Below are positions 1 through 64,000 of a stretch of DNA of 64,000 nucleotides, piece after piece. How positions within the stretch are numbered: the stretch's first letter is position 1; each line of letters begins with the position of its first letter. Below the pieces are notes generated by a model that was not told the DNA's origin, ran no database searches, and saw only the letters and a list, made by a program, of their open reading frames with translations. Position numbers and translations under genes: made by a program. This stretch comes from Catellatospora sichuanensis. Lineage in GTDB: Bacteria; Actinomycetota; Actinomycetes; Mycobacteriales; Micromonosporaceae. Location of the stretch: NCBI RefSeq assembly GCF_007483665.1, contig NZ_VIQO01000047.1:1-64000 (forward strand), written 5' to 3'.

Positions 1-83
1 TGGACCAGCGCCACAGCATCCTTACGGAACTGTTCGGTGTACTGCGAAGGGCGTGCCACCAGGACATCCTTCCTCCTGGCCAT
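1..83 (-). mobile_element. IS3-family OrfA transposase, N-terminal part, runs off the left edge
   Basis: Read leftwards from the ATG at 83, this frame gives a short basic lead and then residues matching the start of IS3-family OrfA helix-turn-helix proteins (SQYTEQFRKDAVALV at about residues 13-27). OrfA binds the element's ends and normally precedes the OrfB DDE integrase by programmed frameshift; those parts would lie outside the window. A GTG at 59 is another possible start. The element end should lie between 84 and about 130, where homology of the neighbouring TrkA-C gene begins abruptly. The family call rests on about 28 visible residues. Confidence 0.55.
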
Positions 84-134
84 CCTGCCAGGGATCAGGG
101 TGTCCGGCCCGAAGGTGGAAGCTCAGGCATCGGG

Positions 135-587
135 GTGAGATACAGCGTGACTGCCGCAGACGGGCAGCGCCTGGCGGTGATCTGCCACTCCTCGGGCCGC
201 CGCGACCTGGCCGTCTTCGCGTCGGTCGGCGCCGATGCCGCCCAGAGCTACGTGCCGTTGACAACCGACCAGGCCCACGACGTCGCCGACCTGCTACATC
301 CACATGCCATTGTCAACAGGTTGGCCGATCCGGGTACGGGTGCGGCGAGCAGGGTAGTGACTCTGCCGGTCGGCGCCGGATCCCGCTACGTCGGCAGCAA
401 TCTCGCCGACCTGGACGCCCGGCTGCCAGCAGACGTCAGAGCCCTGGGCCTACTCCGAGCTGGTCAGATCGTCGCCGTGCACGGCGATCGTGCCGTCATC
501 AACAGCGGTGACATAGTGATCGCAGCGGGTAACCACGTATTACTCGAAGTCGTTGCCGCTGAGCTGGCGACCGGTGATCCGACGTGA
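135..587 (+). CDS. Cation:proton antiporter regulatory subunit-like protein (KhtT/TrkA-C), 5' end probably lost
   Basis: A 150-residue protein with a C-terminal RCK_C/TrkA-C-type domain (about residues 75-145, ending in a GD-x-V-I-A-A-G strand). Its N-terminus aligns with actinobacterial KhtT-like regulatory subunits, which gate K+/H+ antiporters by binding nucleotides. Family members usually begin about 10-15 residues earlier with a V-x-x-x-P-G-I/V-G segment. Here only G-I-G-V is recognisable, and the preceding codons turn into unrelated sequence next to the IS3 remnant. The GTG at 135 may be a fallback start of a truncated gene. The partner antiporter gene is not visible. Confidence 0.5.
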   Translation: MRYSVTAADGQRLAVICHSSGRRDLAVFASVGADAAQSYVPLTTDQAHDVADLLHPHAIVNRLADPGTGAASRVVTLPVGAGSRYVGSNLADLDARLPADVRALGLLRAGQIVAVHGDRAVINSGDIVIAAGNHVLLEVVAAELATGDPT

Positions 588-704
588 TGCAGGCGCTGGG
601 TCGATGTCGCCTCCCGGGGCCGCCCGGGCCGGCCGCCCGGTTTGAGGCTCCGCCCGGATGGGTACGCCAAACGGTGCCGCAGCCGAGGTGAAGGTTGGCT
701 ACTG

Positions 705-1676
705 GTGAACACCTCTGAACGACCCGATACGGCGCATAGCGAGGCGCCTGTACCAGACCTTTGGCTCCCAAGCACCGTGCCGGGCCCTGTATCCGTCGGC
801 GTCGACGGGTCGGCTGCGTCCCATCGCGCGCTGCTGTGGGCAGCGCAGGAAGCGCGCCTGCGACGGGTGCACCTCAACGTCGTCTTCATCGCCAAGCCGC
901 ATCTGCCACCGCCCCTCGGCGAAGCGCTCGACCACCCGTCCGGGTACGTCCAACATCTGCTCAGCGAAGCCGGCGACGAGGTTGGCGGCTGCGCCGCACG
1001 GCTCGATCTCGCCGGCTACTCTGACGTCACCGCAACGGTGGCGCTGGGCTGGGACGACCCGGTCGACGGTCTGGCCCGTGCGGCCGCAGGATCGACGATG
1101 ATGGTCGTCGGTGACCATGAGCCGGCTGGCATCCGCGCGCTGCTGCTCGGCTCGTCCGCGCTACGCACCGCCGAGCATGCAAGCTGCCCCGTCGCGGTCG
1201 TCAGGGCGCGGCCCCGGGACCCGCACCCCAGCGCACACGACGACCGGGTGATGGTCGGCATCGACGGATCGGCATCGTCAGTTGTGGCTGCAGCACTCGC
1301 GTTCGAGGAGGCACACCTGCGCGACATCGGCCTCACTGCCGTCCACGTTTGGTATGCGACGCCCCAGGAGATCACTGCCGAGGTGGCCTGGGGAGGCAAT
1401 CCGGGGCCTCAGCCCGACGCGTTGGCACTGCTGGAACACGTGACGGCACCGGGCCGACTCGCCCATCCCGACGTTGACGTTCGGCATCTGGCTGTCATGG
1501 GGCAACCCGCCACGGCCCTGACCGAACTGTCGTCAGCCGCACGCATGCTGGTGGTCGGCTCCGGCGGCCATGGCACCGTCGCCGAACGCCTCCTCGGATC
1601 CACCGGCAAGGCGCTCGTCCATCACGCACACTGCCCCGTGCTCATCGTGCCGACCCATTGCCACCCGCAGTACTGA
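705..1676 (+). CDS. Tandem-domain universal stress protein (UspA family)
   Basis: Predicted 323-residue cytosolic protein with two Usp folds (about residues 28-165 and 180-320). Each begins with a strand ending in V-G-(V/I)-D-G-S. The second carries the classic ATP-binding signature near its end (G-S-G-G-H-G, then G-S-T), while the first has a looser version. Usp proteins bind ATP and are linked to dormancy, hypoxia and envelope stress in actinobacteria. The frame is open from a TTG at 642, but GTG 705 is preferred because GAAGG lies about 10 bases upstream and the family homology starts just after it. It stands alone downstream of the KhtT-like gene. Confidence 0.85.
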   Translation: MNTSERPDTAHSEAPVPDLWLPSTVPGPVSVGVDGSAASHRALLWAAQEARLRRVHLNVVFIAKPHLPPPLGEALDHPSGYVQHLLSEAGDEVGGCAARLDLAGYSDVTATVALGWDDPVDGLARAAAGSTMMVVGDHEPAGIRALLLGSSALRTAEHASCPVAVVRARPRDPHPSAHDDRVMVGIDGSASSVVAAALAFEEAHLRDIGLTAVHVWYATPQEITAEVAWGGNPGPQPDALALLEHVTAPGRLAHPDVDVRHLAVMGQPATALTELSSAARMLVVGSGGHGTVAERLLGSTGKALVHHAHCPVLIVPTHCHPQY

Positions 1677-1818
1677 CGCCCGCCAAGATCAGGAGTCCCG
1701 TCAAGGCCCACTGGTGCCGAACGCCTTCATTGCCCCGATTGTCCACTCGCCGAGGGTGACGTCAGCCAGCCGGAACTGAACTCAGGTGAGCGTGCGCGCC
1801 GGCCCCAGGTAAGCGTTG

Positions 1819-2907
1819 TCACCGGCCGCGCTGGCGGTGGGTGGCGGTCGGTGGGGCGGAAAGGTGGGTGGCGATGATCGGGTCGGTCTCATCATCGAAC
1901 TGGCCGATGACCTGTTCAAGGAGGTCTTCGAGCGCAACGAGGCCGACAGTCGTGTCGTACCGGCTGACCAGGGCGAGCTGGGCGCGGTGGTCGCGCATGC
2001 CGCGGATGGCCGACATGACACTTTGGTGCGGGTGCAGTTCGTATGGTGCCGTGGCCAGGTCCGCGGCGGTGGTGTGCAGGCCGGCGGTGGTGGCCTTGAG
2101 TGCGTCGCGCACGTGCACGATGCCGCAGAGGATGCCCTGCGGGCCGGTGACGGCCAGGCGGGAGCGGCCGCGAGCGTGGGCGGTCTGCTCGATCTGTGCG
2201 GCGGTCGCGGTGCCGGGCACCGACACGATCTGTTCGGCGGGGATCATGACGGTGTCGATGGTGGTGTTGTTGAGGGTGAGCATCGCCGACAGCAGCCGTT
2301 CGTCGGCCGATGGCAGGGTGCCGTGCTCGGCGGAGGAGGCCAGCAGCATCTGCAGTTCGGCGGGGCCGTGGGCCTGGGCGAGTTCGTTCTGCGGGGTGAC
2401 CTTGACCAGGCGCAGGCAGGCGTTGGCGATGGCGTTGAGGACGGCCAGGGCGGGGCGGGCGACGCGGGCGAATGCTCGGAACGGCAGCGCGAGCACGAGT
2501 GCGGAACGTTCGGGGTGGCTGATCGCCCACGACTTGGGTGCCATCTCTCCCACGACCATGTGCAGGAACACCACCACTGCGAGCGCGAGCAGGAACGCGG
2601 CGACGTAGCTGGCCTGTGGTGGTATCCCGGCGGCGACGAACAGCGGGTCAAGCAGGTCGGCCAGGGCCGGTTTGGCCAGCGCGCCCAGTCCGAGCGAGCA
2701 CAAGGTGATGCCCAGCTGCGCGCCGGCGAGCATCAGCGACAGTTCCCGGGTGCCGGCAATCGCGGCCTTCGCGGCGCGTGAGCCGGCGGCGGCGAAATGT
2801 TCCAGGCGGTGGCGTTTGGACGCGACGAGCGCGAACTCGGCAGCGACGAAGAACGCGTTGAAGGCCAGAAGGAGCACGGAGACGAGCAGCGCGGTGGCGG
2901 TGTTCAT
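1819..2907 (-). CDS. CNNM/CBS-pair membrane transporter, short form
   Basis: A 362-residue membrane protein with an N-terminal CNNM (DUF21) domain of three to four helices (residues 1 to about 175, with the conserved A-E-F-A segment and G-E-M-A-P-K) followed by a CBS pair (about 200-335). CNNM/CorC proteins act in Mg2+/Co2+ export or efflux control, and the CBS pair binds nucleotides. The C-terminal CorC_HlyC domain is missing: the protein stops soon after the second CBS. Its ATG overlaps the stop of the upstream long-form paralogue by 4 bases (2904-2907), so the two are almost certainly translated together and may form a heterodimer. Confidence 0.88.
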   Translation of the reverse strand: MNTATALLVSVLLLAFNAFFVAAEFALVASKRHRLEHFAAAGSRAAKAAIAGTRELSLMLAGAQLGITLCSLGLGALAKPALADLLDPLFVAAGIPPQASYVAAFLLALAVVVFLHMVVGEMAPKSWAISHPERSALVLALPFRAFARVARPALAVLNAIANACLRLVKVTPQNELAQAHGPAELQMLLASSAEHGTLPSADERLLSAMLTLNNTTIDTVMIPAEQIVSVPGTATAAQIEQTAHARGRSRLAVTGPQGILCGIVHVRDALKATTAGLHTTAADLATAPYELHPHQSVMSAIRGMRDHRAQLALVSRYDTTVGLVALEDLLEQVIGQFDDETDPIIATHLSAPPTATHRQRGR

Positions 2908-4238
2908 CGCCGGTGCTCCTCGATCGTCTCGATGCGGACGCTGACCGGGACGTGGCGGTCCACGTCCAGGACGGTCAGGCGAACCCGACGCGGGCGGGGG
3001 TCTTCGGAGTCGGGCGCGGTGACCTCGACGCTGTCGCCGCGGGTGGTGATGCGGCCCAGCCCGTGCAGGATCAGCCCGGACACGGTGTCGTAGACGCCGT
3101 CTTCGGGCAGTTCGATGCCGGTGGCGTCGGCTATCTGGTCCAGCCGCCAGCGCCCGGGCACGGTCCAGGAACCGTCGGGTTGACGGTGTGCCTGCGGTTC
3201 GGGCAGGTCGTCCTCGTCACGGATCGGCCCGACGAGCTCCTCGGCGATGTCTTCGAGGCTGATGATCCCGGCGAAGCCGCCGTACTCGTCGGCGACGACG
3301 GCCAGCTGCCGATGCTCGGCACGCAACCGCTCGAGCACGGCGGGCAGGGTGATCGAGGCGGGCACGACCACCGGCGGCGCGGCGATGGCCCCGACCGGGG
3401 TGCTGGCGCGGCGGTCGGTGGGCACGGCCAGGACGTCGGAGATCGACACGACGCCGATGACGTCGTCGACGCCGGTGCCGATGACCGGGAACCGGGAGCG
3501 GCCGGTGTCGAGCAGCTGCACGAGCCGGATGGCCGGGTCGGCGGCGGCCATGACGATCACGTCGACGCGCGGGACCATGGCCTCACCGGCGGTCAGGGTT
3601 CGAAAGTCCAGGCCGGAGTCGAGCAGGGTGGCGTTGTCGTCGTCGAGTTCGCCGCGTTCGCGGGCTTCGGCGACGATCTGTTCCAGGTCTTCGCGGGTGG
3701 CGCCCTGGGGCAGTTCCTCGATCGGTTCGATGCCTACGGCGCGCAGCAGCCGGTTGGCGGCGGCGTCGAACACCCGGATCAACGGCCCGGCCACGGCCAG
3801 GTAGATGAGCGTGGATCGTGAAAGTGAGCGGGCGAGGGCTTCGGGGCGGGTGATGGCCAGGTTCTTGGGCGCGAGCTCGCCGAGGACCATCTGCACGATG
3901 GTGGCGATGAGCAGCGCGAGCGCCACCGAGACCGACAGGCTCGCTGCGGCGGGGACGCCCGCGGCTGCCAGCAGTGGGGCCATGCCCTCGCCGAGGTAGG
4001 GCTCGGCGACGTAGCCGGCCAGTAGTGCGGTGACGGTGATGCCCAGCTGCGCGCCGGAGAGCATGAACGACAGCCGGCCGGTAACCTTCAGCGCACGCGC
4101 GGCGGCTGGGTCGCCGCCGTCTGCCTGCTGGCGCAGTTTGCCGCGGTCGGCTGCGACGTAGGCGAACTCCTGTGCGACGAAGTAGGCGGTGGCGGCGGTC
4201 AGCGCGATGATCAGCGCCATCCCGATGAGGATCAGCAC
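2904..4238 (-). CDS. CNNM/CBS-pair transporter with CorC domain (hemolysin C family)
   Basis: A 444-residue inner-membrane protein: CNNM domain at residues 1 to about 190 (A-Q-E-F-A-Y-V near the start; G-E-L-A-P-K-N), a CBS pair at about 215-340 (M-V-P-R-V-D opening; G-I-I-S-L-E-D-I-A-E-E-L closing) and a CorC_HlyC FAD-like domain at about 355-440. This is the full-length architecture of the family tied to divalent cation efflux. It is first in a two-gene operon with the short paralogue. In Actinobacteria such tandem pairs are common, and an obligate pair is inferred from the 4-base overlap. No metal riboswitch was recognised upstream. Confidence 0.9.
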   Translation of the reverse strand: MLILIGMALIIALTAATAYFVAQEFAYVAADRGKLRQQADGGDPAAARALKVTGRLSFMLSGAQLGITVTALLAGYVAEPYLGEGMAPLLAAAGVPAAASLSVSVALALLIATIVQMVLGELAPKNLAITRPEALARSLSRSTLIYLAVAGPLIRVFDAAANRLLRAVGIEPIEELPQGATREDLEQIVAEARERGELDDDNATLLDSGLDFRTLTAGEAMVPRVDVIVMAAADPAIRLVQLLDTGRSRFPVIGTGVDDVIGVVSISDVLAVPTDRRASTPVGAIAAPPVVVPASITLPAVLERLRAEHRQLAVVADEYGGFAGIISLEDIAEELVGPIRDEDDLPEPQAHRQPDGSWTVPGRWRLDQIADATGIELPEDGVYDTVSGLILHGLGRITTRGDSVEVTAPDSEDPRPRRVRLTVLDVDRHVPVSVRIETIEEHRR

Positions 4239-5028
4239 GGTGGTGCCAGCACCCCTTGGTTCAGCTGCTGGGGCGTCGCCCCGGGTTTGGACCGGTGCTG
4301 GGACCGGCGGCCGGGTCTATGATCAACCACAGGCGGAGATTAACACGTTAAGCTGTATGGTTGCTGGAAAGATGCTGGTCATGGTGTTGATGCGGATCGG
4401 CGAACTCGACGTCGCGGCCGGGTTCAGCCACTTCGGGCTCATCACCTGTCTCGAGCGCACTTCGGGCGGATTCCGGCTCTAGGGACCGACGACGGTCGAG
4501 CAGATCGCCGGCCTGCCTCGACTACGACGTCGCCGCGCTACGTTGCTGGCCGAGTCCGCCGGGCACTCGGCACACGGCCTGGCCGGCAGGCTGACCGTAC
4601 ACGCGCATCGGCTGTCGCGGACACGGCCGACTGCTCACCGCGCTGCCGATGCCTGAGCGCCGTGATCGGTCTGCGCCCGCCGCGGTGCGCCGCCATCGGC
4701 ATGGCCTTCATCGCAGGGCCGTCGAGCCCGGCCGACAGCTGGCTGCTGGATCGATGCAGGTACGCAGGCCCGGCCCCTTTTGGCAAGTGACCGAGCCGCC
4801 GACCAGGGCTCGCCACCGAGCGTAGTGCAGGCATCGGCCTGATCCGCTCGACGCGGCGGTACGCGGCCCGCTCGCGCCCGTCTGCCTGGCGCCCAGGGCG
4901 CCAGCAGAGGGATGGGCGCGTTACGGCAGCTACCGGCCGCGCGTTGGACGACCAGCAAGACCAACCCAGCCGACGACGCGCAAGGCGAAGCCGTCTCGCT
5001 TGCCGCGCGAGAAGCAGGAGGACCACCA
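4239..5028. other. About 790 bases without a supportable gene
   Basis: All frames here are short or carry Arg/Pro/Ala-rich shadow translations. A 41-codon ATG frame at 4360-4482 lacks a convincing ribosome site and recognisable homology. Only the last bases (strong AGGAGG at 5017-5022) clearly belong to the following gene. Confidence 0.5.
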
Positions 5029-6456
5029 GTGAGCGTTGACAGCGCCGTCCTCGACCCGCAGACCCCGCACCACGAAGCGCCGGGACACGGCCGTGATCCG
5101 GTCGAGTCTGCATCTGCCGCGGTTCCTGTGCTGCTCAAGACCGCTGTCATCGGCGGGGTGGTGCTCACCGTGCTGGTCGCCGCGGGCATGGCGGCGCGGG
5201 TGGTCCCGGTCGGCTCACGCGCCGGCAACTACAGCTACCGCTACGTCCGTTCGTTCTCCCCCGACATCCTGTGGCCGTTCGTGATAGCCGCTGCCGTGGT
5301 GATCGGTGCACTGTGGCTGTCGCGGCGGACCCACCGACGGTTCGAATGGGCCACCGTCGCGGGCTGGCTGCTGCTTGCGGTGCCGCTGCAGCTGCTGCTG
5401 CGCACCTATGACGAGGTATCGCTGTCAGGCCTGGTCGCCAGCAATCGGGCCAATGGCTTCCTCGCCCCGGCGCAGCAGCTCACCGCCGGGCAGTTTCTGC
5501 GCGCCCATGGCGACATCGCCGCGGACCTGCCTACCCACGCCCGCACCAACATGCCCGGCAAGACCCTGCTGTACCACCTGCTGAACGCGTTCACCGACTC
5601 GGCCCAGGCCATGGGCGTCATGATCATCGCAGTGTCGAGTATCAGCGCACTGCTGATCTACCTGATCGCCCGGGACCTGCTGCACGATCCGCGCACCGCC
5701 CTGTACGCCCTGGCTCTCGCGGTGCTTGTGCCGGGCAAGCTGTATTTCCTGCCCATCCTCAACGTCGTCAGCCCCGTGCCGATCCTGCTCGCGCTGTGGC
5801 TGCTCGTGCGCTTCCTGCACCGGCCGCACTGGGCCTATGCCGCGGCCGTCGGTGCGGTGCTGTACCTGACCGTGCTGTTCGAGCCGCTGCCCCTTGCCAT
5901 GGGCCTGATCTTCGCCGCCCTGCTCGGCTGGGCGGTGGCCACCAAGCTGCTGACGTGGCCGGCGGCCCTGCGGCTGATCGCCGTCACCGCGGCTGCGCTC
6001 GCCGCGTGCCACGTCGGGATGCACATGGTTTTCGGGTACGACACCATCGCCAACTTCGCCTACGTCTTCGCCGACGCGCATTCGTTCAACGGCAACGGCC
6101 ACCGCCCCTACCAGGTGTGGGTGGTACGCAACCTGTGGGACTTCACGCTGTGCGCCGGGCTCGCGGCCACCGTCGCCATCGCGGCCGGAACCCTCGCCGC
6201 GCTCCGCCAGCCCCGCAACAGCCCCATCGCCGCGCTGGCTCTGTCCGGGGTCGGCGTGCTCGTGTTCCTGGACCTGTTCGGTGTCAACCGCGGCGAAACG
6301 GTCCGGCTGTGGATCTTCCTTGCCGTGTTCCTGCAGCTCACCGCAGCATGGCTTTGCGCTCGCACGGCAAAGCTGTGGCCCGTCGCGGTCCTCGTGACCG
6401 GTACCGCGCTGCAGGCCGCGGTAGGCATGGCAATGGTCGGCTTCGTGCGCGTCTGA
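5029..6456 (+). CDS. Polytopic membrane protein, GT-C glycosyltransferase-like
   Basis: A 475-residue integral membrane protein with about ten hydrophobic helices and a luminal-type loop after the second to third helix containing P-G-K-T-L-L-Y-H, resembling the P-P-G-x-x-L-L motif of GT39/GT87 (GT-C) lipid-linked sugar transferases. Such enzymes use polyprenyl-phosphate sugars on the outer face of the membrane. The acceptor cannot be predicted. The frame is open 39 codons further upstream, but GTG 5029 is chosen because AGGAGG sits 7 bases before it and the upstream residues look non-coding. No catalytic Asp/Glu pair could be assigned with certainty, so the enzymatic role is an inference. Confidence 0.7.
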   Translation: MSVDSAVLDPQTPHHEAPGHGRDPVESASAAVPVLLKTAVIGGVVLTVLVAAGMAARVVPVGSRAGNYSYRYVRSFSPDILWPFVIAAAVVIGALWLSRRTHRRFEWATVAGWLLLAVPLQLLLRTYDEVSLSGLVASNRANGFLAPAQQLTAGQFLRAHGDIAADLPTHARTNMPGKTLLYHLLNAFTDSAQAMGVMIIAVSSISALLIYLIARDLLHDPRTALYALALAVLVPGKLYFLPILNVVSPVPILLALWLLVRFLHRPHWAYAAAVGAVLYLTVLFEPLPLAMGLIFAALLGWAVATKLLTWPAALRLIAVTAAALAACHVGMHMVFGYDTIANFAYVFADAHSFNGNGHRPYQVWVVRNLWDFTLCAGLAATVAIAAGTLAALRQPRNSPIAALALSGVGVLVFLDLFGVNRGETVRLWIFLAVFLQLTAAWLCARTAKLWPVAVLVTGTALQAAVGMAMVGFVRV

Positions 6457-6745
6457 ACGGCCCGTCGCGCTGGCGATGGCAATTGCTGTCGCCTTCGCGG
6501 CGAGCCGCACGCCATTTGAGCACGCGCATCCGTGAGCGGCCAGCAGTCACACACCACGGCGTCGCCCCGGGTCGATGCGATGAACTCGATAGACTCGCCT
6601 ACTGCCACCGGCACCTTCGGCCGCGGCCCGCGCTGGCCATCCCAGCATGATCGTCACGGGCTCGCTAAAGTCGCTGCCGACCCGGGTCAAGAACTCGTAC
6701 ACCCCGACCACCGAAGCGGACCCGCGGGCACCCGGCGGTCCTTCT

Positions 6746-7274
6746 TCAGCTGCGGACAGCGGTTAGAGCTGCCGCATCGGTAATGAACGTACGTATCGTG
6801 TACGGGCTCCACTGTGTCGCGGGAGCCGCCGAGGACGAGCGATGCCGGCTGCGGACTTCGAGGTTGCTGCCCGGCGGCAGCTCTGCCTCGCCGACCAGGA
6901 AGCCCGCGAAGAGCCCGTCGCTGAGCGGGCGTGCAGCCGGGTGGCACCATGCACGCACATTGCGGTCCACACGAGTTCGACCGGTTCCGGCGCGAGCTCC
7001 AGATCTCCCAGCCGGTGCAGACGTGCTCGTCAGCGGCGTCCGGGTCGGCGAACAGCTGTGCCTGCAATTGCACGTTCGCACCGTCGAGCTGCTGCCCGTC
7101 GAATGCCGGCTTGCTGATTGACGGCGGAAGTGGCGGAATGGACGCTTCAGCGGCGGGCCGCGCAGGGCCGATGAACACGAGCAGGCCAGCGATCGCGGTT
7201 GCCACGACGGCCAGTGCTGCCTTCCCGGCCATGGCGACTCCGTGCGCGGTCATCCGCGACTTGTCTTCCGGCAC
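6746..7274 (-). pseudogene. Secreted/membrane-anchored protein gene broken by frameshifts
   Basis: Translation from GTG 7274 starts with a plausible signal anchor (hydrophobic stretch about residues 14-35) and a Pro-rich mature start, and stays protein-like to about position 7000. The original frame then becomes Arg/Cys/Ser-rich, while the other two frames take over with high third-base GC: one codes ELAPEPVELVWT near 6990, another codes DGLFAGFLVGEAELPPGS near 6880 and stops at 6746. This pattern implies two indels, whether real decay or sequencing error. The start lies 3 bases after the stop of the upstream membrane protein gene, so it was the second gene of an operon. The product family was not recognised. 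Confidence 0.45.
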
Positions 7275-7277
7275 GAT

Positions 7278-8081
7278 TCAGCCCTCGCGGTGCAGACGCC
7301 TGGAAGGAGTCACCACCGCAGGTCGGCCGCCACGCCCGCCCGCCTGTACCGGCGGCGCCGTGACGGCTGCGAGGTCCTGGTACCGCTGCAAGCAGCTGCC
7401 CATGGCAAACAGGAAGGCGATGACGGCCAGCCCTTGGATAAGTTCCTCGGCAGAGGCGGCTAGGAGGTAACGCACGTATGCCGCACCGGTGAGGTCCTCG
7501 CCGGGCAGGTGAGCCAGCAGATTGCGGCCGGTCACCGCGCCCGCGACCTCCACCGCGGTCACACCGGCCCCGTACGCGGCCGCCGCCGCGAGCATCGACC
7601 AGCGGGTTCGTGGCGGCAGGTGGAACAGGAACCGCAGGTACGAGATCGCGAACACAAGTGCCACCGGCGCGAGGATCAGCATCCACGATGAGGCGTTGCC
7701 GATCGTGGCGAGCGGTCCGGTGCGCAGTACCCGATGTGCTTCGGTCATGTCGTCCAGCGACAGCAGCGCGAACACCACGCTCAGGATGCGCCAATGGCGC
7801 ACGTAACGGTGCTGTCCGGCGGCGCCGGCGGCGGCCGCGACCTCCCAAAGGATCCATGCCGTCAACAGCAGGATCACGGAGGAGAACCATGTTGGTAGGT
7901 TCTGGTGCTCGTCGACGTTGAAGAACGTCGCCAGCCAGACCGCGACGTGGACCTTGCGGCCCACGCCCAATCCGTGGTGCAGGAAGTTGGTGGCGAAACT
8001 GAGCACGTGGATGGCCAGCAGTGCCCACATCAGGCGCTGGGCGAGGACGCGGATCTCCGGCATCGCAATGGTCATCAGCAA
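7278..8081 (-). CDS. Hypothetical seven-helix membrane protein
   Basis: A 267-residue protein with roughly seven hydrophobic segments and acidic-histidine motifs between them (N-V-D-E-H-Q-N at about residues 55-61; S-L-D-D-M-T-E-A-H near 110; A-S-A-E-E-L near 220). The repeated D/E-H pairs suggest metal or substrate contacts, but no family was recognised. The C-terminal 30 residues are basic and probably cytosolic. It is the first gene of a two-gene unit with the frameshifted secreted protein, separated by 3 bases. Confidence 0.65.
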   Translation of the reverse strand: MLMTIAMPEIRVLAQRLMWALLAIHVLSFATNFLHHGLGVGRKVHVAVWLATFFNVDEHQNLPTWFSSVILLLTAWILWEVAAAAGAAGQHRYVRHWRILSVVFALLSLDDMTEAHRVLRTGPLATIGNASSWMLILAPVALVFAISYLRFLFHLPPRTRWSMLAAAAAYGAGVTAVEVAGAVTGRNLLAHLPGEDLTGAAYVRYLLAASAEELIQGLAVIAFLFAMGSCLQRYQDLAAVTAPPVQAGGRGGRPAVVTPSRRLHREG

Positions 8082-8397
8082 CTCCCCGGTCGCAGGCCCG
8101 TCGATGGACCGAGCGTCACTTTATTCCTAAAAGTCGACTTCTCCGCTCAATCCCACACCGATCGTTCTTCTGCGGGCGTGTCGGCCCAGGCACGCCCTTG
8201 CGCACGCGGCGTCGTCGTCGTGTCCGTTGCCGAATTAGCCTGCACCGCGACCCAGACCCGGACGTTGGCGCAGGTCGGCACGGCGATGTTAGACACCCCG
8301 GCAGCCGACCTCATACTTGCCTCACCAGGAGGGCGTCTGCAGGCGCACCGCCCGAAGGCAGCGGCGCCCGCATCGCGTTCGTCGTCGCCGCGGGCCG
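8082..8397. other. Intergenic stretch, no gene seen
   Basis: About 315 bases between the start of the membrane protein gene and the CBS remnant. No frame with convincing protein-like composition was found. Confidence 0.4.
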
Positions 8398-8640
8398 CTA
8401 TGCCTGGCGTTTGTCGGTACCGTTGCCGCGGTCAGCGGAAGCCACACCTTCACGCTGGGCGCGCAGGCGGCGCATCGCCTCCGACGCCGACAACGTCTCG
8501 GGCAGGAACACCGCCGACCGTGCGCAGTCCCCGGCAGTGCCGGACTTGCCGAGCAGGTCACGCAGGTGCACCACGCCAACCACGGCCTCGCCGCAGCATC
8601 CGCGCCGGACACGGCCAGACCGGACTGACGGCCAACCCCG
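8398..8640 (-). pseudogene. Remnant of a CNNM/CBS transporter (CBS-domain fragment)
   Basis: On the minus strand this frame reads V-V-G-V-V-H-L-R-D-L-L, then a gap-free segment ending P-E-T-L-S-A-S-E-A-M-R-R-L-R. That is the junction of the first and second CBS motifs of CorC/HlyC-type proteins and is close to the equivalent part of the two paralogues at 1819-4238. Neither the CNNM membrane domain nor the CorC domain is present in any frame nearby, so this is a decayed copy. Confidence 0.55.
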
Positions 8641-8805
8641 CGGTCCGAGACCAGATAGGCGATCCTTCACCTACGTCGCGTGACGTACGCAGTAAGCCGC
8701 CGGCGTGCTGACGACCGCGACAGCGCTGACGCGCGAACATCACCGGTAGCTCCGTTCTCGGCCGTATAGATAGCAGCGGGCACACCGCCGAGAGGATCCG
8801 CACAA

Positions 8806-10125
8806 ATGCCTCATTCACCGCCGACGCACGCTGCCATAGCGCGGCGCATGATCGCGCGACGTATGCGTAGGCGACACACCGGCGAAGCGACGATCAACGG
8901 GGCGGTGATCGCCAACGCCTTCCTGTCCTTGGCGTTCGCGCCCCCGGACGGGGTCGGCCGGCAGGCAGCGGCGGAACTGCTCGCCGTCAGCGCGGTGCTG
9001 CTGTTCACGGCCACGCTGGTGCTCGCCACCCGCGCCCGCGCGCTCGAGCCCTTCTTCGGCGGCCTCGACCGCATGTACCGGGCGCACCGCCGCACCGGCA
9101 CGGCAGGCTTCATGCTGCTGGCAGCGCACGTCGCCACGATCCCGTGGACGCTGGACTCCCCCGGCGGCACACCCTCCGGACTGCTCGCCTTCGTCGGCAT
9201 GCTCGTGCTGGTGCTGCTCGCCGTCGCACCACGCACACCAGTACTGCGCCGCGTCATCACGCTGGGCTACGGAACATGGCGGAACACCCACAAACTCGTC
9301 GGCGTCTTCTTCATCATCGGCTTCGCCCACACCCTGCTCGTCGACCCTGTAACCCGCACCGCCCCGGCTCAGTTCGCGGTCCTCGTCGCCGCATACGTCA
9401 TCGGCATCGCCGCGTTCCTCTACACCGTGCTGCTCGCCCGTTTCATCCGGCCACGTCTTCGGTACGAGGTACAGACGGTCCGGCGGCTGAGCCCGGCCAC
9501 CGCCGAGGTCACCCTGCGGCCGCGCGGCAGCAAGCGCCTGAAGTTCAGGTCAGGGCAGTTCGTCTTCGTCAGGATCCACCAGCGCGCCCTGCGCGAACCA
9601 CACCCATTCACCGTCTCCAGCGCGCCGACCGACAACGTCCTACGACTGACCGTAAAAGCAGCCGGTGACTACACCACGAGACTCGTGCAGCAACTGCTCG
9701 CCGGCAGTGTCGCCACGCTCGAGGGGCCCTACGGCATGCTCGACTACCGTGCCGGGGCATATCGCCAGATCTGGATCGCCGGAGGTATCGGCATCACCCC
9801 GTTCCTGAGCTGGCTTCGCGACATGACACCGGTTTGCCCGCATGACGTCGACCTCTTCTACACGGTCCGCCGGCCCGAAGACCTGCTGTTCCACGACGAG
9901 ATCCTCATCCACGCCGGCCGCCTCGGAATACGGCTGCACCTCAACATCTCTGGCGTCCAAGGCACGCTCACCACCACCCGGGTTCAGGCCGTCGCCGGGC
10001 CGGTCCGCGACGCCGAGGTCTACATGTGCGGCCCAATGCCCATGCTCAGTACCTTCGCCAAGGACCTGGGCACCGCAGGGCTCCCGGCCGCAGCGATCCA
10101 CTTCGAGGAGTTCAGCTTCCGGTAA
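8806..10125 (+). CDS. Ferric-reductase-like transmembrane flavoprotein (FAD/NAD-binding oxidoreductase)
   Basis: A 439-residue protein. Residues about 30-215 hold six helices with histidines typical of the ferric reductase/FRD haem domain (A-H-R-R-T-G, A-A-H-V, T-H-K-L, F-A-H-T). Residues about 220-439 form a ferredoxin-reductase module: H-P-F-T-V-S-S binds FAD, G-G-I-G-I-T-P-F binds NAD(P)H, and the C-terminal M-C-G-P-M-P-M closes the nucleotide site. It should move electrons from NAD(P)H across the membrane to Fe3+, oxygen or another acceptor. It is transcribed alone, with a likely terminator at 10184-10212. ATG 8806 precedes the first recognisable segment. Confidence 0.88.
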   Translation: MPHSPPTHAAIARRMIARRMRRRHTGEATINGAVIANAFLSLAFAPPDGVGRQAAAELLAVSAVLLFTATLVLATRARALEPFFGGLDRMYRAHRRTGTAGFMLLAAHVATIPWTLDSPGGTPSGLLAFVGMLVLVLLAVAPRTPVLRRVITLGYGTWRNTHKLVGVFFIIGFAHTLLVDPVTRTAPAQFAVLVAAYVIGIAAFLYTVLLARFIRPRLRYEVQTVRRLSPATAEVTLRPRGSKRLKFRSGQFVFVRIHQRALREPHPFTVSSAPTDNVLRLTVKAAGDYTTRLVQQLLAGSVATLEGPYGMLDYRAGAYRQIWIAGGIGITPFLSWLRDMTPVCPHDVDLFYTVRRPEDLLFHDEILIHAGRLGIRLHLNISGVQGTLTTTRVQAVAGPVRDAEVYMCGPMPMLSTFAKDLGTAGLPAAAIHFEEFSFR

Positions 10126-10183
10126 ACGTGCAACTGCGGCTGCTTCACACCTGAGCTTGAAAAGCGCTTCCTCCTGCGAGTAC

Positions 10184-10212
10184 CGGCGGGCCACCGCGGA
10201 TCTGGCCCGCCG
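10184..10212 (+). terminator. Hairpin after the ferric-reductase-like gene
   Basis: CGGCGGGCCA (10184-10193) pairs with TGGCCCGCCG (10203-10212) across a 9-base loop, 59 bases after the stop codon. No T-run follows, as usual for actinobacterial terminators. Confidence 0.5.
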
Positions 10213-10375
10213 CCTGGACGGCCCCGCATTTGGCTTGACTGCAGGTTCTCGGCGAGACGATCGGTGCTCGGCGTCCTGGCCGGGTGTTCGTCCGTCAGCG
10301 GACTGCAGTGCCCGGCGGTGGTGGAAACACGGTCTGTGGTCTGCGACCGGACCTCGGTCCGCTCAGGGGGATGAC

Positions 10376-10555
10376 ATGACAATGGCGGAGCCTGCGACGA
10401 AGGTCACCGAGCATGCGCCGCGCGACAGAACTCTGCTGCTGGCGGCGACGGGCGTGCCGCTGGGCACGCTCGCGTCCCTCCGCGACGAGTTGCCATCAAC
10501 CATGCTCTACATGGTCATCGTCATTACGCCCCAAACCTTCGCGTGCCTGTCATAG
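10376..10555 (+). CDS. Short hypothetical ORF (59 residues)
   Basis: ATG 10376 has a purine-rich CAGGGGG about 6 bases upstream and opens a 59-residue frame with a mildly hydrophobic C-terminal half. It ends just inside the 3' end of the convergent sulfotransferase gene (6-base overlap). No family is recognised. It might be a truncated gene or chance. Confidence 0.25.
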   Translation: MTMAEPATKVTEHAPRDRTLLLAATGVPLGTLASLRDELPSTMLYMVIVITPQTFACLS

Positions 10556-11518
10556 AGTGCTTTCCCCCAACGCGGAAGGTCCCGTAACCCCTGGGCCTTC
10601 GGCGTCAGTGCGTCCGGTCCAGGCGGTGACCGGATAGCCGTAGCGCTGCATCAGCGGCAGGGTCAGCGCCGTGGTGGCCAGCCGGGTCGTGGCCGGCAGC
10701 TCATCGCGCCAGGCGTCGTCGGTGCGCACCTCCACCGTGCCAGTGCGGAAGCGGCCGGGATTGCCGGACACGGTGTGATTGGGGGCCAGCTCGACGGTCC
10801 GGTCGTCGAGGAACGGGCTCGACGCCGGCGTCACGTCGACGAACCGCAGCAGCTCGTCGACCGCAGCGCGGGGGTCTGCGGTGAAGTCCTCGTAGCGCTG
10901 CAGGCGGTAGCGCCCCGGAAACGCCAGCGACGTCCACTCCGTCAAACTGTTCCACGACACCCACTTCATCGCGCTGTCGTAAGGGCGGTGTCCGAGCATC
11001 ATGTCGGGAGCCGAGCTGTCCAGCTGCTTCTTACGGCGCCGCCACGAGTGCGCGACCGCCCTGGGGTCCCGCACCACCTGCAACAGGTACGGCGTGATGT
11101 CGGCGGGCTGGCGCGCCACCACCGCAGCACCCGAGGGCAGCTTCGACGAGTCGATGATGAGCTCCGCGCCGGTCACCTCGGCGATCGCCCGGTACAGCCG
11201 GGTGAAGACGCCCACCAGATGGTGTCCCCGCCGCAGCAGGCGCGGCGCGTGCCGGGCACGAGCCGTGTCACGCTGCCATTTCTTCACGTGGCGCGGGTCG
11301 GGAATGTCGTCGCCGAACGCGCACCGCAGCACGTCGCGCCACAGCGGGCACGCGCGCACCGGCTGCCCGCAACCGCAGCTGCGCCCGCCGAGCAGGCCCC
11401 GCTCGAACAGAAACCACAGCTCACCTGCGGTGAACACGCCGGGATGGGAACCGAGCACGTTGTCGATGATCGTGGTGCCGCTACGTCCCCACCCGGCCAG
11501 GTAGAGCACTTTCGCCAT
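10550..11518 (-). CDS. PAPS-dependent sulfotransferase family protein
   Basis: A 322-residue protein beginning with the 5'-phosphosulfate loop (G-W-G-R-S-G-T-T, about residues 8-15) and carrying the 3'-phosphate binding strand (V-V-R-D-P-R-A-V-A-H-S, about residue 150). The family transfers sulfate from PAPS to an acceptor hydroxyl, often a glycan or natural product. The acceptor is not predictable. The frame is open to an ATG at 11608, but homology begins directly after ATG 11518, so the shorter form is preferred. A cysteine cluster (C-G-C-G-x3-R-A-C) near residue 50 is seen in several bacterial members. Confidence 0.8.
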   Translation of the reverse strand: MAKVLYLAGWGRSGTTIIDNVLGSHPGVFTAGELWFLFERGLLGGRSCGCGQPVRACPLWRDVLRCAFGDDIPDPRHVKKWQRDTARARHAPRLLRRGHHLVGVFTRLYRAIAEVTGAELIIDSSKLPSGAAVVARQPADITPYLLQVVRDPRAVAHSWRRRKKQLDSSAPDMMLGHRPYDSAMKWVSWNSLTEWTSLAFPGRYRLQRYEDFTADPRAAVDELLRFVDVTPASSPFLDDRTVELAPNHTVSGNPGRFRTGTVEVRTDDAWRDELPATTRLATTALTLPLMQRYGYPVTAWTGRTDAEGPGVTGPSALGESTL

Positions 11519-12693
11519 CCGACGAGGATGCTTCGCGAATGTCAGAACACGGTCAAGATCCCGTTTGACAATTCCGTGACAATCTCGGCTTCTCTGCCCA
11601 ACGTACATGCCACGCTACCCACGGTCGACTTCAGCATGGGCCAGAAGCGCTGTCATAGGATCATCGCCGACCCGGCAGCGGCCCAGACCAACGGCATGGT
11701 GCTTTCAGGGCTACTGCCGTACGGCCGCGACCAGGGCGTCAACCGTTTCAACGCGGGGGTGGTGTTCGGGCCCGGCGACGCATTCGGCGCCGCGCCCAGG
11801 CCACGCGGGCGTGCTCGAGGTGCGCCTGCCGGCTGCGGTGGTGGTCGAGCTGGCGGCCGTGCTGTGCGCCGGCCCGGCGCGCATGACCTCGCTGACCCTC
11901 CTGCCCTGCGGCTGCGCGTCGTCCCCTTCCGTCGTCCGGCCGGATCGCAATTCCGACCTAGACGAGCGGGGACGGGCCAAGAAGACCGGCACAAAATGGC
12001 TCGCGTCCCGTACCGAAGGCGGTGACCGTGTCCACGAACTGCAGATGGGCAAGCTGGTGCAGGTCATCTCCACCGGCGCCACACCAACCCGCCGGGTCGA
12101 ACCCAGGCGCCTGACCCGACGCGGTTGGTCCGTGCTGATCAGCACCCTGCCATCTGAAGAATGCCGGTTCAGTTGGGAGCCATTTGCCAGCACTCCCGCA
12201 CCGTAGGGCCGCAGGTATCAGCGACTACCACGGAGACCTGCCGCCCAGCGATATGGTGACGCCAATCTCGACGTCGGCCGGCGGCCGCACTCGGCCCACC
12301 CGTGCCGCGCCGGCCGCCGCCGCGGCCGTGCTCTGCGGCGCCGCGTTCGCCGTCGGCTTGCTCATCGGCTGCAAGCCGATGGACGGTCAGCGGCATCTCG
12401 CCAGGATGCGAGGAGCCTGCGGCAGGATTGCCTGCCGCCCGTCGCCCCGCGAATGCCGAGCCGTAGCACGTCACGGGGTATCGGTAAGCCGAGCCCAGTA
12501 CGGCAGCCCCCTGCTCGACGCCGTCTGGCGCCACTGGTCCAGACATCGATGAGACGACACATCGCCGGGCGATGCTGGCGGGCACATTCGTGACACCGGC
12601 GTAAGGAGCCGCGGGACCGGGCACCGCCCACGGGCCGCTTGCCGACGTCCACGGTGCCGCATCGGTCGCCGCCTGTGGGCAGGATAACCGCAA
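11519..12693. other. About 1.2 kb without a recognisable gene
   Basis: Several long overlapping frames exist on both strands, but no single one keeps protein-like composition. Two plus-strand frames take turns around 11650-12000, which would fit an unrecognised decayed gene. A helix-like Ala-rich stretch at about 12295-12370 is the only membrane-like segment. Confidence 0.4.
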
Positions 12694-12724
12694 GCCCAGC
12701 TTGCTCGCTTCGCGAGCATTGGGC
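12694..12724. terminator. Strong hairpin
   Basis: TGCTCGC and GCGAGCA pair perfectly across a TTC loop and are flanked by GCCCA/TGGGC arms, giving a long stem at 12694-12724. It could terminate a minus-strand transcript from the small membrane ORF or a lost plus-strand gene. Confidence 0.45.
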
Positions 12725-12754
12725 AGCCCGGGTGCCGGAATGTTTACCGTCTGG

Positions 12755-12877
12755 TCACCGGCGGGCCTGTGAGCGTCGCCGGAAGGCCCGGCCTGCGAAG
12801 TAGCCGAGGATCGCGACCGTCACGGCCGCGACTGGCAGTAGAAGGAGGATCTCTGCGGTGTTGAGGTGTTCGAGCAC
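12755..12877 (-). CDS. Small single-helix membrane protein (40 residues)
   Basis: From GTG 12877 this frame reads a short polar start, one hydrophobic helix (about residues 9-30, Leu/Val/Ala-rich) and a basic tail rich in Arg, a common layout for tiny actinobacterial membrane proteins. The longer frame upstream (to 13291) is Arg-rich shadow of a decayed gene. An AGG touches the start codon, so the ribosome site is poor. Real but unknown at best. Confidence 0.3.
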   Translation of the reverse strand: MLEHLNTAEILLLLPVAAVTVAILGYFAGRAFRRRSQARR

Positions 12878-13019
12878 CCTGCGAGGATAGGGGTAAGCAG
12901 CTGAGCGTGTGAACCCGGCTAGTCCGAACGGCCGAGGTCGTCGCTCCTTCGCTCCTTCGCGAAGGTCGTCGAGATGCGGGTCCGGTCGCCCTGATCGGGG
13001 CACCCCGCCTCCGGAATTC

Positions 13020-13290
13020 ACCCCACGGTGGCCGTCGGAAGCACGCCGTTCGAGTTCAGGTGGGTCGTCACGACCCGGTCGTAGTAGCCACTCGAAGACG
13101 CCTACGCCGGCCTGGTATGGCTGCACGGACACGCCTGGCCAAACTCGGCATCGACCCGGCTCGCATCGAGTTGTTCGGTGACGACTCCGGCGGCGGACTG
13201 GCCGCCGCGGCGTCGATTCGCGCCCGCGACCTCCAGGGGGCGTGTCCGCCCCTGCTCGGCCAGCCGCTGCCTCTACACGATGTCCCTCCA
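13020..13290 (+). pseudogene. Decayed HSL-type alpha/beta hydrolase (esterase/lipase)
   Basis: In one frame at about 13096 the sequence reads E-D-A-Y-A-G-L-V-W-L. A second frame from about 13138 reads L-G-I-D-P-A-R-I-E-L-F-G-D-D-S-G-G-G. These match the consecutive blocks around the nucleophile elbow (G-D-S-A-G-G-G) of hormone-sensitive-lipase-family esterases. Both are incomplete and separated by a frameshift, and neither the HGGG oxyanion block nor the catalytic Asp/His region is present. Confidence 0.6.
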
Positions 13291-13384
13291 CTAGGGGGTG
13301 CGGGCTTCGCCGGGCGCCGGCTGGGCGGTGGCGAGGATGTGTACCGACGCTCCGGGTAGCGCGGTGCCGGCTGCTCTGGCCAGG

Positions 13385-13560
13385 TCGATTGCGTGCTGGT
13401 CGAGTAGAGGCACCTGGCGTGCCCAGTCAGGAACTCGGTGAGCCCGGCTCCGTAGCTGCTTGTTCCTTCCACCGCCCAGCACCGCCGGTCCGGTAGATGG
13501 TGCCGAGCGAACTCGAGTAGCCGCCGGTAGCCGTCACCGTCGGCTGGAGCTTGGGTGCTC
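13385..13560 (-). pseudogene. IS110-family transposase fragment
   Basis: The minus strand encodes Y-R-R-L-L-E-F-A-R, then W-A-V-E-G-T-S-S-Y-G-A-G-L, the conserved block after the first catalytic Asp of IS110 (DEDD) transposases. The reading then degrades. No N- or C-terminal domain is found nearby, so this is a remnant, in line with the other decayed genes here. Confidence 0.6.
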
Positions 13561-13652
13561 CCATGGGCAAGGCACGCCTTCAGGCGGCCAGTTTGTCAAC
13601 GAGTCATCCCGAACCACAGAGCTAGCCTGACAGCGACCACCAGGCCGCCCGC

Positions 13653-13820
13653 AGAGTCTCACAGTTTGCCAAGCTGACCGTGGCGGAAGGCGAGTTCGCG
13701 TTCACCGCCTGCACTGGCACCCGCGACGCAGTGACCTTCTACGACCTGTTCCGACTCGAACATACGATGATCGCCGAGCACTGGAGTGTGCTCACCGAAG
13801 TCCCCGCCCACATGCCGCGC
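13653..13820 (+). pseudogene. C-terminal fragment of a SnoaL-like (NTF2-fold) protein
   Basis: The frame reads V-A-E-G-E-F-A-F-T, then F-Y-D-L-F-R-L-E and I-A-E-H-W-S-V, the usual last two strands of the SnoaL-like polyketide cyclase/NTF2 family (ending E-H-W-D-V-x-x-E-I-P). The N-terminal two thirds are absent, and the expected N-G-M-F ending is replaced by unrelated residues. Confidence 0.55.
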
Positions 13821-13906
13821 TCGGCCACAAGGCCGCCGCCCCGGTCCCACCGAGCCGACCACAGGATTGTGTCACGACTCGATCCGCTGCTCTGACGGGT
13901 GAGGCA

Positions 13907-14554
13907 CTATGTCGCCAGGTAGCTGAGCACCGCCAGCACCCGCCGATGCGTTTGCGGCTCGTCGACCAGGTGCAGTCTGGTGAAGATGCTGCGGACGTGG
14001 GCCTCGACGGTGCGTTCGGCCAGGTGCAGGTCGGCGGCGATGCCGGCGTTGGAGCGACCGGCAGCCATGCGGGCGACGATCTCGCGTTCGCGTGGCGACA
14101 GCACACCCAGCCCGTCGGCCGCTCGGGGTCGGCGCAGCAGTCGTTGTACGACTATCGGGTCGATTGCGGTGCCCGCCGCGGCTACCTCACGCACGTGGCC
14201 GGTGAACGCGGCGATGTCGGTGATCCGGTCCTTGAGCAGGTATCCGATGCCGCCGCCGGGCTGCTGCAGCAGCGCCAGCGCCTCACGGTGCTCCAGGTGC
14301 TGTGACAGCAGCAGTACACCGACGCCGGGATGGTTGCGGCGTACGCTCAGCGCCGCGCGCACGCCCTCCACGGAGAACGTGGGCGGCATACGGATGTCGA
14401 CGATCGCGACGTCGGGGCGGTGTTCGGCCACAGCTGCCAGCAGTTGCTCGGCGTCACCGACGTCGGCCGCCACGGTGATGCCATGCCTCTCGAGCAGTAG
14501 TTTCAGGCCGCCGCGCAACAGCAGCGAGTCGTCGGCCAGTACGGCGGTGGTCAT
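13907..14554 (-). CDS. NarL/LuxR-family response regulator
   Basis: A 215-residue regulator. The receiver domain (residues 1-120) has the acidic pair D8/D9, phospho-acceptor Asp53 in I-V-D-I-R-M-P-P and Lys in Y-L-L-K-D. The C-terminal LuxR helix-turn-helix (about 150-212) starts L-S-P-R-E-R-E-I and contains the N-A-G-I-A recognition helix. It is activated by phosphotransfer and binds DNA as a dimer. The ATG at 14554 overlaps the stop of the kinase gene by 4 bases, identifying its cognate sensor. Longer upstream open frame is a shadow of that kinase gene. Confidence 0.92.
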   Translation of the reverse strand: MTTAVLADDSLLLRGGLKLLLERHGITVAADVGDAEQLLAAVAEHRPDVAIVDIRMPPTFSVEGVRAALSVRRNHPGVGVLLLSQHLEHREALALLQQPGGGIGYLLKDRITDIAAFTGHVREVAAAGTAIDPIVVQRLLRRPRAADGLGVLSPREREIVARMAAGRSNAGIAADLHLAERTVEAHVRSIFTRLHLVDEPQTHRRVLAVLSYLAT

Positions 14555-15846
14555 GACGCTCCCAGCGGCAGCACGGCGCGCACCGCCGTGCCCCTGCCAC
14601 GGGCGCTCGACACTCGCAGCGTCCCGCCACAGGATTCGACACGCTCGCGCAGGCCCTGCAGTCCCCCGCCGGGCACCGCCAGTGCGCCACCGACGCCGTC
14701 GTCTCGGACCGTGACTTCGATGCGGTCGTCTTCGGTCGTGATCGTCACGGTCACCAATCCGGCATGCGCGTGTTTCTCGCTGTTGGCGACGGCCTCCATG
14801 GTGACGTAGTAGGCGGTCGCCGCGACCGGCTCGGGCAGCGTGAGGTGCGCGACGCGGTCGTCGACCGTCACGGGGACGCGGGCGCGTTCGGCGATGGCGG
14901 CCACGGCCCCGGACAGGCCGTGGCACACCAGCGCGACCGGGTTCATACCGCGAACGAGGTCACGCAGGTCTGCGATGGCGTTGTCGACCTCTGCCGCGCC
15001 GCGAGCGATCAGCGTCGGGTCGTCCTGGCGCAGCATCATCGCCGCGGCCAGCAGCCGCTGCTGTACACCGTCATGTACGTCGCGTTCCACGCGGCGGCGC
15101 TCGCGGTCACGAGCGTCGCGCAGCCGGCGGTGTTCGGCGCGCTGGCTGCTGGCAGTCGCGCCCATCGGTATGAGCGCCGCGCCGAGTGCATACAGCACGG
15201 TGGGCCACTGCCCGGGGCCGTAGGTGACGGTGCTCAACGCTGCGGTGCACAGCCCGTTGGCGGCCAGCGCGGCCCAGAATGGGGCGTAGATGTGCCGGTC
15301 GTCGGTGCCGGCGCGGCGGTAGCGCACGATGAACACAGCTGCCAGGAACACGCCCACCAGCGGATAGGTCCAGGCCCGCAGGTGCAGCAGCTGCGCCAGG
15401 CTCAGGTGCCCGGCCGCCAGCATGCCGCAGGCCAGCACCGGCCAGTAGGCGTACCCGGCCGCGGCGACCGTGCGGTCCCACCGGCTGCGTAGCCGACCGG
15501 AGGTGACGACCAGACCTGCGTGCAGGTGCATCGGATCGTGCACGATGCTCAGCATCAGTCCGCCGGCGAAGACCGCGGGCAGCGCGACACGGCCCCAGGC
15601 GTCCAGCAGCCACACCAGGCCGCAGGCCACCAACAGCGGCCCCATGCGGCCGTCCGGTCGCTGCCGCCACAGCCGCAGGCCCACCTCGACGTGCAGCACC
15701 CCGGCGACAGCAAGGCAGGTCAGCTCCCAGGGCGTCGTCCAGTAGACCGCCAGCAGCGGGCCGCAGACAAGCACCGCCGCGGCGACCCGCACCGGCCAGC
15801 GGAGAAGATCCACCATGGGACCGATGCTGGCCGCGGCCACGATCAC
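14551..15846 (-). CDS. HPK7-type sensor histidine kinase
   Basis: A 431-residue membrane kinase. About seven hydrophobic helices span residues 15-235; a DHp helix follows with the phospho-acceptor His near residue 250 (E-R-D-V-H-D-G-V-Q-Q); the HATPase domain ends the protein (D-D-G-V-G-G, then G-G-G-L-Q-G-L-R-E-R-V). This is the NarX/DesK-like class. The signal is unknown; a polytopic sensor without extracellular domain suggests membrane or intramembrane sensing. It is first in a two-gene operon with the LuxR-type regulator. Confidence 0.92.
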   Translation of the reverse strand: MIVAAASIGPMVDLLRWPVRVAAAVLVCGPLLAVYWTTPWELTCLAVAGVLHVEVGLRLWRQRPDGRMGPLLVACGLVWLLDAWGRVALPAVFAGGLMLSIVHDPMHLHAGLVVTSGRLRSRWDRTVAAAGYAYWPVLACGMLAAGHLSLAQLLHLRAWTYPLVGVFLAAVFIVRYRRAGTDDRHIYAPFWAALAANGLCTAALSTVTYGPGQWPTVLYALGAALIPMGATASSQRAEHRRLRDARDRERRRVERDVHDGVQQRLLAAAMMLRQDDPTLIARGAAEVDNAIADLRDLVRGMNPVALVCHGLSGAVAAIAERARVPVTVDDRVAHLTLPEPVAATAYYVTMEAVANSEKHAHAGLVTVTITTEDDRIEVTVRDDGVGGALAVPGGGLQGLRERVESCGGTLRVSSARGRGTAVRAVLPLGAS

Positions 15847-16072
15847 GGGCCAGCATCCGTCGGCAGGCCGACTGTCGTGGCGCCGACAGCCGCATAACGA
15901 GGCCGTTCAATCGCATTACCTGACTGGTAGGTTCCGTTCCCGGCCCGCCGAGGGATGCTGGCCGCGGCTAGCCCGCGGCTAGCGATGACGGCGTCTACCG
16001 CACGCTGAGCAGGTATGTTGCAGTCGAGGGCGGCGTTCCGCCTGCCTGGACGGCAGGTGGGCGCGACATAGA

Positions 16073-16110
16073 AGGCGGGTGGGGCCGATCCCGATCGGCC
16101 CCACCCGCCT
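16073..16110. terminator. Perfect 18-bp hairpin
   Basis: AGGCGGGTGGGGCCGATC at 16073-16090 is matched by its exact reverse complement at 16093-16110 with only two bases between. It lies upstream of both the minus-strand kinase gene and the plus-strand secreted protein gene, so it terminates neither. It may be left from a deleted gene, or insulate the two promoters. Confidence 0.6.
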
Positions 16111-16436
16111 GGTGCTTACCGCGGCGTGCATTTACGTAGCACGGCGCAACCGACATGGCGGCCGGCTACCACGAGGCTCCGGCACTTCAATGAGCCCAAT
16201 GTGCCGTTTCGTGATCATGCGCAGAGGGATTTGCGCACCTCGCACTCCACGGCGGTAAGCGACCGCACTGAGGCCCTCGCGGCGGAATTCCTGGACCATC
16301 GCCCCGCAGCGAATGCCGTGCGCCTGACGCGTCCGCGACAGAAAGTACGTGCCAGCACGGATGCCCTGTGATCAGCAGGTTCCTAGCGTGGAAACGGCCA
16401 ACCGCCGAGTAGCCGATCACTCCACAGGAGCAGCCC
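16111..16436. other. Upstream region of the secreted protein gene, no gene seen
   Basis: About 325 bases with no credible frame. It should contain the promoter for 16437-18137, but no clear -35/-10 pair could be chosen. Confidence 0.35.
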
Positions 16437-18137
16437 ATGCATCACCCACCGATCGAACCCCCAGCCGGGCCGCCAGACCGCGACACACAGCCTTGGATCC
16501 GTCGGGCAGCGCCGGCCGGCACCGGGCGGACAGCCAGACTGCTCGCGGCCGTGGGTGCCGCCGGGCTCTGCGTCGCCCTGGTCGGAGCATTACCGAGCGC
16601 CGCCTTGGCGCAAGCACCGGACCGGCTCATGGCGGTGTGTGAGCATCGACTCTGCCTGCTCGTGCTCGAGGAGGCCAGCGACAGCGACAGCGACGGCATC
16701 ACCGACGCCGACGAGACCGCGCTGGGCAGCGACCCGCACGACCCCGCGAGCCGCCCTGAGTCGAAGGAACTCTTCGAACACGCCATCGCCCGCAAGCTGC
16801 CTTCGTTCGAGCAGCACCTGACCGAGCTCGTCGCGCTGCCGCAGACCACCGCAGGCGGCGAAAAGCTCGCCACCGGGCTCGGCCTGCTCGACGTCCCGGC
16901 CAAGGGCACGTACCTGGCTTCCGTCGACGGCCTGCTGCAGAACCTGCAAGCCAACGGCTTCAACGTGGGCACCAACATGACCCTGCGGCTGCCCCGCAAG
17001 CCATCGATCACCCGGGCGGAACGGGTGCTGTTCGCCGGACGCGGCAACCTCGCGCTGTGGGGCGCCGCCACCGACGGGATCTTCGACGTCGACGGCATCT
17101 ACGGTGCGACGAACTACGGGCCCAACGGCAGGAGCACACCCGACGGCTTCACCGACGGCGGGTTCACGTTCGGCGACGGCGGGGTGCTCGGGCACCGGTA
17201 CTCGGTCACCTACGACGACGGCAGCCGCGACGACGTCTTCACCTCCACCGGGCCGCCCGGACGCGACCACTCCACCATGAGCACCGGCGTCGACAGCTAC
17301 GACGGCAACGGCAAACGGGCGGGCACCACGATCATCGTCACCCAGAGCAGCGAAACCCGCACCGAGACCACGATCGGGTCAGAGGCACGCGACGAGGACG
17401 GCAACGTCGAGGCGTCAGGGGTTACCCACGCCTCACACACCGTGACCAACAACGCCGACGGCTCGACGTTCGACATCACGGTCAGCGTCACCACCAACTA
17501 CGACAAGGACGGCAGCCAGACCGACAAGACCACCAGCTCCACCACCGTCGTGACGCACCCCGACGGCACTACCACCACCACGACGGGTACGACCACCTAC
17601 GGTGACGACGACACAGTCGACGAAGAGACCGAGACCACGACGACGACCGAGCCCGACGGCACCAGCAGCACGGCGACGATCACCATTACCTACGACGAGG
17701 AAGGCGAGGAGGAAGGGACCGAAACGACCGAAGGCTGCGTCGAGGACAACGACTGCCCGGAAGACGCGGGGGACGGCACCGACGAAGCCGGCTACACGCC
17801 CGACCCCGACTACGCGGGCGTGCCGGTCATCACGGCCGAGGACATGGCACGCGTCATCGCCCGGCTCAACAGCACCCGCAACCCCGACCCGGACTCCGGC
17901 GGCGTCGACCCCCGCACCGGTGAGATCGACATCAGCGACGTCATCGTTCCGGCCGGCGGATATGACCCGACGATCGCGCTGGTCCACCCCGACGGCGTGG
18001 TGACGATCGCGGTCGGCGGCACCCCGAGCTTCAACCGCACCCAGCCCAGGTACGGCAACGACCTCAACGTCATGGTCGACCTCGCCGGCATCCACCCGCC
18101 CAACAACGACACCGACCCGGTGTCCTGGCCCTCCTGA
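16437..18137 (+). CDS. Large secreted protein with Ca-binding (thrombospondin type 3-like) repeat and Thr/acidic-rich region
   Basis: A 566-residue exported protein. A long N-terminus (about 28 residues, two Arg) precedes a hydrophobic core at about 33-58 ending A-L-A-Q-A, a signal peptidase I site. Right after comes D-S-D-S-D-G-I-T-D-A-D-E, a calcium-binding thrombospondin type 3/EF-like repeat (about 81-105). A central domain (about 110-290) is followed by a low-complexity stretch rich in Thr, Asp and Glu (about 290-440), then a smaller C-terminal domain with a C-V-E-D-N-D-C acidic turn before it. Function unknown; a surface-associated structural or adhesive role is only an inference. Confidence 0.75.
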   Translation: MHHPPIEPPAGPPDRDTQPWIRRAAPAGTGRTARLLAAVGAAGLCVALVGALPSAALAQAPDRLMAVCEHRLCLLVLEEASDSDSDGITDADETALGSDPHDPASRPESKELFEHAIARKLPSFEQHLTELVALPQTTAGGEKLATGLGLLDVPAKGTYLASVDGLLQNLQANGFNVGTNMTLRLPRKPSITRAERVLFAGRGNLALWGAATDGIFDVDGIYGATNYGPNGRSTPDGFTDGGFTFGDGGVLGHRYSVTYDDGSRDDVFTSTGPPGRDHSTMSTGVDSYDGNGKRAGTTIIVTQSSETRTETTIGSEARDEDGNVEASGVTHASHTVTNNADGSTFDITVSVTTNYDKDGSQTDKTTSSTTVVTHPDGTTTTTTGTTTYGDDDTVDEETETTTTTEPDGTSSTATITITYDEEGEEEGTETTEGCVEDNDCPEDAGDGTDEAGYTPDPDYAGVPVITAEDMARVIARLNSTRNPDPDSGGVDPRTGEIDISDVIVPAGGYDPTIALVHPDGVVTIAVGGTPSFNRTQPRYGNDLNVMVDLAGIHPPNNDTDPVSWPS

Positions 18138-18143
18138 ACAGTC

Positions 18144-18198
18144 CTGCGGTCATGCGTCCCCGCAGCGGTTCTGCCGGAGCAGGGACGCATGACCGCAG
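18144..18198. terminator. Long inverted repeat after the secreted protein gene
   Basis: CTGCGGTCATGCGTCCC (18144-18160) is the exact reverse complement of 18182-18198, with 21 bases between, starting 7 bases after the stop codon. The 17-bp stem probably serves as the transcription terminator. Confidence 0.65.
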
Positions 18199-18262
18199 TT
18201 GCCGACGGCGCCCACGATGGCCGCCACTGAAATCGCTTCATCTAGCCGATCGGGGAAACTCA

Positions 18263-19216
18263 GTGCCGCTGCACGTAACCGCGGTCGCCGCCACCAACAC
18301 CGGACGGGCTGCGACGGTAAGGGAACACTACTGGGCGGGCTACCGGTGCCACTCGCGGATCGTGCGCTCCACCCGACCGCGGCTGGCTCCGGTGCTGCTG
18401 GTCGGCGGCGCCTTCCAGCGCAAGGAGGACTGGGGCCGCCTGGAGCAGGGACTGCTGACCTACGCGGATGTCGTCACCGTGGACCTGCCCGGATGGGGCA
18501 CGGCAGACCTGCTGCCCGAAACCTACGGCGTCGACTTCCTCGCCGCAGCCCTCGACCACATCCTCGGCGAACTCGGATTAGCGCAGGTCAACGTCACCAG
18601 CGGCTCGTATGGCACCGCGATCGCCTACCGCCTGGCCCAACTCCACCCCGGCCGAGTCGCCCGGATGGTGCTCATCGGCACGATGACCGCCATCCCCGAC
18701 GACGCCGCCGACGCCTTCCGCCACACCCTCGACCTGCTGGCAGCAGGCCAGATGGACGAGTTCGCCACGACGACCGTCGACCTCAGCCTCACCCGCGACA
18801 TCGACGCCGACATCACCATACGGCGCCAAGTCCTGCGAAGAATCCTGCTGAACCGCGTCCGCACCGCCACCGCCGACGAAATCGCCAAGTACGCCGCCAA
18901 CACCCGGCGGCTGCTCAACGGCACCCTGGTCGACTTCACGCGGCCACCGACACAGCCGGCTCTGGTCACCACCGGCGAGCACGACACGTTCACCACCCCA
19001 CGGATGTGCCGGGAACTCGCCGGCACCTGCCCCGACAGCTGGTTCGCGGTGATCCGCAACGCCGACCACCTCGTGCACATGGAACGCAGCGCAGAGGTCG
19101 TCGACCTCATGACCCGCTTCTTTGGCGACGCAGACCTCACCGACCTGCCTTACTGCACCGGCGTGCACCGCTCGGGCAGTGCCACCAGTGCGGGACCCGC
19201 CGCCGGCACCGAGTGA
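18263..19216 (+). CDS. Alpha/beta hydrolase
   Basis: A 317-residue alpha/beta hydrolase: oxyanion strand L-L-V-G-G-A-F at about residue 40, the nucleophile elbow S-G-S-Y-G-T at about 110 (Ser in a Sm-x-S-x-Sm turn), an acidic residue in T-T-G-E-H-D (about 240) and the final catalytic His in N-A-D-H-L-V-H. The substrate cannot be read from sequence. GTG 18263 is chosen because GGGGA lies 7 bases upstream; the longer frame from 18152 reads through the upstream terminator hairpin. Cytosolic, no signal peptide. The last 35 residues, rich in Gly, Ser and Thr, are probably disordered. Confidence 0.82.
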   Translation: MPLHVTAVAATNTGRAATVREHYWAGYRCHSRIVRSTRPRLAPVLLVGGAFQRKEDWGRLEQGLLTYADVVTVDLPGWGTADLLPETYGVDFLAAALDHILGELGLAQVNVTSGSYGTAIAYRLAQLHPGRVARMVLIGTMTAIPDDAADAFRHTLDLLAAGQMDEFATTTVDLSLTRDIDADITIRRQVLRRILLNRVRTATADEIAKYAANTRRLLNGTLVDFTRPPTQPALVTTGEHDTFTTPRMCRELAGTCPDSWFAVIRNADHLVHMERSAEVVDLMTRFFGDADLTDLPYCTGVHRSGSATSAGPAAGTE

Positions 19217-19975
19217 CCGGCTCCTATCAGATGGCACGACAACGGCGCTCACTTATCAAAACGAGTCGCCGTTCAGCAACATCGAAAGAGACATCATCCA
19301 GCCACGCGTCGTGGGCCCAGCCGTGGCCGGGGCACCACGCCCGCGCGTCCGGGTATGGATCGGCTGGATGCCTCGTTCAGCCGGCGTTGACCAGCTCCCA
19401 CTAGGAATCTTCAACAAGACGACACGAGGTTGTCGGTACCTCAACCCGTGACAATAATCTGGGATCCAGTCATCTCAACAGCTCATGGCAAGTCCTCGGC
19501 GAACATTGGCCATGCGGGACGTTCAGGCTGCCAGTAGCGTGGCTACCGGCTACCGAAGAACGCGATGCGCGGTCGACGCACCAGCGGTATTGGCATTGGA
19601 CATCTTGCCGAGCCACCTCCGTTTCGTGGCGCTCCACCACATCGCCCAGATCGGGCTAATAGATGACGTAACCTGACGCCTTAGATGCAATGGGCACGAG
19701 TCCGGACAGCCGTTGCGCCAGCGAAGCCGAGGGTATGCCGACGGACAGTTGCTGGCCGCAAATGGTGATCTTGATAATCAGGTCAGATCAGCGCGGCCCC
19801 TGGCCGTTGACATCGCAGCGCTCGCGAACAGAACTGCACCCGCCGCACCGGCCGACCGGGTTCTCGGCGGCCGACGCGGCGCCGATGCCGATTGTCCGCT
19901 CGATCGCAGTCGCAGCCCCGGCGCCCGAAGATGGCGCCCCAGGGGACGCGGCCGGGGACTGTGCGACCACACACA
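19217..19975. other. About 760 bases without a supportable gene
   Basis: No frame is convincing. A 63-codon plus-strand frame at 19485-19676 has no ribosome site or recognisable motif. The segment ends at the ISL3 left inverted repeat. Confidence 0.4.
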
Positions 19976-21610
19976 AACGGCTCAGGCGCACTTCCGGTGG
20001 TGACCGTGCGTGAGGTCAGCTGAGCAGGATGCGGTGGCGTAGCAGGGTGAAGCCAGCTCGGCCGTGCATCTGGCGCATGATCCGCTTTGTCTTGGTGTTT
20101 ACGCCTTCGGTTCCGCCGTTGTGGTAGGGCAGGGTGACGGCCGCGTGGACGGCGTCCCGGTCCTGGTCGAGACCGCGGCTGAGGGAGTGCAGGCAAGGTA
20201 GGTTCGCCGCTCGGGTGGCGGTGATCCACTGGTCGAGGCGTTCACTGTTGCCGTCCTGCGGCCGCAGTAGGCCGGCGAACGAGCGGATGAGTTCGGCGAG
20301 GTCGATCATCTCGGGGCAGGTGGCGGTGAGATCGTCGCGGGTGGTGCGCTGTTTGTCGGTGAGGTTGTCCGGGTGGGTGAGCATGAGTCTGGCCAGGCGG
20401 CGGGGCGAGATGGAGGGCCGGTCTCCTTCGACTCGGCCCTGGGTGATGTAGCGGTAGAGAAGGTTGACGCTGCCCTGGTAGCCCTGGTCTTTGATCTCGG
20501 CGAAAAGTCGCAGGACGCTGACGGCGGGTTCGTCGGTGCGGCGTTGCCGTAGATGGTCGCGGTAGGGGTCGACCAGGGTCGGCCGGTACTGCGGTGCGCG
20601 TTGCAGGCGTTCGGGTTCGGGTACGCGTGCGTAGCGTTTGACGGTGTTGAGCGACAGGTTCAGCCTTCGTGCGCATTCCAGCAGGCCGACCCGCTGCTGG
20701 AGTAGGTCATGGATTTGATGCCAGCGTTGCAGGGTGGTCTGGGCGCGTGGGCCGTCCTGGGGCAGGCTGGCCTTGGCCCAGCAGGCGCTGTGCGCGGCGA
20801 CCTCCTTCGTCACGGCCTTGCCGAGGTTGCTCCACAGGTGCCAGCGGTCCGCGACCTGCACCGCGTCGGGCAGTGCGCGCCGGACCGCTTCGGCGTATGC
20901 GCCCGAACCGTCTCGGCAGACCACCTGCACGCCGGGGTGCTCACGCAGCCATGCCTCGAGGGTGTCCGCGCTACGGTCGGGCAGTACGTCCACGCGCCTA
21001 CGGGTCTCGGCGTCGATCAGAACCGTGGCGTAACGGTGGCGCCGGCGTAACGCGAAGTCGTCCACGCCCAGCACCCTCGGAACCGGCAGCCGGGCGACCG
21101 GCACGCGTAGCAGCGCCCGGACAGTGGTGTGCCGTGACAGACGGATGCCCAGCTCCGACAGCAACCGGGCCGCGCCGCGCCCGGCCAGTTCCCGGGCCAC
21201 CGCGCCGACCTGCCCGGCCAGCCGCATGGTCCGCCGCTGGTAGCGCTCCAGCACACCGGGCACCTGCTCACGGAACGTCAGACGGCAGCCATACGTCGGG
21301 CAGACCAGCCGACGCATGCGCACCACGAGCAGTACCCGACGGGCGTCGACGCAGACGTCGCTCACGGTCCGTTCGTGATAGCCGTGCACACGTGCGGTGG
21401 CTGCGCCGCAGTCCGGGCAGAGCACCGCCTGCCCCGTGGTTCGCCCACGCACCAGGATCCATTCGCCCTCGTCCGTCACCTCCTCCACGACCAGCGGCGA
21501 CAACCCGGCGAACACGATGCGGGCAAGACCAGCAGCATCACACCCGGCAGCAGTATCCAATATGGATGACCGCGACGCACAGTCACCACCGGAAGTGATC
21601 CAGAGCCGTT
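19976..21610. mobile_element. ISL3-family insertion sequence with matched terminal repeats
   Basis: The left end at 19976-20011 (AACGGCTCAGG..., then CACTTCCGGTGGTGAC) matches the reverse complement of the right end at 21575-21610 over about 36 bases with four mismatches. One transposase gene fills the element. ISL3 elements usually make 8-bp target duplications, but the bases just outside (CACACACA on the left, AGTTACAC on the right) do not match. Confidence 0.8.
20016..21560 (-). CDS. ISL3-family transposase
   Basis: A 514-residue protein of normal family length. It has an N-terminal zinc finger (C-P-D-C and C-P-x-x-G-C, about residues 48-92), a helix-turn-helix region, and the DDE core starting with G-V-D-D-F-A (about 166). 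V-A-D-R-W-H-L (about 240) and the C-terminal H-N-G-G-T-E-G-V-N region with the catalytic Glu complete it. The frame is intact, so the element could be active. It lies in the spacer after the alpha/beta hydrolase and disrupts no visible gene. Confidence 0.93.
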   Translation of the reverse strand: MDTAAGCDAAGLARIVFAGLSPLVVEEVTDEGEWILVRGRTTGQAVLCPDCGAATARVHGYHERTVSDVCVDARRVLLVVRMRRLVCPTYGCRLTFREQVPGVLERYQRRTMRLAGQVGAVARELAGRGAARLLSELGIRLSRHTTVRALLRVPVARLPVPRVLGVDDFALRRRHRYATVLIDAETRRRVDVLPDRSADTLEAWLREHPGVQVVCRDGSGAYAEAVRRALPDAVQVADRWHLWSNLGKAVTKEVAAHSACWAKASLPQDGPRAQTTLQRWHQIHDLLQQRVGLLECARRLNLSLNTVKRYARVPEPERLQRAPQYRPTLVDPYRDHLRQRRTDEPAVSVLRLFAEIKDQGYQGSVNLLYRYITQGRVEGDRPSISPRRLARLMLTHPDNLTDKQRTTRDDLTATCPEMIDLAELIRSFAGLLRPQDGNSERLDQWITATRAANLPCLHSLSRGLDQDRDAVHAAVTLPYHNGGTEGVNTKTKRIMRQMHGRAGFTLLRHRILLS

Positions 21611-21731
21611 AGTTACACAGACCCCGCGGCGCCGTTGCGGGCAGGTAGGTGCTGCCCTTTTCGTGTCCGGCGTATCACCGCCCACCCCGCTCGGCTGACG
21701 GCTCCTCGTCGCAACGTTATGCCGTGGGGTT

Positions 21732-22559
21732 TCAGTCGAGGCCGCGCCGCAGTTCGCGTACGGCCAGTGGCGCGAACACGGCGCAGATGCCTGCTGCCCA
21801 TGCGATTGCGAGCAGGGCGTCTGCGGTGACGGTGTGTCCGGCGGGTAGCGCGCCTTGGCCGAGGGTGAGTCCGCGTAGGGCGTTGGCGGCGGCGGTGACG
21901 GGTTGGTGTTCGGCGAAGGCCTGCAGCCAGCCGGGCATGGTTTGGGTGGGCAGGAATACGGAGCTGGTCAGGGTCATGGGGAAGACGACCATGTAGATCG
22001 CGGCTTGGATGGCTTCGGAGTTGCGGACGGCCAGGCCGAGGTAGGCCATCAGCCATGAGCATGCGAAGCCGAAGATGAGCGCGACACCCAGTGCGGAGAG
22101 CAGTCCTGTCAGGCCGTTGTGCCAGCGGAAGCCGAGGGTGATGCCGACGGCGAGTTGCAGGCCGAGGATGGCGGTGTTGCGGATCAGGTCGGCCAGGGTG
22201 CGGCCGGTTAGTGCGGCTGAGCGGGCCATGGGCAGGGAGCGGAAGCGATCGAGGATGCCGTTGGTGCGGTCGTTGTGCAGACCGTAGGCGGCGGGCGCGG
22301 ACCCGAACACTGCGGACTGGGCGAGGATGCCGGGGATAAGCCAATTGATGTATTGGCCGTGGGCTGCGGGTGGTAGGGCGGTCTGGATGGCGCCGCCGAA
22401 GACGTACAGGAACATGAGCATGAAGACGACCGGCTGGATGGTCGACAGGATGAGCACGTCGGGCAGGCGGAGATTGGCCAGCAGGTTCCTGCGGGTGATC
22501 ACGCCGGTGTGGATGGCGGCGCGGCTGATGCCAAGGGCGTATGCGGCTGCGGCGCTCAT
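21732..22559 (-). CDS. ABC-2 type transporter permease (DrrB-like)
   Basis: A 275-residue permease with six predicted helices and the ABC-2 signature region around L-D-R-F-R-S-L-P-M (about residues 100-108), the cytosolic coupling helix of DrrB/NodJ exporters. It should pair with the ATPase encoded immediately upstream (4-base ATGA overlap, 22556-22559) to export a drug or lipid-like compound. The cluster also encodes a TetR regulator on the other strand. Confidence 0.9.
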   Translation of the reverse strand: MSAAAAYALGISRAAIHTGVITRRNLLANLRLPDVLILSTIQPVVFMLMFLYVFGGAIQTALPPAAHGQYINWLIPGILAQSAVFGSAPAAYGLHNDRTNGILDRFRSLPMARSAALTGRTLADLIRNTAILGLQLAVGITLGFRWHNGLTGLLSALGVALIFGFACSWLMAYLGLAVRNSEAIQAAIYMVVFPMTLTSSVFLPTQTMPGWLQAFAEHQPVTAAANALRGLTLGQGALPAGHTVTADALLAIAWAAGICAVFAPLAVRELRRGLD

Positions 22560-23506
22560 GCGGTGCTCCGGGCGGAGCGGCTGGTGTTGTGGCGGGTGAG
22601 GGCGAGGAAGACGTCGTCGAGCGTCGGCCCATGCAGTGCGATGTCGGTGGGCGTCAGGTCGGCTTGGTCCAGCAAGCCCATCGCGTGTCGCAGCGTGAGC
22701 GGTCCATCGGGTGCGGGCAGCAGGATCCGGTCGCGGTCGCGCCGTGGGGCCAGGGGCTGTAGTGCAGTCATGGCTGCGTCCAGTTGGTGCGGGGGTAGGT
22801 CGAGTTCGACGACTGCGGCACCGGTGCGGTCCTTGAGTTCGGTGGCGGTGCCTTCGGTGAGCAGGCGGCCGTGGTCGATGACGGCGATGCGGTCGGCGAG
22901 TTGGTCGGCTTCATCCAGGTATTGGGTGGTCAGTAGGACTGTCGTGCCGTCGGCGGCTAGGTCGCGTACGAGTGACCAGAGGTCGTGGCGGCTGGCGGGG
23001 TCGACGCCGGTCGTGGGTTCGTCGAGGAACAGGACTTGGGGGCGGCCGATGAGGCTGGCGGCCAGGTCGATGCGCCGTCGCATGCCGCCGGAGTAGGTCT
23101 TCACCTGCCGGTCGGCGGCCGTGTCGAGGCCGATGCGGGTCAGGATTTCGGCGGCGCGGCTGGTGGCGGCCCGGCGGGTAAGGCCGTAGAGGCGGCCGAT
23201 CATGGTGATGTTCTCGCGTCCGGTCAGATGGTCGTCGACTGCGGCGAACTGGCCTGCCAGTCCAATGAGTTGCCGTACCCGGCCCGCTTCGGCGACGACG
23301 TCGTGGCCGGCGACGAGGGCGGTGCCGCCGTCGGGGCGCAGCAGGGTCGCAAGGATGCGAATCAGGGTGGTCTTGCCTGCGCCGTTCGGGCCTAGCAGGG
23401 CGTAGATGCCGCCGCGTGAGACTCGCAGGCTCAGGCCGTCGAGGGCACGGGTGCCGCCGCGGAACTGTTTGGTGAGCCCATCGACTGCGATGGCCGGGTC
23501 GTTCAT
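22556..23506 (-). CDS. Daunorubicin-resistance-type ABC transporter ATPase (DrrA family)
   Basis: A 316-residue ATPase with Walker A G-P-N-G-A-G-K-T-T (residues 39-47), the signature Y-S-G-G-M-R-R-R, Walker B F-L-D-E-P-T-T-G-V-D, and the extra C-terminal DrrA domain (about 215-316). It powers efflux with the coupled permease. ATG 23506 is preferred over the in-frame GTG at 23512 because GGAGG ends 5 bases before it. Transcription should start from the promoter at about 23538-23567, overlapping that of the divergent TetR gene. Confidence 0.93.
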   Translation of the reverse strand: MNDPAIAVDGLTKQFRGGTRALDGLSLRVSRGGIYALLGPNGAGKTTLIRILATLLRPDGGTALVAGHDVVAEAGRVRQLIGLAGQFAAVDDHLTGRENITMIGRLYGLTRRAATSRAAEILTRIGLDTAADRQVKTYSGGMRRRIDLAASLIGRPQVLFLDEPTTGVDPASRHDLWSLVRDLAADGTTVLLTTQYLDEADQLADRIAVIDHGRLLTEGTATELKDRTGAAVVELDLPPHQLDAAMTALQPLAPRRDRDRILLPAPDGPLTLRHAMGLLDQADLTPTDIALHGPTLDDVFLALTRHNTSRSARSTA

Positions 23507-23520
23507 CGGCACCTCCAGTT

Positions 23521-23567
23521 GTGTACTTGAAAGTCAACATAAGGCTAAGTACACTTCGACGTCAACA
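23521..23567. promoter_or_regulatory. Divergent overlapping promoters with repeated operator
   Basis: For the TetR gene: TTGAAA at 23527-23532, 17 bases, TACACT at 23550-23555. For the ABC genes on the minus strand: TTGACG (23567-23562), 17-18 bases, TTATGT/TATGTT (about 23544-23538). Within the same bases lie a direct repeat, ACTT-N4-GTCAACA at 23525-23539 and 23553-23567, and an inverted repeat GTGTACTT/AAGTACAC (23521-23528 and 23547-23554). TetR binding here would shut both directions. Confidence 0.65.
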
Positions 23568-23585
23568 AGTGTTCGGAGGCTACAG

Positions 23586-24218
23586 GTGAGCGCAGACAGA
23601 CCGGAGCCCGTACGGCGCTTGCCTCGCGCGCAGCGGCGGGAGCAGATCCTGGTTGCGGCAACCGAGGCGTTCGCGCGCAGCGGGTACGCGGCCACGGGTT
23701 TGGACGACATCGCCTCCGAGGCGTGTGTTACCCGGGTGATCCTGTACCGGCACTTCGATTCCAAGACCGACCTGTACCAGGCGGTCCTGGACCGCATGTG
23801 CGCTCGCCTTGATGCCCACGTCGACGAACCGGTCGGCGGGTTCTCTGACGCCAGCGTCGACGGCCTGCTGGCCGCGGCGATCGAGTCCCCGGCCGGGTTC
23901 CGGCTGCTGTTCCAGCACGCGCTGCGTGAACCGGAGTTCAAGGAGCGCATCGAGAAGTTCCGCGCCGACATCACCGCCGCTGCCTTCCTGCAGATCGCCG
24001 CAGTAGTTCCCGACAAGGCCCTGGCCCGCTGGGCTGCGCAGCTGGCGCCGGTGGTCGCGATCGAGGCGATCATCGCCTGGCTCGACGCAGGCCAGCCCGA
24101 ACCGTCCCGGGCAGCCGCCCGGGTGCGGCAGGCGGTCATGGGCGTCATCGGCGCCGCCGTCGCCTCCGAGGTCGACTGCTCCCTTCCCGCCCCCGCACGC
24201 ACGGAGGACCACCCATGA
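23586..24218 (+). CDS. TetR-family transcriptional regulator
   Basis: A 210-residue repressor: N-terminal TetR helix-turn-helix at about residues 15-62 (R-E-Q-I-L-V-A-A, then the Y-R-H-F-D-S-K recognition end) and an alpha-helical ligand domain. It should repress the divergent drug exporter and itself from the operator region at 23521-23567, released by the exported compound. GTG 23586 has GGAGG 6 bases upstream. The longer frame runs through the promoter. Its stop overlaps the methyltransferase start by 4 bases. Confidence 0.9.
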   Translation: MSADRPEPVRRLPRAQRREQILVAATEAFARSGYAATGLDDIASEACVTRVILYRHFDSKTDLYQAVLDRMCARLDAHVDEPVGGFSDASVDGLLAAAIESPAGFRLLFQHALREPEFKERIEKFRADITAAAFLQIAAVVPDKALARWAAQLAPVVAIEAIIAWLDAGQPEPSRAAARVRQAVMGVIGAAVASEVDCSLPAPARTEDHP

Positions 24219-24877
24219 CCAGCACAGCAAAACCGGAGACAGGTGAGACCCCGACCGCCCGGCAGAAGCGGGTGTGGGACAAGTCCGCCCCCGGCTACGA
24301 CAAGCAGATGACCTTCGTGGAGAAGGTGTGGTTTCCCGGCGCGCGCCAGTGGCTCGGCGAGCGGGCGCACGGCCGGGTGCTCGAGGTTGCGGTCGGCACC
24401 GGCCGCAACCTGCCCCACTACCGTTCAGGCGTCACCATCACCGGTGTCGACCTGAGCCCGGCGATGCTCGCCCTGGCCCGCGATCGGGCTGCCGCGCTGG
24501 GCCTGGCCGCCGAACTGCGCGAAGGCGACGCCGAGCAGCTGCCGTTTCCCGACGCGTCGTTCGACACGGTGGTGTGCGCCCTGTCGCTGTGCTCCATCCC
24601 CCAGCCCGCCGCCGCACTCGCTGAGATGCGCCGGGTCCTGGTGCCCGGCGGCACGCTGCTGCTGGTCGACCACATCGGTAGCAGCTGGCTGCCGCTGCAC
24701 GCCGCACAGCGGCTGTTCGAGCAGATCACCGTACGTGCCGCAGGCGAGCACTTCACCCGCCGCCAGCTGCCCCTCGTGCAGGCCGCGGGGTTCGAGGTCG
24801 AGGAGTCCGAGCGGCTCAAGGCCGGCACGGTCGAACGTATCCGTGCCCGCAAACCCGCTGCGCAGGCCGACGCGTGA
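24215..24877 (+). CDS. Class I SAM-dependent methyltransferase
   Basis: A 220-residue methyltransferase of the UbiE/Methyltransf_11 type: SAM motif I L-E-V-A-V-G-T-G (about residues 55-62), motif II acidic turn G-V-D-L-S, then G-D-A-E-Q-L-P-F-P-D and the L-V-P-G-G-T-L-L-L-V strand. The acceptor is unknown. It overlaps both neighbours (TetR upstream, phosphotransferase downstream), so it is co-expressed with the regulator and may modify the same toxic compound that the ABC exporter removes. Confidence 0.9.
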   Translation: MTSTAKPETGETPTARQKRVWDKSAPGYDKQMTFVEKVWFPGARQWLGERAHGRVLEVAVGTGRNLPHYRSGVTITGVDLSPAMLALARDRAAALGLAAELREGDAEQLPFPDASFDTVVCALSLCSIPQPAAALAEMRRVLVPGGTLLLVDHIGSSWLPLHAAQRLFEQITVRAAGEHFTRRQLPLVQAAGFEVEESERLKAGTVERIRARKPAAQADA

Positions 24878-25686
24878 ACCTCGCTGACGGCACGACGCTC
24901 GGGCCGGCACTCGGGGTCGGCCGTGAGGCCGAGGTCTACGGCTTCGGTGATGACGCGGTGCTCAAGCTCTACCGGCCTGGGTTCGGCGGCCACCGCACCG
25001 AGGCCGCGGCCCTGCGGGCCCTCGACAGTCAGGGCATCGCGCCGAAGCTCGTCGACGTCGTGGTCCACGACGGCCGCACCGGCCTGATAGTCGAGCGCGT
25101 GCCCGGGTCGGACATGCTGACACATCTGCAGCGGCAGCCGTGGCACGTGCGCGCTGTCGCCCGTTCGCTGGCGGCAGCACACCTGGCGGTCCACCAGGTG
25201 CAGGCACCGGCGGACCTGGCCGACCTGCGCGAGGTGATGGCGGCCCGGATCCGCGACGCCGGACTGCCGCAGCACCTGCTCGGTTTCGTCTCGCGGGTCC
25301 TAGACGGACTGCCTGACGGCGACCGGCTGTGCCACGGCGACTACCACCCGGGCAACGTGCTGCGGGCCGGTGACCGGACCGCGGTCATCGACTGGGGCGC
25401 TGCGACCCGCGGTGCACCCGGGGCTGACCATGCCCGCACGCTTCTGCTGCTGCGCTGGGCCGACCCGCTGCCCGACACACCGCTGGTGTCACGGGCGGTC
25501 ATCGCGACCGGCCGCCGGCTGCTGGCCTCGGCGTACGCCCGCGCTTACCGGCGAGGTTCGGCACCGCTGCAGCAGACCCAGTCATGGCTGACGGTGCACC
25601 TGGCGGCACGGCTGAGCGAGGGCATCGCCGCGGAGCGGGACATGCTGCTGCGCCGGCTCCGCCGAGCACAGCACAACACCGTCTGA
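24874..25686 (+). CDS. APH-family small-molecule phosphotransferase
   Basis: A 270-residue kinase with the aminoglycoside phosphotransferase fold: N-lobe G-R-E-A-E-V-Y and ATP-binding Lys in A-V-L-K-L-Y (about residue 31), catalytic loop H-G-D-Y-H-P-G-N (about 153-160) and metal-binding I-D-W-G (about 171). It may inactivate an antibiotic or phosphorylate a metabolite; homology alone does not decide. GTG 24874 overlaps the previous stop by 4 bases. It closes the TetR-methyltransferase-kinase operon, followed by a terminator hairpin. Confidence 0.87.
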   Translation: MNLADGTTLGPALGVGREAEVYGFGDDAVLKLYRPGFGGHRTEAAALRALDSQGIAPKLVDVVVHDGRTGLIVERVPGSDMLTHLQRQPWHVRAVARSLAAAHLAVHQVQAPADLADLREVMAARIRDAGLPQHLLGFVSRVLDGLPDGDRLCHGDYHPGNVLRAGDRTAVIDWGAATRGAPGADHARTLLLLRWADPLPDTPLVSRAVIATGRRLLASAYARAYRRGSAPLQQTQSWLTVHLAARLSEGIAAERDMLLRRLRRAQHNTV

Positions 25687-25732
25687 GCCGCCGGCCTGCG
25701 CGTCATCTCGTGTTGATGCGCTGGCCGGCGGC
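25687..25732 (+). terminator. Terminator hairpin after the APH-type gene
   Basis: GCCGCCGGCC (25687-25696) pairs with GGCCGGCGGC (25723-25732); inner bases GCGC and TCAT/TGATGCGC extend the stem. It begins at the stop codon. Confidence 0.65.
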
Positions 25733-25991
25733 GACTGCTCGGACCGATTGGCGGTCAGCTCCAGCATGTAGCCATCGACCTCGCGGCACTGGTCGGCGTG
25801 GCCGAGGTAGCGCAAAGCTGTTTTGGGCCTGGTTATTTCAGCGCCACGCTTTGCTGATCAGCCGGAACCCGTCGGCCTTCCTCTGCTGATCCCGCAGCCT
25901 GTGGTCGGGGTCGGCAGTTGGACGACCTGTCCCGCATCGGTGCACCGGGCTAAGGCGGCGTTGACGTCCGCCCGGGAGCATGGGCATGGGC

Positions 25992-26285
25992 TCAGTGTCG
26001 GGTCGGTTCGGGCCGCCACGGGTTGGTGCCGGGCGTCGTCGGCGGGGTCGAGGTGAGCCGCAGCGCGTAGGTGGGCCGGTCGGCGGCGACTGGGCCGAGA
26101 TACTCGTGCCCGGTCAGGTGGCACCAGGCGGGAAGATCCAGCGGCGCGGCCGGGTCCGTGGCGACCACATGCACGACCGTGGCGGCCGGCAGCCCGGTGA
26201 TGGACCGGCGCAGCTGCAAAAGCAAAACCACGCACGTCTGGTCGCCGCCATCGAACACCACCGACGAAACGGGCCCACCGCTCAT
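25992..26285 (-). CDS. TusA-like sulfur-relay protein
   Basis: A 97-residue protein with the SirA/TusA layout: strand, V-V-F-D-G-G-D-Q-T-C (Cys at about residue 18), an amphipathic helix L-L-L-Q-L-R-R, then V-V-H-V-V-A-T-D-P. In classical TusA the persulfide-carrying Cys sits in C-P-x-P; here only a single Cys after D-Q-T remains, so sulfur transfer is plausible but not proven. Its ATG overlaps the stop of the cysteine desulfurase by 4 bases, which supports the function. The last 20 residues look disordered. Confidence 0.7.
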   Translation of the reverse strand: MSGGPVSSVVFDGGDQTCVVLLLQLRRSITGLPAATVVHVVATDPAAPLDLPAWCHLTGHEYLGPVAADRPTYALRLTSTPPTTPGTNPWRPEPTRH

Positions 26286-27403
26286 CGGCGACCGCCGCCG
26301 GCGGCGTCGGTCAGCAGGTCGGCTACGTGGCGGATGTCGGTTTCAGTGGTGCTCGCGCCCAGCGACAACCTGATCGCACCCGCAGCCCGCTGGACGTCCA
26401 GGCCCATCGCGGCCAGCACCGGCGAGCTGATGCTGCCGTCGTGGCAGGCCGAGCCGGTCGATGCCGCCAGCTGTGGCACCTGCGCGAGCAGCTGGGCACC
26501 GACGGTTCCTTCGATGCTTATGTTGAGGGTGTTGGGCAGCCGCTGTTCAAGGTGGCCGTTGAGGGCCACCCGGTCGCCGAGCGCGGTCATGAGCAGGCGG
26601 TGCAGTTGGTCGCGTAGCTCGGTGACGTGGGTGTGCCCGCCGGTGGTGGTCGCTTGCTGGGCGGCGGCTCCCAGGCCGGCGATCCCGGCGACGTTTTCGG
26701 TCCCGGATCGCAGGCCGTGTTCCTGGCCGCCGCCGCGGATGAGTGGCTGCACGGTGAGACCGTCGCGGATGTAGAGCGCGCCGACGCCTTTCGGGCCGCC
26801 GAACTTGTGCCCGGCGACGGTCAGCAGGTCCGCGCCGAGCTCATCAACCACGAATGGGATCTTGCCGACGCTTTGGGCGGCGTCGGTGTGCAGCAGCGCC
26901 CCGGCACGGTGGGTGAGCGCGGCGAGTTCAGCGATGGGTTGGATGGTGCCGGTCTCGTTGTTGGCGTGCATGACCGTGACCAGGATGGTGTCGGGGGTGA
27001 GCGCGGCGGCCAGGTCGGCGGCCCGGACCAGGCCGTACTCGTCGACGGGCAGCACGGTCAGGCGGAGGTCGTGGCGAGTCAAGGCGCGGCAGGTTTCCAG
27101 GACCGCGGGGTGTTCGGTGGCCTGGGTGATGACGTGCCCGGTGCGGCCTGCGGTCGTGCCGTTGATGGCCAGGGTGTTAGCTTCGCTGCCGCAGCCGGTG
27201 AACACGATCTCCTGCGGTCGGGCGCCCAGCAGGTGCGCGAGCTGTGTGCGGGCGGTGGCGACTGCTTGGCGTGGAGCCTGTCCGTATTGGTGGCTGCTGG
27301 ACGGGTTGCCGAACTGGGTGCCGAGGTAGGCGACCATCGTGTCCAGCACGCCCGGGGCCAGGGGTGTGGTGGCGTTGTGATCCAGATACACCGGCAGCTC
27401 CAT
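26282..27403 (-). CDS. Cysteine desulfurase (IscS/NifS-like, class V aminotransferase)
   Basis: A 373-residue PLP enzyme that takes sulfur from cysteine as an enzyme persulfide. The N-terminus Y-L-D-H-N-A-T-T-P, PLP-lysine K200 in A-G-H-K-F-G-G-P-K-G, and catalytic Cys320 in G-S-A-C-H-D-G are all visible, as is the H-A-N-N-E-T-G block near residue 150. Start is ATG 27403, with AAGGG about 9 bases upstream; the longer open frame extends over the ArsR-rhodanese gene. It sits between an ArsR-rhodanese gene (14-base gap) and a TusA-like gene, so it probably feeds sulfur to that carrier rather than to Fe-S assembly. Confidence 0.93.
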   Translation of the reverse strand: MELPVYLDHNATTPLAPGVLDTMVAYLGTQFGNPSSSHQYGQAPRQAVATARTQLAHLLGARPQEIVFTGCGSEANTLAINGTTAGRTGHVITQATEHPAVLETCRALTRHDLRLTVLPVDEYGLVRAADLAAALTPDTILVTVMHANNETGTIQPIAELAALTHRAGALLHTDAAQSVGKIPFVVDELGADLLTVAGHKFGGPKGVGALYIRDGLTVQPLIRGGGQEHGLRSGTENVAGIAGLGAAAQQATTTGGHTHVTELRDQLHRLLMTALGDRVALNGHLEQRLPNTLNISIEGTVGAQLLAQVPQLAASTGSACHDGSISSPVLAAMGLDVQRAAGAIRLSLGASTTETDIRHVADLLTDAAGGGRR

Positions 27404-27417
27404 GACCACTGACCCTT

Positions 27418-28083
27418 CTAGGCCTGGGGGGCCAGCGGCAGGCCGGCCAGTCGCCATTCGGTGACGCCGTCGGTCAGCCGAGCCGCTCGGCGGCCGTGCC
27501 GCTGCAGCACCATGACGGCTTCGTAGGCGAAGACGCAGTACGGGCCGCGGCAGTACGCCACAACCTCCCGGTCGGCGGGCACCTCGTCCAGGCGTGCTTC
27601 GAGCTCCTCGATGGGGATGTTGACCGCTCCAGGCAGGTGCCCAGCGTTGTACTCCACCTCCGGACGCACGTCGACCAGCGTCAGCTCCTGTGCCTGCATG
27701 CATCGCAGCAGGTCGTCGCGGTCGACGGCCGCGATGGTGGTGTCCTCGCCGAGGTAGGCGTCGCGGGCCGAGCGCACGTCCGGCAGCCGGGAGGCGGCCA
27801 GCTCGCGGGCACGGACCAGCAGGTCCAGCACGTCGTGTCCGGCGATGCTGTAGAAGATGCGGGTCCCGTCGCGGCGGGTGGTGACCAGGCCGGCCTGCTT
27901 GAGCGTCTGCAGGTGTGCTGACGCGGTGGTGAGGTTCAGGCCCGCCGCGGCAGACAGGGCATCGACGGTGCGTTCGGACTGGGCCAGCAGGTCCAGCAGT
28001 TCGAGGCGCTTGCCGTGGCCGATGGCCTTGCCGACCCGTGCGAGCTGCTCGAACAGGGCTGCTTTGCGGTTCGTGTCACCCAT
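27418..28083 (-). CDS. ArsR-type regulator fused to rhodanese domain
   Basis: A 221-residue fusion: ArsR winged helix at about residues 15-95 (L-E-L-L-D-L-L, L-N-L-T-T-A-S-A-H-L-Q-T-L) and a rhodanese domain at about 120-215 with active Cys in V-A-Y-C-R-G-P-Y-C. Such fusions are known as sulfur- or thiol-responsive repressors. ATG 28083 is favoured because GGAGG lies 9 bases upstream; the ATG at 28092 touches that site. It is first of the desulfurase operon, with a palindrome in the short promoter to the divergent MBL gene, so it may regulate both. Confidence 0.9.
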   Translation of the reverse strand: MGDTNRKAALFEQLARVGKAIGHGKRLELLDLLAQSERTVDALSAAAGLNLTTASAHLQTLKQAGLVTTRRDGTRIFYSIAGHDVLDLLVRARELAASRLPDVRSARDAYLGEDTTIAAVDRDDLLRCMQAQELTLVDVRPEVEYNAGHLPGAVNIPIEELEARLDEVPADREVVAYCRGPYCVFAYEAVMVLQRHGRRAARLTDGVTEWRLAGLPLAPQA

Positions 28084-28101
28084 GCTCGCCATCCTCCAAA
28101 C

Positions 28102-28111
28102 TTCCATGGAA
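28102..28111. promoter_or_regulatory. Palindromic operator candidate between divergent sulfur genes
   Basis: TTCCATGGAA is a perfect 10-base palindrome within ACTTCCATGGAATAGT, in the 68-base gap between the ArsR-rhodanese and MBL-rhodanese starts. ArsR proteins usually bind such dyads overlapping promoters; TAGTAT at 28112-28117 could be a -10. Confidence 0.45.
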
Positions 28112-28151
28112 TAGTATCAGACATGTGGCGGTGCCGACGAAGGAGCACACG

Positions 28152-29510
28152 ATGATCGACGACCACCTGACCGCCCTGGTCGACGAAGGCCTGGGCAACA
28201 GCGCCTACCTGCTCGACCTCGGCGAAGGCCGCGCACTGGCCGTCGACCCGCCCCGCGACCTTCGCGCCCTGCGCGCCGCCGCCGACCGACGCGGACTACG
28301 CATCGCCTACGCCGCCGACACCCACCTGCACGCCGACTTCCTCACCGGCGCCGTCCAACTCGCCACCGACGACGGTGCGACGATCCTGGCCTCCGCAGCC
28401 GGGATGCGCGCCTTCGACCACCGCGGCCTGCACGACGGCGACGAGATCAACCTCGGCGGACTGACCCTGCGTGCGCTGGCCACACCGGGGCACACCGACG
28501 AGCACCTGTCGTTCCTGCTCCTTGACGCCGGCACCCCGGTCGGGGTGTTCACCGGCGGATCGCTGATCGTCGGCGCGGCCGCCCGCACCGACCTGCTCGG
28601 CGCCGACCGCACCGTCGAACTCGCCCACGCCCAGCACGCGTCGCTGCAGCGGCTGGCCGCGCTGCCCGACGCGACCGCGGTGTGGCCCACCCACGGCGCC
28701 GGATCGTTCTGCTCGTCGCCTCCCGGCGCCGCCCGCACCTCCACCATCGGCGCCGAGAAGGCGACCAACCCGCTGCTGGCAGCTGCCGACGCCGACGCCT
28801 TCGCACGGCAGCTGACCGAAAGCCTTGGCAGCTACCCCGCCTACTTCACCTGGCTAGCCGACATCAACCGGCAGGGACCGCCTGTGCTATCCGCCGAGCC
28901 GCTACTACCCGCCCTGACCGCCGACCATGTCCAAGCCCTGCTGCGCGACGGGGCAGTGGCCGTCGACGTCCGCCCGATCACCGACGTCGCCGCCGTACAC
29001 ATCCCCGGCGCCGTCTCGATCGCGCTTCGCCCGGCGTTCGCCACCTGGCTCGGCTGGGTCATCGACCCCGAGACGCCGATCGTCATCGTCCGCAACCCCG
29101 ACCAGCCCGCCGCCGACATCCTCTGGCCCGCACTCAACATCGGCTACACCCGCATCGTCGGCGAACTGGCCGGCGGCATGCCCGCCTGGACCGCCACCGG
29201 ACGCCCCACGACCACCACCAGCCTTGTCGCGCCCACTGACATCCGCGGCCACGTGCTCGACATCCGCCAGGACAGCGAATACCAGGCCGGGCACCTGCCG
29301 AAAGCCATACACATCGAGCTCGGCGAGCTCCATGCACGCACCAGCGACGTCGAGGCAGGGCCGGTGACGGTCATGTGCGGGCACGGCGAACGCGCGATGA
29401 CCGCAGCCACCCTGCTGCAACGCCACGGCCGCCACGACGTCGCCGTCCTCGACGGCGGCGCCGACGACTGGGCCCGCACCACCGGCGTCTCCCTGCAGGA
29501 GGGCAAGTGA
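28152..29510 (+). CDS. MBL-fold persulfide dioxygenase-like protein with two rhodanese domains
   Basis: A 452-residue protein. The metallo-beta-lactamase domain (residues 1 to about 245) holds T-H-L-H-A-D (57-62), the metal site shared with ETHE1 persulfide dioxygenases, and T-P-G-H-T (about 116-120). Two rhodanese domains follow (about 255-360 and 365-450). The first has no Cys where the catalytic one should lie (V-I-V-R-N-P-D), while the second has it (V-M-C-G-H-G-E-R). It likely oxidises persulfides to sulfite. AAGGAG precedes ATG 28152 by 7 bases; the last bases overlap the MFS start. Confidence 0.87.
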   Translation: MIDDHLTALVDEGLGNSAYLLDLGEGRALAVDPPRDLRALRAAADRRGLRIAYAADTHLHADFLTGAVQLATDDGATILASAAGMRAFDHRGLHDGDEINLGGLTLRALATPGHTDEHLSFLLLDAGTPVGVFTGGSLIVGAAARTDLLGADRTVELAHAQHASLQRLAALPDATAVWPTHGAGSFCSSPPGAARTSTIGAEKATNPLLAAADADAFARQLTESLGSYPAYFTWLADINRQGPPVLSAEPLLPALTADHVQALLRDGAVAVDVRPITDVAAVHIPGAVSIALRPAFATWLGWVIDPETPIVIVRNPDQPAADILWPALNIGYTRIVGELAGGMPAWTATGRPTTTTSLVAPTDIRGHVLDIRQDSEYQAGHLPKAIHIELGELHARTSDVEAGPVTVMCGHGERAMTAATLLQRHGRHDVAVLDGGADDWARTTGVSLQEGK

Positions 29511-30778
29511 GCACCACGACCACCGCCGCACCCACCCGGCCGATCCGGCTGGGCCTGCGCGAGAACCTCGCCCAGTTCACCCTCCTGGTCGCCGTCAACG
29601 CCCTGGTCGGAGGCATGATCGGCCAGGAACGCACCGTCCTGCCGCTGCTGGCCGACCAGATCTTCGCCCTCAGTGCCTTCACCGCCACGCTCACCTTCAT
29701 CGTCGCGTTCGGCGTCACCAAAGCCCTGACCAACCTCGCCGCCGGCAGCCTGTCCGACCGCTACGGACGCAAACCCGTCCTCGTCGCCGGATGGCTCATC
29801 GGCCTTCCCGTGCCGCTGCTGCTGATCTGGGCACCGTCATGGGGCTGGGTCATCGCCGCCAACATCCTGCTCGGCATCAACCAGGGCCTGACCTGGTCCA
29901 CCACCATCGTCATGAAGATCGACCTCGTCGGGCCCGCCAGACGCGGCCTGGCCATGGGCTTCAACGAAGCAGCCGGATACATGGCGGTCGCGGCCACCGC
30001 GCTGGCCACCGGCTGGCTGGCCGCCGAACACGGCCTACGACCCACACCGTTCTACCTCGGCCTCGCCTTCGCCGCCCTCGGCCTGGGACTGTCCACGATC
30101 TTCGTACGCGAAACCCGCGACTACGCCCGCCACGAAGCCGCCAACCACGTACCAGCCAACAGCGACCACCACGACGAACTCACCAGCAGGCAGATCTTCA
30201 CACTGACGTCCTTCCGGGAGAAGGCCCTGTCAGCGGCAAGCCAGGCCGGGCTCGTCAACAACCTCAACGACGGCCTCGCCTGGGGCCTCTACCCCATCCT
30301 GTTCGCCACCTCCGGCCTCGGCGTCGCCCGCATCGGCGTCCTCGTCGCCCTCTACCCCGCCGTCTGGGGTCTCGGGCAGATGCTCACCGGCTGGCTGTCC
30401 GACCACTGGGGCCGCAAATGGCTCATCACCGCCGGCATGCTCCTGCAAGCCGCCGGCATCGGCCTGGTCGCCGCCGCCCACACCTTCACCCCATGGGCCA
30501 TCGCCGCGATCCTCATGGGCGCCGGAACCGCCCTGGTCTACCCCACCCTGCTCGCCGTCATCGGCGACGTCGCCCACCCCGCCTGGCGCGCCCGCTCCGT
30601 CGGCGTCTACCGGCTCTGGCGCGACCTCGGCTACGCCGTCGGCGCGCTCATCGCCGGCATCACCGCAGACCTGTTCGGCATCCGCCCCGCCATCTGGACC
30701 ATCGCCGCCATCACCGCCGCCTCCGGCCTCATCGTCGCCATGCGCATGTACGAAACCCACCGGCCCAGCGCGACCTGA
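29507..30778 (+). CDS. MFS transporter
   Basis: A 423-residue transporter with 12 predicted helices, the signature G-S-L-S-D-R-Y-G-R-K-P after helix 2 (about residues 81-92) and its repeat G-W-L-S-D-H-W-G-R-K after helix 8. GTG 29507 overlaps the stop of the MBL-rhodanese gene (GTGA), so they are co-translated. The context suggests export of a sulfur product (sulfite, thiosulfate) or import of a sulfur compound, but the substrate is not visible in the sequence. Confidence 0.88.
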   Translation: MSTTTTAAPTRPIRLGLRENLAQFTLLVAVNALVGGMIGQERTVLPLLADQIFALSAFTATLTFIVAFGVTKALTNLAAGSLSDRYGRKPVLVAGWLIGLPVPLLLIWAPSWGWVIAANILLGINQGLTWSTTIVMKIDLVGPARRGLAMGFNEAAGYMAVAATALATGWLAAEHGLRPTPFYLGLAFAALGLGLSTIFVRETRDYARHEAANHVPANSDHHDELTSRQIFTLTSFREKALSAASQAGLVNNLNDGLAWGLYPILFATSGLGVARIGVLVALYPAVWGLGQMLTGWLSDHWGRKWLITAGMLLQAAGIGLVAAAHTFTPWAIAAILMGAGTALVYPTLLAVIGDVAHPAWRARSVGVYRLWRDLGYAVGALIAGITADLFGIRPAIWTIAAITAASGLIVAMRMYETHRPSAT

Positions 30779-30900
30779 CCAGAGGCCACGTCGACGTAGG
30801 TCGAGCTAAGGGCGCCCCCTGATCTCCCCCGCGCATCTAAAGCGCACACCGCACCTGGCGATGTCAGCAGGTTGCCCAGTTCAGAGCACGTTTGGTGCGC

Positions 30901-30937
30901 TTGACATTCGCCTTATGAAAGTCGTAGCTTTCGTTCG
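30901..30937 (+). promoter_or_regulatory. Promoter and operator of the ArsR-AHSA1 operon
   Basis: TTGACA at 30901-30906 and TAGCTT at 30925-30930 (18-base spacing) place transcription start about 30937, the GTG start codon itself. GAAAG-TCGTAG-CTTTC (30917-30932) is an inverted repeat across the -10, suited to ArsR autorepression. No ribosome site fits upstream. Confidence 0.55.
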
Positions 30938-31260
30938 TGGCTACTTTCAAAGCACATGAGGGCTGGGAGGCCTTGGGTGATCCCAGCCGCTTCGCCATCG
31001 TGCAGTGCCTGGCCGAGCGGCCCCGAGACGTCGGAGAGCTGGCCGGTCAGTTGCCGATCACCCGCCAGGCCGTGTCGCAGCATCTTCGGGTGCTCAAAGG
31101 GGCCGGGCTCGTCTCAGCCGAGCCGGTGGGCACGCGCCGGATCTACCGACTGAACCCGGCCGGGGTGACCGCACTAAAAGACCAGCTCGACACGTTCTGG
31201 CGCCGCGCGTTGGACGGCTTTCAGAACGCTGTCGAGCACAAACCAGAGGAGAAGTCATGA
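30937..31260 (+). CDS. ArsR-family regulator
   Basis: A 107-residue winged-helix protein of the common ArsR type that precedes AHSA1 genes: L-G-D-P-S-R-F-A-I (about residues 13-21), then the recognition helix I-T-R-Q-A-V-S-Q-H-L-R-V-L (about 41-53). No metal-binding Cys motif is present, so it is not a metal sensor of the classical kind. Its stop overlaps the next ATG by 4 bases. The start codon coincides with the predicted transcription start, suggesting a leaderless mRNA. Confidence 0.9.
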   Translation: MATFKAHEGWEALGDPSRFAIVQCLAERPRDVGELAGQLPITRQAVSQHLRVLKGAGLVSAEPVGTRRIYRLNPAGVTALKDQLDTFWRRALDGFQNAVEHKPEEKS

Positions 31261-31736
31261 CACAGGCAGGTTCTACGGTGGTCCGTCGACAGGTCGTGGT
31301 CAACGCGCCGATCGACAAGGCATTCAGCGTGTTCACCGACCGGTTCGGCGACTTCAAACCGCGAGAGCACAACCTGCTGGCAGTGCCGATCACCGAAACC
31401 GTGTTCGAACCCAGAGTCGGCGGGAACATCGTCGACCGCGGCGAAGACGGCAGCGAATGCCGCTGGGCGCGCATCCTCGCCTACGACCCGCCGCACCGCG
31501 TGGTGTTCACCTGGGACATCGGCCCCACCTGGCAGATCGAGACCAACCCCGCCCTCACCAGTGAAGTCGAAGTGACCTTCACCGCCGAAACAGGCGACCG
31601 CACCCGCGTCGATCTCGAACACCGCCACCTCGACCGGCACGGACCCGGCTGGGAATCGGTCCGCGACGGCGTCGAGCACGACCAGGGCTGGCCCCTGTAC
31701 CTGAACCGGTACACCGCGCTGTTCGACCAGGCATAA
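31257..31736 (+). CDS. AHSA1-type SRPBCC protein
   Basis: A 159-residue START-like protein (helix-grip fold): V-N-A-P-I-D-K-A-F opening, F-E-P-R-V-G-G in the centre, W-E-S-V-R-D-G-V near the end. The ArsR-AHSA1 pairing is very common in actinobacteria, usually controlling hydrophobic ligand or stress responses of unknown kind. Co-translated with the ArsR gene and 2 bases before the next SRPBCC gene. Confidence 0.88.
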   Translation: MTQAGSTVVRRQVVVNAPIDKAFSVFTDRFGDFKPREHNLLAVPITETVFEPRVGGNIVDRGEDGSECRWARILAYDPPHRVVFTWDIGPTWQIETNPALTSEVEVTFTAETGDRTRVDLEHRHLDRHGPGWESVRDGVEHDQGWPLYLNRYTALFDQA

Positions 31737-31738
31737 CC

Positions 31739-32179
31739 ATGGCAGCGATCACCACCACGATCCAGGTCGAGCGGCCCGCCGCCGACGTGTTCAGCTATGT
31801 CACCGACCCCACCCGCTTCCACGAATGGCAGCAGGGCGTCGTCGGCGGACACATGGACACCGCAGCCGAGCCCACTGTCGGCACCCGGTGCGTCACCACG
31901 CGGCGGATCGGCGGCAAGAACCGGTCCAGTGTTTCCACCGTCACCCGCATCGACCCGACGAAAAGGTGGGCTGTCCAAGGCATCGACGGACCCATTCGCG
32001 CCACCGTCGACCTAACGGTCCAACCGATCACGGCCGGCAGCTCTCAGCTGACTATCAGCGTCGACTTCACCGGACACGGCATCGGCAAGATCCTCGTCCC
32101 ACTCATGGTGCGACCCGAGGCCCGCAAGGCGATGCCGAACAACCTCGCGGCGCTGAAACGCAACCTCGAAGAACACTGA
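31739..32179 (+). CDS. SRPBCC / polyketide cyclase-like protein
   Basis: A 146-residue START-like protein (V-E-R-P-A-A-D-V-F-S-Y-V at about residues 9-20, V-D-F-T-G-H-G-I-G-K near 110). It binds hydrophobic ligands in this family; no catalytic role is evident. It follows the AHSA1 gene after 2 bases and precedes a strong terminator. Confidence 0.87.
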   Translation: MAAITTTIQVERPAADVFSYVTDPTRFHEWQQGVVGGHMDTAAEPTVGTRCVTTRRIGGKNRSSVSTVTRIDPTKRWAVQGIDGPIRATVDLTVQPITAGSSQLTISVDFTGHGIGKILVPLMVRPEARKAMPNNLAALKRNLEEH

Positions 32180-32181
32180 CG

Positions 32182-32246
32182 CACCACCAAGGCACAGCGC
32201 CGCGACCATGGGCCCGACAAATCACATGGTCGCGGCGCAGGTGGTG
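32182..32246 (+). terminator. Terminator hairpin after the ArsR-SRPBCC operon
   Basis: GCGCCGCGACCATG (32197-32210) is repeated inverted at 32225-32238, and CACCACC/GGTGGTG (32182-32188, 32240-32246) extend the arms, 2 bases after the stop codon. Confidence 0.7.
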
Positions 32247-32309
32247 AGACCAACCTGCCCTACGCCATATATGCCTGGCCCCGCATGGTGCAGGCGCCGT
32301 GGCGACGCC

Positions 32310-32545
32310 AGTCCGCCGTGGCTGCGTGTGCACGTCGCCGCGGTGGCACTGATCACCGGGCTGTTCCTGATCGGTTTCGTGGACACCGCGCTGTACCTGC
32401 CGCGCGTCCGCCACGACGCAGACCCCGCCCGTAAAGCCGACAGAGCAGCGCGCAGTTGCGCTCCGCCGCGGGCCTGGGTTCGTCGTTGTCCGTGGGTCTG
32501 TTACCCGTCGCCATGTGGGGACTGCGCCCGAGGAAGCGAACGGCA
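32310..32545 (+). pseudogene. Possible frameshifted two-helix membrane protein
   Basis: One frame encodes a hydrophobic helix around A-A-V-A-L-I-T-G-L-F-L-I-G-F (about 32338-32380) followed by a polar stretch to about 32440. A different frame from about 32456 encodes a second helix (L-G-S-S-L-S-V-G-L-L-P-V) and a basic end. Joined by one frameshift they would make a small two-helix protein; no family recognised. Confidence 0.25.
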
Positions 32546-32583
32546 CATCCCGCTTGTCGGAGCTGCGCTCTACTCTCGTCTTC

Positions 32584-33300
32584 ATGGGCATCACTCCCGC
32601 ACACGTGCGCCGTCCGCTCTACGCAGCCCTGCGTGACGGACGCACCCCGCTCGAAGATCAGGAAGCGCTCGCTGCGAACTGGCTAAGGGCGCAGCCTGGC
32701 TCGCCAATGATCCTCGTAAGCGCCATCCGGGACTTCGGCAACAGCACCCTTGCCGACGACTTCCCGCGTACCGCGGTCGAGAAGCTCGGGCGGCATACCT
32801 CCGTCTCCCACCGCGGGCCTCTGCTGGTCGCATGGCCCGCGGCAGAGAACCTTTCTCAGTTACAGCATGCTGATGAGGCAACTGCGATCTGCGTCATCGA
32901 GGGTGGCGACGTCCTACAGCAGCCGTGGCTTCGCGCCCAGCGGGCCATCGATCTCGCCACCGGCGAACGTCTGGAGTCCAGGTCCGACCTCGTGTCAGCA
33001 GTTGTGGCCGTTGCGCTTAAGTCACTCGTTCCCAAGCTCAACGGGCTCAGTTCATCATTTGACAGGCCAACCGTGATCGACGCGCTCTGCCACCTCAAGG
33101 CAGGCGGCTATGAGATCGACCCCGCGGGGGTATATGAGTTCGCGTTGCAGGCCGGCGCTGAAGGCGACGAGGCACTACTGATGCACGAGGTGGCTAACGG
33201 GCTACGGAAGGGACACAACTACCGACGAAGCCAGCGCCTCAAGCCGGAGATTGTCCGTCGCTGGGAGTCGGAAGCTGCGGCACTGACCGACCTCCCGTAG
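32584..33300 (+). CDS. Hypothetical protein
   Basis: A 238-residue soluble protein without recognised domains. It mixes helices and strands, has a hydrophobic segment (about residues 130-152, A-V-V-A-V-A-L-K-S-L-V) too charged for a membrane helix, and ends in a helical region rich in Glu, Arg and Leu. ATG 32584 is taken because the earlier in-frame residues (from 32515) overlap the putative decayed membrane gene. No good ribosome site is visible. Lower GC at third positions than neighbours suggests a separate history, perhaps linked to the defence island to the right. Confidence 0.6.
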   Translation: MGITPAHVRRPLYAALRDGRTPLEDQEALAANWLRAQPGSPMILVSAIRDFGNSTLADDFPRTAVEKLGRHTSVSHRGPLLVAWPAAENLSQLQHADEATAICVIEGGDVLQQPWLRAQRAIDLATGERLESRSDLVSAVVAVALKSLVPKLNGLSSSFDRPTVIDALCHLKAGGYEIDPAGVYEFALQAGAEGDEALLMHEVANGLRKGHNYRRSQRLKPEIVRRWESEAAALTDLP

Positions 33301-34034
33301 GCGGAACAGACAGCCGGGCCACTCGCCGCCGCGCGAAGTCAAAGGGTTCACCAGCACGACGTTGCCCGCGACATCGCGCCAGTCCGGCGGTTGCGCAATC
33401 GCATGTCGCCCGCAAGCCTGAAACACCTGCAGCTTGGCGGGCACACACTTGCGCGACGAAGATCCAAACAGGCCAGTTGTACACCGACACCTTGACGTTC
33501 AATCAAGTGATCAACGAGGGGAATTTCGCCTTTGCGGCGGTAGGCCTGACCAGGCTCGCGTGTCCAAGTGGGGACTTGAACCCCCACGGCCCGCACCGGT
33601 GCGGAGACCGGTGTTCATGCGCGGAACTTACACCATGATCAGCACGCGATCAAACCGAAAATTCGTTCTCGTGAAGGACTACCCGCACGGACAGTAACAT
33701 TAGACGACCCTTCTGGTGCTGCTCCGCTCTCGATGTAGGGCAGCGAGCCCTTGCGACGCGCCTTCGCGGTGGACCACCGGGACCGGCTGGGTCTGACGGT
33801 CTCGTGGGCAACGGCCGGATGCGGTCAGCGGCGCGCATTCCTGCTGGCTTGAAGCCTGCCGCGTGGCGTCGCTCGCGTCTAGCCGAGGGCTTCGCGGTTG
33901 CCGGCTGCGTCGACCGACGGGTGTCCGCTTGTGTGCCGTCGGGGCGGGGCAGGTGTAAGCAGTAGGTCTCACGCACCGCCGGCTGTGTCATAGCGGCTGC
34001 ACGCTAGCTGAGGTTGGGTGGCCTGGGCCGGCGG
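33301..34034. other. Gap at the island edge, no intact gene
   Basis: About 730 bases between the hypothetical gene and the PLD-like gene. It holds the tRNA-like fragment described separately; other frames are short and unconvincing. AT-rich patches around 33630-33700 are unusual for this window. Confidence 0.45.
33565..33623 (-). tRNA. tRNA 3'-end-like fragment (not a complete tRNA)
   Basis: Minus-strand bases read GTGGGGGTTCAAGTCCCCAC followed by a 7-base acceptor-like arm, i.e. a good T-arm with the invariant TTCAA loop. A palindrome CCGCACCGGTGCGG before it could be a long variable arm (Leu/Ser type). No D-arm or matching 5' acceptor is found further along, so this is a remnant. Such 3' fragments commonly mark integration (attachment) sites of mobile elements. 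Confidence 0.4.
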
Positions 34035-35474
34035 TCAGGCCTGGGGGTGCTGGCTGGCGCGTTTGGCCGCTGCGCCGATCAGATCGGCGTAGCGGCGATA
34101 CTGCTGCTCGATGTGCGCAGTCTCCCGCACGAGTGTTCCTTCGTGCGGGCGGTAGGTGCGGGTCGGCTGGTCGCGGAATGACAGCCAGTCGAATCCGGTG
34201 CTCACCCAGACGTCGTCGAAGATGAGGATGTTCGGATAGGGGTCCGGGACGTGCGCCACGGTGAGGCGGTCGTAGCGGCGAGCGAGTATCTGCAGCTTAT
34301 GCAGCGCCGCTCTGTCGTTATGGGTGGTGTCGTGGCCGAGGCCGTAGCCGATGTGGGCTGTCATGTCCGCCCGCCGGAGCATGACCTCGAGTTTGGCGAT
34401 GAAGCCGTCGGTGACGACCGCGTCGCGTACCCATGGTGCGGCCAGAAGCAAGCGGCGGCGTGCGGTGTCCAGGGCCGTGGTTAGCAGCTCCCGGTGTTCG
34501 AACAGCGGCACGCTTCGCACCGTCAGTGCGTCGAGTTCTGCGCGAGCGGTGTCACTGTCCTTGCGGTGCGGGCCAGTGACGGCTCGCGGGGACCGTGACT
34601 CCTCGGATGGCGTGCTGTCGGCGCGGCGTTGCAGGTCACGGACGACGTCGTACGATGCACGTTGTCTGCTGAGCGGGTCGGGTAGTTCGGGTTCGCGTAC
34701 TGCTGGCGCTAGCTGGATCTTGGTCCGGCTGAGTCCGCCGGCGTGGTGTAGGGCGTTGTCGTGGGCTTCGCTGAGGGTGTCGTCGACGATGACGTTGAAG
34801 CGGTGGTCGTCGGCTGTTTCCGAGACGTAGACCAGCAGTACGGCTGGCAGGAACAGGCGTGGTTGGCGGGTGACCGCTTCGACGCTGAGCACCTCGATTG
34901 TCGGTCGGCTTTCGTCGGAATTGCCGCGGTCGAGTAGCTGGTTGAGCATTCGAGGTGTGACGTCCGAGGTGGCGACCTCGTTGGTGCGCGACGACGGCAG
35001 CAGCACCATGCTTCGAGCTTCGGTGTCGGCACGAGTGATCAGGTCGGGCCTGCTGTGCGGGACTGGTTTCCAGAGCATGCGGTCGAAGGCCCGCTGGTGT
35101 TCGGTGCGCTGCGGTGTGGTGGTGGACATCTCCGTGACGGCTAGCTTGCCCCGGTGGGTCAGTAGGACCTTGTGGGCGCCGAGCGTGTCGGGACGGTACT
35201 CGATGGTTTCGGCCGACAGTTGGACCGCGACGGCGTCGGATACGGTCGGTGCGTCGATTCCAAGGACGGCTGCCATGTTGTCGACCTTGTGGATGCCGTG
35301 GTCGGCCAGTCGCAGTACGAACTCGTCGACCAAAGGCAGGTCCTTGCGTTCCTGGGCCAGTACGTCGAGGGTCAGCAGTGAGACGGGTACGGCTACCTCG
35401 CCGGCGTAGGCCAGGTGGTATCCGGGATGCTGGTCGCTGTAGCGGCGTGCGGCGATGACGGTGGGGTCAGCCAT
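34035..35474 (-). CDS. Degenerate phospholipase-D-fold protein, partner of the kinase-helicase
   Basis: A 479-residue protein. Residues about 1-110 look like winged-helix DNA-binding segments (L-T-H-R-G-K-L wing); the middle is variable. The C-terminal 150 residues (about 335-470) form a PLD-like unit: L-L-L-A-A-P-W-V-R-D, then I-L-I-F-D-D-x-W-V-S-T-G-F-D-W-L-S-F-R. In active PLDs the H-x-K-x4-D motif precedes such a segment; here His survives (A-H-V-P-D-P-Y) but the Lys is missing. It may bind rather than cut, or use other residues. The start overlaps the kinase-helicase stop by 8 bases, so the two are one transcript. Confidence 0.7.
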   Translation of the reverse strand: MADPTVIAARRYSDQHPGYHLAYAGEVAVPVSLLTLDVLAQERKDLPLVDEFVLRLADHGIHKVDNMAAVLGIDAPTVSDAVAVQLSAETIEYRPDTLGAHKVLLTHRGKLAVTEMSTTTPQRTEHQRAFDRMLWKPVPHSRPDLITRADTEARSMVLLPSSRTNEVATSDVTPRMLNQLLDRGNSDESRPTIEVLSVEAVTRQPRLFLPAVLLVYVSETADDHRFNVIVDDTLSEAHDNALHHAGGLSRTKIQLAPAVREPELPDPLSRQRASYDVVRDLQRRADSTPSEESRSPRAVTGPHRKDSDTARAELDALTVRSVPLFEHRELLTTALDTARRRLLLAAPWVRDAVVTDGFIAKLEVMLRRADMTAHIGYGLGHDTTHNDRAALHKLQILARRYDRLTVAHVPDPYPNILIFDDVWVSTGFDWLSFRDQPTRTYRPHEGTLVRETAHIEQQYRRYADLIGAAAKRASQHPQA

Positions 35475-38400
35475 TGCTTGCGGCTCCGATCGCGCAGTTA
35501 TCGCTGTTGCGGCGGATGTGGGTCAGCACGGTGTTGAGCGGACCGGGCGCTGACTCGCAGAATGGAGCGTCCCCGACGATGACAAGTCCGTAGCGGGAGC
35601 GCGACAGTGCGACGTTGATGCGCCGCCAGTTGCGGGCGTCGAGGAAGCCGAAGGCGCGTTTGTCGTTGCTGCGGACCACCGAGTAGAAGGTGATGTCGGC
35701 TTCTCGTCCTTGTACCGCGTCGACTGTCTTGACCTCGATGTCCAGGTGGTCGGACGGGGGGCCCGCGACGGCGCGGCGTAGTTGCTCCATCTGCTTGTCG
35801 TATGCGGTCAGCACGAGCACCCGCAGGGGCTTGCCGTCGGGCGTCTTGATGTGTCCCTTGTCCAGCGCGGTGCGTAGCGTCATGATCGCCCGGCGGATCA
35901 CACGGACCTCGCGGTGGTTGACCCAGCTTGTGCCGTCGCTGCGCTCACGTCGGTCGGCGATCGCGCCGGTGTCCATCCACGTGACCGGCTTGTAGAGCAC
36001 GTCCCAGCCGGGCAGCGTCCGCGTCGCCTTGGAGACGAGCCGGCCTTCGTAGAAGCACGCGGAGACGAGGTCACCGATGCCGGGATGCATCCGGTACTGG
36101 TGGGTGAGCCGGTGCCTGGCCGCCGCAGGCGCATGGTCGAGCAGCCGCTGGAACAAGCTGTGTTCGACGTCGGCGCGCTCGAGGTTGTGGCGCTGCATCA
36201 GCTCAGGATGGTCAAGGACTTCCTCCTGCATCGGCGGCAGCTGGTTGGGGTCTCCGACCAGTACCCATCGTTTGGACCGGGCAAGCGGAACGAGGGTCTC
36301 GGTGGCGGTGGCCTTGGATGCCTCGTCGAGGATGCACAGGTCGAACTTGAGGTCCTGGACGGCGGGGTGCGACAGGAAACCCAGGCAGGTGCCGGCAATG
36401 ACCCGTGAGGCGCGCAGGACGACGCCTTCCAGCTCCCTGCCGGATTCGATCCGCTGGAACCATTCGGCTTGCAGTGTGAGCAGCCCGACGAGTTTGCGCA
36501 GGTGCTCGTCGGTGCCCACGACGGCGTCGAAGGCGCCTCGGGCGACGTCTAGGGTCGGCTCCGTGGGCAGTTCGAGGTCGCCGTTGAGCGCCGTGTTGGC
36601 CTGGCCGCGCAGTTGCTCGATGCGTTCGGTGAGCGCCTGGACCCGGTCGTTGAGCACGGCCGTCTCCGAGGCGTTTTCTTCTTCGCCGAAGTCGGGCAGC
36701 TTGCCGGTCGAGCCGGTCGGCGAGTCGGCAAGGCTGTTCAGCCGCGCCTTGGCGGCGTCGAGGTCGCGTATAGCCTCGATCAGCTCCAGGATCAAGGCCG
36801 CGCCCTGTACATGTCCGTGGTCGACGCCTGTTTCCTGGGCTCGTTTGCGCAGCTCGGCGGCTGCCCGCTGCCGAACCTGACGGATCGTGGCCGGCATCTT
36901 CTGGTCGAGTAGATGCTGGCGAGCTTCGGCGGCGATGCGTGGGTCGTCTTCTTTGCCGAGGCGGACGAGGTTCTGCACACCGGCTTCGGCGAGACGGACC
37001 AGCGCGTTGTCGACCGCGACGTGGGTCTGGCTGACCAGCAGGATCCGGGCGTCGGGCTTGCGCGCCAGTTCCTGCTGTACGAGTTCAGCGATGAAGCTGG
37101 TTTTGCCGGTACCGGGTGGGCCTTCCAGGAGGAAGAAGTCGGGACTGGCGACCGCGGCGGTCACAGCCGCTTTCTTGTCATCGTCGAGCGCCGCGCTGAA
37201 CCAGGAGGCTACGTCGCGGGCGTAGGGGGCGGCGATCCGGCTGGGGTCGAGCAGAAGTTGGCGAAGTTGGGGACGGACCGAGATCCCGGCCCGAACGCTG
37301 ACGACGGCATCACGCTGACGCCGCAGCGACGAGGCGGTCGGCCCGATGTGCAGGGCGAGGTCACCGACAGGCGGTAAGGATTTGACCTTGCGGGGGTATG
37401 CGACCGTGATGGTCGAGTCGTCCTGCGCCACGACGACGCCGGGCCCGCCGACGGGCTTGCCGGTGGGAGTGCGGCACACCCGGTCCTGGCCGACGATGTC
37501 GCCGTCGGTACTACGGCGCAGGTAGAACGTCACCCGCTTGCGGTCGATATCGACGGCCTTGTACTCCAGTGGTGTTTCCCGTTCCCGCTCAAGGTCCTCT
37601 TTCGCCTCAAGCAGGCTGATCCACTTGCCGAACAGTGCGTCCTCGGCCTGGCGGTGCTTCTCGTCGTCCAGGCGCAGGTAATGGTCGTCAACTGCTGCGA
37701 GGATCATGCGCTGGGTGTCCAGCGCCGTGACGTGCGGCTGCTGGCGCGACGTCCACTTGATCTGCTCGCCGACTGCCCAGCCCCGTCGGCGGATGCCTTC
37801 CAGAACCTGGTCTTCTGCGTCGTTGACCCTGGTCACGAAGAACTCGGGCTTGCCGGCAGCGACCGCCAGACGGAGGCGGCGGGTGCTTCCGATCAGCTCC
37901 AGCGTGTCCGCCGACATGTTGCCTGCACGGTCTGTGTAGCGGACCAGGTGGCTTCCGTGGGCCAACTCGCGGCCCAGCTCCTGTTCCACGGCGTCGGCAT
38001 CGCGATCGAGCGGCGGTTTGACCAGGCGCCGGGCTGCATCCTCGTTGACGCGCAGCTGCGCTGGGCGCACGAAATCGGAGAAGCGACGCTGACGGCCGAC
38101 TTGGATCTCGCGCAGCATGCTGCGCAGCACGACGGCATTTTGCGGGCGGGCTTGCGGGTCCCTGTTCGTGCACCTCTCCAGCAACGCCTTGACCTGAGGC
38201 GGCACGTCGACGTCGGCGAGCGCGTTGTCGATGTCGGGGTAGTCGTCGAATGGGCCGGCGGTCAGGCAGCGTAGCGCTGTCGCGGCGAAGCCCCACACGT
38301 CACGGCTGGCGCTGCCCATGCCATACAAGTCCGGCGGTGCGTAGGGGCGCGAGAAGTGGTCGACGACTGTGAGCTCCGACAGCATCTGGCTGCGGATCTT

Positions 38401-38868
38401 GCTGATGCCGAAGTCGGCGAGTTTGGGCGTGCCGTCCTCGGCGATCAGGATGTTGGCCGGTTTCACGTCGCGGTGGACCACGTCGCGCTCGTGGGCGTGC
38501 GCCAGCGCTTCGACCAGCGGAAGTCCCCACTGCTCGGCGAAGTCGTCCCAGCCCAGGTCTCCGTCAGCGGGCAGGACGCTGAGCAGGTTCCGGTCGAACC
38601 AGGGCATGACTAGGTAGAACGCGTCCTCGGCTTCATCTTCGCCGAACGCTATCAACGAGACGATGTTGGGGTGGTCGAGCAGGTAGAGAGCGTCGACTTC
38701 GCGGCGGAAAAAGACCCGCTGGATCTCGTCTGCGTCGGCGCGTGAGATCAGTTTCAGGGCGACGACGGCTCCGTCGCCTTCGGTGTCGATCGCTTTGAGG
38801 ATCTTTGCCTGGCCGCCACTGCGTTCTTTGTCGGTCTTGACGACGTACCGCTCCGCCACCACACGCAA
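35467..38868 (-). CDS. Ser/Thr protein kinase fused to SF1 (UPF1/Dna2-like) helicase
   Basis: A 1133-residue fusion. Residues 1-260 form a Hanks-type kinase with all key residues: A-L-K-L (Lys about 40), H-R-D-V-K-P-A-N (about 135), A-D-F-G-I-S. A linker of about 290 residues leads to a UPF1/Dna2-type superfamily 1 helicase: G-P-P-G-T-G-K-T (about 585), L-D-E-A-S-K-A, V-G-D-P-N-Q-L-P-P, H-Q-Y-R-M-H-P, V-D-A-V-Q-G-R-E-A-D, and R-I-N-V-A-L-S-R. The TTG at 38868 is the likely start: GGAGG lies exactly 7 bases upstream, versus 13 for the next GTG. It runs opposite to the BREX operon and overlaps the PLD-like gene. Confidence 0.88.
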   Translation of the reverse strand: MRVVAERYVVKTDKERSGGQAKILKAIDTEGDGAVVALKLISRADADEIQRVFFRREVDALYLLDHPNIVSLIAFGEDEAEDAFYLVMPWFDRNLLSVLPADGDLGWDDFAEQWGLPLVEALAHAHERDVVHRDVKPANILIAEDGTPKLADFGISKIRSQMLSELTVVDHFSRPYAPPDLYGMGSASRDVWGFAATALRCLTAGPFDDYPDIDNALADVDVPPQVKALLERCTNRDPQARPQNAVVLRSMLREIQVGRQRRFSDFVRPAQLRVNEDAARRLVKPPLDRDADAVEQELGRELAHGSHLVRYTDRAGNMSADTLELIGSTRRLRLAVAAGKPEFFVTRVNDAEDQVLEGIRRRGWAVGEQIKWTSRQQPHVTALDTQRMILAAVDDHYLRLDDEKHRQAEDALFGKWISLLEAKEDLERERETPLEYKAVDIDRKRVTFYLRRSTDGDIVGQDRVCRTPTGKPVGGPGVVVAQDDSTITVAYPRKVKSLPPVGDLALHIGPTASSLRRQRDAVVSVRAGISVRPQLRQLLLDPSRIAAPYARDVASWFSAALDDDKKAAVTAAVASPDFFLLEGPPGTGKTSFIAELVQQELARKPDARILLVSQTHVAVDNALVRLAEAGVQNLVRLGKEDDPRIAAEARQHLLDQKMPATIRQVRQRAAAELRKRAQETGVDHGHVQGAALILELIEAIRDLDAAKARLNSLADSPTGSTGKLPDFGEEENASETAVLNDRVQALTERIEQLRGQANTALNGDLELPTEPTLDVARGAFDAVVGTDEHLRKLVGLLTLQAEWFQRIESGRELEGVVLRASRVIAGTCLGFLSHPAVQDLKFDLCILDEASKATATETLVPLARSKRWVLVGDPNQLPPMQEEVLDHPELMQRHNLERADVEHSLFQRLLDHAPAAARHRLTHQYRMHPGIGDLVSACFYEGRLVSKATRTLPGWDVLYKPVTWMDTGAIADRRERSDGTSWVNHREVRVIRRAIMTLRTALDKGHIKTPDGKPLRVLVLTAYDKQMEQLRRAVAGPPSDHLDIEVKTVDAVQGREADITFYSVVRSNDKRAFGFLDARNWRRINVALSRSRYGLVIVGDAPFCESAPGPLNTVLTHIRRNSDNCAIGAASNG

Positions 38869-39362
38869 CGCTAGGCCTCCTCGCTGTAGTCGGCGCAGCG
38901 TAGCCTAACGGACCGGGCCCGCGCGGGCCGTGCGGCGTCGAACGGCTGTGCCATTTCAACGGGTCTCACCGGCGGACGCGGATGTCAGCCTGGTCGTGCA
39001 GCCACGGCAAGCGGCCGAGGCCACTAATTTCGGATCGTTGGAGCAGCTTGCGCCGATCTGACGATAAGCGGCCACTTCCGGCAACCACCCTCGCGCTTCC
39101 GAGGTGTGCGACTCCGACCGATACAGCGCTACGTTCAGCAGCAACCTGACAGTTTGTCAGCCAGACAGGCGAGCGGTGTCGCCACACGTGGGCGCCAAGC
39201 TGGCCATGCCGCAGGCTAATGGGCTACTTGATCTCGTCGACTGGGCCAACGCAAGTAGCCATGTCGGGGTCAAACAGCGCAGCGTGCACCGCCGTAGTAT
39301 CTGAACATTCATCCGCGAGCGGGTGACAACGCCTCGTCATCGTTGACCTTGGGAGGGTTGCA
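38869..39362. other. Divergent intergenic region of the defence island
   Basis: About 490 bases between the kinase-helicase and pglW starts; it must hold both promoters. A GC palindrome (GGCCCGCGCGGGCC at about 38918) is the only strong symmetrical element. No gene is seen. Confidence 0.5.
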
Positions 39363-42300
39363 GTGCGCGTGGACTCGCCGCGCTGGGAGCAGTTGAATCC
39401 CAGCTCCTTCGCGCACGAGCAGGATGGGCTACACGAGCTGGCCTCGTATCTGCCTGACGCCGACCCGTACCATGTGTGGGCAAATGTCGAGTTCGTCGGC
39501 ACCGACGGCTCGATCAACGAGGTAGATGCTCTCGTCTTGACGCCCAGCGGATTGTTCGTTGTCGAGCTCAAGCACTGGCAGGGCGAGATATGGGGTGACG
39601 GGATCCAGTGGGTGCGCCGGATGCCCAATGGACGTCAGACTCCTGAGGACAACCCCTACATACTTGCCAACCGCAAGGCGAAGCGTCTGGCTGGCTTGAT
39701 CAGGTTTTATGCACGCAAGCAGGGCAAGGAAGCGCTTACGCCCTATGTCGGAGCGGCGGTGTTCTTGCACGCCCGCGACCTGCGTACTCGCTTCGACGAG
39801 GTCGGCCGACAGGGCGTGTACGGCCTGCATGCCAACAGCGCCGGGCTGGATAGTTTGCAGCAGTTCGTGCTGGCTCGCCCGGTGCAGCAGCAGCGTCTGG
39901 TCGACGCCCAACGTGGCCGGCAGATCATCGAGCTCGTCAAGGGTGCCAAGATCCGACCGTCGGTCGCTGACCGCCGCATCGGACAGTTGATCTTGCATCC
40001 GCGGCCATTCGCGGAGGGCGTCGGTTGGCAGGACTTCCTCGCGGGACATTCGATGAACACGAGTGTGGTTCGTCGGGTGCGGTTCTACCTCACCAGCCGG
40101 GCCGCCGAGGAGGATGTGCCGATCATCCGCCGGGCCGCCGATCGCGAGTTCCGGCTGCTGCAAGGCATCAACCACCCCGGCATCGCCCATCCGGTGGACC
40201 TGGTCGACCACTCGTTCGGTCCGGCTGTGGTGTTCGACCACACGGCGGACTCCGTGCGGCTGGATCAGTGGCTGGTTCAGCGTGAGCGGAAGCTGACGCT
40301 GGCTCAGAAACTCGACCTTGTCCAGGACCTCGCCGAGATCGTCGAGTACGCGCACTCCCGGCGGCTGTCGCATCGCGCCCTGCACCCGCGCGCTGTCGTG
40401 GTGGCCAACGCGGACAAGCCACGTCCCCACCTGTCGGTCATTGACTGGCAGACCGGCGGCAGCATCGCCGGGGCGACTCAGGTGACCCGGTTGAGCTCCA
40501 CCGCAGACGGCGCCGGGTTGGAATTGTTCTTCGACGACGAGGTTCGCCGCTACCAGGCACCGGAGAGCACCGTGAGCGCGCAGGCGTCGGGTGTGCTGCT
40601 TGACGTGTTCGGGTTGGGCGCCACGGCGTACCGCATCTTCGCCGGCAACGCTCCCGCGGAGACGGCCGAGGAATTGCTGTCCGCGGTGCGCAACAGGGGC
40701 CTAAACCTGGCTGCGGTGGTGGACGGGATGCCCGACTCGCTGGTCACCCTCATCTACGACGCCACCCACGGCGATCCGGGACAGCGGTTGCGCAGCATCA
40801 GCGAGTTCCGCCGCAAGCTGGAGGAAGTCTGGGAGGAGATCACCGCTCCGGAGCCGGAAGCCGTCACCGATCCGCTGTCCGCGGCCAAGCATGACGTGCT
40901 CGACGGTGGTTTGACTGTGCTGCGCCGCCTGGGGTCGGGAGCGACCGCGACCGCGCTGCTTGTCTGGCGGGGCGACGGCGACAAGCGCCAGGAACTGGTA
41001 CTCAAGGTCGCCCGCGACGAACAGCACGCCGACCGGCTGGCCGCCGAGGCCGAGAGCCTGAGCAAGCTGAAATACGCCCACATCGCCTCACTGGTCGAAG
41101 GGCCGGTCACGGTCGGTGGGCGCACCGCGCTGCTGCTGGAGAGCGCCGGCCCCCGCACTCTGGCCGAGGAACTTCAGAGCGGGCGCTTGGCCCTGGAGAT
41201 GCTGGAGCGCTACGGCCGCGACCTGCTCGACATCCTTACCTACCTCGACAGCCAGGGTGTGTGGCACCGCGACCTGAAGCCAGCGAACCTGGCCGCTCGG
41301 CCCCGCACCAAGGACAAGCAGCTGCACCTGTGTGCGTTCGACTTCTCCCTGGCCTCTGCCTCGGCCGACCAGCTCACAGCGGGCACTCCCCCGTACCTCG
41401 ACCCGTTCCTCGGCGGCAAGCGGCCGCGCTACGACGCCGCGGCCGAGCGGTTCGCCGCCGCGGTGACCCTGTACGAGATGGCCACCGGGCAGCTGCCCCG
41501 GTGGGGAGACAACGCGAACCCGGCCGCCATTGATGACGAGGTGGCGCTTGAGCCGACCGCGTTCGACCCGGCGATCGCCGACCGGTTGATCACCTTCTTC
41601 GCTAAGGCTCTTGCCCGCGACGCCGCCCAGCGGTTCGACACCGTCGAAGAAATGGCCGACGCCTGGCGGGCGATCTTCCGTAACATTCCGAAGCTGCCCG
41701 CCATCCCGGTCACCGGCCCGACCTCGATCACCCGTGACACGCCGCTGGACGCGACTGACCTCACCGTTCGGGCTCGGTCGGCGCTGGAGCGCCTGGGCGT
41801 ACACACCGTCGGTGACCTGCTCGACTACAAGCCTGCAGATCTGACCCGTGCACAGGGTGTACCCGACGCCACGCGCAAGGAGATCCGCGCGGTGACGCGT
41901 ACCCTCCAGGCGCAGTTCGGAGCCATCCCCGCCGCCCCGCTGGTCGCCGCGGACAAGCCGATTGCGCAGGGCGTCGAGGCGGTCTGCGCGAACCTTCTCG
42001 CCGAAACCAGCGACAAAGACCGCGGCCCTATGAAGGTTCTGCTCGGTCAGGCCGCAACGGCGGACGGCATGTACCTACGCTGGCCGGCCCAGTCCGAGGC
42101 CGCCCGCGGGACCGGTCAGACCCAACCGCAGATCTCGGTGCTGCTGCGCAAGCACGCCAGGATGTGGCTCGACAACGCAGCGCTCTGCCAGGTCCGCGAC
42201 GAGATCGTGGCCCTGCTGAAGACTCGTGGCGCGGTGATGAGCAGCGACGAGCTTGCCGAGGCGCTGATTGCTGCCCGCGGCTCGTTCACCACGGGGCCGG

Positions 42301-43517
42301 GACGCCTGCCGCAGGCCATAGGCCTGGTCCGTGCAGCTGTCGAGGTCGAGCTCGCCCGCGGCGGCGACGCGCGCGTGGCCATCCACCGCTTCCGCAAGGG
42401 CTCCGACACGGTACTCGTCGGGCTGGAGCCCGACGATCCGGCGTCCCTGATCACCGCCGCGAACTTGCTCGACCACGCCGTCGAGCTCGGCCAGCGCGCC
42501 GGCAAGGTCGCGGCGGAGGACCCACTGCTGCCACGGCAGCGCGCGATCGAAGAGCTGCGCGCTGTCGCGGTACCCGACGGCATGCCTGCCCTGGCTGATC
42601 AGCGGCTGCTACAACTCGCTGCGGCGGCCAGCAACGGGATGGCCGCCGTCAGTGCACAGGGCCTTATCTACCCGGTCGGTATGCCCGCCGAGCGAGCGCT
42701 GCGCCTGTCCGCGAGCGCGCTCACCGGTCAGCGCCTGACGGAGGACGCGCTGCGCGAGCGCATTCAGGCGCGCTTCCCGCAGGCGCAGCCGCTGCCGAGC
42801 CGCCCCGCGCTCGAGCGTCTAGTGCAGGATTGCGGCGTTCCGCTGCTGTGGGACGGCGTGTCGCAGAGTTTCGTGCCGCCAACCTGGCAGAGCCAACCCA
42901 CGTCAACCCGTGTTGTCACAAACTACGCGCCGCTGCCCACGGCAAACGACGCGGCGGAGGCGGACCGACGGTTGGAGGCGACGATCGAACGCCGCGGGTA
43001 CCTCGCAGTCATGACCGCCCTGCGCAACCTCGCCAAGGCGCGCGTCAAGCTGATGAACAGGCATGGGCTGGTGGAGCTTGACGTTACCGCGGTGATGCTG
43101 GAGAAGTTGCAGGCGCTCGGCTTCCCGTGGGAGGCCATAGTCGCGGCCGACAGCGGCAAAGCCGCCGACGCCGACTTCCGCGGTCTCACAGAACTGTTCC
43201 AGCACCATGTCGTGCCTGCGATCTCCGATGCGCTGGAGCTTGACCGTCCGCTACTCATCACCGAACCGGCGCCGCTGGCCAGGTACGGCCAGATGCACGT
43301 GCTGCAGCAACTTACGGATCCGACCCGGAGTCGACCTGCAGCCAGGCTGCTGCTCCTGCCCGCCCGGCGTCCCGAGCCCGTCATGCTTGACCAGGCACAG
43401 GTCCCATTGACCTCGCCAGCCTCTCAGTCCCTGTGGCTGCCCGACACCTGGCTCGACGCCAACCACGCCGCACCGAAGGCCCGGCTCGCTGGCACCCTCA
43501 AAGGAGCGCTCCGCTGA
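39363..43517 (+). CDS. pglW: BREX-2 protein kinase PglW
   Basis: A 1384-residue protein. The N-terminal NERD nuclease-related domain (about residues 30-150) shows I-N-E-V-D-A-L-V-L and V-V-E-L-K-H-W. A first kinase-like domain (about 235-480) lacks the catalytic Asp (S-H-R-A-L-H-P-R-A) and DFG, so it is a pseudokinase. The second (about 515-780) is intact: L-G-S-G-A-T-A, H-R-D-L-K-P-A-N (about 635) and F-D-F-S. A helix-hairpin-helix-like segment follows near 800-845. PglW is the kinase of the phage growth limitation system. GTG 39363 has GGGAGGG 6 bases upstream. It shares one base with the pglX start. Confidence 0.9.
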   Translation: MRVDSPRWEQLNPSSFAHEQDGLHELASYLPDADPYHVWANVEFVGTDGSINEVDALVLTPSGLFVVELKHWQGEIWGDGIQWVRRMPNGRQTPEDNPYILANRKAKRLAGLIRFYARKQGKEALTPYVGAAVFLHARDLRTRFDEVGRQGVYGLHANSAGLDSLQQFVLARPVQQQRLVDAQRGRQIIELVKGAKIRPSVADRRIGQLILHPRPFAEGVGWQDFLAGHSMNTSVVRRVRFYLTSRAAEEDVPIIRRAADREFRLLQGINHPGIAHPVDLVDHSFGPAVVFDHTADSVRLDQWLVQRERKLTLAQKLDLVQDLAEIVEYAHSRRLSHRALHPRAVVVANADKPRPHLSVIDWQTGGSIAGATQVTRLSSTADGAGLELFFDDEVRRYQAPESTVSAQASGVLLDVFGLGATAYRIFAGNAPAETAEELLSAVRNRGLNLAAVVDGMPDSLVTLIYDATHGDPGQRLRSISEFRRKLEEVWEEITAPEPEAVTDPLSAAKHDVLDGGLTVLRRLGSGATATALLVWRGDGDKRQELVLKVARDEQHADRLAAEAESLSKLKYAHIASLVEGPVTVGGRTALLLESAGPRTLAEELQSGRLALEMLERYGRDLLDILTYLDSQGVWHRDLKPANLAARPRTKDKQLHLCAFDFSLASASADQLTAGTPPYLDPFLGGKRPRYDAAAERFAAAVTLYEMATGQLPRWGDNANPAAIDDEVALEPTAFDPAIADRLITFFAKALARDAAQRFDTVEEMADAWRAIFRNIPKLPAIPVTGPTSITRDTPLDATDLTVRARSALERLGVHTVGDLLDYKPADLTRAQGVPDATRKEIRAVTRTLQAQFGAIPAAPLVAADKPIAQGVEAVCANLLAETSDKDRGPMKVLLGQAATADGMYLRWPAQSEAARGTGQTQPQISVLLRKHARMWLDNAALCQVRDEIVALLKTRGAVMSSDELAEALIAARGSFTTGPGRLPQAIGLVRAAVEVELARGGDARVAIHRFRKGSDTVLVGLEPDDPASLITAANLLDHAVELGQRAGKVAAEDPLLPRQRAIEELRAVAVPDGMPALADQRLLQLAAAASNGMAAVSAQGLIYPVGMPAERALRLSASALTGQRLTEDALRERIQARFPQAQPLPSRPALERLVQDCGVPLLWDGVSQSFVPPTWQSQPTSTRVVTNYAPLPTANDAAEADRRLEATIERRGYLAVMTALRNLAKARVKLMNRHGLVELDVTAVMLEKLQALGFPWEAIVAADSGKAADADFRGLTELFQHHVVPAISDALELDRPLLITEPAPLARYGQMHVLQQLTDPTRSRPAARLLLLPARRPEPVMLDQAQVPLTSPASQSLWLPDTWLDANHAAPKARLAGTLKGALR

Positions 43518-46500
43518 TGATCGACGTCAAGGCTCTACAGGGCCAGGTCAGGTGCCTCGTCGAAGACCTCCGCATTCAGGTCACGACCGATAGCGGGCGC
43601 AAATCAGCGCTGCAGAAGGAGTACGCCGAGGCAAAGGCAGCCGACCGGGTCGGTGTCACGTTCGAAACGTGGCTGGAGGACGTGCTGGACCAGGCAGCCG
43701 TAGCGTGGGTGCTGGGCTGTGTGTTCGTCCGATTCTGCGAGGACAATCAGCTCATCGACCGTCAGTGGTTAGGGGGGCCCGACACGAGTGCGTCGGTCGA
43801 GTGGGCGCTGCAGGCGCGGCAGGCATACCTGATCAGCAACCCCACTCACAATGACCGGCACTGGCTGCGCGACGGCGCGTTCGCGCACATGCGCGGCCTA
43901 CGCGCCACCGCCAAGATCTTCGACGAGCACAACCCCGTTTGGCATTTCGACATCTCCGCTGACGCCGCCGAGGCCCTTTCTGACTTCTTCCGCCGTGGCG
44001 ATGGGCACCGGTCACTGCACACCGAGACTCTCGACACGCGCTTCCTCGGCGACCTCTACCAGGACCTTTCGTCCCACGCCCGGTCGACGTACGCATTGCT
44101 GCAGACGCCGGAGTTTGTCGAAGAATTCATCCTTGACCGTACCTTCGAACCTGCGGTCCAACAGTTCGGCCTCCCCGAGACGTCCGTCATCGACCCGACG
44201 TGCGGCTCCGGCCACTTCCTGCTCGGCGCATTCGAGCGCCTGCTGGCCAAGTGGCGTGAACGTGAACCTGCCACCGCCGTCGACACCCTTGTCGAACGCG
44301 CGCTGGGGCAGGTCACTGGCGTCGATTTGAATCCCTTTGCTGTCGCCATCGCCCGCTTTCGGCTAGTCGTCGCCGCGCTGCGTGCCACTGGTCGCACCAA
44401 CCTCAACAACACTTATCCGGTACGGGTAGCGACAGGCGATTCGCTGCTCACTTGGGGCGTCACGTCCCGCCACCAGGGAGACCTCCTCGCCGAACTCGAA
44501 GGACGTCCCACCTTCGCATACATTTCCGAAGACGCCGACCTACTCGTCGACTACCTCCGCCCCGGCCAGTACACCGTTGTAGTTGGCAACCCGCCCTACA
44601 TCACGGTCAAAGACAAGGTCCTCAACGAGCGATACCGTGACATGTACTCGGCCTGCTCAGGCAAGTACGCGCTGTCAGTACCGTTCGCGCAGCGGTTCTT
44701 CCAGTTAGCCAAGCGCGGCGATGAAGACGGCGACGGAGCAGGTCGCGTCGGCCAGATCACAGCAAACTCGTTCATGAAACGCGAATTCGGCAAGAAACTC
44801 ATCAATGAGTACTTCGCCGGCGAGGTCGAACTGACGGAGGTCATCGACACATCGGGCGCATATATCCCGGGCCACGGCACCCCGACCGTGATTCTCATCG
44901 GCAACAATCGCTACGTGAGTCGGCGCTACAGCAGCGAGATTCGCATGGTTCTCGGCGTGCGTGGCGAGCCGGGCCAGCCAGTACAACCCTCTAAGGGACA
45001 CGTTTGGACAGCGATCATCAAGCAGATCGAAAAACCCGGCACCGACTCAGAGTGGATCAGTGTTAACGACTCTGCCCGCGACCAGTTGGCTTCCCACCCT
45101 TGGAGTCTTTCTGGCGGTGGCGCATCTGATGTGCTCAATCATCTGAACAAGTCGACTAGGAGGTTGGGGTCCACGATCGAGGGTGCCATCGGGTTTGCCA
45201 GTTTTCCCGGACAGGATGAAGCCTTCTTCGCCCCCCGAAGCTGGTTTGAACGCAGGTGTATGTCTGGCGATCTTCATCGGCCTCTGATCATCGGCGAGTT
45301 GGTTCGAGACTGGGACTGCCGTCGCGGCGATAACGCGCTGGTTCCCTATGGCGAAGACCTACTGCCGCTGCCCTTCGACCTGAACGCGCCTTGGGCACGC
45401 CACCTCTGGACTCTCCACCGCACGCTCGGCTCAACTACTGGGTTCGGCGGCCAGACGCGCGCAGCCTCCGACGATCCCTGGTGGACGTGGTATCGCTGGG
45501 TTCCAGAGCGTTACCGCACGCCGTTGTCGATTACGTTTGCGTTCGTGGCTACGCATAACCACTTTGTTTTGGATCGGGGCGGAAAGGTCTTCAACCGATC
45601 TGCGCCCGTGATCAAAATGCCCGTGGGAACCACGGAAGACGATCACCTGCAGCTGCTGGCGGTGCTTAACAGCTCCACCACCTGCTTCTGGCTCAAGCAG
45701 GTCAGCCAGCCTAAGGCAGGTACAGCCAATTCCAGCGGCGGAGGCAACCGGTGGAGCCCTGAGCCCTGGTACGAGCGCTACGAGTTCACCGGCACGAAGT
45801 TACAGGAGTTCCCCTTGCCCTCGGCGTATCCGCCCAAGCTGGGTCGGGAGCTGGATACCCTGGCCCAGCGGCTGGCTGAGCTGACTCCGTCTGCGGTCGT
45901 CGCATCGGACGTGGCGACGCATTCACGGCTGGCTGAAGCGCGCGCCGAGTACGCCACGGTCCGCTCACGGATGATTTCGCTGCAGGAGGAGCTGGATTGG
46001 CAGGTCTACCGGCTCTACGGGTTTATCGATGATGACCTGACCGCAGCAAATCCGCCCGAGCTGGCGCTGGGCGAGCGGGCCTTCGAGATCGTGCTGGCTC
46101 GGAAGATGGCGGCGGGCGATGCCGAGACGCAGTGGTTCGATCGGCATCGTGCGACGCCGATCACCGACCTGCCCACACACTGGCCCGCCGAGTATCGGGC
46201 GCTGGTGGAAAAGCGGATCGCAGTGATCGAGGCCGACCGCAACATTGAGCTTATCGAGCGGCCGGAATGCAAACGTCGCTGGAACACTTCCGCCTGGGAC
46301 GACCTGGAGAAAGCCGCCCTGGAGGGCTGGCTGCTGGACTGGTTGGAGGCTCCCTCGCTGTGGGGCGGTGTGCCGACCCCGCTTTCGGTGGCGCAGATCG
46401 CTGACCGCGTCCGCCACGACGCTGGCTTCCGGGCCGTGCTCGACCTGTGGGTCGGCACGGACCACCACGACCTAGTCAAAACTCTGGCCACGCTGATCAC

Positions 46501-47044
46501 TGACGCGCACGTGCCGTTCCTGCCCGCCGACCGCTACAAGCCTTCCGGGCTGCGTAAACGCGTCCAGTGGGAGCGGACCTGGTCGCTGCAGCGCCGCGAG
46601 GGCACCGGTGTGAAGGTCGACATCGCGGTTCCGCCGAATTACGCCTCGGCCGACTTCACTAAGCCGTCGTACTGGCGCAACCGCGGCAAACTCGACGTAC
46701 CCAAGGAACGCTTCATCTCATACCCCCGCATGGGCCGCGACGAGGACAGCAGCGAGCTGCTCGGCTGGGCGGGTTGGGACCACCTGCAGCAGGCCCAGGC
46801 CCTGGCCGCCGTCTACCTAGACCGCAAGCAACAGGCTGGCTGGCCCACCGACCGGCTCCTGCCGCTGCTCGCGGGCCTGGCTGAGCTGGAGCCGTGGCTC
46901 GAGCAGTGGCACGATGGGCCCAAACCCGGCTACCTGGGCACCCCGGCCAAGTTCTTCTCCGGCCTCATCGACACCGAGCTCGGCTCCCTCGGAGCCGACC
47001 GCTTGACCCTGACCAAGCTGCGTGGTGTGGAGGAACTCGCATGA
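43517..47044 (+). CDS. pglX: BREX-2 adenine-specific DNA methyltransferase PglX
   Basis: A 1175-residue methyltransferase. The N-terminal region has helices and F-C-E-D-N-Q. The SAM motif D-P-T-C-G-S-G-H-F lies at about 224-232 and the catalytic motif N-P-P-Y at about 357-360, the gamma-class N6-adenine order. A long C-terminal target-recognition region follows. In BREX it marks host DNA at a non-palindromic site and is needed for phage exclusion. ATG 43517 overlaps the pglW stop (TGATG). Its stop overlaps the pglY ATG by 4 bases. Methylation site is not predictable from sequence alone. Confidence 0.92.
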   Translation: MIDVKALQGQVRCLVEDLRIQVTTDSGRKSALQKEYAEAKAADRVGVTFETWLEDVLDQAAVAWVLGCVFVRFCEDNQLIDRQWLGGPDTSASVEWALQARQAYLISNPTHNDRHWLRDGAFAHMRGLRATAKIFDEHNPVWHFDISADAAEALSDFFRRGDGHRSLHTETLDTRFLGDLYQDLSSHARSTYALLQTPEFVEEFILDRTFEPAVQQFGLPETSVIDPTCGSGHFLLGAFERLLAKWREREPATAVDTLVERALGQVTGVDLNPFAVAIARFRLVVAALRATGRTNLNNTYPVRVATGDSLLTWGVTSRHQGDLLAELEGRPTFAYISEDADLLVDYLRPGQYTVVVGNPPYITVKDKVLNERYRDMYSACSGKYALSVPFAQRFFQLAKRGDEDGDGAGRVGQITANSFMKREFGKKLINEYFAGEVELTEVIDTSGAYIPGHGTPTVILIGNNRYVSRRYSSEIRMVLGVRGEPGQPVQPSKGHVWTAIIKQIEKPGTDSEWISVNDSARDQLASHPWSLSGGGASDVLNHLNKSTRRLGSTIEGAIGFASFPGQDEAFFAPRSWFERRCMSGDLHRPLIIGELVRDWDCRRGDNALVPYGEDLLPLPFDLNAPWARHLWTLHRTLGSTTGFGGQTRAASDDPWWTWYRWVPERYRTPLSITFAFVATHNHFVLDRGGKVFNRSAPVIKMPVGTTEDDHLQLLAVLNSSTTCFWLKQVSQPKAGTANSSGGGNRWSPEPWYERYEFTGTKLQEFPLPSAYPPKLGRELDTLAQRLAELTPSAVVASDVATHSRLAEARAEYATVRSRMISLQEELDWQVYRLYGFIDDDLTAANPPELALGERAFEIVLARKMAAGDAETQWFDRHRATPITDLPTHWPAEYRALVEKRIAVIEADRNIELIERPECKRRWNTSAWDDLEKAALEGWLLDWLEAPSLWGGVPTPLSVAQIADRVRHDAGFRAVLDLWVGTDHHDLVKTLATLITDAHVPFLPADRYKPSGLRKRVQWERTWSLQRREGTGVKVDIAVPPNYASADFTKPSYWRNRGKLDVPKERFISYPRMGRDEDSSELLGWAGWDHLQQAQALAAVYLDRKQQAGWPTDRLLPLLAGLAELEPWLEQWHDGPKPGYLGTPAKFFSGLIDTELGSLGADRLTLTKLRGVEELA

Positions 47045-50000
47045 CCCTGATGCGTGACCTGATCCGTATCCCGACGTCGGTGAGCGAGGGCGACTTTGTC
47101 GTCCGCGCGTCCGAGGGCGCCGATCTCGCCAACTATGTGGTGACTGACGACCTGCGCGGCAACTTCACCGAGGCCCTGCAGACCATCGGGCATGCGGTAA
47201 CGACCAGCCGGTCGCAGGCAAAGTTCCTGCACGGCTCGTTCGGCGCGGGTAAGTCGCATTTCATGTCGGTGCTGCGGGAGATCCTCAAACACAACCCGCA
47301 AGCCCGCGCGATCCGCGGCCTGGCCGAGCCTGTCGCCTCGGCGGACGCCTGGCTGCCCGGCAAGAAGCTGCTGTGCCTTACCTTCCACATGCTCGACGCC
47401 CGGTCGGTGGAGCAGGCCGTCCTGGAGGGCTACCTGCGCCAGATCGCAGCCCTGCATCCGGACGCGCCAACCCCGGCCGTACACCGCTCGGACGCTCTGC
47501 TCAGAGACGCGGCGAACCTGCGCCAGGCCATGGGCGACGACGCGTTCTTCGGCAAGCTCGGCGACGACACCGGTCCCGCCGCGACCGGGCAGGGCTTGGC
47601 CGCGATGATGGCGCGGGCTCAGGGCTGGACGCCGCAGACCTACGACGCCGCTGCCGCCGCGGCACCCGGCACTGCTGAGCGCGACAGCCTAGTCAGTGCA
47701 CTGACCAGGACGTTCTTCACCGGGGCGGTGCAGAGCGGCGAGTACCTCGATCTCGACACGGGCCTGCAGGTCATCACCCGCCACGCGAAGAGCCTCGGCT
47801 ACGACGCGGCCGTGCTGTTCCTCGACGAGCTGATCCTGTGGCTGTCGACGAAGATCGCCGACCACACCTTCGTTAACACCGAGGGCGCGAAACTGAACAA
47901 GCTGGTCGAGTCGTCGGACGCGGCGCGGCCGCTGCCGCTTGTGTCGTTCGTCGCCCGGCAGCGCAACCTGGAGGAGTTCCTCGGCCCGCAGGTCGGCGGC
48001 ACCGAGCGCGAGGCGCTTGCGCACGTGATGCGCAGCGTGCAGGGCCGATTCGGCGAGATCGTGCTCGCCGACACGAATCTGCCCGAGATCACTGAGAAGC
48101 GGCTGCTGCGTCCCGTCAGCGACGAGGCCCGGCGGACCATCGACGACGCGTTCACTGCCGTGCGCAACCGGCGCGAGGTGTGGGACACGCTGCTGCTGGG
48201 CGCGCAGTACGGCGACGCCGGCATCGGCTCCGACGCGGCGGCGTTCCGGCGGCTCTACCCGTTCTCCCCTGCGCTCGTCGCGACGCTGGTGGCGCTGTCG
48301 CAGGCGCTGCAGCGCGAGCGCACGGCGCTGCGGGTCATGACCGAGTTGCTCGTCGCCTGCCGCGACACCCTCGCCGTCAACGACCTGATCGGGGTGTCCG
48401 CGCTGTTCGACCCGCTGGTCCTTCACGGCGAGCTGCCCGACCGGCCGAAGCTGCGCCAGCAGTTCCGCGCCGCCCGGGACACGTACACGTCTAAGCTGCG
48501 GCCGCTGCTGCTGGCCAAGAACGGCATCGCCGAGGAGCAGGCCGCATCGCACGAGCAGTTCCAGCTCGACGACAAGCTGATTAAGACGCTGTTGCTGGGC
48601 GCGCTGGTGCCCGACGTACCCGCGCTGCACAACCTGACCGCGTCACGCCTACACGCGCTGAACTTCGGCAGCATCAGCTCGCCGGTGCCGGGGTACGAGA
48701 ACCAGATCGTCATCGACCGGCTGACCCGGCTGTCGGCTGACGCGGGCGAGATCCACAAGACCGAGGGCGCGGACCCGGTGTTCTCGCTGAAGCTGTCCTC
48801 GGTCGACTACGACAAGCTGCTCGAACTCGTCGGCAACGAGGAGACCACCGCAGGTGTGCTGCAGGGCCTCATCCGAGACCTGACCACGTCGGCCCTGGGT
48901 CTGCGTGACAGCGAGGAGGTACTCGGCGAGTACGTCCACCAGCGTGAATGGCGGGGCCGACGGCATCGCATCGGCGTCAAGTTCGGCAACATCCGCAACC
49001 GGGAGACCATGCCCGACAGCGCCCTTTACGCCGAGGGCGACACCTGGCGCATTGTCGTCGACTACCCTTTCGACACCCAGGGACACAGCCGGCGTGACGA
49101 CCTGGCCCGCATCGAGGGGCTCGAGCGTGGTTCGCGCACCGTGTTCTGGTTACCGTACTTCCTCACCGATGAACTGATGGGGCGCGTAGCCCAGCTCGCT
49201 AAGATCAACTATCTGCTGGGCGTTACGGGCACCGGTGAGAAGCTCAACAGCCTCGCCGCGGACTGGTCGCAGGCTGATCGGCAGCAGGGCAGGATCTACC
49301 TGCAGCAGCGCCAGCAGCAGCTGCGCTCCTCGCTGGCCGATAGCCTCAAACAGGCATATGGCGTGATCAAGTCGCAGGCCGCGGATGTAGAGCTCGACCA
49401 GATACCTGTGTTCCACACTCTCGCCGACGGCCTGCAGTTGGGCGATCCACGCGGCGGGACCATGGACTCGGCGTTCGCACACCTCACGGCCGATGTGCTG
49501 CGCTGGTCCTACCCTGGAACGCCTGCGCTGCCCGAAGACGAGAAGCCCGTCACGAAGGCCGAGCTGGCGAAGGTTTGGCACTACGCCAAGATCGCCGCGG
49601 CCGCCCCGGACCGGGCCGCCACCATTGAGCAGGCCGACCGGCGCATCCTGCAGCGCATCTGCAACCACCTGCGCCTCGGCGAGCTCGTCGAGAACCGCTA
49701 CGTGCTCACGAACGCGACTTGCTGGTGGAGTCAGCATCTGCTGCAGGAGGCCGCCAAGCAAGACTTCCGCGACCACTTCCCCGTGCATGTACTGCGCGAC
49801 CTGCTCGACGAGCCCGCTCCCCGGGGATTCGAACGGGACTTACAGAACATGGTCATTGCAGTGTTCGCGCTGGAGCAGCAGCTGGCCTGGTATCGCCAGG
49901 GCGGGAAGCTAGAGCTGAGCTCGCTGCAAGAGATCAGCGACCAGCTGGAGTTGCGCCATCCGCCCATGCCGGAGCCGGAGGTATGGGACCAGGCTGTGAA

Positions 50001-50709
50001 ACGGGCCCGTCCCCTGTTCGGCAAGCAGGTGCCGGAGTGGCGCAGCCCGGCCGCGCTGGCGGAGTTCGCCGCGATGGTCCGAGGCGAGGCGAAGACCCAC
50101 GCCCCGGACGCGCAGGTGCTACTCAAGGAGCTGTCCGGGCATGCCAAGGTGCTCGGGCTGGACCAGGAAGCGAAATCCGGCCGGCTTGCGACCGCTCGGC
50201 GGGTGGCCAAGCTGCTCCACCAGATCTCGAATGAGACCGACGACGTCGTGCTCGTCAGCTACGTCGCGGAGGCCGAGGTCGGTGACATCGACGACCTGGC
50301 CGCGAGCGTCGCCTACAAGAAGGCCAGCGCGGTGACGGCTGCGTTGGCCCGGATGAACTGGCCTCTGGTGGACGCCGTCATCAGCCACAGTGCCGCCAAC
50401 GAACGCGCTCGGGTGATCGTCGACAAGCTGCGCATCGTCGCCGCGAACGACCAGCACGCCGGTGACCTCGTTGCGGCTCTGCACGAGGCGTCGATCGCCG
50501 CGACGGCTTTCCTCGCCGACCTGCCGTCGGTCGTGGTGGACCCCGATCCGGATCCGGTTCCCGATGGCAAAGACGGCGATGATCCGGTCAACCCGCCTAA
50601 GGTGCTTGAGGTCAGGCGTCGGGCCGACCTCGACGACCTTCTTAGCGCCTTGCAGGGCGACCTTACAGACGGCGGCACCATCCGTGTGACATGGGAGATC
50701 CTCAGGTGA
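47041..50709 (+). CDS. pglY: BREX-2 P-loop ATPase PglY
   Basis: A 1222-residue ATPase of the BrxC/PglY family. Walker A H-G-S-F-G-A-G-K-S-H-F lies at residues 64-74, and a Walker B-like L-F-L-D-E-L-I-L-W-L at about 260-269. The remainder is mostly helical, with acidic and Asp/Pro-rich parts near 1160-1195. PglY is an essential component of BREX. ATG 47041 overlaps the pglX stop, and the last bases overlap the pglZ GTG. Confidence 0.92.
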   Translation: MTLMRDLIRIPTSVSEGDFVVRASEGADLANYVVTDDLRGNFTEALQTIGHAVTTSRSQAKFLHGSFGAGKSHFMSVLREILKHNPQARAIRGLAEPVASADAWLPGKKLLCLTFHMLDARSVEQAVLEGYLRQIAALHPDAPTPAVHRSDALLRDAANLRQAMGDDAFFGKLGDDTGPAATGQGLAAMMARAQGWTPQTYDAAAAAAPGTAERDSLVSALTRTFFTGAVQSGEYLDLDTGLQVITRHAKSLGYDAAVLFLDELILWLSTKIADHTFVNTEGAKLNKLVESSDAARPLPLVSFVARQRNLEEFLGPQVGGTEREALAHVMRSVQGRFGEIVLADTNLPEITEKRLLRPVSDEARRTIDDAFTAVRNRREVWDTLLLGAQYGDAGIGSDAAAFRRLYPFSPALVATLVALSQALQRERTALRVMTELLVACRDTLAVNDLIGVSALFDPLVLHGELPDRPKLRQQFRAARDTYTSKLRPLLLAKNGIAEEQAASHEQFQLDDKLIKTLLLGALVPDVPALHNLTASRLHALNFGSISSPVPGYENQIVIDRLTRLSADAGEIHKTEGADPVFSLKLSSVDYDKLLELVGNEETTAGVLQGLIRDLTTSALGLRDSEEVLGEYVHQREWRGRRHRIGVKFGNIRNRETMPDSALYAEGDTWRIVVDYPFDTQGHSRRDDLARIEGLERGSRTVFWLPYFLTDELMGRVAQLAKINYLLGVTGTGEKLNSLAADWSQADRQQGRIYLQQRQQQLRSSLADSLKQAYGVIKSQAADVELDQIPVFHTLADGLQLGDPRGGTMDSAFAHLTADVLRWSYPGTPALPEDEKPVTKAELAKVWHYAKIAAAAPDRAATIEQADRRILQRICNHLRLGELVENRYVLTNATCWWSQHLLQEAAKQDFRDHFPVHVLRDLLDEPAPRGFERDLQNMVIAVFALEQQLAWYRQGGKLELSSLQEISDQLELRHPPMPEPEVWDQAVKRARPLFGKQVPEWRSPAALAEFAAMVRGEAKTHAPDAQVLLKELSGHAKVLGLDQEAKSGRLATARRVAKLLHQISNETDDVVLVSYVAEAEVGDIDDLAASVAYKKASAVTAALARMNWPLVDAVISHSAANERARVIVDKLRIVAANDQHAGDLVAALHEASIAATAFLADLPSVVVDPDPDPVPDGKDGDDPVNPPKVLEVRRRADLDDLLSALQGDLTDGGTIRVTWEILR

Positions 50710-53411
50710 GCCAGGAGGCGGTGCGGCCGGCCGCCGTGCGCCGGAAGATCGAGGGCTGGCTACAGGAGAACGACGAGCAGCCAGCGATCGCCCTGCGCGC
50801 CCGGCCCGTTTGGGACGGCGACCCCTTGCTGACAATCGGCGGCGCGATCACCCGGGTAGTGCCTTGTCCGACGCCACTGGCCGCACGGTCGGCACTGCAT
50901 GAGATCCCCGACGGCGAGCGGGTGGTGTTACTTACCGAGCTCAACGACACCGAACTCGGTGACGGCATCCTGGCCCACCTCAGCCGCCACACGGTACGCA
51001 GCATCGACCAGTGGGACTTGGTACGGCAGATGTTCCGTCTCAAGCACCTGGACCCGACGTTCACCGACCGTGCTCGTGGCGGCGGCCGGTGGATCGCCGA
51101 CGCCCTCACCGAGTACGCCCCGGCGGAAGGTTGGCCGGTGCCCCCGGGCACGGTGCTGACCCGCGACTTCGCACTGCGCTGCTTGACCACCCAACTGCTG
51201 GGCCTGAGCGATGACGACCTCGACATTGCCGGGTTGCTGCAGTGGACCACGTTGCCCCAGCCGCAGCTCGACTTCATCGCGCTGCCAGCCCCGGTCATCG
51301 ACGGCGTGACCCGGTTTATCGCTGACGCGGCCGGACCGGCGGCCACACCGGTGATGTGCGCCGTCCGCGCCAGCCACGGCGTCGACGCCATCGCGCTGGG
51401 CCTGCTCGCCTCGGCGCTGTGGCCGCAACGCGCCTCGGCCGAGCCGAACACGCAGGTCGTCGTAGCGCGCACCCGGCTGGAGCCGTACTTCGGAGGCAAC
51501 CGGCTGACCGACACGCAGGCACGCGCGTTCGCCGCCGCGGCCGAGGCCTGGGTCGACCGGGCGCTGGACTCCGGTGCCCGCACCGAAGTAGGGCGCATCT
51601 TGACTAGAGCAGAGTCCCTCGCTGCCAAAATCGACGCCGACGCGCTGCTTGGCGGCTCGGACCTGCTGCCGGCAGGTTTTACGCAGCGGCTGCGGGCGTT
51701 TGCCGATGCCGTGCGCCTGGCCGTGCCCGCCTCCGACACCGCAATGCCCGACATGGTCGCCGCCGCGCAGAGGACACTCGGCCCGGTCGAGCAGCATCGT
51801 GCCGGCACCCCCAGCCGGGTCGAGGCCGCCCGGATGGCGGTGCGGCTGCTGCGTTGGCTTTCCGAGGCCGACAGCGCCGCACCTGCGACGCTGCTCGCTG
51901 CACTCGACCGGCAGGTCACCACCGATGGTTGGGTGGACCGTGCCCGCCTTGATGTGTTCGCCGGGGACGTCGACCCGCACGTCGCTGACGCATACGGGCG
52001 GCTTCACCGGGCCGTCGACACGCGCCGGGCCCGCCATGACGAGCAGTTCGCCCGGCTGCTTGCAGCCGACACCGCCGCCGACGCCGAGCCTGGCGCCCTG
52101 CTGCGGGTCGAGGACGTGCTAGCAAGGGTTGTCCAACCGATCGTCTCCAACGAGCGCCGGGTCCTGCTGCTCATCCTCGACGGCCTTAGCGTCGCCGCCT
52201 CCACCGAACTCGCCGAGTCTCTGACCCGCTCAGGCTCGTGGCTCGAACTCACCCCCGCGGGCGGCGTCCGCACCGGCGTACTTGCCGCACTGCCCACCAT
52301 CACCGAAGTCAGCCGGTGCAGTCTGCTGTCCGGCCGGATCGCGGTCGGCGGCCAAGCCCAAGAGCAGGCGAATTTCCGCAAACGCTTCCCCGACGGAGTT
52401 CTGCTGCATAAAGCCGACCTGCGCGCCGGAGCCGGCGCCGCGCTCGACACCGAGGTCCGGACCGCAGTCGGCGACGCATCCACGTCCGTCGTCGCAGCCG
52501 TCATCAACACGGTCGACGACGCACTCGACCGCAGCGACCCCGGAACGATCGTGTGGGGCGAGGACACCATCCTCGCCGTCAAGGACCTGCTCACCCTGGC
52601 ACAAGACCGGGTCGTGGTGATCGTGTCCGACCATGGGCACGTCATTGACCGCGGCCCCGAAGCCATCATCCGAACAACACCCGACCGCGACAACCGATGG
52701 CGGTCCGCCGACCCGGCACCCGGCGACGGCGAGATCACCGTCAACGGCGCACGCGTGGCCAAGGGCGGCGGCAGCGTCGTGCTGCCCTGGCGCGAACAGC
52801 TGCGCTACGGGCCACGCAAGGCCGGCTACCACGGCGGCGCCGCACCAGCCGAGGCCGTCATCCCGCTGATCGTCCTGGCCACTGACGAGGCCGCCATCCC
52901 CGGCTGGTCCGGCGCCCCGGTCGCAAGCCCCGCGTGGTGGCGCGAAACCGTGCCCGACCCTGAGCCGCCCGCGCCCGCGGCGAGCGTCCGGCCGCGTTCG
53001 GGGTCGAAGCAGCCGAAACAACCGGTTCAGGACACGGTGTTGTTCGACCTCACACCCGCCATGGCACCAGCCGCCACACCGGCCGCACCGGTCCCCTTTC
53101 AGGCGCCGCTGGTCGAGCGGCTACTGGCTAGCAAGGTCTACCAGCAGCGCAAGGACACCCGCGCACCGCTGCCCGACGAACGCGTCGCCGCACTACTGAC
53201 CGCCCTGATGGCCGGCAACGGCCGAGCGACTACGGACACGCTCGCAGCGCACGCCAACGTCCCCGCCCACCGCATCGCCGGCACCATCACTGCCCTGCGC
53301 AAGCTGCTGCAGATCGAGGGCTACCCCGTCCTGACCGTCGACGCCGACGGGCAGACCGTCAAACTCGACACCAGCCTGCTGACCGAGCAGTTCGAACTCG
53401 ACCCGCAGTAA
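50706..53411 (+). CDS. pglZ: BREX-2 alkaline-phosphatase-superfamily protein PglZ
   Basis: A 901-residue protein with the PglZ core from about residue 480: L-L-L-I-L-D-G-L-S (first metal Asp), T-E-V-S-R-C-S-L-L (Thr/Ser nucleophile region) and V-I-V-S-D-H-G-H-V (metal-binding Asp/His near 650). The C-terminal 60 residues look like a winged helix. PglZ is the hallmark protein of all BREX types. GTG 50706 overlaps the previous stop as GTGA; an earlier in-frame ATG at 50691 lies inside pglY and lacks a site. Confidence 0.92.
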   Translation: MSQEAVRPAAVRRKIEGWLQENDEQPAIALRARPVWDGDPLLTIGGAITRVVPCPTPLAARSALHEIPDGERVVLLTELNDTELGDGILAHLSRHTVRSIDQWDLVRQMFRLKHLDPTFTDRARGGGRWIADALTEYAPAEGWPVPPGTVLTRDFALRCLTTQLLGLSDDDLDIAGLLQWTTLPQPQLDFIALPAPVIDGVTRFIADAAGPAATPVMCAVRASHGVDAIALGLLASALWPQRASAEPNTQVVVARTRLEPYFGGNRLTDTQARAFAAAAEAWVDRALDSGARTEVGRILTRAESLAAKIDADALLGGSDLLPAGFTQRLRAFADAVRLAVPASDTAMPDMVAAAQRTLGPVEQHRAGTPSRVEAARMAVRLLRWLSEADSAAPATLLAALDRQVTTDGWVDRARLDVFAGDVDPHVADAYGRLHRAVDTRRARHDEQFARLLAADTAADAEPGALLRVEDVLARVVQPIVSNERRVLLLILDGLSVAASTELAESLTRSGSWLELTPAGGVRTGVLAALPTITEVSRCSLLSGRIAVGGQAQEQANFRKRFPDGVLLHKADLRAGAGAALDTEVRTAVGDASTSVVAAVINTVDDALDRSDPGTIVWGEDTILAVKDLLTLAQDRVVVIVSDHGHVIDRGPEAIIRTTPDRDNRWRSADPAPGDGEITVNGARVAKGGGSVVLPWREQLRYGPRKAGYHGGAAPAEAVIPLIVLATDEAAIPGWSGAPVASPAWWRETVPDPEPPAPAASVRPRSGSKQPKQPVQDTVLFDLTPAMAPAATPAAPVPFQAPLVERLLASKVYQQRKDTRAPLPDERVAALLTALMAGNGRATTDTLAAHANVPAHRIAGTITALRKLLQIEGYPVLTVDADGQTVKLDTSLLTEQFELDPQ

Positions 53412-53436
53412 ACCCGCACCACCAGGAGCCCGCACC

Positions 53437-54750
53437 ATGACACCAGACGTCTCGGCCCGGCGCAGGCGCGACATCATCGACGCGCTGCGCCGCGGTGCCG
53501 TGCCCGGCAACGGGCTCGACGTCCTTGCTGTCGGCCTCGACCGGTTCACCACCGCTATGGACGACGACCTCGACCGGGTCGCCGGTGGCGGCAGCGTCTT
53601 CAAAGCCATCCGCGGCGAGTACGGTGCCGGCAAGACGTTCTTCACCCGCTGGCTGGCCGAACGTGCCAAACGCCGCGGCTTCGCCGCCGCCGAGGTGCAG
53701 ATCTCCGAGACCGAGACGCCCCTGCACCGCATGGAGACCGTCTACCGGCGCCTGGTCGAGCACCTGTCGACCGAGCAGTTCCCGCCCAGCGCGCTGCGCC
53801 CCATCCTCGACGGCTGGATCTTCGCCCTAGAAGAGGACGTGCTGGCCAGCGGGTCCGTGGCCGAGGAAGACGCCGAAGGCCTCGACAAGGCCGTCGGGGA
53901 GCTCCTCGAACGGCGCCTGGCCGAGATCTCCCGCAGTACCCCGGCCTTTGCCGCGGCGCTGCGCGGATACCGCGGCGCCAACGCCGCAGGCGATCAGGCT
54001 ACCGCCGACGGCCTGGCGGCATGGCTCGGCGGGCAGCCGCACGTTGCCGCCGCGACCCGCCGTCATGCCGGGGTGAAAGGCGACCTCGACCACTTCGGTG
54101 CGCTCAGCTTCCTGCAAGGCCAGCTCACCGTCCTGCGCGACAGCGGCCACCCCGGACTGCTGCTCGTCCTCGACGAGGTCGAAACCCTCCAGCGCGTACG
54201 CTCCGACGCCCGCGACAAGGCCCTCAACGCACTGCGCCAGCTCGTCGACGAGGTGTATTCCGGGCGCTTCCCTGGCCTGTACCTCGTCATCACCGGCACC
54301 CCGGCCTTCTACGACGGCCAGCAGGGCATGCAGCGGCTCGCCCCGCTGGCGCAACGGCTGGCCACCGATTTCGGGCCCGACCCGCGCTTCGATAACCCGC
54401 GCGCCACGCAGATCCGCCTGCCCGGCTTCACCATCGAGACCCTGGTGGAGCTCGGTGGCAAGGTCACCGGCCTCTACGCCGACGCTTACGCCGCTCCACG
54501 CGTGACCCAGGTCGTCGACGCGGCCTACATCGGTGATCTCGCCGCGGCCGTGACCGGCAGGCTGGGCGGGCAGGTAGGCGTCGCACCCCGCGTATTCCTC
54601 AAGAAGCTCGTCGCCGACGTGCTCGACCGCGTCGAGCAGTTCCCCGACTTCGACCCGCGCCGCGACTACAAGCTGACCATCCGCGGCGACGAACTCACCG
54701 ACATCGAACGCAACGCCGCCTCGGCCGACGACATCCAGCTGCCGATGTGA
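53437..54750 (+). CDS. brxD: BREX system ATP-binding protein BrxD
   Basis: A 437-residue AAA ATPase: Walker A G-E-Y-G-A-G-K-T-F-F at about residues 65-74, and L-L-L-V-L-D-E-V-E-T (Walker B) at about 240-249. BrxD is encoded in type 2 and 3-like BREX clusters and is thought to work with the helicase. It starts 25 bases after pglZ, with CAGGAG 11 bases before the ATG, the only junction in the operon without overlap. Its stop overlaps the brxHI GTG. Confidence 0.9.
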   Translation: MTPDVSARRRRDIIDALRRGAVPGNGLDVLAVGLDRFTTAMDDDLDRVAGGGSVFKAIRGEYGAGKTFFTRWLAERAKRRGFAAAEVQISETETPLHRMETVYRRLVEHLSTEQFPPSALRPILDGWIFALEEDVLASGSVAEEDAEGLDKAVGELLERRLAEISRSTPAFAAALRGYRGANAAGDQATADGLAAWLGGQPHVAAATRRHAGVKGDLDHFGALSFLQGQLTVLRDSGHPGLLLVLDEVETLQRVRSDARDKALNALRQLVDEVYSGRFPGLYLVITGTPAFYDGQQGMQRLAPLAQRLATDFGPDPRFDNPRATQIRLPGFTIETLVELGGKVTGLYADAYAAPRVTQVVDAAYIGDLAAAVTGRLGGQVGVAPRVFLKKLVADVLDRVEQFPDFDPRRDYKLTIRGDELTDIERNAASADDIQLPM

Positions 54751-56879
54751 GCGCCATGTCGCTGGACAGGCTCGACCCGGTACTCGTGCACCACATCGTC
54801 AACTCGCTCGGCTGGCCTGACCTGCGCCCGCTGCAGCAGGATGCGATCGGGCCCCTCACCGGCGGCGACGACGCGCTACTACTGGCGCCGACCGCCGGCG
54901 GCAAGACGGAGGCCGCGATGTTCCCGCTGCTGTCCCGGATGACCGCGCAGCGCTGGCAGGGCACTTCGGTGCTCTACCTGTGCCCGTTGAAAGCGCTGCT
55001 CAACAACCTGGAGCCGCGGCTGGAGCGGTATGCGGGCTGGGTGGGACGCCGCGCCGCCGTCTGGCACGGCGATGTCCGCGGCAGCGCCCGCCGCAATGTA
55101 CTCACCGAGCGCCCCGACATCCTGCTGACCACACCCGAGTCCCTCGAATCGATGCTGGTCAGCGTCAATGTCGACCACCTTGCGTTCTTCTCCGGCTTGC
55201 AAGCTGTGGTCGTCGACGAGGTGCACGCTTTCGCCGGCGACGACCGGGGCTGGCATTTGCTCGCCGTGCTCGAACGGCTCACCGCGCTGGTCGGTCGGCC
55301 ACTGCAACGCATCGGCCTGTCTGCGACCGTCGGCAACCCCGACCAGCTGCTTCACTGGCTGCAGGGCTCCAACGCTGGGCAACGCCAGGCACGCGTGGTC
55401 GCGCCCGAACTGCATACGGCAAGCGCCGAACCGGCCGGGCCGCCACCTGGTGACATCGAGCTGGACTACGTGGGATCACTGAACAACGCCGCCACGATCA
55501 TCGCCTCGTTGCACGCCGGGCAGAAACGGCTGGTCTTTTGCGAGTCACGGCAGACAGTTGAGGAACTCGGCCAGCTGCTGCGCGAACGCGGCCTAACTGT
55601 CTTCCTGTCGCACGCCTCGCTTTCAGCCGACGAGCGCCGCCGATCCGAGCAGGCGTTCGCCGAGGCGCGTGATTGTGTGATCGTGTCGACCAGCACCCTC
55701 GAACTCGGCATCGACGTCGGTGACCTCGACCGGGTGATCCAGATCAACACACCGTCGACCGTCGCGTCTTTCCTGCAGCGGCTAGGCCGGACCGGACGGC
55801 GTCCTGGCAGTATCCGCAACTGCCTGTTCTTGGCTGTCGATACCGGCTCGCTGGTCGAAGCGTCCGCGCTACTGGTGCTATGGGGCAGGCACTGGGTCGA
55901 GCCCGTGACAGCGCCGCCCGAGCCGCGCCACATCGTCGCCCAACAAGTCCTCGCCCTGTGCCTGCAACAGCACCGTGTCGGCAACCAAAGCTGGCAGCGG
56001 TCTTGGAACGGCCTGGTGCCATTCGACACCAGCGCAGCCCCGATCGTGCGCTACCTGGTCGACAACGGCTACCTCGACACCGACCAGGGCATGCTGTTCA
56101 TCGGTCCCGCCGCCGAGCTGCGCTTCGGCCGCCGCAACTTCATGGACATGACGGCGGTGTTCACCGGGCCGCCGGAGTTCACGGTTTTGACGGGACGCAC
56201 CGAGCTCGGCCGCATCGACCCCAGCCTGCTCACGGAGGAGGTTCAGGGTGAGCGCCGGCTTCTGCTCGGCGGGCGCAGCTGGGCGGTGACCTACATCGAC
56301 TGGCGGCGGCGCCGGTGCTTTGTCGAACCGGCCGACGGCGGCGGCCGCGCCCGCTGGACGAACCTGGGGTGGGCTGGGCTGTCCTTTGCGCTCACCCGGG
56401 CGATGCGGGACGTGCTGCTGGGTGCCGACCCGCCGGTCCGGCTGACCAAACGTGCCTTGGAGCGGCTGGCGCATGCCCGGGACGAGCAGTCCTCGGTCGT
56501 GCACCCGGGCGGCAACGTCATCGTGCGGGACCGCCAGGGCGATGACGTCCGCTGGTGGACCTGGGCCGGGTACCGGGCCAACGCGACGCTGGCCGCCACG
56601 CTGGGCGGCGTTGTCGACCCCATGCAGCGCTTCGACGACCGGCACATTCGGCTGCGGGACGACCTCACCCCGGCCATGTGGCGCGACGGGATCGCCGACG
56701 CGGCGGAACGGGTTTGCCTGCCGGAGGTCAACGACAAGGCTTTAGTGGGCCTGAAGTTCAGCGATGCTTTGCCGAAGCGACTGGCGATCGCAACGATCGC
56801 CGCCCGACTGGCCGACGTCGACGCTGCCCGAGCGATCCTCCTAGAGGATCATCGCTTTCTCGTCAGATACAGCGGATGA
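54747..56879 (+). CDS. brxHI: BREX helicase BrxHI (Lhr-like DEAD/DEAH helicase)
   Basis: A 710-residue SF2 helicase. Walker A A-P-T-A-G-G-K-T-E (about residues 49-57), D-E-V-H in motif II (about 157), S-A-T (about 192), then in lobe 2 S-T-L-E-L-G-I-D-V and Q-R-L-G-R-T-G-R-R. The C-terminal 300 residues resemble the Lhr-type extension. This helicase is the last of the six genes of BREX type 2 and completes the set. It starts at GTG 54747, overlapping the brxD stop. Confidence 0.9.
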   Translation: MSAMSLDRLDPVLVHHIVNSLGWPDLRPLQQDAIGPLTGGDDALLLAPTAGGKTEAAMFPLLSRMTAQRWQGTSVLYLCPLKALLNNLEPRLERYAGWVGRRAAVWHGDVRGSARRNVLTERPDILLTTPESLESMLVSVNVDHLAFFSGLQAVVVDEVHAFAGDDRGWHLLAVLERLTALVGRPLQRIGLSATVGNPDQLLHWLQGSNAGQRQARVVAPELHTASAEPAGPPPGDIELDYVGSLNNAATIIASLHAGQKRLVFCESRQTVEELGQLLRERGLTVFLSHASLSADERRRSEQAFAEARDCVIVSTSTLELGIDVGDLDRVIQINTPSTVASFLQRLGRTGRRPGSIRNCLFLAVDTGSLVEASALLVLWGRHWVEPVTAPPEPRHIVAQQVLALCLQQHRVGNQSWQRSWNGLVPFDTSAAPIVRYLVDNGYLDTDQGMLFIGPAAELRFGRRNFMDMTAVFTGPPEFTVLTGRTELGRIDPSLLTEEVQGERRLLLGGRSWAVTYIDWRRRRCFVEPADGGGRARWTNLGWAGLSFALTRAMRDVLLGADPPVRLTKRALERLAHARDEQSSVVHPGGNVIVRDRQGDDVRWWTWAGYRANATLAATLGGVVDPMQRFDDRHIRLRDDLTPAMWRDGIADAAERVCLPEVNDKALVGLKFSDALPKRLAIATIAARLADVDAARAILLEDHRFLVRYSG

Positions 56880-57088
56880 CTTGGCTCAGGTGTAGTTGTA
56901 CAGGGCCGGTGTGCTCAGATCAGCGGTCCCCCCACGCGTCACAACGCGGGATGCGTTCACCTTCTGAGGCATGGGCTTCTCGGCCGCCGCGGGACAGGTG
57001 ATGCCAGCTGCGCCGCCAACGCCGGGTTACTCCGTGCCGGGAAATGTGTTAGGCGTCCGCCATGAGGGGGTCGTACGGTTGTCCCGTT

Positions 57089-58252
57089 ATGTTGAAGGCA
57101 CCGGTCGCTGAGGAGTTGGTGTGGGCGAGTGTCACTCGTCCGCCGGTTCCGCTCGTCTATCTCGACTTGAACCACTACATCCAGCTGGCGAAGGCGAGCC
57201 GGTCTGCCGCTGGCCACGCGGGTGAGGGTGGCCGGCCAATCGCCGTTCTACCCGGTTATGCAGACCTGTTGGACGCAGCTCGTCGCGCTAAGGCTGAAGG
57301 ACGAGCACGGTTTCCGCTCTCAGGCGTCCACTTCATCGAGGTTGCGCACGCAGTGCCGAGCCCACGTCAGCGCGGCCACGTCACCGACGTCATGGAAGAG
57401 CTGTCCGACTTCGCCTACCTGCTCGGCCGTCCGTACTTGGTGCGGATGGAGATCGCTGCTGGCCTCGACAAGATGTACGACATTCCGGCCAGCCATGTCC
57501 CAATGCCGCTGCTGTACCACTCCGCGCTATGGGCGTTGCTCGGTGAGCGGATCGGGTTCGAGTTCGTCGATGAGACCGGAAGCGTCTCAGGCCCCCGACC
57601 TCGCGAGGAACTCGCGGGCGAGGCGTTCGACGCCCAGCTGGCCGGGTTGAACCATATCCGCGAGCGAAAGCTTCTCGAAGGCCCTCAGGACCACGAGATC
57701 CCCGACCTTCGACGACGCGGATACGATCCCGATGCCTACGCGGCCGCGCTTCGGAGGCGCCTAACCTTCGAGTTGGACACCTCGACCTTTCTGAACCTCA
57801 ACCCGATCTGGCGCCGCGGCCGCCTACGCGATCAGATCTTCGGTCGAGAGGTCGCTCGCGAGTGGATGACTCAATTAGTTCTCCACCTTCGGCAGCGCGC
57901 AGATGCCCGGTTGCGCCACGACCCGCCGCTGGAGTTGGCCGCCTTCTGGGCTGCCATGCCACTGGTCCAGGTCGCCATCAGCATGAAGGCCCAGTACCAT
58001 CGCGACCCTTCACGGGTGTGGCGGACCAACGACATAGCCGACATCGATGCGCTCGCCGTCGCCTATGCCTACTGCGACGCGGTCCTCACCGACAAGCAAG
58101 CGCGCGCCGCGCTTGCCGGCTCCCGCGAACTACGGACCTTCGGAGCAATCCTGCACGCTAACGCACTCGAGATGGCGAACTGGCTCGACGGCCTCCCGAC
58201 GGTGCAGAATCCGGACGATCACGTCCCGCATCCACTGTCACGTTCCAGCTGA
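57089..58252 (+). CDS. Large PIN-like domain protein
   Basis: A 387-residue protein whose ends resemble a PIN ribonuclease split by a large insert: V-Y-L-D-L-N-H-Y (Asp26), H-F-I-E-V-A-H (Glu about 83), D-I-D-A-L-A-V-A-Y-A-Y (Asp about 317) and L-T-D-K (Asp about 333), the D-E-D-D set. Typical VapC toxins are about 130 residues, so this is three times longer; no antitoxin-like gene is adjacent. Start is uncertain between ATG 57089 (used) and ATG 57062, neither with a good ribosome site. It lies right of the BREX operon, transcribed in the same direction. Confidence 0.6.
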   Translation: MLKAPVAEELVWASVTRPPVPLVYLDLNHYIQLAKASRSAAGHAGEGGRPIAVLPGYADLLDAARRAKAEGRARFPLSGVHFIEVAHAVPSPRQRGHVTDVMEELSDFAYLLGRPYLVRMEIAAGLDKMYDIPASHVPMPLLYHSALWALLGERIGFEFVDETGSVSGPRPREELAGEAFDAQLAGLNHIRERKLLEGPQDHEIPDLRRRGYDPDAYAAALRRRLTFELDTSTFLNLNPIWRRGRLRDQIFGREVAREWMTQLVLHLRQRADARLRHDPPLELAAFWAAMPLVQVAISMKAQYHRDPSRVWRTNDIADIDALAVAYAYCDAVLTDKQARAALAGSRELRTFGAILHANALEMANWLDGLPTVQNPDDHVPHPLSRSS

Positions 58253-58303
58253 GGTCGTCGGCACTTCCCGGTGCCGCTGCCTCCTTGCCAGACCGCCTCC
58301 AAG

Positions 58304-60586
58304 TCAGGACTCTTCAAGTCCTTGCCGTACCGCCTCAGCCAGGGCCGGGTCTGGCCAGCGCTCAAGGAAGGTCTGAGCTTCGGCTCGCGCCTGCGACGTA
58401 CACCCGTTCCGTCGATGCAGTTCAAGCCAGGGAAGCACCGTTTCAGGGCTGAACACGTCCGGACGCAGCTCGCAGTATGTATCCCATGCGGCGGCTACGC
58501 GGTCCTGGCGCAGCTGCGCGAATATGAGCCACCAGCTGATGCCGGCGTCAGGGCCTACATCTGCTGCTGCCGCTCGAGCTTCACGTTCGGCTCCTGGCCA
58601 GTCCTCGACGATGGCCCGTGACTCAACGACGGCATAACGCAGGGACCGTCGATGCTCGCTGGGAAGCTCCGTGCCAGCCAGCAGGTCCTTGGCGAGCTGG
58701 TCGGCTTCGTCCCGGCGATTCAGATTCGCTAGGATATTGATCTTGTCGTATGCGGCCTTTGCTGAACCGAAATGGTCCCGCGTCTGGTCGCAGACCAGGA
58801 GCGCTTCTTCATAGCGGCCCGCCTTCTGCAACACCTCGATCAGTAGTTCGCCTGCCGCTGGGGAGGCCGAATGCGAGCGCAGCATGGCGACAGCAGCTTC
58901 GGAGTCGCCTGCCAACGCGGCGCTGCGAGCCAGGAACAGCTGACGGTCGGTGTGGCTGACGTTGCCCCGGATGCCGTGTGCGTCGAGGTCGGACTCGTGC
59001 AACTGCCCGAGCCCTGCCAGACGGCTGAGGCAGGTTCGCACCAGCATCGGCGACGCCGCGGACTTCAGACCTTCACGCAACATCGCCGCGATAAGGGCTG
59101 GATGTGCCATTCCCTCGATGGCGATTGCTCGGACGATGTGCTCGGCGGCCTTACCGCTCACGGCGTCCGCGAATGTCAGCGCCAGCCCGCGATCCCTGAG
59201 GGCAACAGCCGCAGTTGCGCCGCAGACAGCAACTTCCGGCGTGGTTGACTCGCGTTCTGTCGCCTGACCACCGAGACGGCTCGGTGTAGCCAGGTCGATG
59301 ACCTCCCTAAATGCCTGGGACATCAGCCGAGCCTGCACAAGCAGCAGATGGACGCCGTGGGTGGGCCCAGCCCAGCGCAGGATCTCCTCGCGGACAGCCA
59401 GGCCCAGCTCCTCAGCTTGCCGCAGGTCCGCGCCGGGAAGCACCGAGCGTCCGGTGATCATCTTTTCCATCAGCGTGCGCGCGATTCCGAGCCGGCCGCC
59501 GGTCATACGTGGGAGGCTGGCCGCCGCACGCCTGAAGTGCCGTAGCGCCGTGTCGAATTCGCTCCGGCGTAGTGCTCGATCACCCATGAACAGCAAAATC
59601 CCTGGCTCGCTGTCAAGCATCTCCGGCTGCACGCGATCGATGATCTCATCCATTCGTCGTGCTTGGCGGGCGTCGTCGGGCTCGTTAAGCACGCAGTCCG
59701 CGACTTGCGCGAAGATGGTTGTAACTCCGTTCTCGGTCGAGCGCCGAAGGAACTCTTCTGCCCGGCCCCGATCGCCTGCGGCCAGTGACAACAGGGACGC
59801 GATACCCAGCAGCCGCGCGGCGTCGGCGGGGATGGACGCTGCTGCTGCAGCGAACGCTGTTGCGCCTACATCAGAATGTCCATGCTCGTTGGCATAGGCT
59901 CCGACGGCCGCCTCGAGCAGACCGCGTCCTCGGGGCGACCATTGACCGGTTTGGGCAAGCAGTCTTTCGGCCGCCGCGCGTGGCTCGAACCGTCCGTCTG
60001 CCAGCTCACGAGCCACGCGCATTGCCCCGTCGATGTCACGCCCTCGTGCGGCGTCGAGCATCTCCACGGCAGAGCCTGGCAGCAGAGACATGGCCGTGCT
60101 AAGAACGTCGGCGGTAGCTGCCGGCTGTCCGAACGCGATCGCTTTTAGAGCGTCCGCCGCGTTCAGGTCGAGTCTGTTGCCTTCGGGGACGACGATCGTC
60201 CATGCCTTCTTCGTGAACGTGATCTGATCGCTGGTGACATGTACCCAGAACACGTCCTTGGTCTCCGGATTGGCCAGCAGGACGAGCACATGCAACGAAT
60301 GCGCGAGCCAGTACCTGAGATGCTTGTTCTCGCCTTTGAAGACCCATCCACCGTCTCGGCGTTGCTTGAAGAACGAGGGACCGCATTTGATCTGAAGCGC
60401 GATCAACCGCCCGGACGGTGTCCGGTTCGAGTAGAAGAACTCAGCTTGAGCATCGATCCCGTAGTCGACGCCCATCTGCTCACGAACGTGCCAGCCGAGG
60501 TCAGCGAACGCGAGTGTGGACAGGGCGACGCCCTGGCGCTCATGATCTGCGGTTGAGCGTATCCGGCCTGTAGCCGCAGACATCAT
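58304..60586 (-). CDS. DUF4365 (nuclease-fold) protein with TPR-like repeats
   Basis: A 760-residue protein. Residues about 10-150 are a DUF4365 domain, with the order G-I-D-A (Asp45), E49 and A-L-Q-I-K-C (Gln65, Lys67), a PD-(D/E)XK-type nuclease arrangement, with N-K-H-L-R-Y-W after it. From about 170 to the end there are helical TPR-like repeats rich in Ala, Leu and Arg. Such nuclease-repeat proteins are recurrent in defence islands; repeats may sense a target protein. It converges with the PIN-like gene (51-base gap). Confidence 0.7.
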   Translation of the reverse strand: MMSAATGRIRSTADHERQGVALSTLAFADLGWHVREQMGVDYGIDAQAEFFYSNRTPSGRLIALQIKCGPSFFKQRRDGGWVFKGENKHLRYWLAHSLHVLVLLANPETKDVFWVHVTSDQITFTKKAWTIVVPEGNRLDLNAADALKAIAFGQPAATADVLSTAMSLLPGSAVEMLDAARGRDIDGAMRVARELADGRFEPRAAAERLLAQTGQWSPRGRGLLEAAVGAYANEHGHSDVGATAFAAAAASIPADAARLLGIASLLSLAAGDRGRAEEFLRRSTENGVTTIFAQVADCVLNEPDDARQARRMDEIIDRVQPEMLDSEPGILLFMGDRALRRSEFDTALRHFRRAAASLPRMTGGRLGIARTLMEKMITGRSVLPGADLRQAEELGLAVREEILRWAGPTHGVHLLLVQARLMSQAFREVIDLATPSRLGGQATERESTTPEVAVCGATAAVALRDRGLALTFADAVSGKAAEHIVRAIAIEGMAHPALIAAMLREGLKSAASPMLVRTCLSRLAGLGQLHESDLDAHGIRGNVSHTDRQLFLARSAALAGDSEAAVAMLRSHSASPAAGELLIEVLQKAGRYEEALLVCDQTRDHFGSAKAAYDKINILANLNRRDEADQLAKDLLAGTELPSEHRRSLRYAVVESRAIVEDWPGAEREARAAAADVGPDAGISWWLIFAQLRQDRVAAAWDTYCELRPDVFSPETVLPWLELHRRNGCTSQARAEAQTFLERWPDPALAEAVRQGLEES

Positions 60587-60646
60587 CTGCGCAATCCTCC
60601 ATCAGCTGTGACTCCGGCGGTCACAGCAGCCAGCTGGTCGGTGCCC

Positions 60647-61177
60647 TCAGTCGGTCGTGGAAGTCAGGGCGACGTAGTTCGGTCGCGACAGGCTCGCGAG
60701 CCGGGTCGTGAACCCATGGCGGCCGACGAAGCTCAGCGAGCGGCCATTCTGCTGATGCACCCTGCACCATACGGCGTGGTTCGGAAACTCCCTCGCTATT
60801 TCACGAGCAGTCGCGTCCATGATGACGTTGCTGACGCGGTGGTCGTCACCTATCGTTGCGCCCTGCCAGTCGCAGGAGACAGCTATGAGCGAGAGACACA
60901 CAGATGGAATGATGCCGTCGCCGTCGCTAAGAGAGTCGCTTCGCTCGTAAGCGGAGACAGCGAGCAATTCACCGGATTCCCGCAGAGCGAGGAGCAAGAT
61001 TCTGCTGTCCACCTCGGCCGCTGCGCTGCCGAATGCCCACTCAACGAGACTGTCTCGGATGTGATCCTCGACTTCCGTTTCCCAGAGCACATCCGACAAC
61101 GCACATTTAAACTCGCGGAACAGCGGTTCGTGCTTCCGGTTCCCGCGCACGATCTTCCATGGCAGGGGTTCGGTCAC
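60647..61177 (-). CDS. GNAT-family acetyltransferase-like protein
   Basis: A 176-residue protein with the GNAT order: L-L-L-A-L-R-E-S-G-E-L-L-A-V strand pair, a central strand followed by D-W-Q-G-A-T-I-G-D (degenerate acetyl-CoA loop, about residues 100-108), helix A-T-A-R-E-I-A, then H-Q-Q-N-G-R-S-L-S-F-V-G-R-H-G-F, the classic end. The acetyl-CoA loop deviates from Q/R-x-x-G-x-G/A, and substrate is unknown. Start GTG 61177 overlaps the upstream stop (GTGA). Toxin-type GNATs usually have a ribbon-helix-helix antitoxin, which is not seen. Confidence 0.65.
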   Translation of the reverse strand: MTEPLPWKIVRGNRKHEPLFREFKCALSDVLWETEVEDHIRDSLVEWAFGSAAAEVDSRILLLALRESGELLAVSAYERSDSLSDGDGIIPSVCLSLIAVSCDWQGATIGDDHRVSNVIMDATAREIAREFPNHAVWCRVHQQNGRSLSFVGRHGFTTRLASLSRPNYVALTSTTD

Positions 61178-62022
61178 AGGTCGTCTTCTACGGCCACGGC
61201 GGGGGTGCTGTACGGTCGCGTAGCCCATGCAGCGCGGCGCAGCGCAGCAGCGTCCTGAGTCGAAATGCTTACTGGCTCACGTTGAGCGGAGAAGACCGAT
61301 CGCTCTGCCGCAGGGATCCAAGTACCGGCCAATAAGGCGCGACCGGTGTTAGCCACGTCGATCGCAGGAAGGATGTCCTGCACTATGTGCGTGCCGTGTG
61401 AAAATATGAGACGAACGACGACGACAGCTGGATTCTTGAGATCTCTATGGACGACGTCTGCCGCTCCCAGTGGTAGATCCTCTACGTTGCCGTCGCTTAA
61501 GCGTAGCTTTACTCGAGTGGTATCGACGTCGTCTACCCAAGCCGAAATCGCGTCGCGAATGACGAGGTCGTTAAAGGTCGCGAAAAGTTGACTTCGCGCT
61601 TCGTCTGCCGCTTGCGCACATTGCGCGGCTGCCGAGATGAGCTCCTCGGTCGCCTCTAAGGGTATCGCCCCTTGCGCAAACGCCCTTGCCGCTCCTATGG
61701 GCAGCTTAGATACCAGGGTCATCAAGCGGCGATATTCAGGCCTTGATTCGACACGCCTGGCTTCGATCTTCACAAGATTGGCCTGGGCGGTATGGCCGTT
61801 TCTTTCCAGGCGCAGTGCATCGATTAGCAGACTACTGTGCATCCAGGTCGCTACAGGTGCCGGCGTCGGCCCAGCCGCAGTGTCGGCTACCTTCTCACCG
61901 TTTCGCACGAAGTACAACTTGCGGCGCTTGAGGCGCCGAGATTCGCGGGACGCCCGCTGCGGCGCCTGGTCGACACCGCCCATGTCGGTTACAGGCCAGA
62001 CCGCAAGCGTCATGTCTGCCAT
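61174..62022 (-). CDS. Hypothetical protein coupled to the GNAT gene
   Basis: A 282-residue protein of unknown family. Residues about 25-55 are basic (R-R-L-K-R-R-K-L), followed by helices up to about 160 and a more strand-rich second half (W-V-D-D-V-D-T-T-R-V-K-L, V-V-V-V-R-L-I-F). The ATG at 62022 is preferred over one at 62079 by composition. Co-translated with the GNAT protein, so they likely interact; sequence gives no catalytic motif. Confidence 0.55.
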   Translation of the reverse strand: MADMTLAVWPVTDMGGVDQAPQRASRESRRLKRRKLYFVRNGEKVADTAAGPTPAPVATWMHSSLLIDALRLERNGHTAQANLVKIEARRVESRPEYRRLMTLVSKLPIGAARAFAQGAIPLEATEELISAAAQCAQAADEARSQLFATFNDLVIRDAISAWVDDVDTTRVKLRLSDGNVEDLPLGAADVVHRDLKNPAVVVVRLIFSHGTHIVQDILPAIDVANTGRALLAGTWIPAAERSVFSAQREPVSISTQDAAALRRAAWATRPYSTPAVAVEDDL

Positions 62023-62286
62023 GTTACTTGACAGAAGCACTGGCTCCAATGCGTGCCACGTGCGCAAACAGAGCCTCAAGGCCGTCGGTGCGAGGCTGGA
62101 GCCAGCCTGCCGTCAGGACAGCCCGCTTTGTGGGCATTTCGTGTGAGCGGCAATTGGGCCTCTGCATAACGTCAGCAGCCGACACGCTGACGTTCGACCA
62201 CGATGCTTGATCAGACTTGCCGACCCAGGCTTACCCGACCCGAGCGGCGGACTTCAGCGACGGCCGGCCACGGCACAATATTCCGC

Positions 62287-63621
62287 ATGTCGGTATTTCG
62301 ATCGCGTCGTGTTGAAGCAATCTTGGGATCGCGCGTTGACGAGCTCACGTTCGGCCACGTGGTCAGCCTGGTCGGCCAGGCGCGCGAAGCCTATGACCTC
62401 GACTTCAAGCAGGAGCTGTATAGCGGCTCCGACAGGGGCAAGCGTGATCTTTGCAGTGATGTCGCCGCGATGGCCAACACTGCTGGCGGCGTGATCCTCG
62501 TCGGCGTCCAGGATGAGCACGCGACCGCGAGCGGAGTGCCGGGGGTAGAGGTCACCGACGACGTGATCAATCGGATTCGGCAGGTCGTAGCAGGAGGCGT
62601 CACTCCACTGCCCCAGTTTGACGTCTTCGGAGTTCAAGACCCGGGCCAAGCCAGCCGCGGTGTTCTGGTTATCGCGGTACCGCGGAGTCCGACGCGACCG
62701 CACGGCGTCTTGATCAACGAAGGACTACGGTTCCCGAGGAGGAACGGCGCAACCATCGCCTACTTGGCTGAGCCCGAGGTCGCCGATGCGTACCGTGAGC
62801 GTTTTCGACGAGCCGACGACGCCGATCGGACGCTACGGCAGTACGAGGCCAGCGTGATCAGCATGCTGAGGCCGGGCCAGTTCAGCTACCTGGTGCTGAG
62901 CCTCCAGCCTGACGTGCTCGGCGATGTGACGATTGATACAGCGTCCCTACGTACCTTCAAGAATGACGTCGTAGGGCGCTCGGTCAGGATCTTTGACAGC
63001 GAATGCACGTGGTCGGATGCCCGCGTCGCGAGCGGCCGGTTCATCGCAGTGCATACCTACAACGAGGACCGCTCTCCGACGTACATGGCGTGTGAACTCT
63101 ACCGAACGGGCGGAGGCGCCATCGCGATCATGATCGGCAGGCCACCCGATGGCCCGACCTCCCACGAAGCAGCCGACGAGTCCCGTCACGACGTGAGCGA
63201 CGAGCAGTGCGTCGACGCGGTGCTGGGTGCGCTGATGTTTCTCGGGTGGCACGCCCGTGACCGCGCCGCAACCGGAGGCACCGTCAGCGTGCGTGCCACC
63301 ACGTGGCCCAATGCAGCTTCTGACCTTGTGACCTACCGCTCTTATCAGTCACGGACCAGGATCGGCGTTCTCGACGCAGAGCGACCCCCCATGTTCGAGA
63401 GCGTATTCGATCTTGACGACATTGCCGAGCCGGGCTCAGCCCTCGTTGCAGCCGCAAGCCGAATGGCCTCTGGCCTCCTCCAAGGCTTCGGCCTACCGGA
63501 AGCACCTCAGCTGTCACCGACAGGTGCCGTGCGCATCAACTACTGGTCGGGCTACCGGCGAAACGCGGTCACATCATGGACGACCGAGCACAACATTGAG
63601 ATCTCCAAGGAGTCGATCTAG
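62287..63621 (+). CDS. AlbA_2/Schlafen-type domain protein
   Basis: A 444-residue protein. Residues about 30-180 match the AlbA_2 (Schlafen AlbA) domain: E-A-Y-D-L-D-F-K-Q-E, then A-M-A-N-T-A-G-G-V-I-L-V-G-V and R-N-G-A-T near the end. The rest is unknown. AlbA_2 proteins are usually DNA- or RNA-linked regulators; Schlafen relatives cleave tRNA. ATG 62287 begins 8 residues before the recognisable part; the frame is open to 62203. It closes the island on the visible side. Confidence 0.75.
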   Translation: MSVFRSRRVEAILGSRVDELTFGHVVSLVGQAREAYDLDFKQELYSGSDRGKRDLCSDVAAMANTAGGVILVGVQDEHATASGVPGVEVTDDVINRIRQVVAGGVTPLPQFDVFGVQDPGQASRGVLVIAVPRSPTRPHGVLINEGLRFPRRNGATIAYLAEPEVADAYRERFRRADDADRTLRQYEASVISMLRPGQFSYLVLSLQPDVLGDVTIDTASLRTFKNDVVGRSVRIFDSECTWSDARVASGRFIAVHTYNEDRSPTYMACELYRTGGGAIAIMIGRPPDGPTSHEAADESRHDVSDEQCVDAVLGALMFLGWHARDRAATGGTVSVRATTWPNAASDLVTYRSYQSRTRIGVLDAERPPMFESVFDLDDIAEPGSALVAAASRMASGLLQGFGLPEAPQLSPTGAVRINYWSGYRRNAVTSWTTEHNIEISKESI

Positions 63622-63894
63622 CAGGCTCGCAAGCCACATCGCGTCGCCATTCTCCCGACATCGTCGAACTCGCACAGCGGACGACTGCCAGCCACCGGGG
63701 AATGGCATGCATACCAGATTCGCTGCTTCTTGGGTCGAAATCCACAAGCCGGAGTTATCCACAGCTCGCCGAATTCCTCGGTTGATAGCCGTCGACTTTC
63801 GGGAGAAGGTAGCTGCCGCGGCGAGACCACTCCAGCGGTGCCGGCCACGCCTACGGGAGGTGGGGCACCTGACGCAGCAGGTCACCGCGCATTC
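63622..63894. other. Tail region, no convincing gene
   Basis: Both strands have short frames with mixed composition. Nothing recognisable before the hairpin at 63895. Confidence 0.35.
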
Positions 63895-63940
63895 GGATGC
63901 GGGCTGCCCAAGGATCAACGGGGGTGGGCAGCCCGCATCC
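63895..63940. terminator. Strong 16-bp hairpin
   Basis: GGATGCGGGCTGCCCA (63895-63910) is repeated inverted at 63925-63940, with 14 bases in the loop. It may terminate the AlbA_2 transcript or a gene beyond the right edge. Confidence 0.5.
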
Positions 63941-64000
63941 ACACGGGTGGCGACGGGATACGTGCCGCTATTAGCACACCTGATCGATTATCATGTGGCA

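What the first reader, a model, noticed from the sequence alone, without database searches (positions are those of the whole stretch)
34035..38868. Two-gene kinase-helicase fusion / degenerate PLD module next to BREX-2
A complete Hanks kinase and a complete UPF1/Dna2-like helicase sit in one 1133-residue polypeptide, whose stop overlaps the start of a PLD-fold protein missing the HKD lysine. Kinase plus helicase plus PLD-fold resembles parts of several defence systems, but I do not know this exact pair as a named one. The kinase may gate the helicase or phosphorylate the PLD protein on infection. It is divergent from, and shares a 490-base control region with, a BREX operon that also uses a kinase (PglW).
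Basis: partly seen in the sequence, partly recalled or inferred. Interest (0 to 1): 0.8.

Follow-up and report, generated by a model that had tools for sequence, protein, structure and literature searches.

The report
Mokosh-type defence pair, inactive nuclease
The kinase-helicase gene and its partner are a known kind of bacterial anti-phage system (Mokosh type I), but the partner protein, usually taken to be the nucleic-acid-cutting part, has lost its cutting residues while still being preserved by selection, as seems to have happened several times in related systems.

Summary
35467-38868 (-) encodes a 1133-aa protein with a complete Ser/Thr kinase and a complete UPF1/SMUBP2/DNA2-type SF1 helicase; it overlaps a 479-aa gene (34035-35474, -) by 8 nt. 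The pair is not unnamed: PADLOC's MkoA model covers 1125 of 1132 residues (E 3.8e-226) and its MkoB model matches the partner (E 2.7e-55), so these are Mokosh type I homologues. The BREX-2 neighbour looks incidental: none of 34 other MkoA-like loci has it in the flanks held. The unusual part is MkoB. It is modelled as a MarR-like winged helix plus a PLD fold, but its HKD motif reads Y-x-N-x4-D. Of 32 MkoB proteins compared, 13 lack HxK-x4-D; loss of the lysine needs at least four changes on the MkoA tree. The nearest orthologue shares the loss, and the dead domain is under purifying selection (dN/dS 0.23). In all five Hyphomicrobiales plasmid loci fetched, a motif-less MkoB is followed by a PP2C phosphatase gene. 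I read the window operon as a pseudo-nuclease variant of Mokosh type I, in which MkoB is probably an adaptor or kinase scaffold and MkoA does the work. The mechanism is inferred.

The parts
35467..38868 (-). MkoA homologue, 1133 aa: N-terminal Ser/Thr kinase, middle region, C-terminal SF1 (UPF1/SMUBP2-like) helicase
   Evidence: PADLOC MkoA PDLC03920 E 3.8e-226 over residues 3-1127 of the 1132 aa given; Pfam kinase and AAA_11/AAA_12; catalytic motifs intact
38131..38820 (-). Ser/Thr kinase domain (VALK, HRDVKPAN, ADFG, APPD)
   Evidence: Pfam PF00069 100.9 bits in the genome scan; motifs
35566..37188 (-). SF1 helicase domain (residues 561-1101): GPPGTGKT, DEAS, GDPNQLPP, QYRMHP, DAVQGRE, NVALSRSR
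   Evidence: Pfam AAA_11 + AAA_12; motifs; PDB NAM7/UPF1
34035..35474 (-). MkoB homologue, 479 aa; its start overlaps the mkoA stop by 8 nt
   Evidence: PADLOC MkoB PDLC03922 E 2.7e-55; adjacent partner in relatives
35115..35348 (-). predicted winged-helix domain of MkoB (residues 43-120), MarR-like
34044..34532 (-). PLD-fold domain of MkoB (residues 315-477)
34215..34238 (-). degenerate HKD motif (residues 413-420, YPNILIFD: Y and N stand where H and K are expected, D kept)
   Evidence: aligned with HxKxxxxD of 19 of 32 MkoB proteins; QPN in the closest orthologue L160
38869..39362 (.). 494-bp divergent intergenic region to the BREX-2 operon; no sigma-70-type promoter or terminator pattern found
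39363..56879 (+). neighbouring BREX-2 operon (PglW, PglX, BrxC/PglY, PglZ, BrxD, BrxHI); a neighbour, not part of the pair
   Evidence: PADLOC hits

Best explanation
This is a pseudo-nuclease variant of a Mokosh type I operon. SHOWN: MkoA is a full-length kinase-helicase with intact catalytic motifs; MkoB is its conserved neighbour, without the PLD catalytic His and Lys; the motif-less domain is under purifying selection between two orthologues; on the MkoA tree the loss of the lysine needs several changes. MODELLED: MkoB as a winged helix plus a PLD fold. INFERRED: MkoB is not the nuclease here but an adaptor. Its winged helix contacts nucleic acid and its pseudo-PLD face holds MkoA, as the pseudo-PLD domain of FAM83 proteins anchors the Ser/Thr kinase CK1. 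MkoA loads on phage-derived nucleic acid, translocates like UPF1, and either displaces phage transcription or replication complexes or, once engaged, switches on its kinase, which phosphorylates MkoA, MkoB or a host target to stop the infection. Where a PP2C gene is present it would reset the kinase. In relatives with an intact motif the PLD nuclease would add cleavage.
For: MkoA/MkoB identity. In the plasmid collection 23 records match MkoA (22 over at least 80% of it); 22 of these 23 also match MkoB next to it, and the 23rd (Microvirga) has a gene there that matches MkoB weakly. Mokosh type I is described as helicase + STK with a separate PLD gene (PMC11672841, passage). The motif is absent from 13 of 32 MkoB. 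Lysine loss needs four changes on the 32-row MkoA tree (quick tree). Holding the window and Lentzea-type losses together as one clade is rejected (p-AU 5e-6; the group was chosen after the first tree was seen). dN/dS, window against L160: MkoA 0.179, MkoB 0.199 (bootstrap 0.150-0.259), PLD domain 0.225 (0.140-0.352). Model: winged helix + PLD, with FAM83B among the PLD-fold matches. FAM83 pseudo-PLD domains anchor CK1 (PMC6008594, passages). A PP2C gene follows a motif-less MkoB in 5 of 5 Hyphomicrobiales plasmid loci fetched, of 7 such records listed (Pfam PP2C in the two tested).
Against: No experiment and no complex model supports contact between MkoB and MkoA, or kinase switching. 19 of 32 MkoB keep HxK-x4-D, so catalysis is kept in most of the proteins compared, which argues that cleavage matters there. 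FAM83B is only one of many PLD-fold matches; it shares a fold, not a demonstrated function. PP2C relatives were found neither in the window nor in the other loci searched. Several motif-less lineages also vary in the kinase: HRDxNxxN and DYG in Hyphomicrobiales, DFA in the Mycobacterium-type clade, though the catalytic Asp residues stay. MkoA could not be modelled well (mean pLDDT 55.6), and the MkoB model rests on 5 sequences (mean pLDDT 75.2, pTM 0.48). The defence role of this copy rests on homology.
Confidence: 0.45

Rival explanations
1. MkoB is still a nuclease, using an altered PLD active site or a hetero-dimer partner that supplies HKD residues.
For: The motif Asp and the predicted fold are kept; the single-motif nuclease Nuc acts as a dimer (PMC6008594, passage).
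Against: The histidine is the nucleophile in PLD enzymes (PMC6008594, passage). It is Y in the window and Q in the closest orthologue, so the position is not conserved. The PADLOC MkoB scan of the window genome shows one MkoB gene only, in two pieces.
Confidence: 0.15
2. The operon is a decaying or already dead Mokosh copy.
For: Loss of catalytic residues is how decay can begin; the motif is weakened in steps in the Mycobacterium-type clade (RAK, VAK, PAK, PAR).
Against: Both genes are full length and overlap; dN/dS is 0.15-0.23 in all domains against an orthologue 75-79% identical; kinase and helicase motifs are intact.
Confidence: 0.05
3. A housekeeping RNA or DNA metabolism pair rather than defence.
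For: UPF1-like helicases act in cellular nucleic-acid metabolism (matches).
Against: Patchy: 12 of 354 genomes of the family and 8 of 394 of the class sample have an MkoB match; 23 plasmid records carry it; it lies next to BREX-2 here; and it matches the Mokosh models.
Confidence: 0.1
4. The pair is an accessory of the divergent BREX-2 operon and is co-regulated with PglW.
For: 494-bp divergent arrangement in the window; PglW also has kinase domains, one of which matches the MkoA model (E 1e-36).
Against: None of 34 other MkoA-like loci carries BREX-2 proteins in the flanks held; in G1005 and G1008 PglZ lies on another contig or about 0.7 Mb away; no clear enrichment.
Confidence: 0.04

Closest known systems
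Mokosh type I (MkoA + MkoB; Millman et al. 2022, recalled, paper not held)
   Same: One-polypeptide Ser/Thr kinase + SF1 helicase, followed by a separate PLD-fold gene; HMM matches to MkoA over nearly the whole length and to MkoB
   Different: MkoB lacks the HKD His and Lys, so the predicted nuclease step is missing; MkoA matches the 1112-position model (752 bits) far better than the 1607-position one (398 bits)
Mokosh type II (MkoC, helicase-PLD fusion)
   Same: The MkoA helicase and, weakly, the MkoB PLD end match parts of MkoC
   Different: Two genes here, and a kinase
TrmBL2 (archaeal winged-helix chromatin protein)
   Same: Top Foldseek hits to the MkoB model
   Different: rmsd of 11-13 A over both parts, so only a domain-level similarity
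FAM83 DUF1669 pseudo-PLD
   Same: PLD fold with a degenerate HKD motif; anchors a Ser/Thr kinase
   Different: Vertebrate proteins; no evidence of a common function with MkoB
Hachiman (HamA nuclease + HamB helicase)
   Same: Two-gene defence pair of a helicase and an effector partner (start of abstract in the listing)
   Different: Different effector; no kinase (recalled)
BREX-2 (PglW)
   Same: Neighbour; PglW matches the MkoA model over a kinase domain (E 1e-36)
   Different: A separate operon and system

Membership tests
Mokosh type I | MkoA: SF1 helicase (COG1112 type) with an added Ser/Thr kinase domain | tested here: met
   PDLC03920 E 3.8e-226 over residues 3-1127; Pfam; motifs. The COG itself was not tested
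Mokosh type I | Separate adjacent gene homologous to MkoB | tested here: met
   PDLC03922 E 2.7e-55; 8-nt overlap; conserved adjacency
Mokosh type I | PLD fold in MkoB | tested here: met
Mokosh type I | PLD-family nuclease catalytic motif (HxKxxxxD) | tested here: not met
   No HxKxxxx[DE] anywhere in the 479 aa; the aligned site reads YPNILIFD. Hence called a variant, not a full member with a nuclease
Mokosh type I | Protection against phages | not testable with these tools
   needs an experiment
Mokosh type II | helicase and PLD in one protein | tested here: not met
   two ORFs
BREX-2 component | constant part of BREX-2 loci | tested here: not met
   tested from the Mokosh side only: none of 34 other MkoA-like loci has BREX-2 proteins in the flanks held; PglZ not clearly enriched in Mokosh genomes
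TrmB family | winged helix and second domain arranged as in TrmBL2 | tested here: inconclusive
   top Foldseek hits but rmsd 11-13 A over both parts

The most novel reading that the evidence does not exclude
Mokosh type I has repeatedly turned its nuclease into a pseudo-nuclease: MkoB then acts as a nucleic-acid-binding kinase anchor, and immunity runs through phosphorylation by a helicase-fused Hanks kinase that a dedicated PP2C phosphatase resets in some lineages. This would be a kinase-signalling defence built on the scaffold of a nuclease system.
Probability: 0.3. Interest if true: 0.7.

Novelty: new variant of a known kind. Interest (0 to 1): 0.45.

Why it matters
In the passages I read, Mokosh is described as a helicase with a PLD nuclease that degrades phage transcripts or other phage nucleic acid (PMC11291487; PMC11672841). 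If many MkoB proteins lack the cutting motif (13 of the 32 compared, a sample gathered by homology to this one) and are still preserved, cleavage cannot be the whole mechanism, and the kinase becomes a candidate effector. The window operon and its 75-79% identical orthologue offer a natural experiment: the system without the nuclease motif. The PP2C genes give a direct test of a phosphorylation switch.

Tried and rejected
The unnamed-system reading was dropped after the PADLOC match. A functional tie to BREX-2 was tested at locus and genome level and dropped. Decay was tested by dN/dS and dropped (a simple pairwise count with Jukes-Cantor correction, dS about 0.8). One origin for the lysine losses in the window and Lentzea lineages was tested and rejected. 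Compensation by a third gene: the closest orthologue has a 417-aa gene 30 bp after mkoB with no Pfam or PADLOC match; no relative of it was found in the window genome, the window or the other loci searched, so it does not explain the window. PP2C and DUF3800 relatives were not found in the window. The first genome-contig scan, with MkoB alone, gave no relative. A phage-record search with MkoA found nothing at E<=1e-40. The MkoA model was too poor to use. No promoter or terminator pattern was found in the divergent region (the patterns may not fit this organism). Literature: Millman et al. 2022 is not held. Searches for a catalytically inactive PLD nuclease in anti-phage papers and for Mokosh with kinase and phosphatase gave 1 and 0 papers (the one was not read), so no claim is made that this is unpublished outside that library.

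Rows dropped before counts. Of the 37 rows, L040 (same protein length and scores as L039) and L050, L051 and L168 (no complete partner gene) were left out of the MkoB comparison; L169 has no PLD region; that leaves 32. L167 (a fragment) gave no MkoA. The L162 MkoB was translated from an in-frame point near the MkoA end, not from a start codon. The L044 MkoA frame stays open to the end of the stretch held, 39 bases short of the contig end, so its kinase is unknown. L155, L157 and L158 are near copies, as are L037 and L159, so 13 of 32 counts sequences, not events. The sample is not random. The tree is a quick one with long branches (L165, L166, L049, L153); one of its four lysine changes is a K-to-R in L161, and another is the Hyphomicrobiales group, where the alignment at the motif is uncertain (absence of HxKxxxx[DE] was checked over the whole proteins). 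Such counts cannot tell gain from loss. The tree used 24 of these 32 rows, without the Hyphomicrobiales and some long or duplicate rows, and needs three. The BREX flanks are uneven: mostly 5-10 kb a side, but 59 bases on the MkoA side of L044 and 1.6 kb in L047. The 34 loci include L039/L040 (same protein) and the short MkoA-like L168 and L169; L050 and L051 were not searched. The 15 genomes are not all with Mokosh: G293, G804 and G818 (partial matches) and the named records L046-L049 were left out; in G387, a draft, PglZ and Mokosh are on different contigs, so their distance is unknown.

Full report
WHAT IS THERE. The window has a two-gene operon on the minus strand: 35467-38868 (1133 aa) and 34035-35474 (479 aa), overlapping by 8 nt. 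The first gene's TTG start has AGGAGG 7 nt upstream, and the closest orthologue also has a TTG at the matching place. The first protein has a Ser/Thr kinase (Pfam PF00069, E 1e-27) and an SF1 helicase (AAA_11 5.7e-39, AAA_12 1.1e-43), with the catalytic motifs in place and NAM7/UPF1, SMUBP-2 and DNA2 as best PDB helicase matches.

WHAT IT IS. PADLOC's MkoA model matches residues 3-1127 of 1132 at E 3.8e-226 and its MkoB model matches the second protein at E 2.7e-55; the PLD end also matches MkoC weakly (E 7e-5). Mokosh type I is described in print as an RNA helicase with an added STK domain plus a separate PLD nuclease gene (PMC11672841, passage; table passage in PMC10952713). The window pair is a homologue of that named system. 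In the plasmid collection 23 records match MkoA at E<=1e-60, 22 of them over at least 80% of it, and 22 of the 23 also match MkoB at the adjacent position; the 23rd (Microvirga) has a gene there that matches MkoB weakly.

HOW COMMON. In the order sample 14 of 397 genomes match the PADLOC MkoB model at E<=1e-20. Of these 14, six (the window included) carry the kinase-helicase type of operon or, in G387, one cut at the contig end; the other eight have a helicase-only relative instead. With the alignment of MkoB proteins, 12 of 354 genomes of the family, 8 of 394 of the class sample and 3 of 396 of the phylum sample match at E<=1e-15, the window genome included each time and partial matches counted.

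BREX-2. The neighbour is a BREX-2 operon. None of the 34 other MkoA-like loci among the 45 loci searched has a PglW, PglX, BrxC, PglZ or BrxD relative in the flanks held (the only hits were BrxHI-like helicases in L031 and L154). Flanks are mostly 5-10 kb a side, but near nil on the relevant side in L044. PglZ is in 4 of 15 Mokosh genomes examined against 44 of 200 genomes of the family, the window in both: 3 of 14 against 43 of 199 without it, and 2 of 6 if only the window's family is taken. These numbers are too small to exclude a weak association, but in G1005 and G1008 PglZ lies on another contig or about 0.7 Mb away. I take the adjacency as incidental.

THE UNUSUAL PART. Aligned to relatives, the HKD site of the window MkoB reads YPNILIFD where, for example, L039 reads HAKILIFD. 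Of 32 MkoB proteins with a PLD region, 19 have HxKxxxx[DE] at the aligned site and 13 have it nowhere: 3 keep the lysine only, 1 has arginine, and 9 lack both, namely the window, its closest orthologue L160, Lentzea L047 and its relative L044, and five Hyphomicrobiales plasmids. On a quick 32-row MkoA tree lysine loss needs four changes, which the supported branches also force. On a careful tree of 24 rows, without the Hyphomicrobiales, it needs three, and uniting the window and Lentzea lineages is rejected (p-AU 5e-6; the group was chosen).

NOT DECAY. Between the window and L160, MkoA is 78.6% and MkoB 74.9% identical; dN/dS is 0.179 and 0.199, and 0.225 in the motif-less PLD domain, with bootstrap ranges of 0.150-0.259 for MkoB and 0.140-0.352 for the PLD domain. 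The protein is maintained without the catalytic pair.

PARTNERS. All five Hyphomicrobiales plasmid loci fetched (of seven such records listed) have a gene annotated as PP2C straight after a motif-less MkoB (Pfam PP2C in the two tested; all five are similar to each other), and three of them a DUF3800 gene after it. PP2C relatives were found neither in the other loci searched nor in the window. Mycobacterium plasmid MkoB adds an S1 RNA-binding domain (L148).

MECHANISM. Shown: domain content, conserved pairing, motif loss in several lineages, purifying selection on the motif-less domain. Modelled: the winged helix and PLD fold. Inferred: MkoB binds nucleic acid and holds MkoA; MkoA's helicase senses or remodels phage nucleic acid; the kinase is the output or the switch in motif-less versions. 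I give this mechanism 0.45; the Mokosh homology itself is near certain.

VERDICT. A known kind of defence pair in a pseudo-nuclease variant.

Noticed in passing
L153, L155, L156, L157, L158 (Hyphomicrobiales plasmids): Mokosh-like operons with a PP2C phosphatase gene right after a motif-less MkoB, and a DUF3800 gene after it in three of the five (L155, L157, L158).
   Followed up: partly
L160:7408-8661 (-): A 417-aa protein without Pfam or PADLOC match follows mkoB by 30 bp in the closest orthologous locus; no relative found in the window genome or the other loci searched.
   Followed up: partly
L148:10405-12258, L147:10384-12153, L041:6454-8217, L030:8888-10627: MkoB proteins longer than the window's at the C-terminus; in L148 (Mycobacterium marinum plasmid pRAW) this is an S1 RNA-binding domain by Pfam, and L147 is annotated so. 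The similar-looking ends of L030 and L041 were not tested.
   Followed up: partly
L031, L034, L035, L036, L038, L042, L043 (L032/L033 for G246): MkoA-like helicases of about 1200 aa without a kinase match, in genomes with PADLOC MkoB matches, several of them in ORFs of about 1100 aa; possibly another Mokosh-like arrangement.
   Followed up: no
L168, L169: Short 764-aa MkoA-like genes; beside them only partial MkoB matches (392 aa without PLD region in L169; in G818/L168 a match with an internal stop).
   Followed up: no
window 20016-21560 (-): ISL3-family transposase (Pfam DDE_Tnp_ISL3) left of the defence genes.
   Followed up: no
window 58304-60586 (-): 760-aa gene whose residues 17-153 match a PADLOC model named Aga_REase-PNTD1-PNTD2 at E 8e-18, beyond BREX-2.
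   Followed up: no
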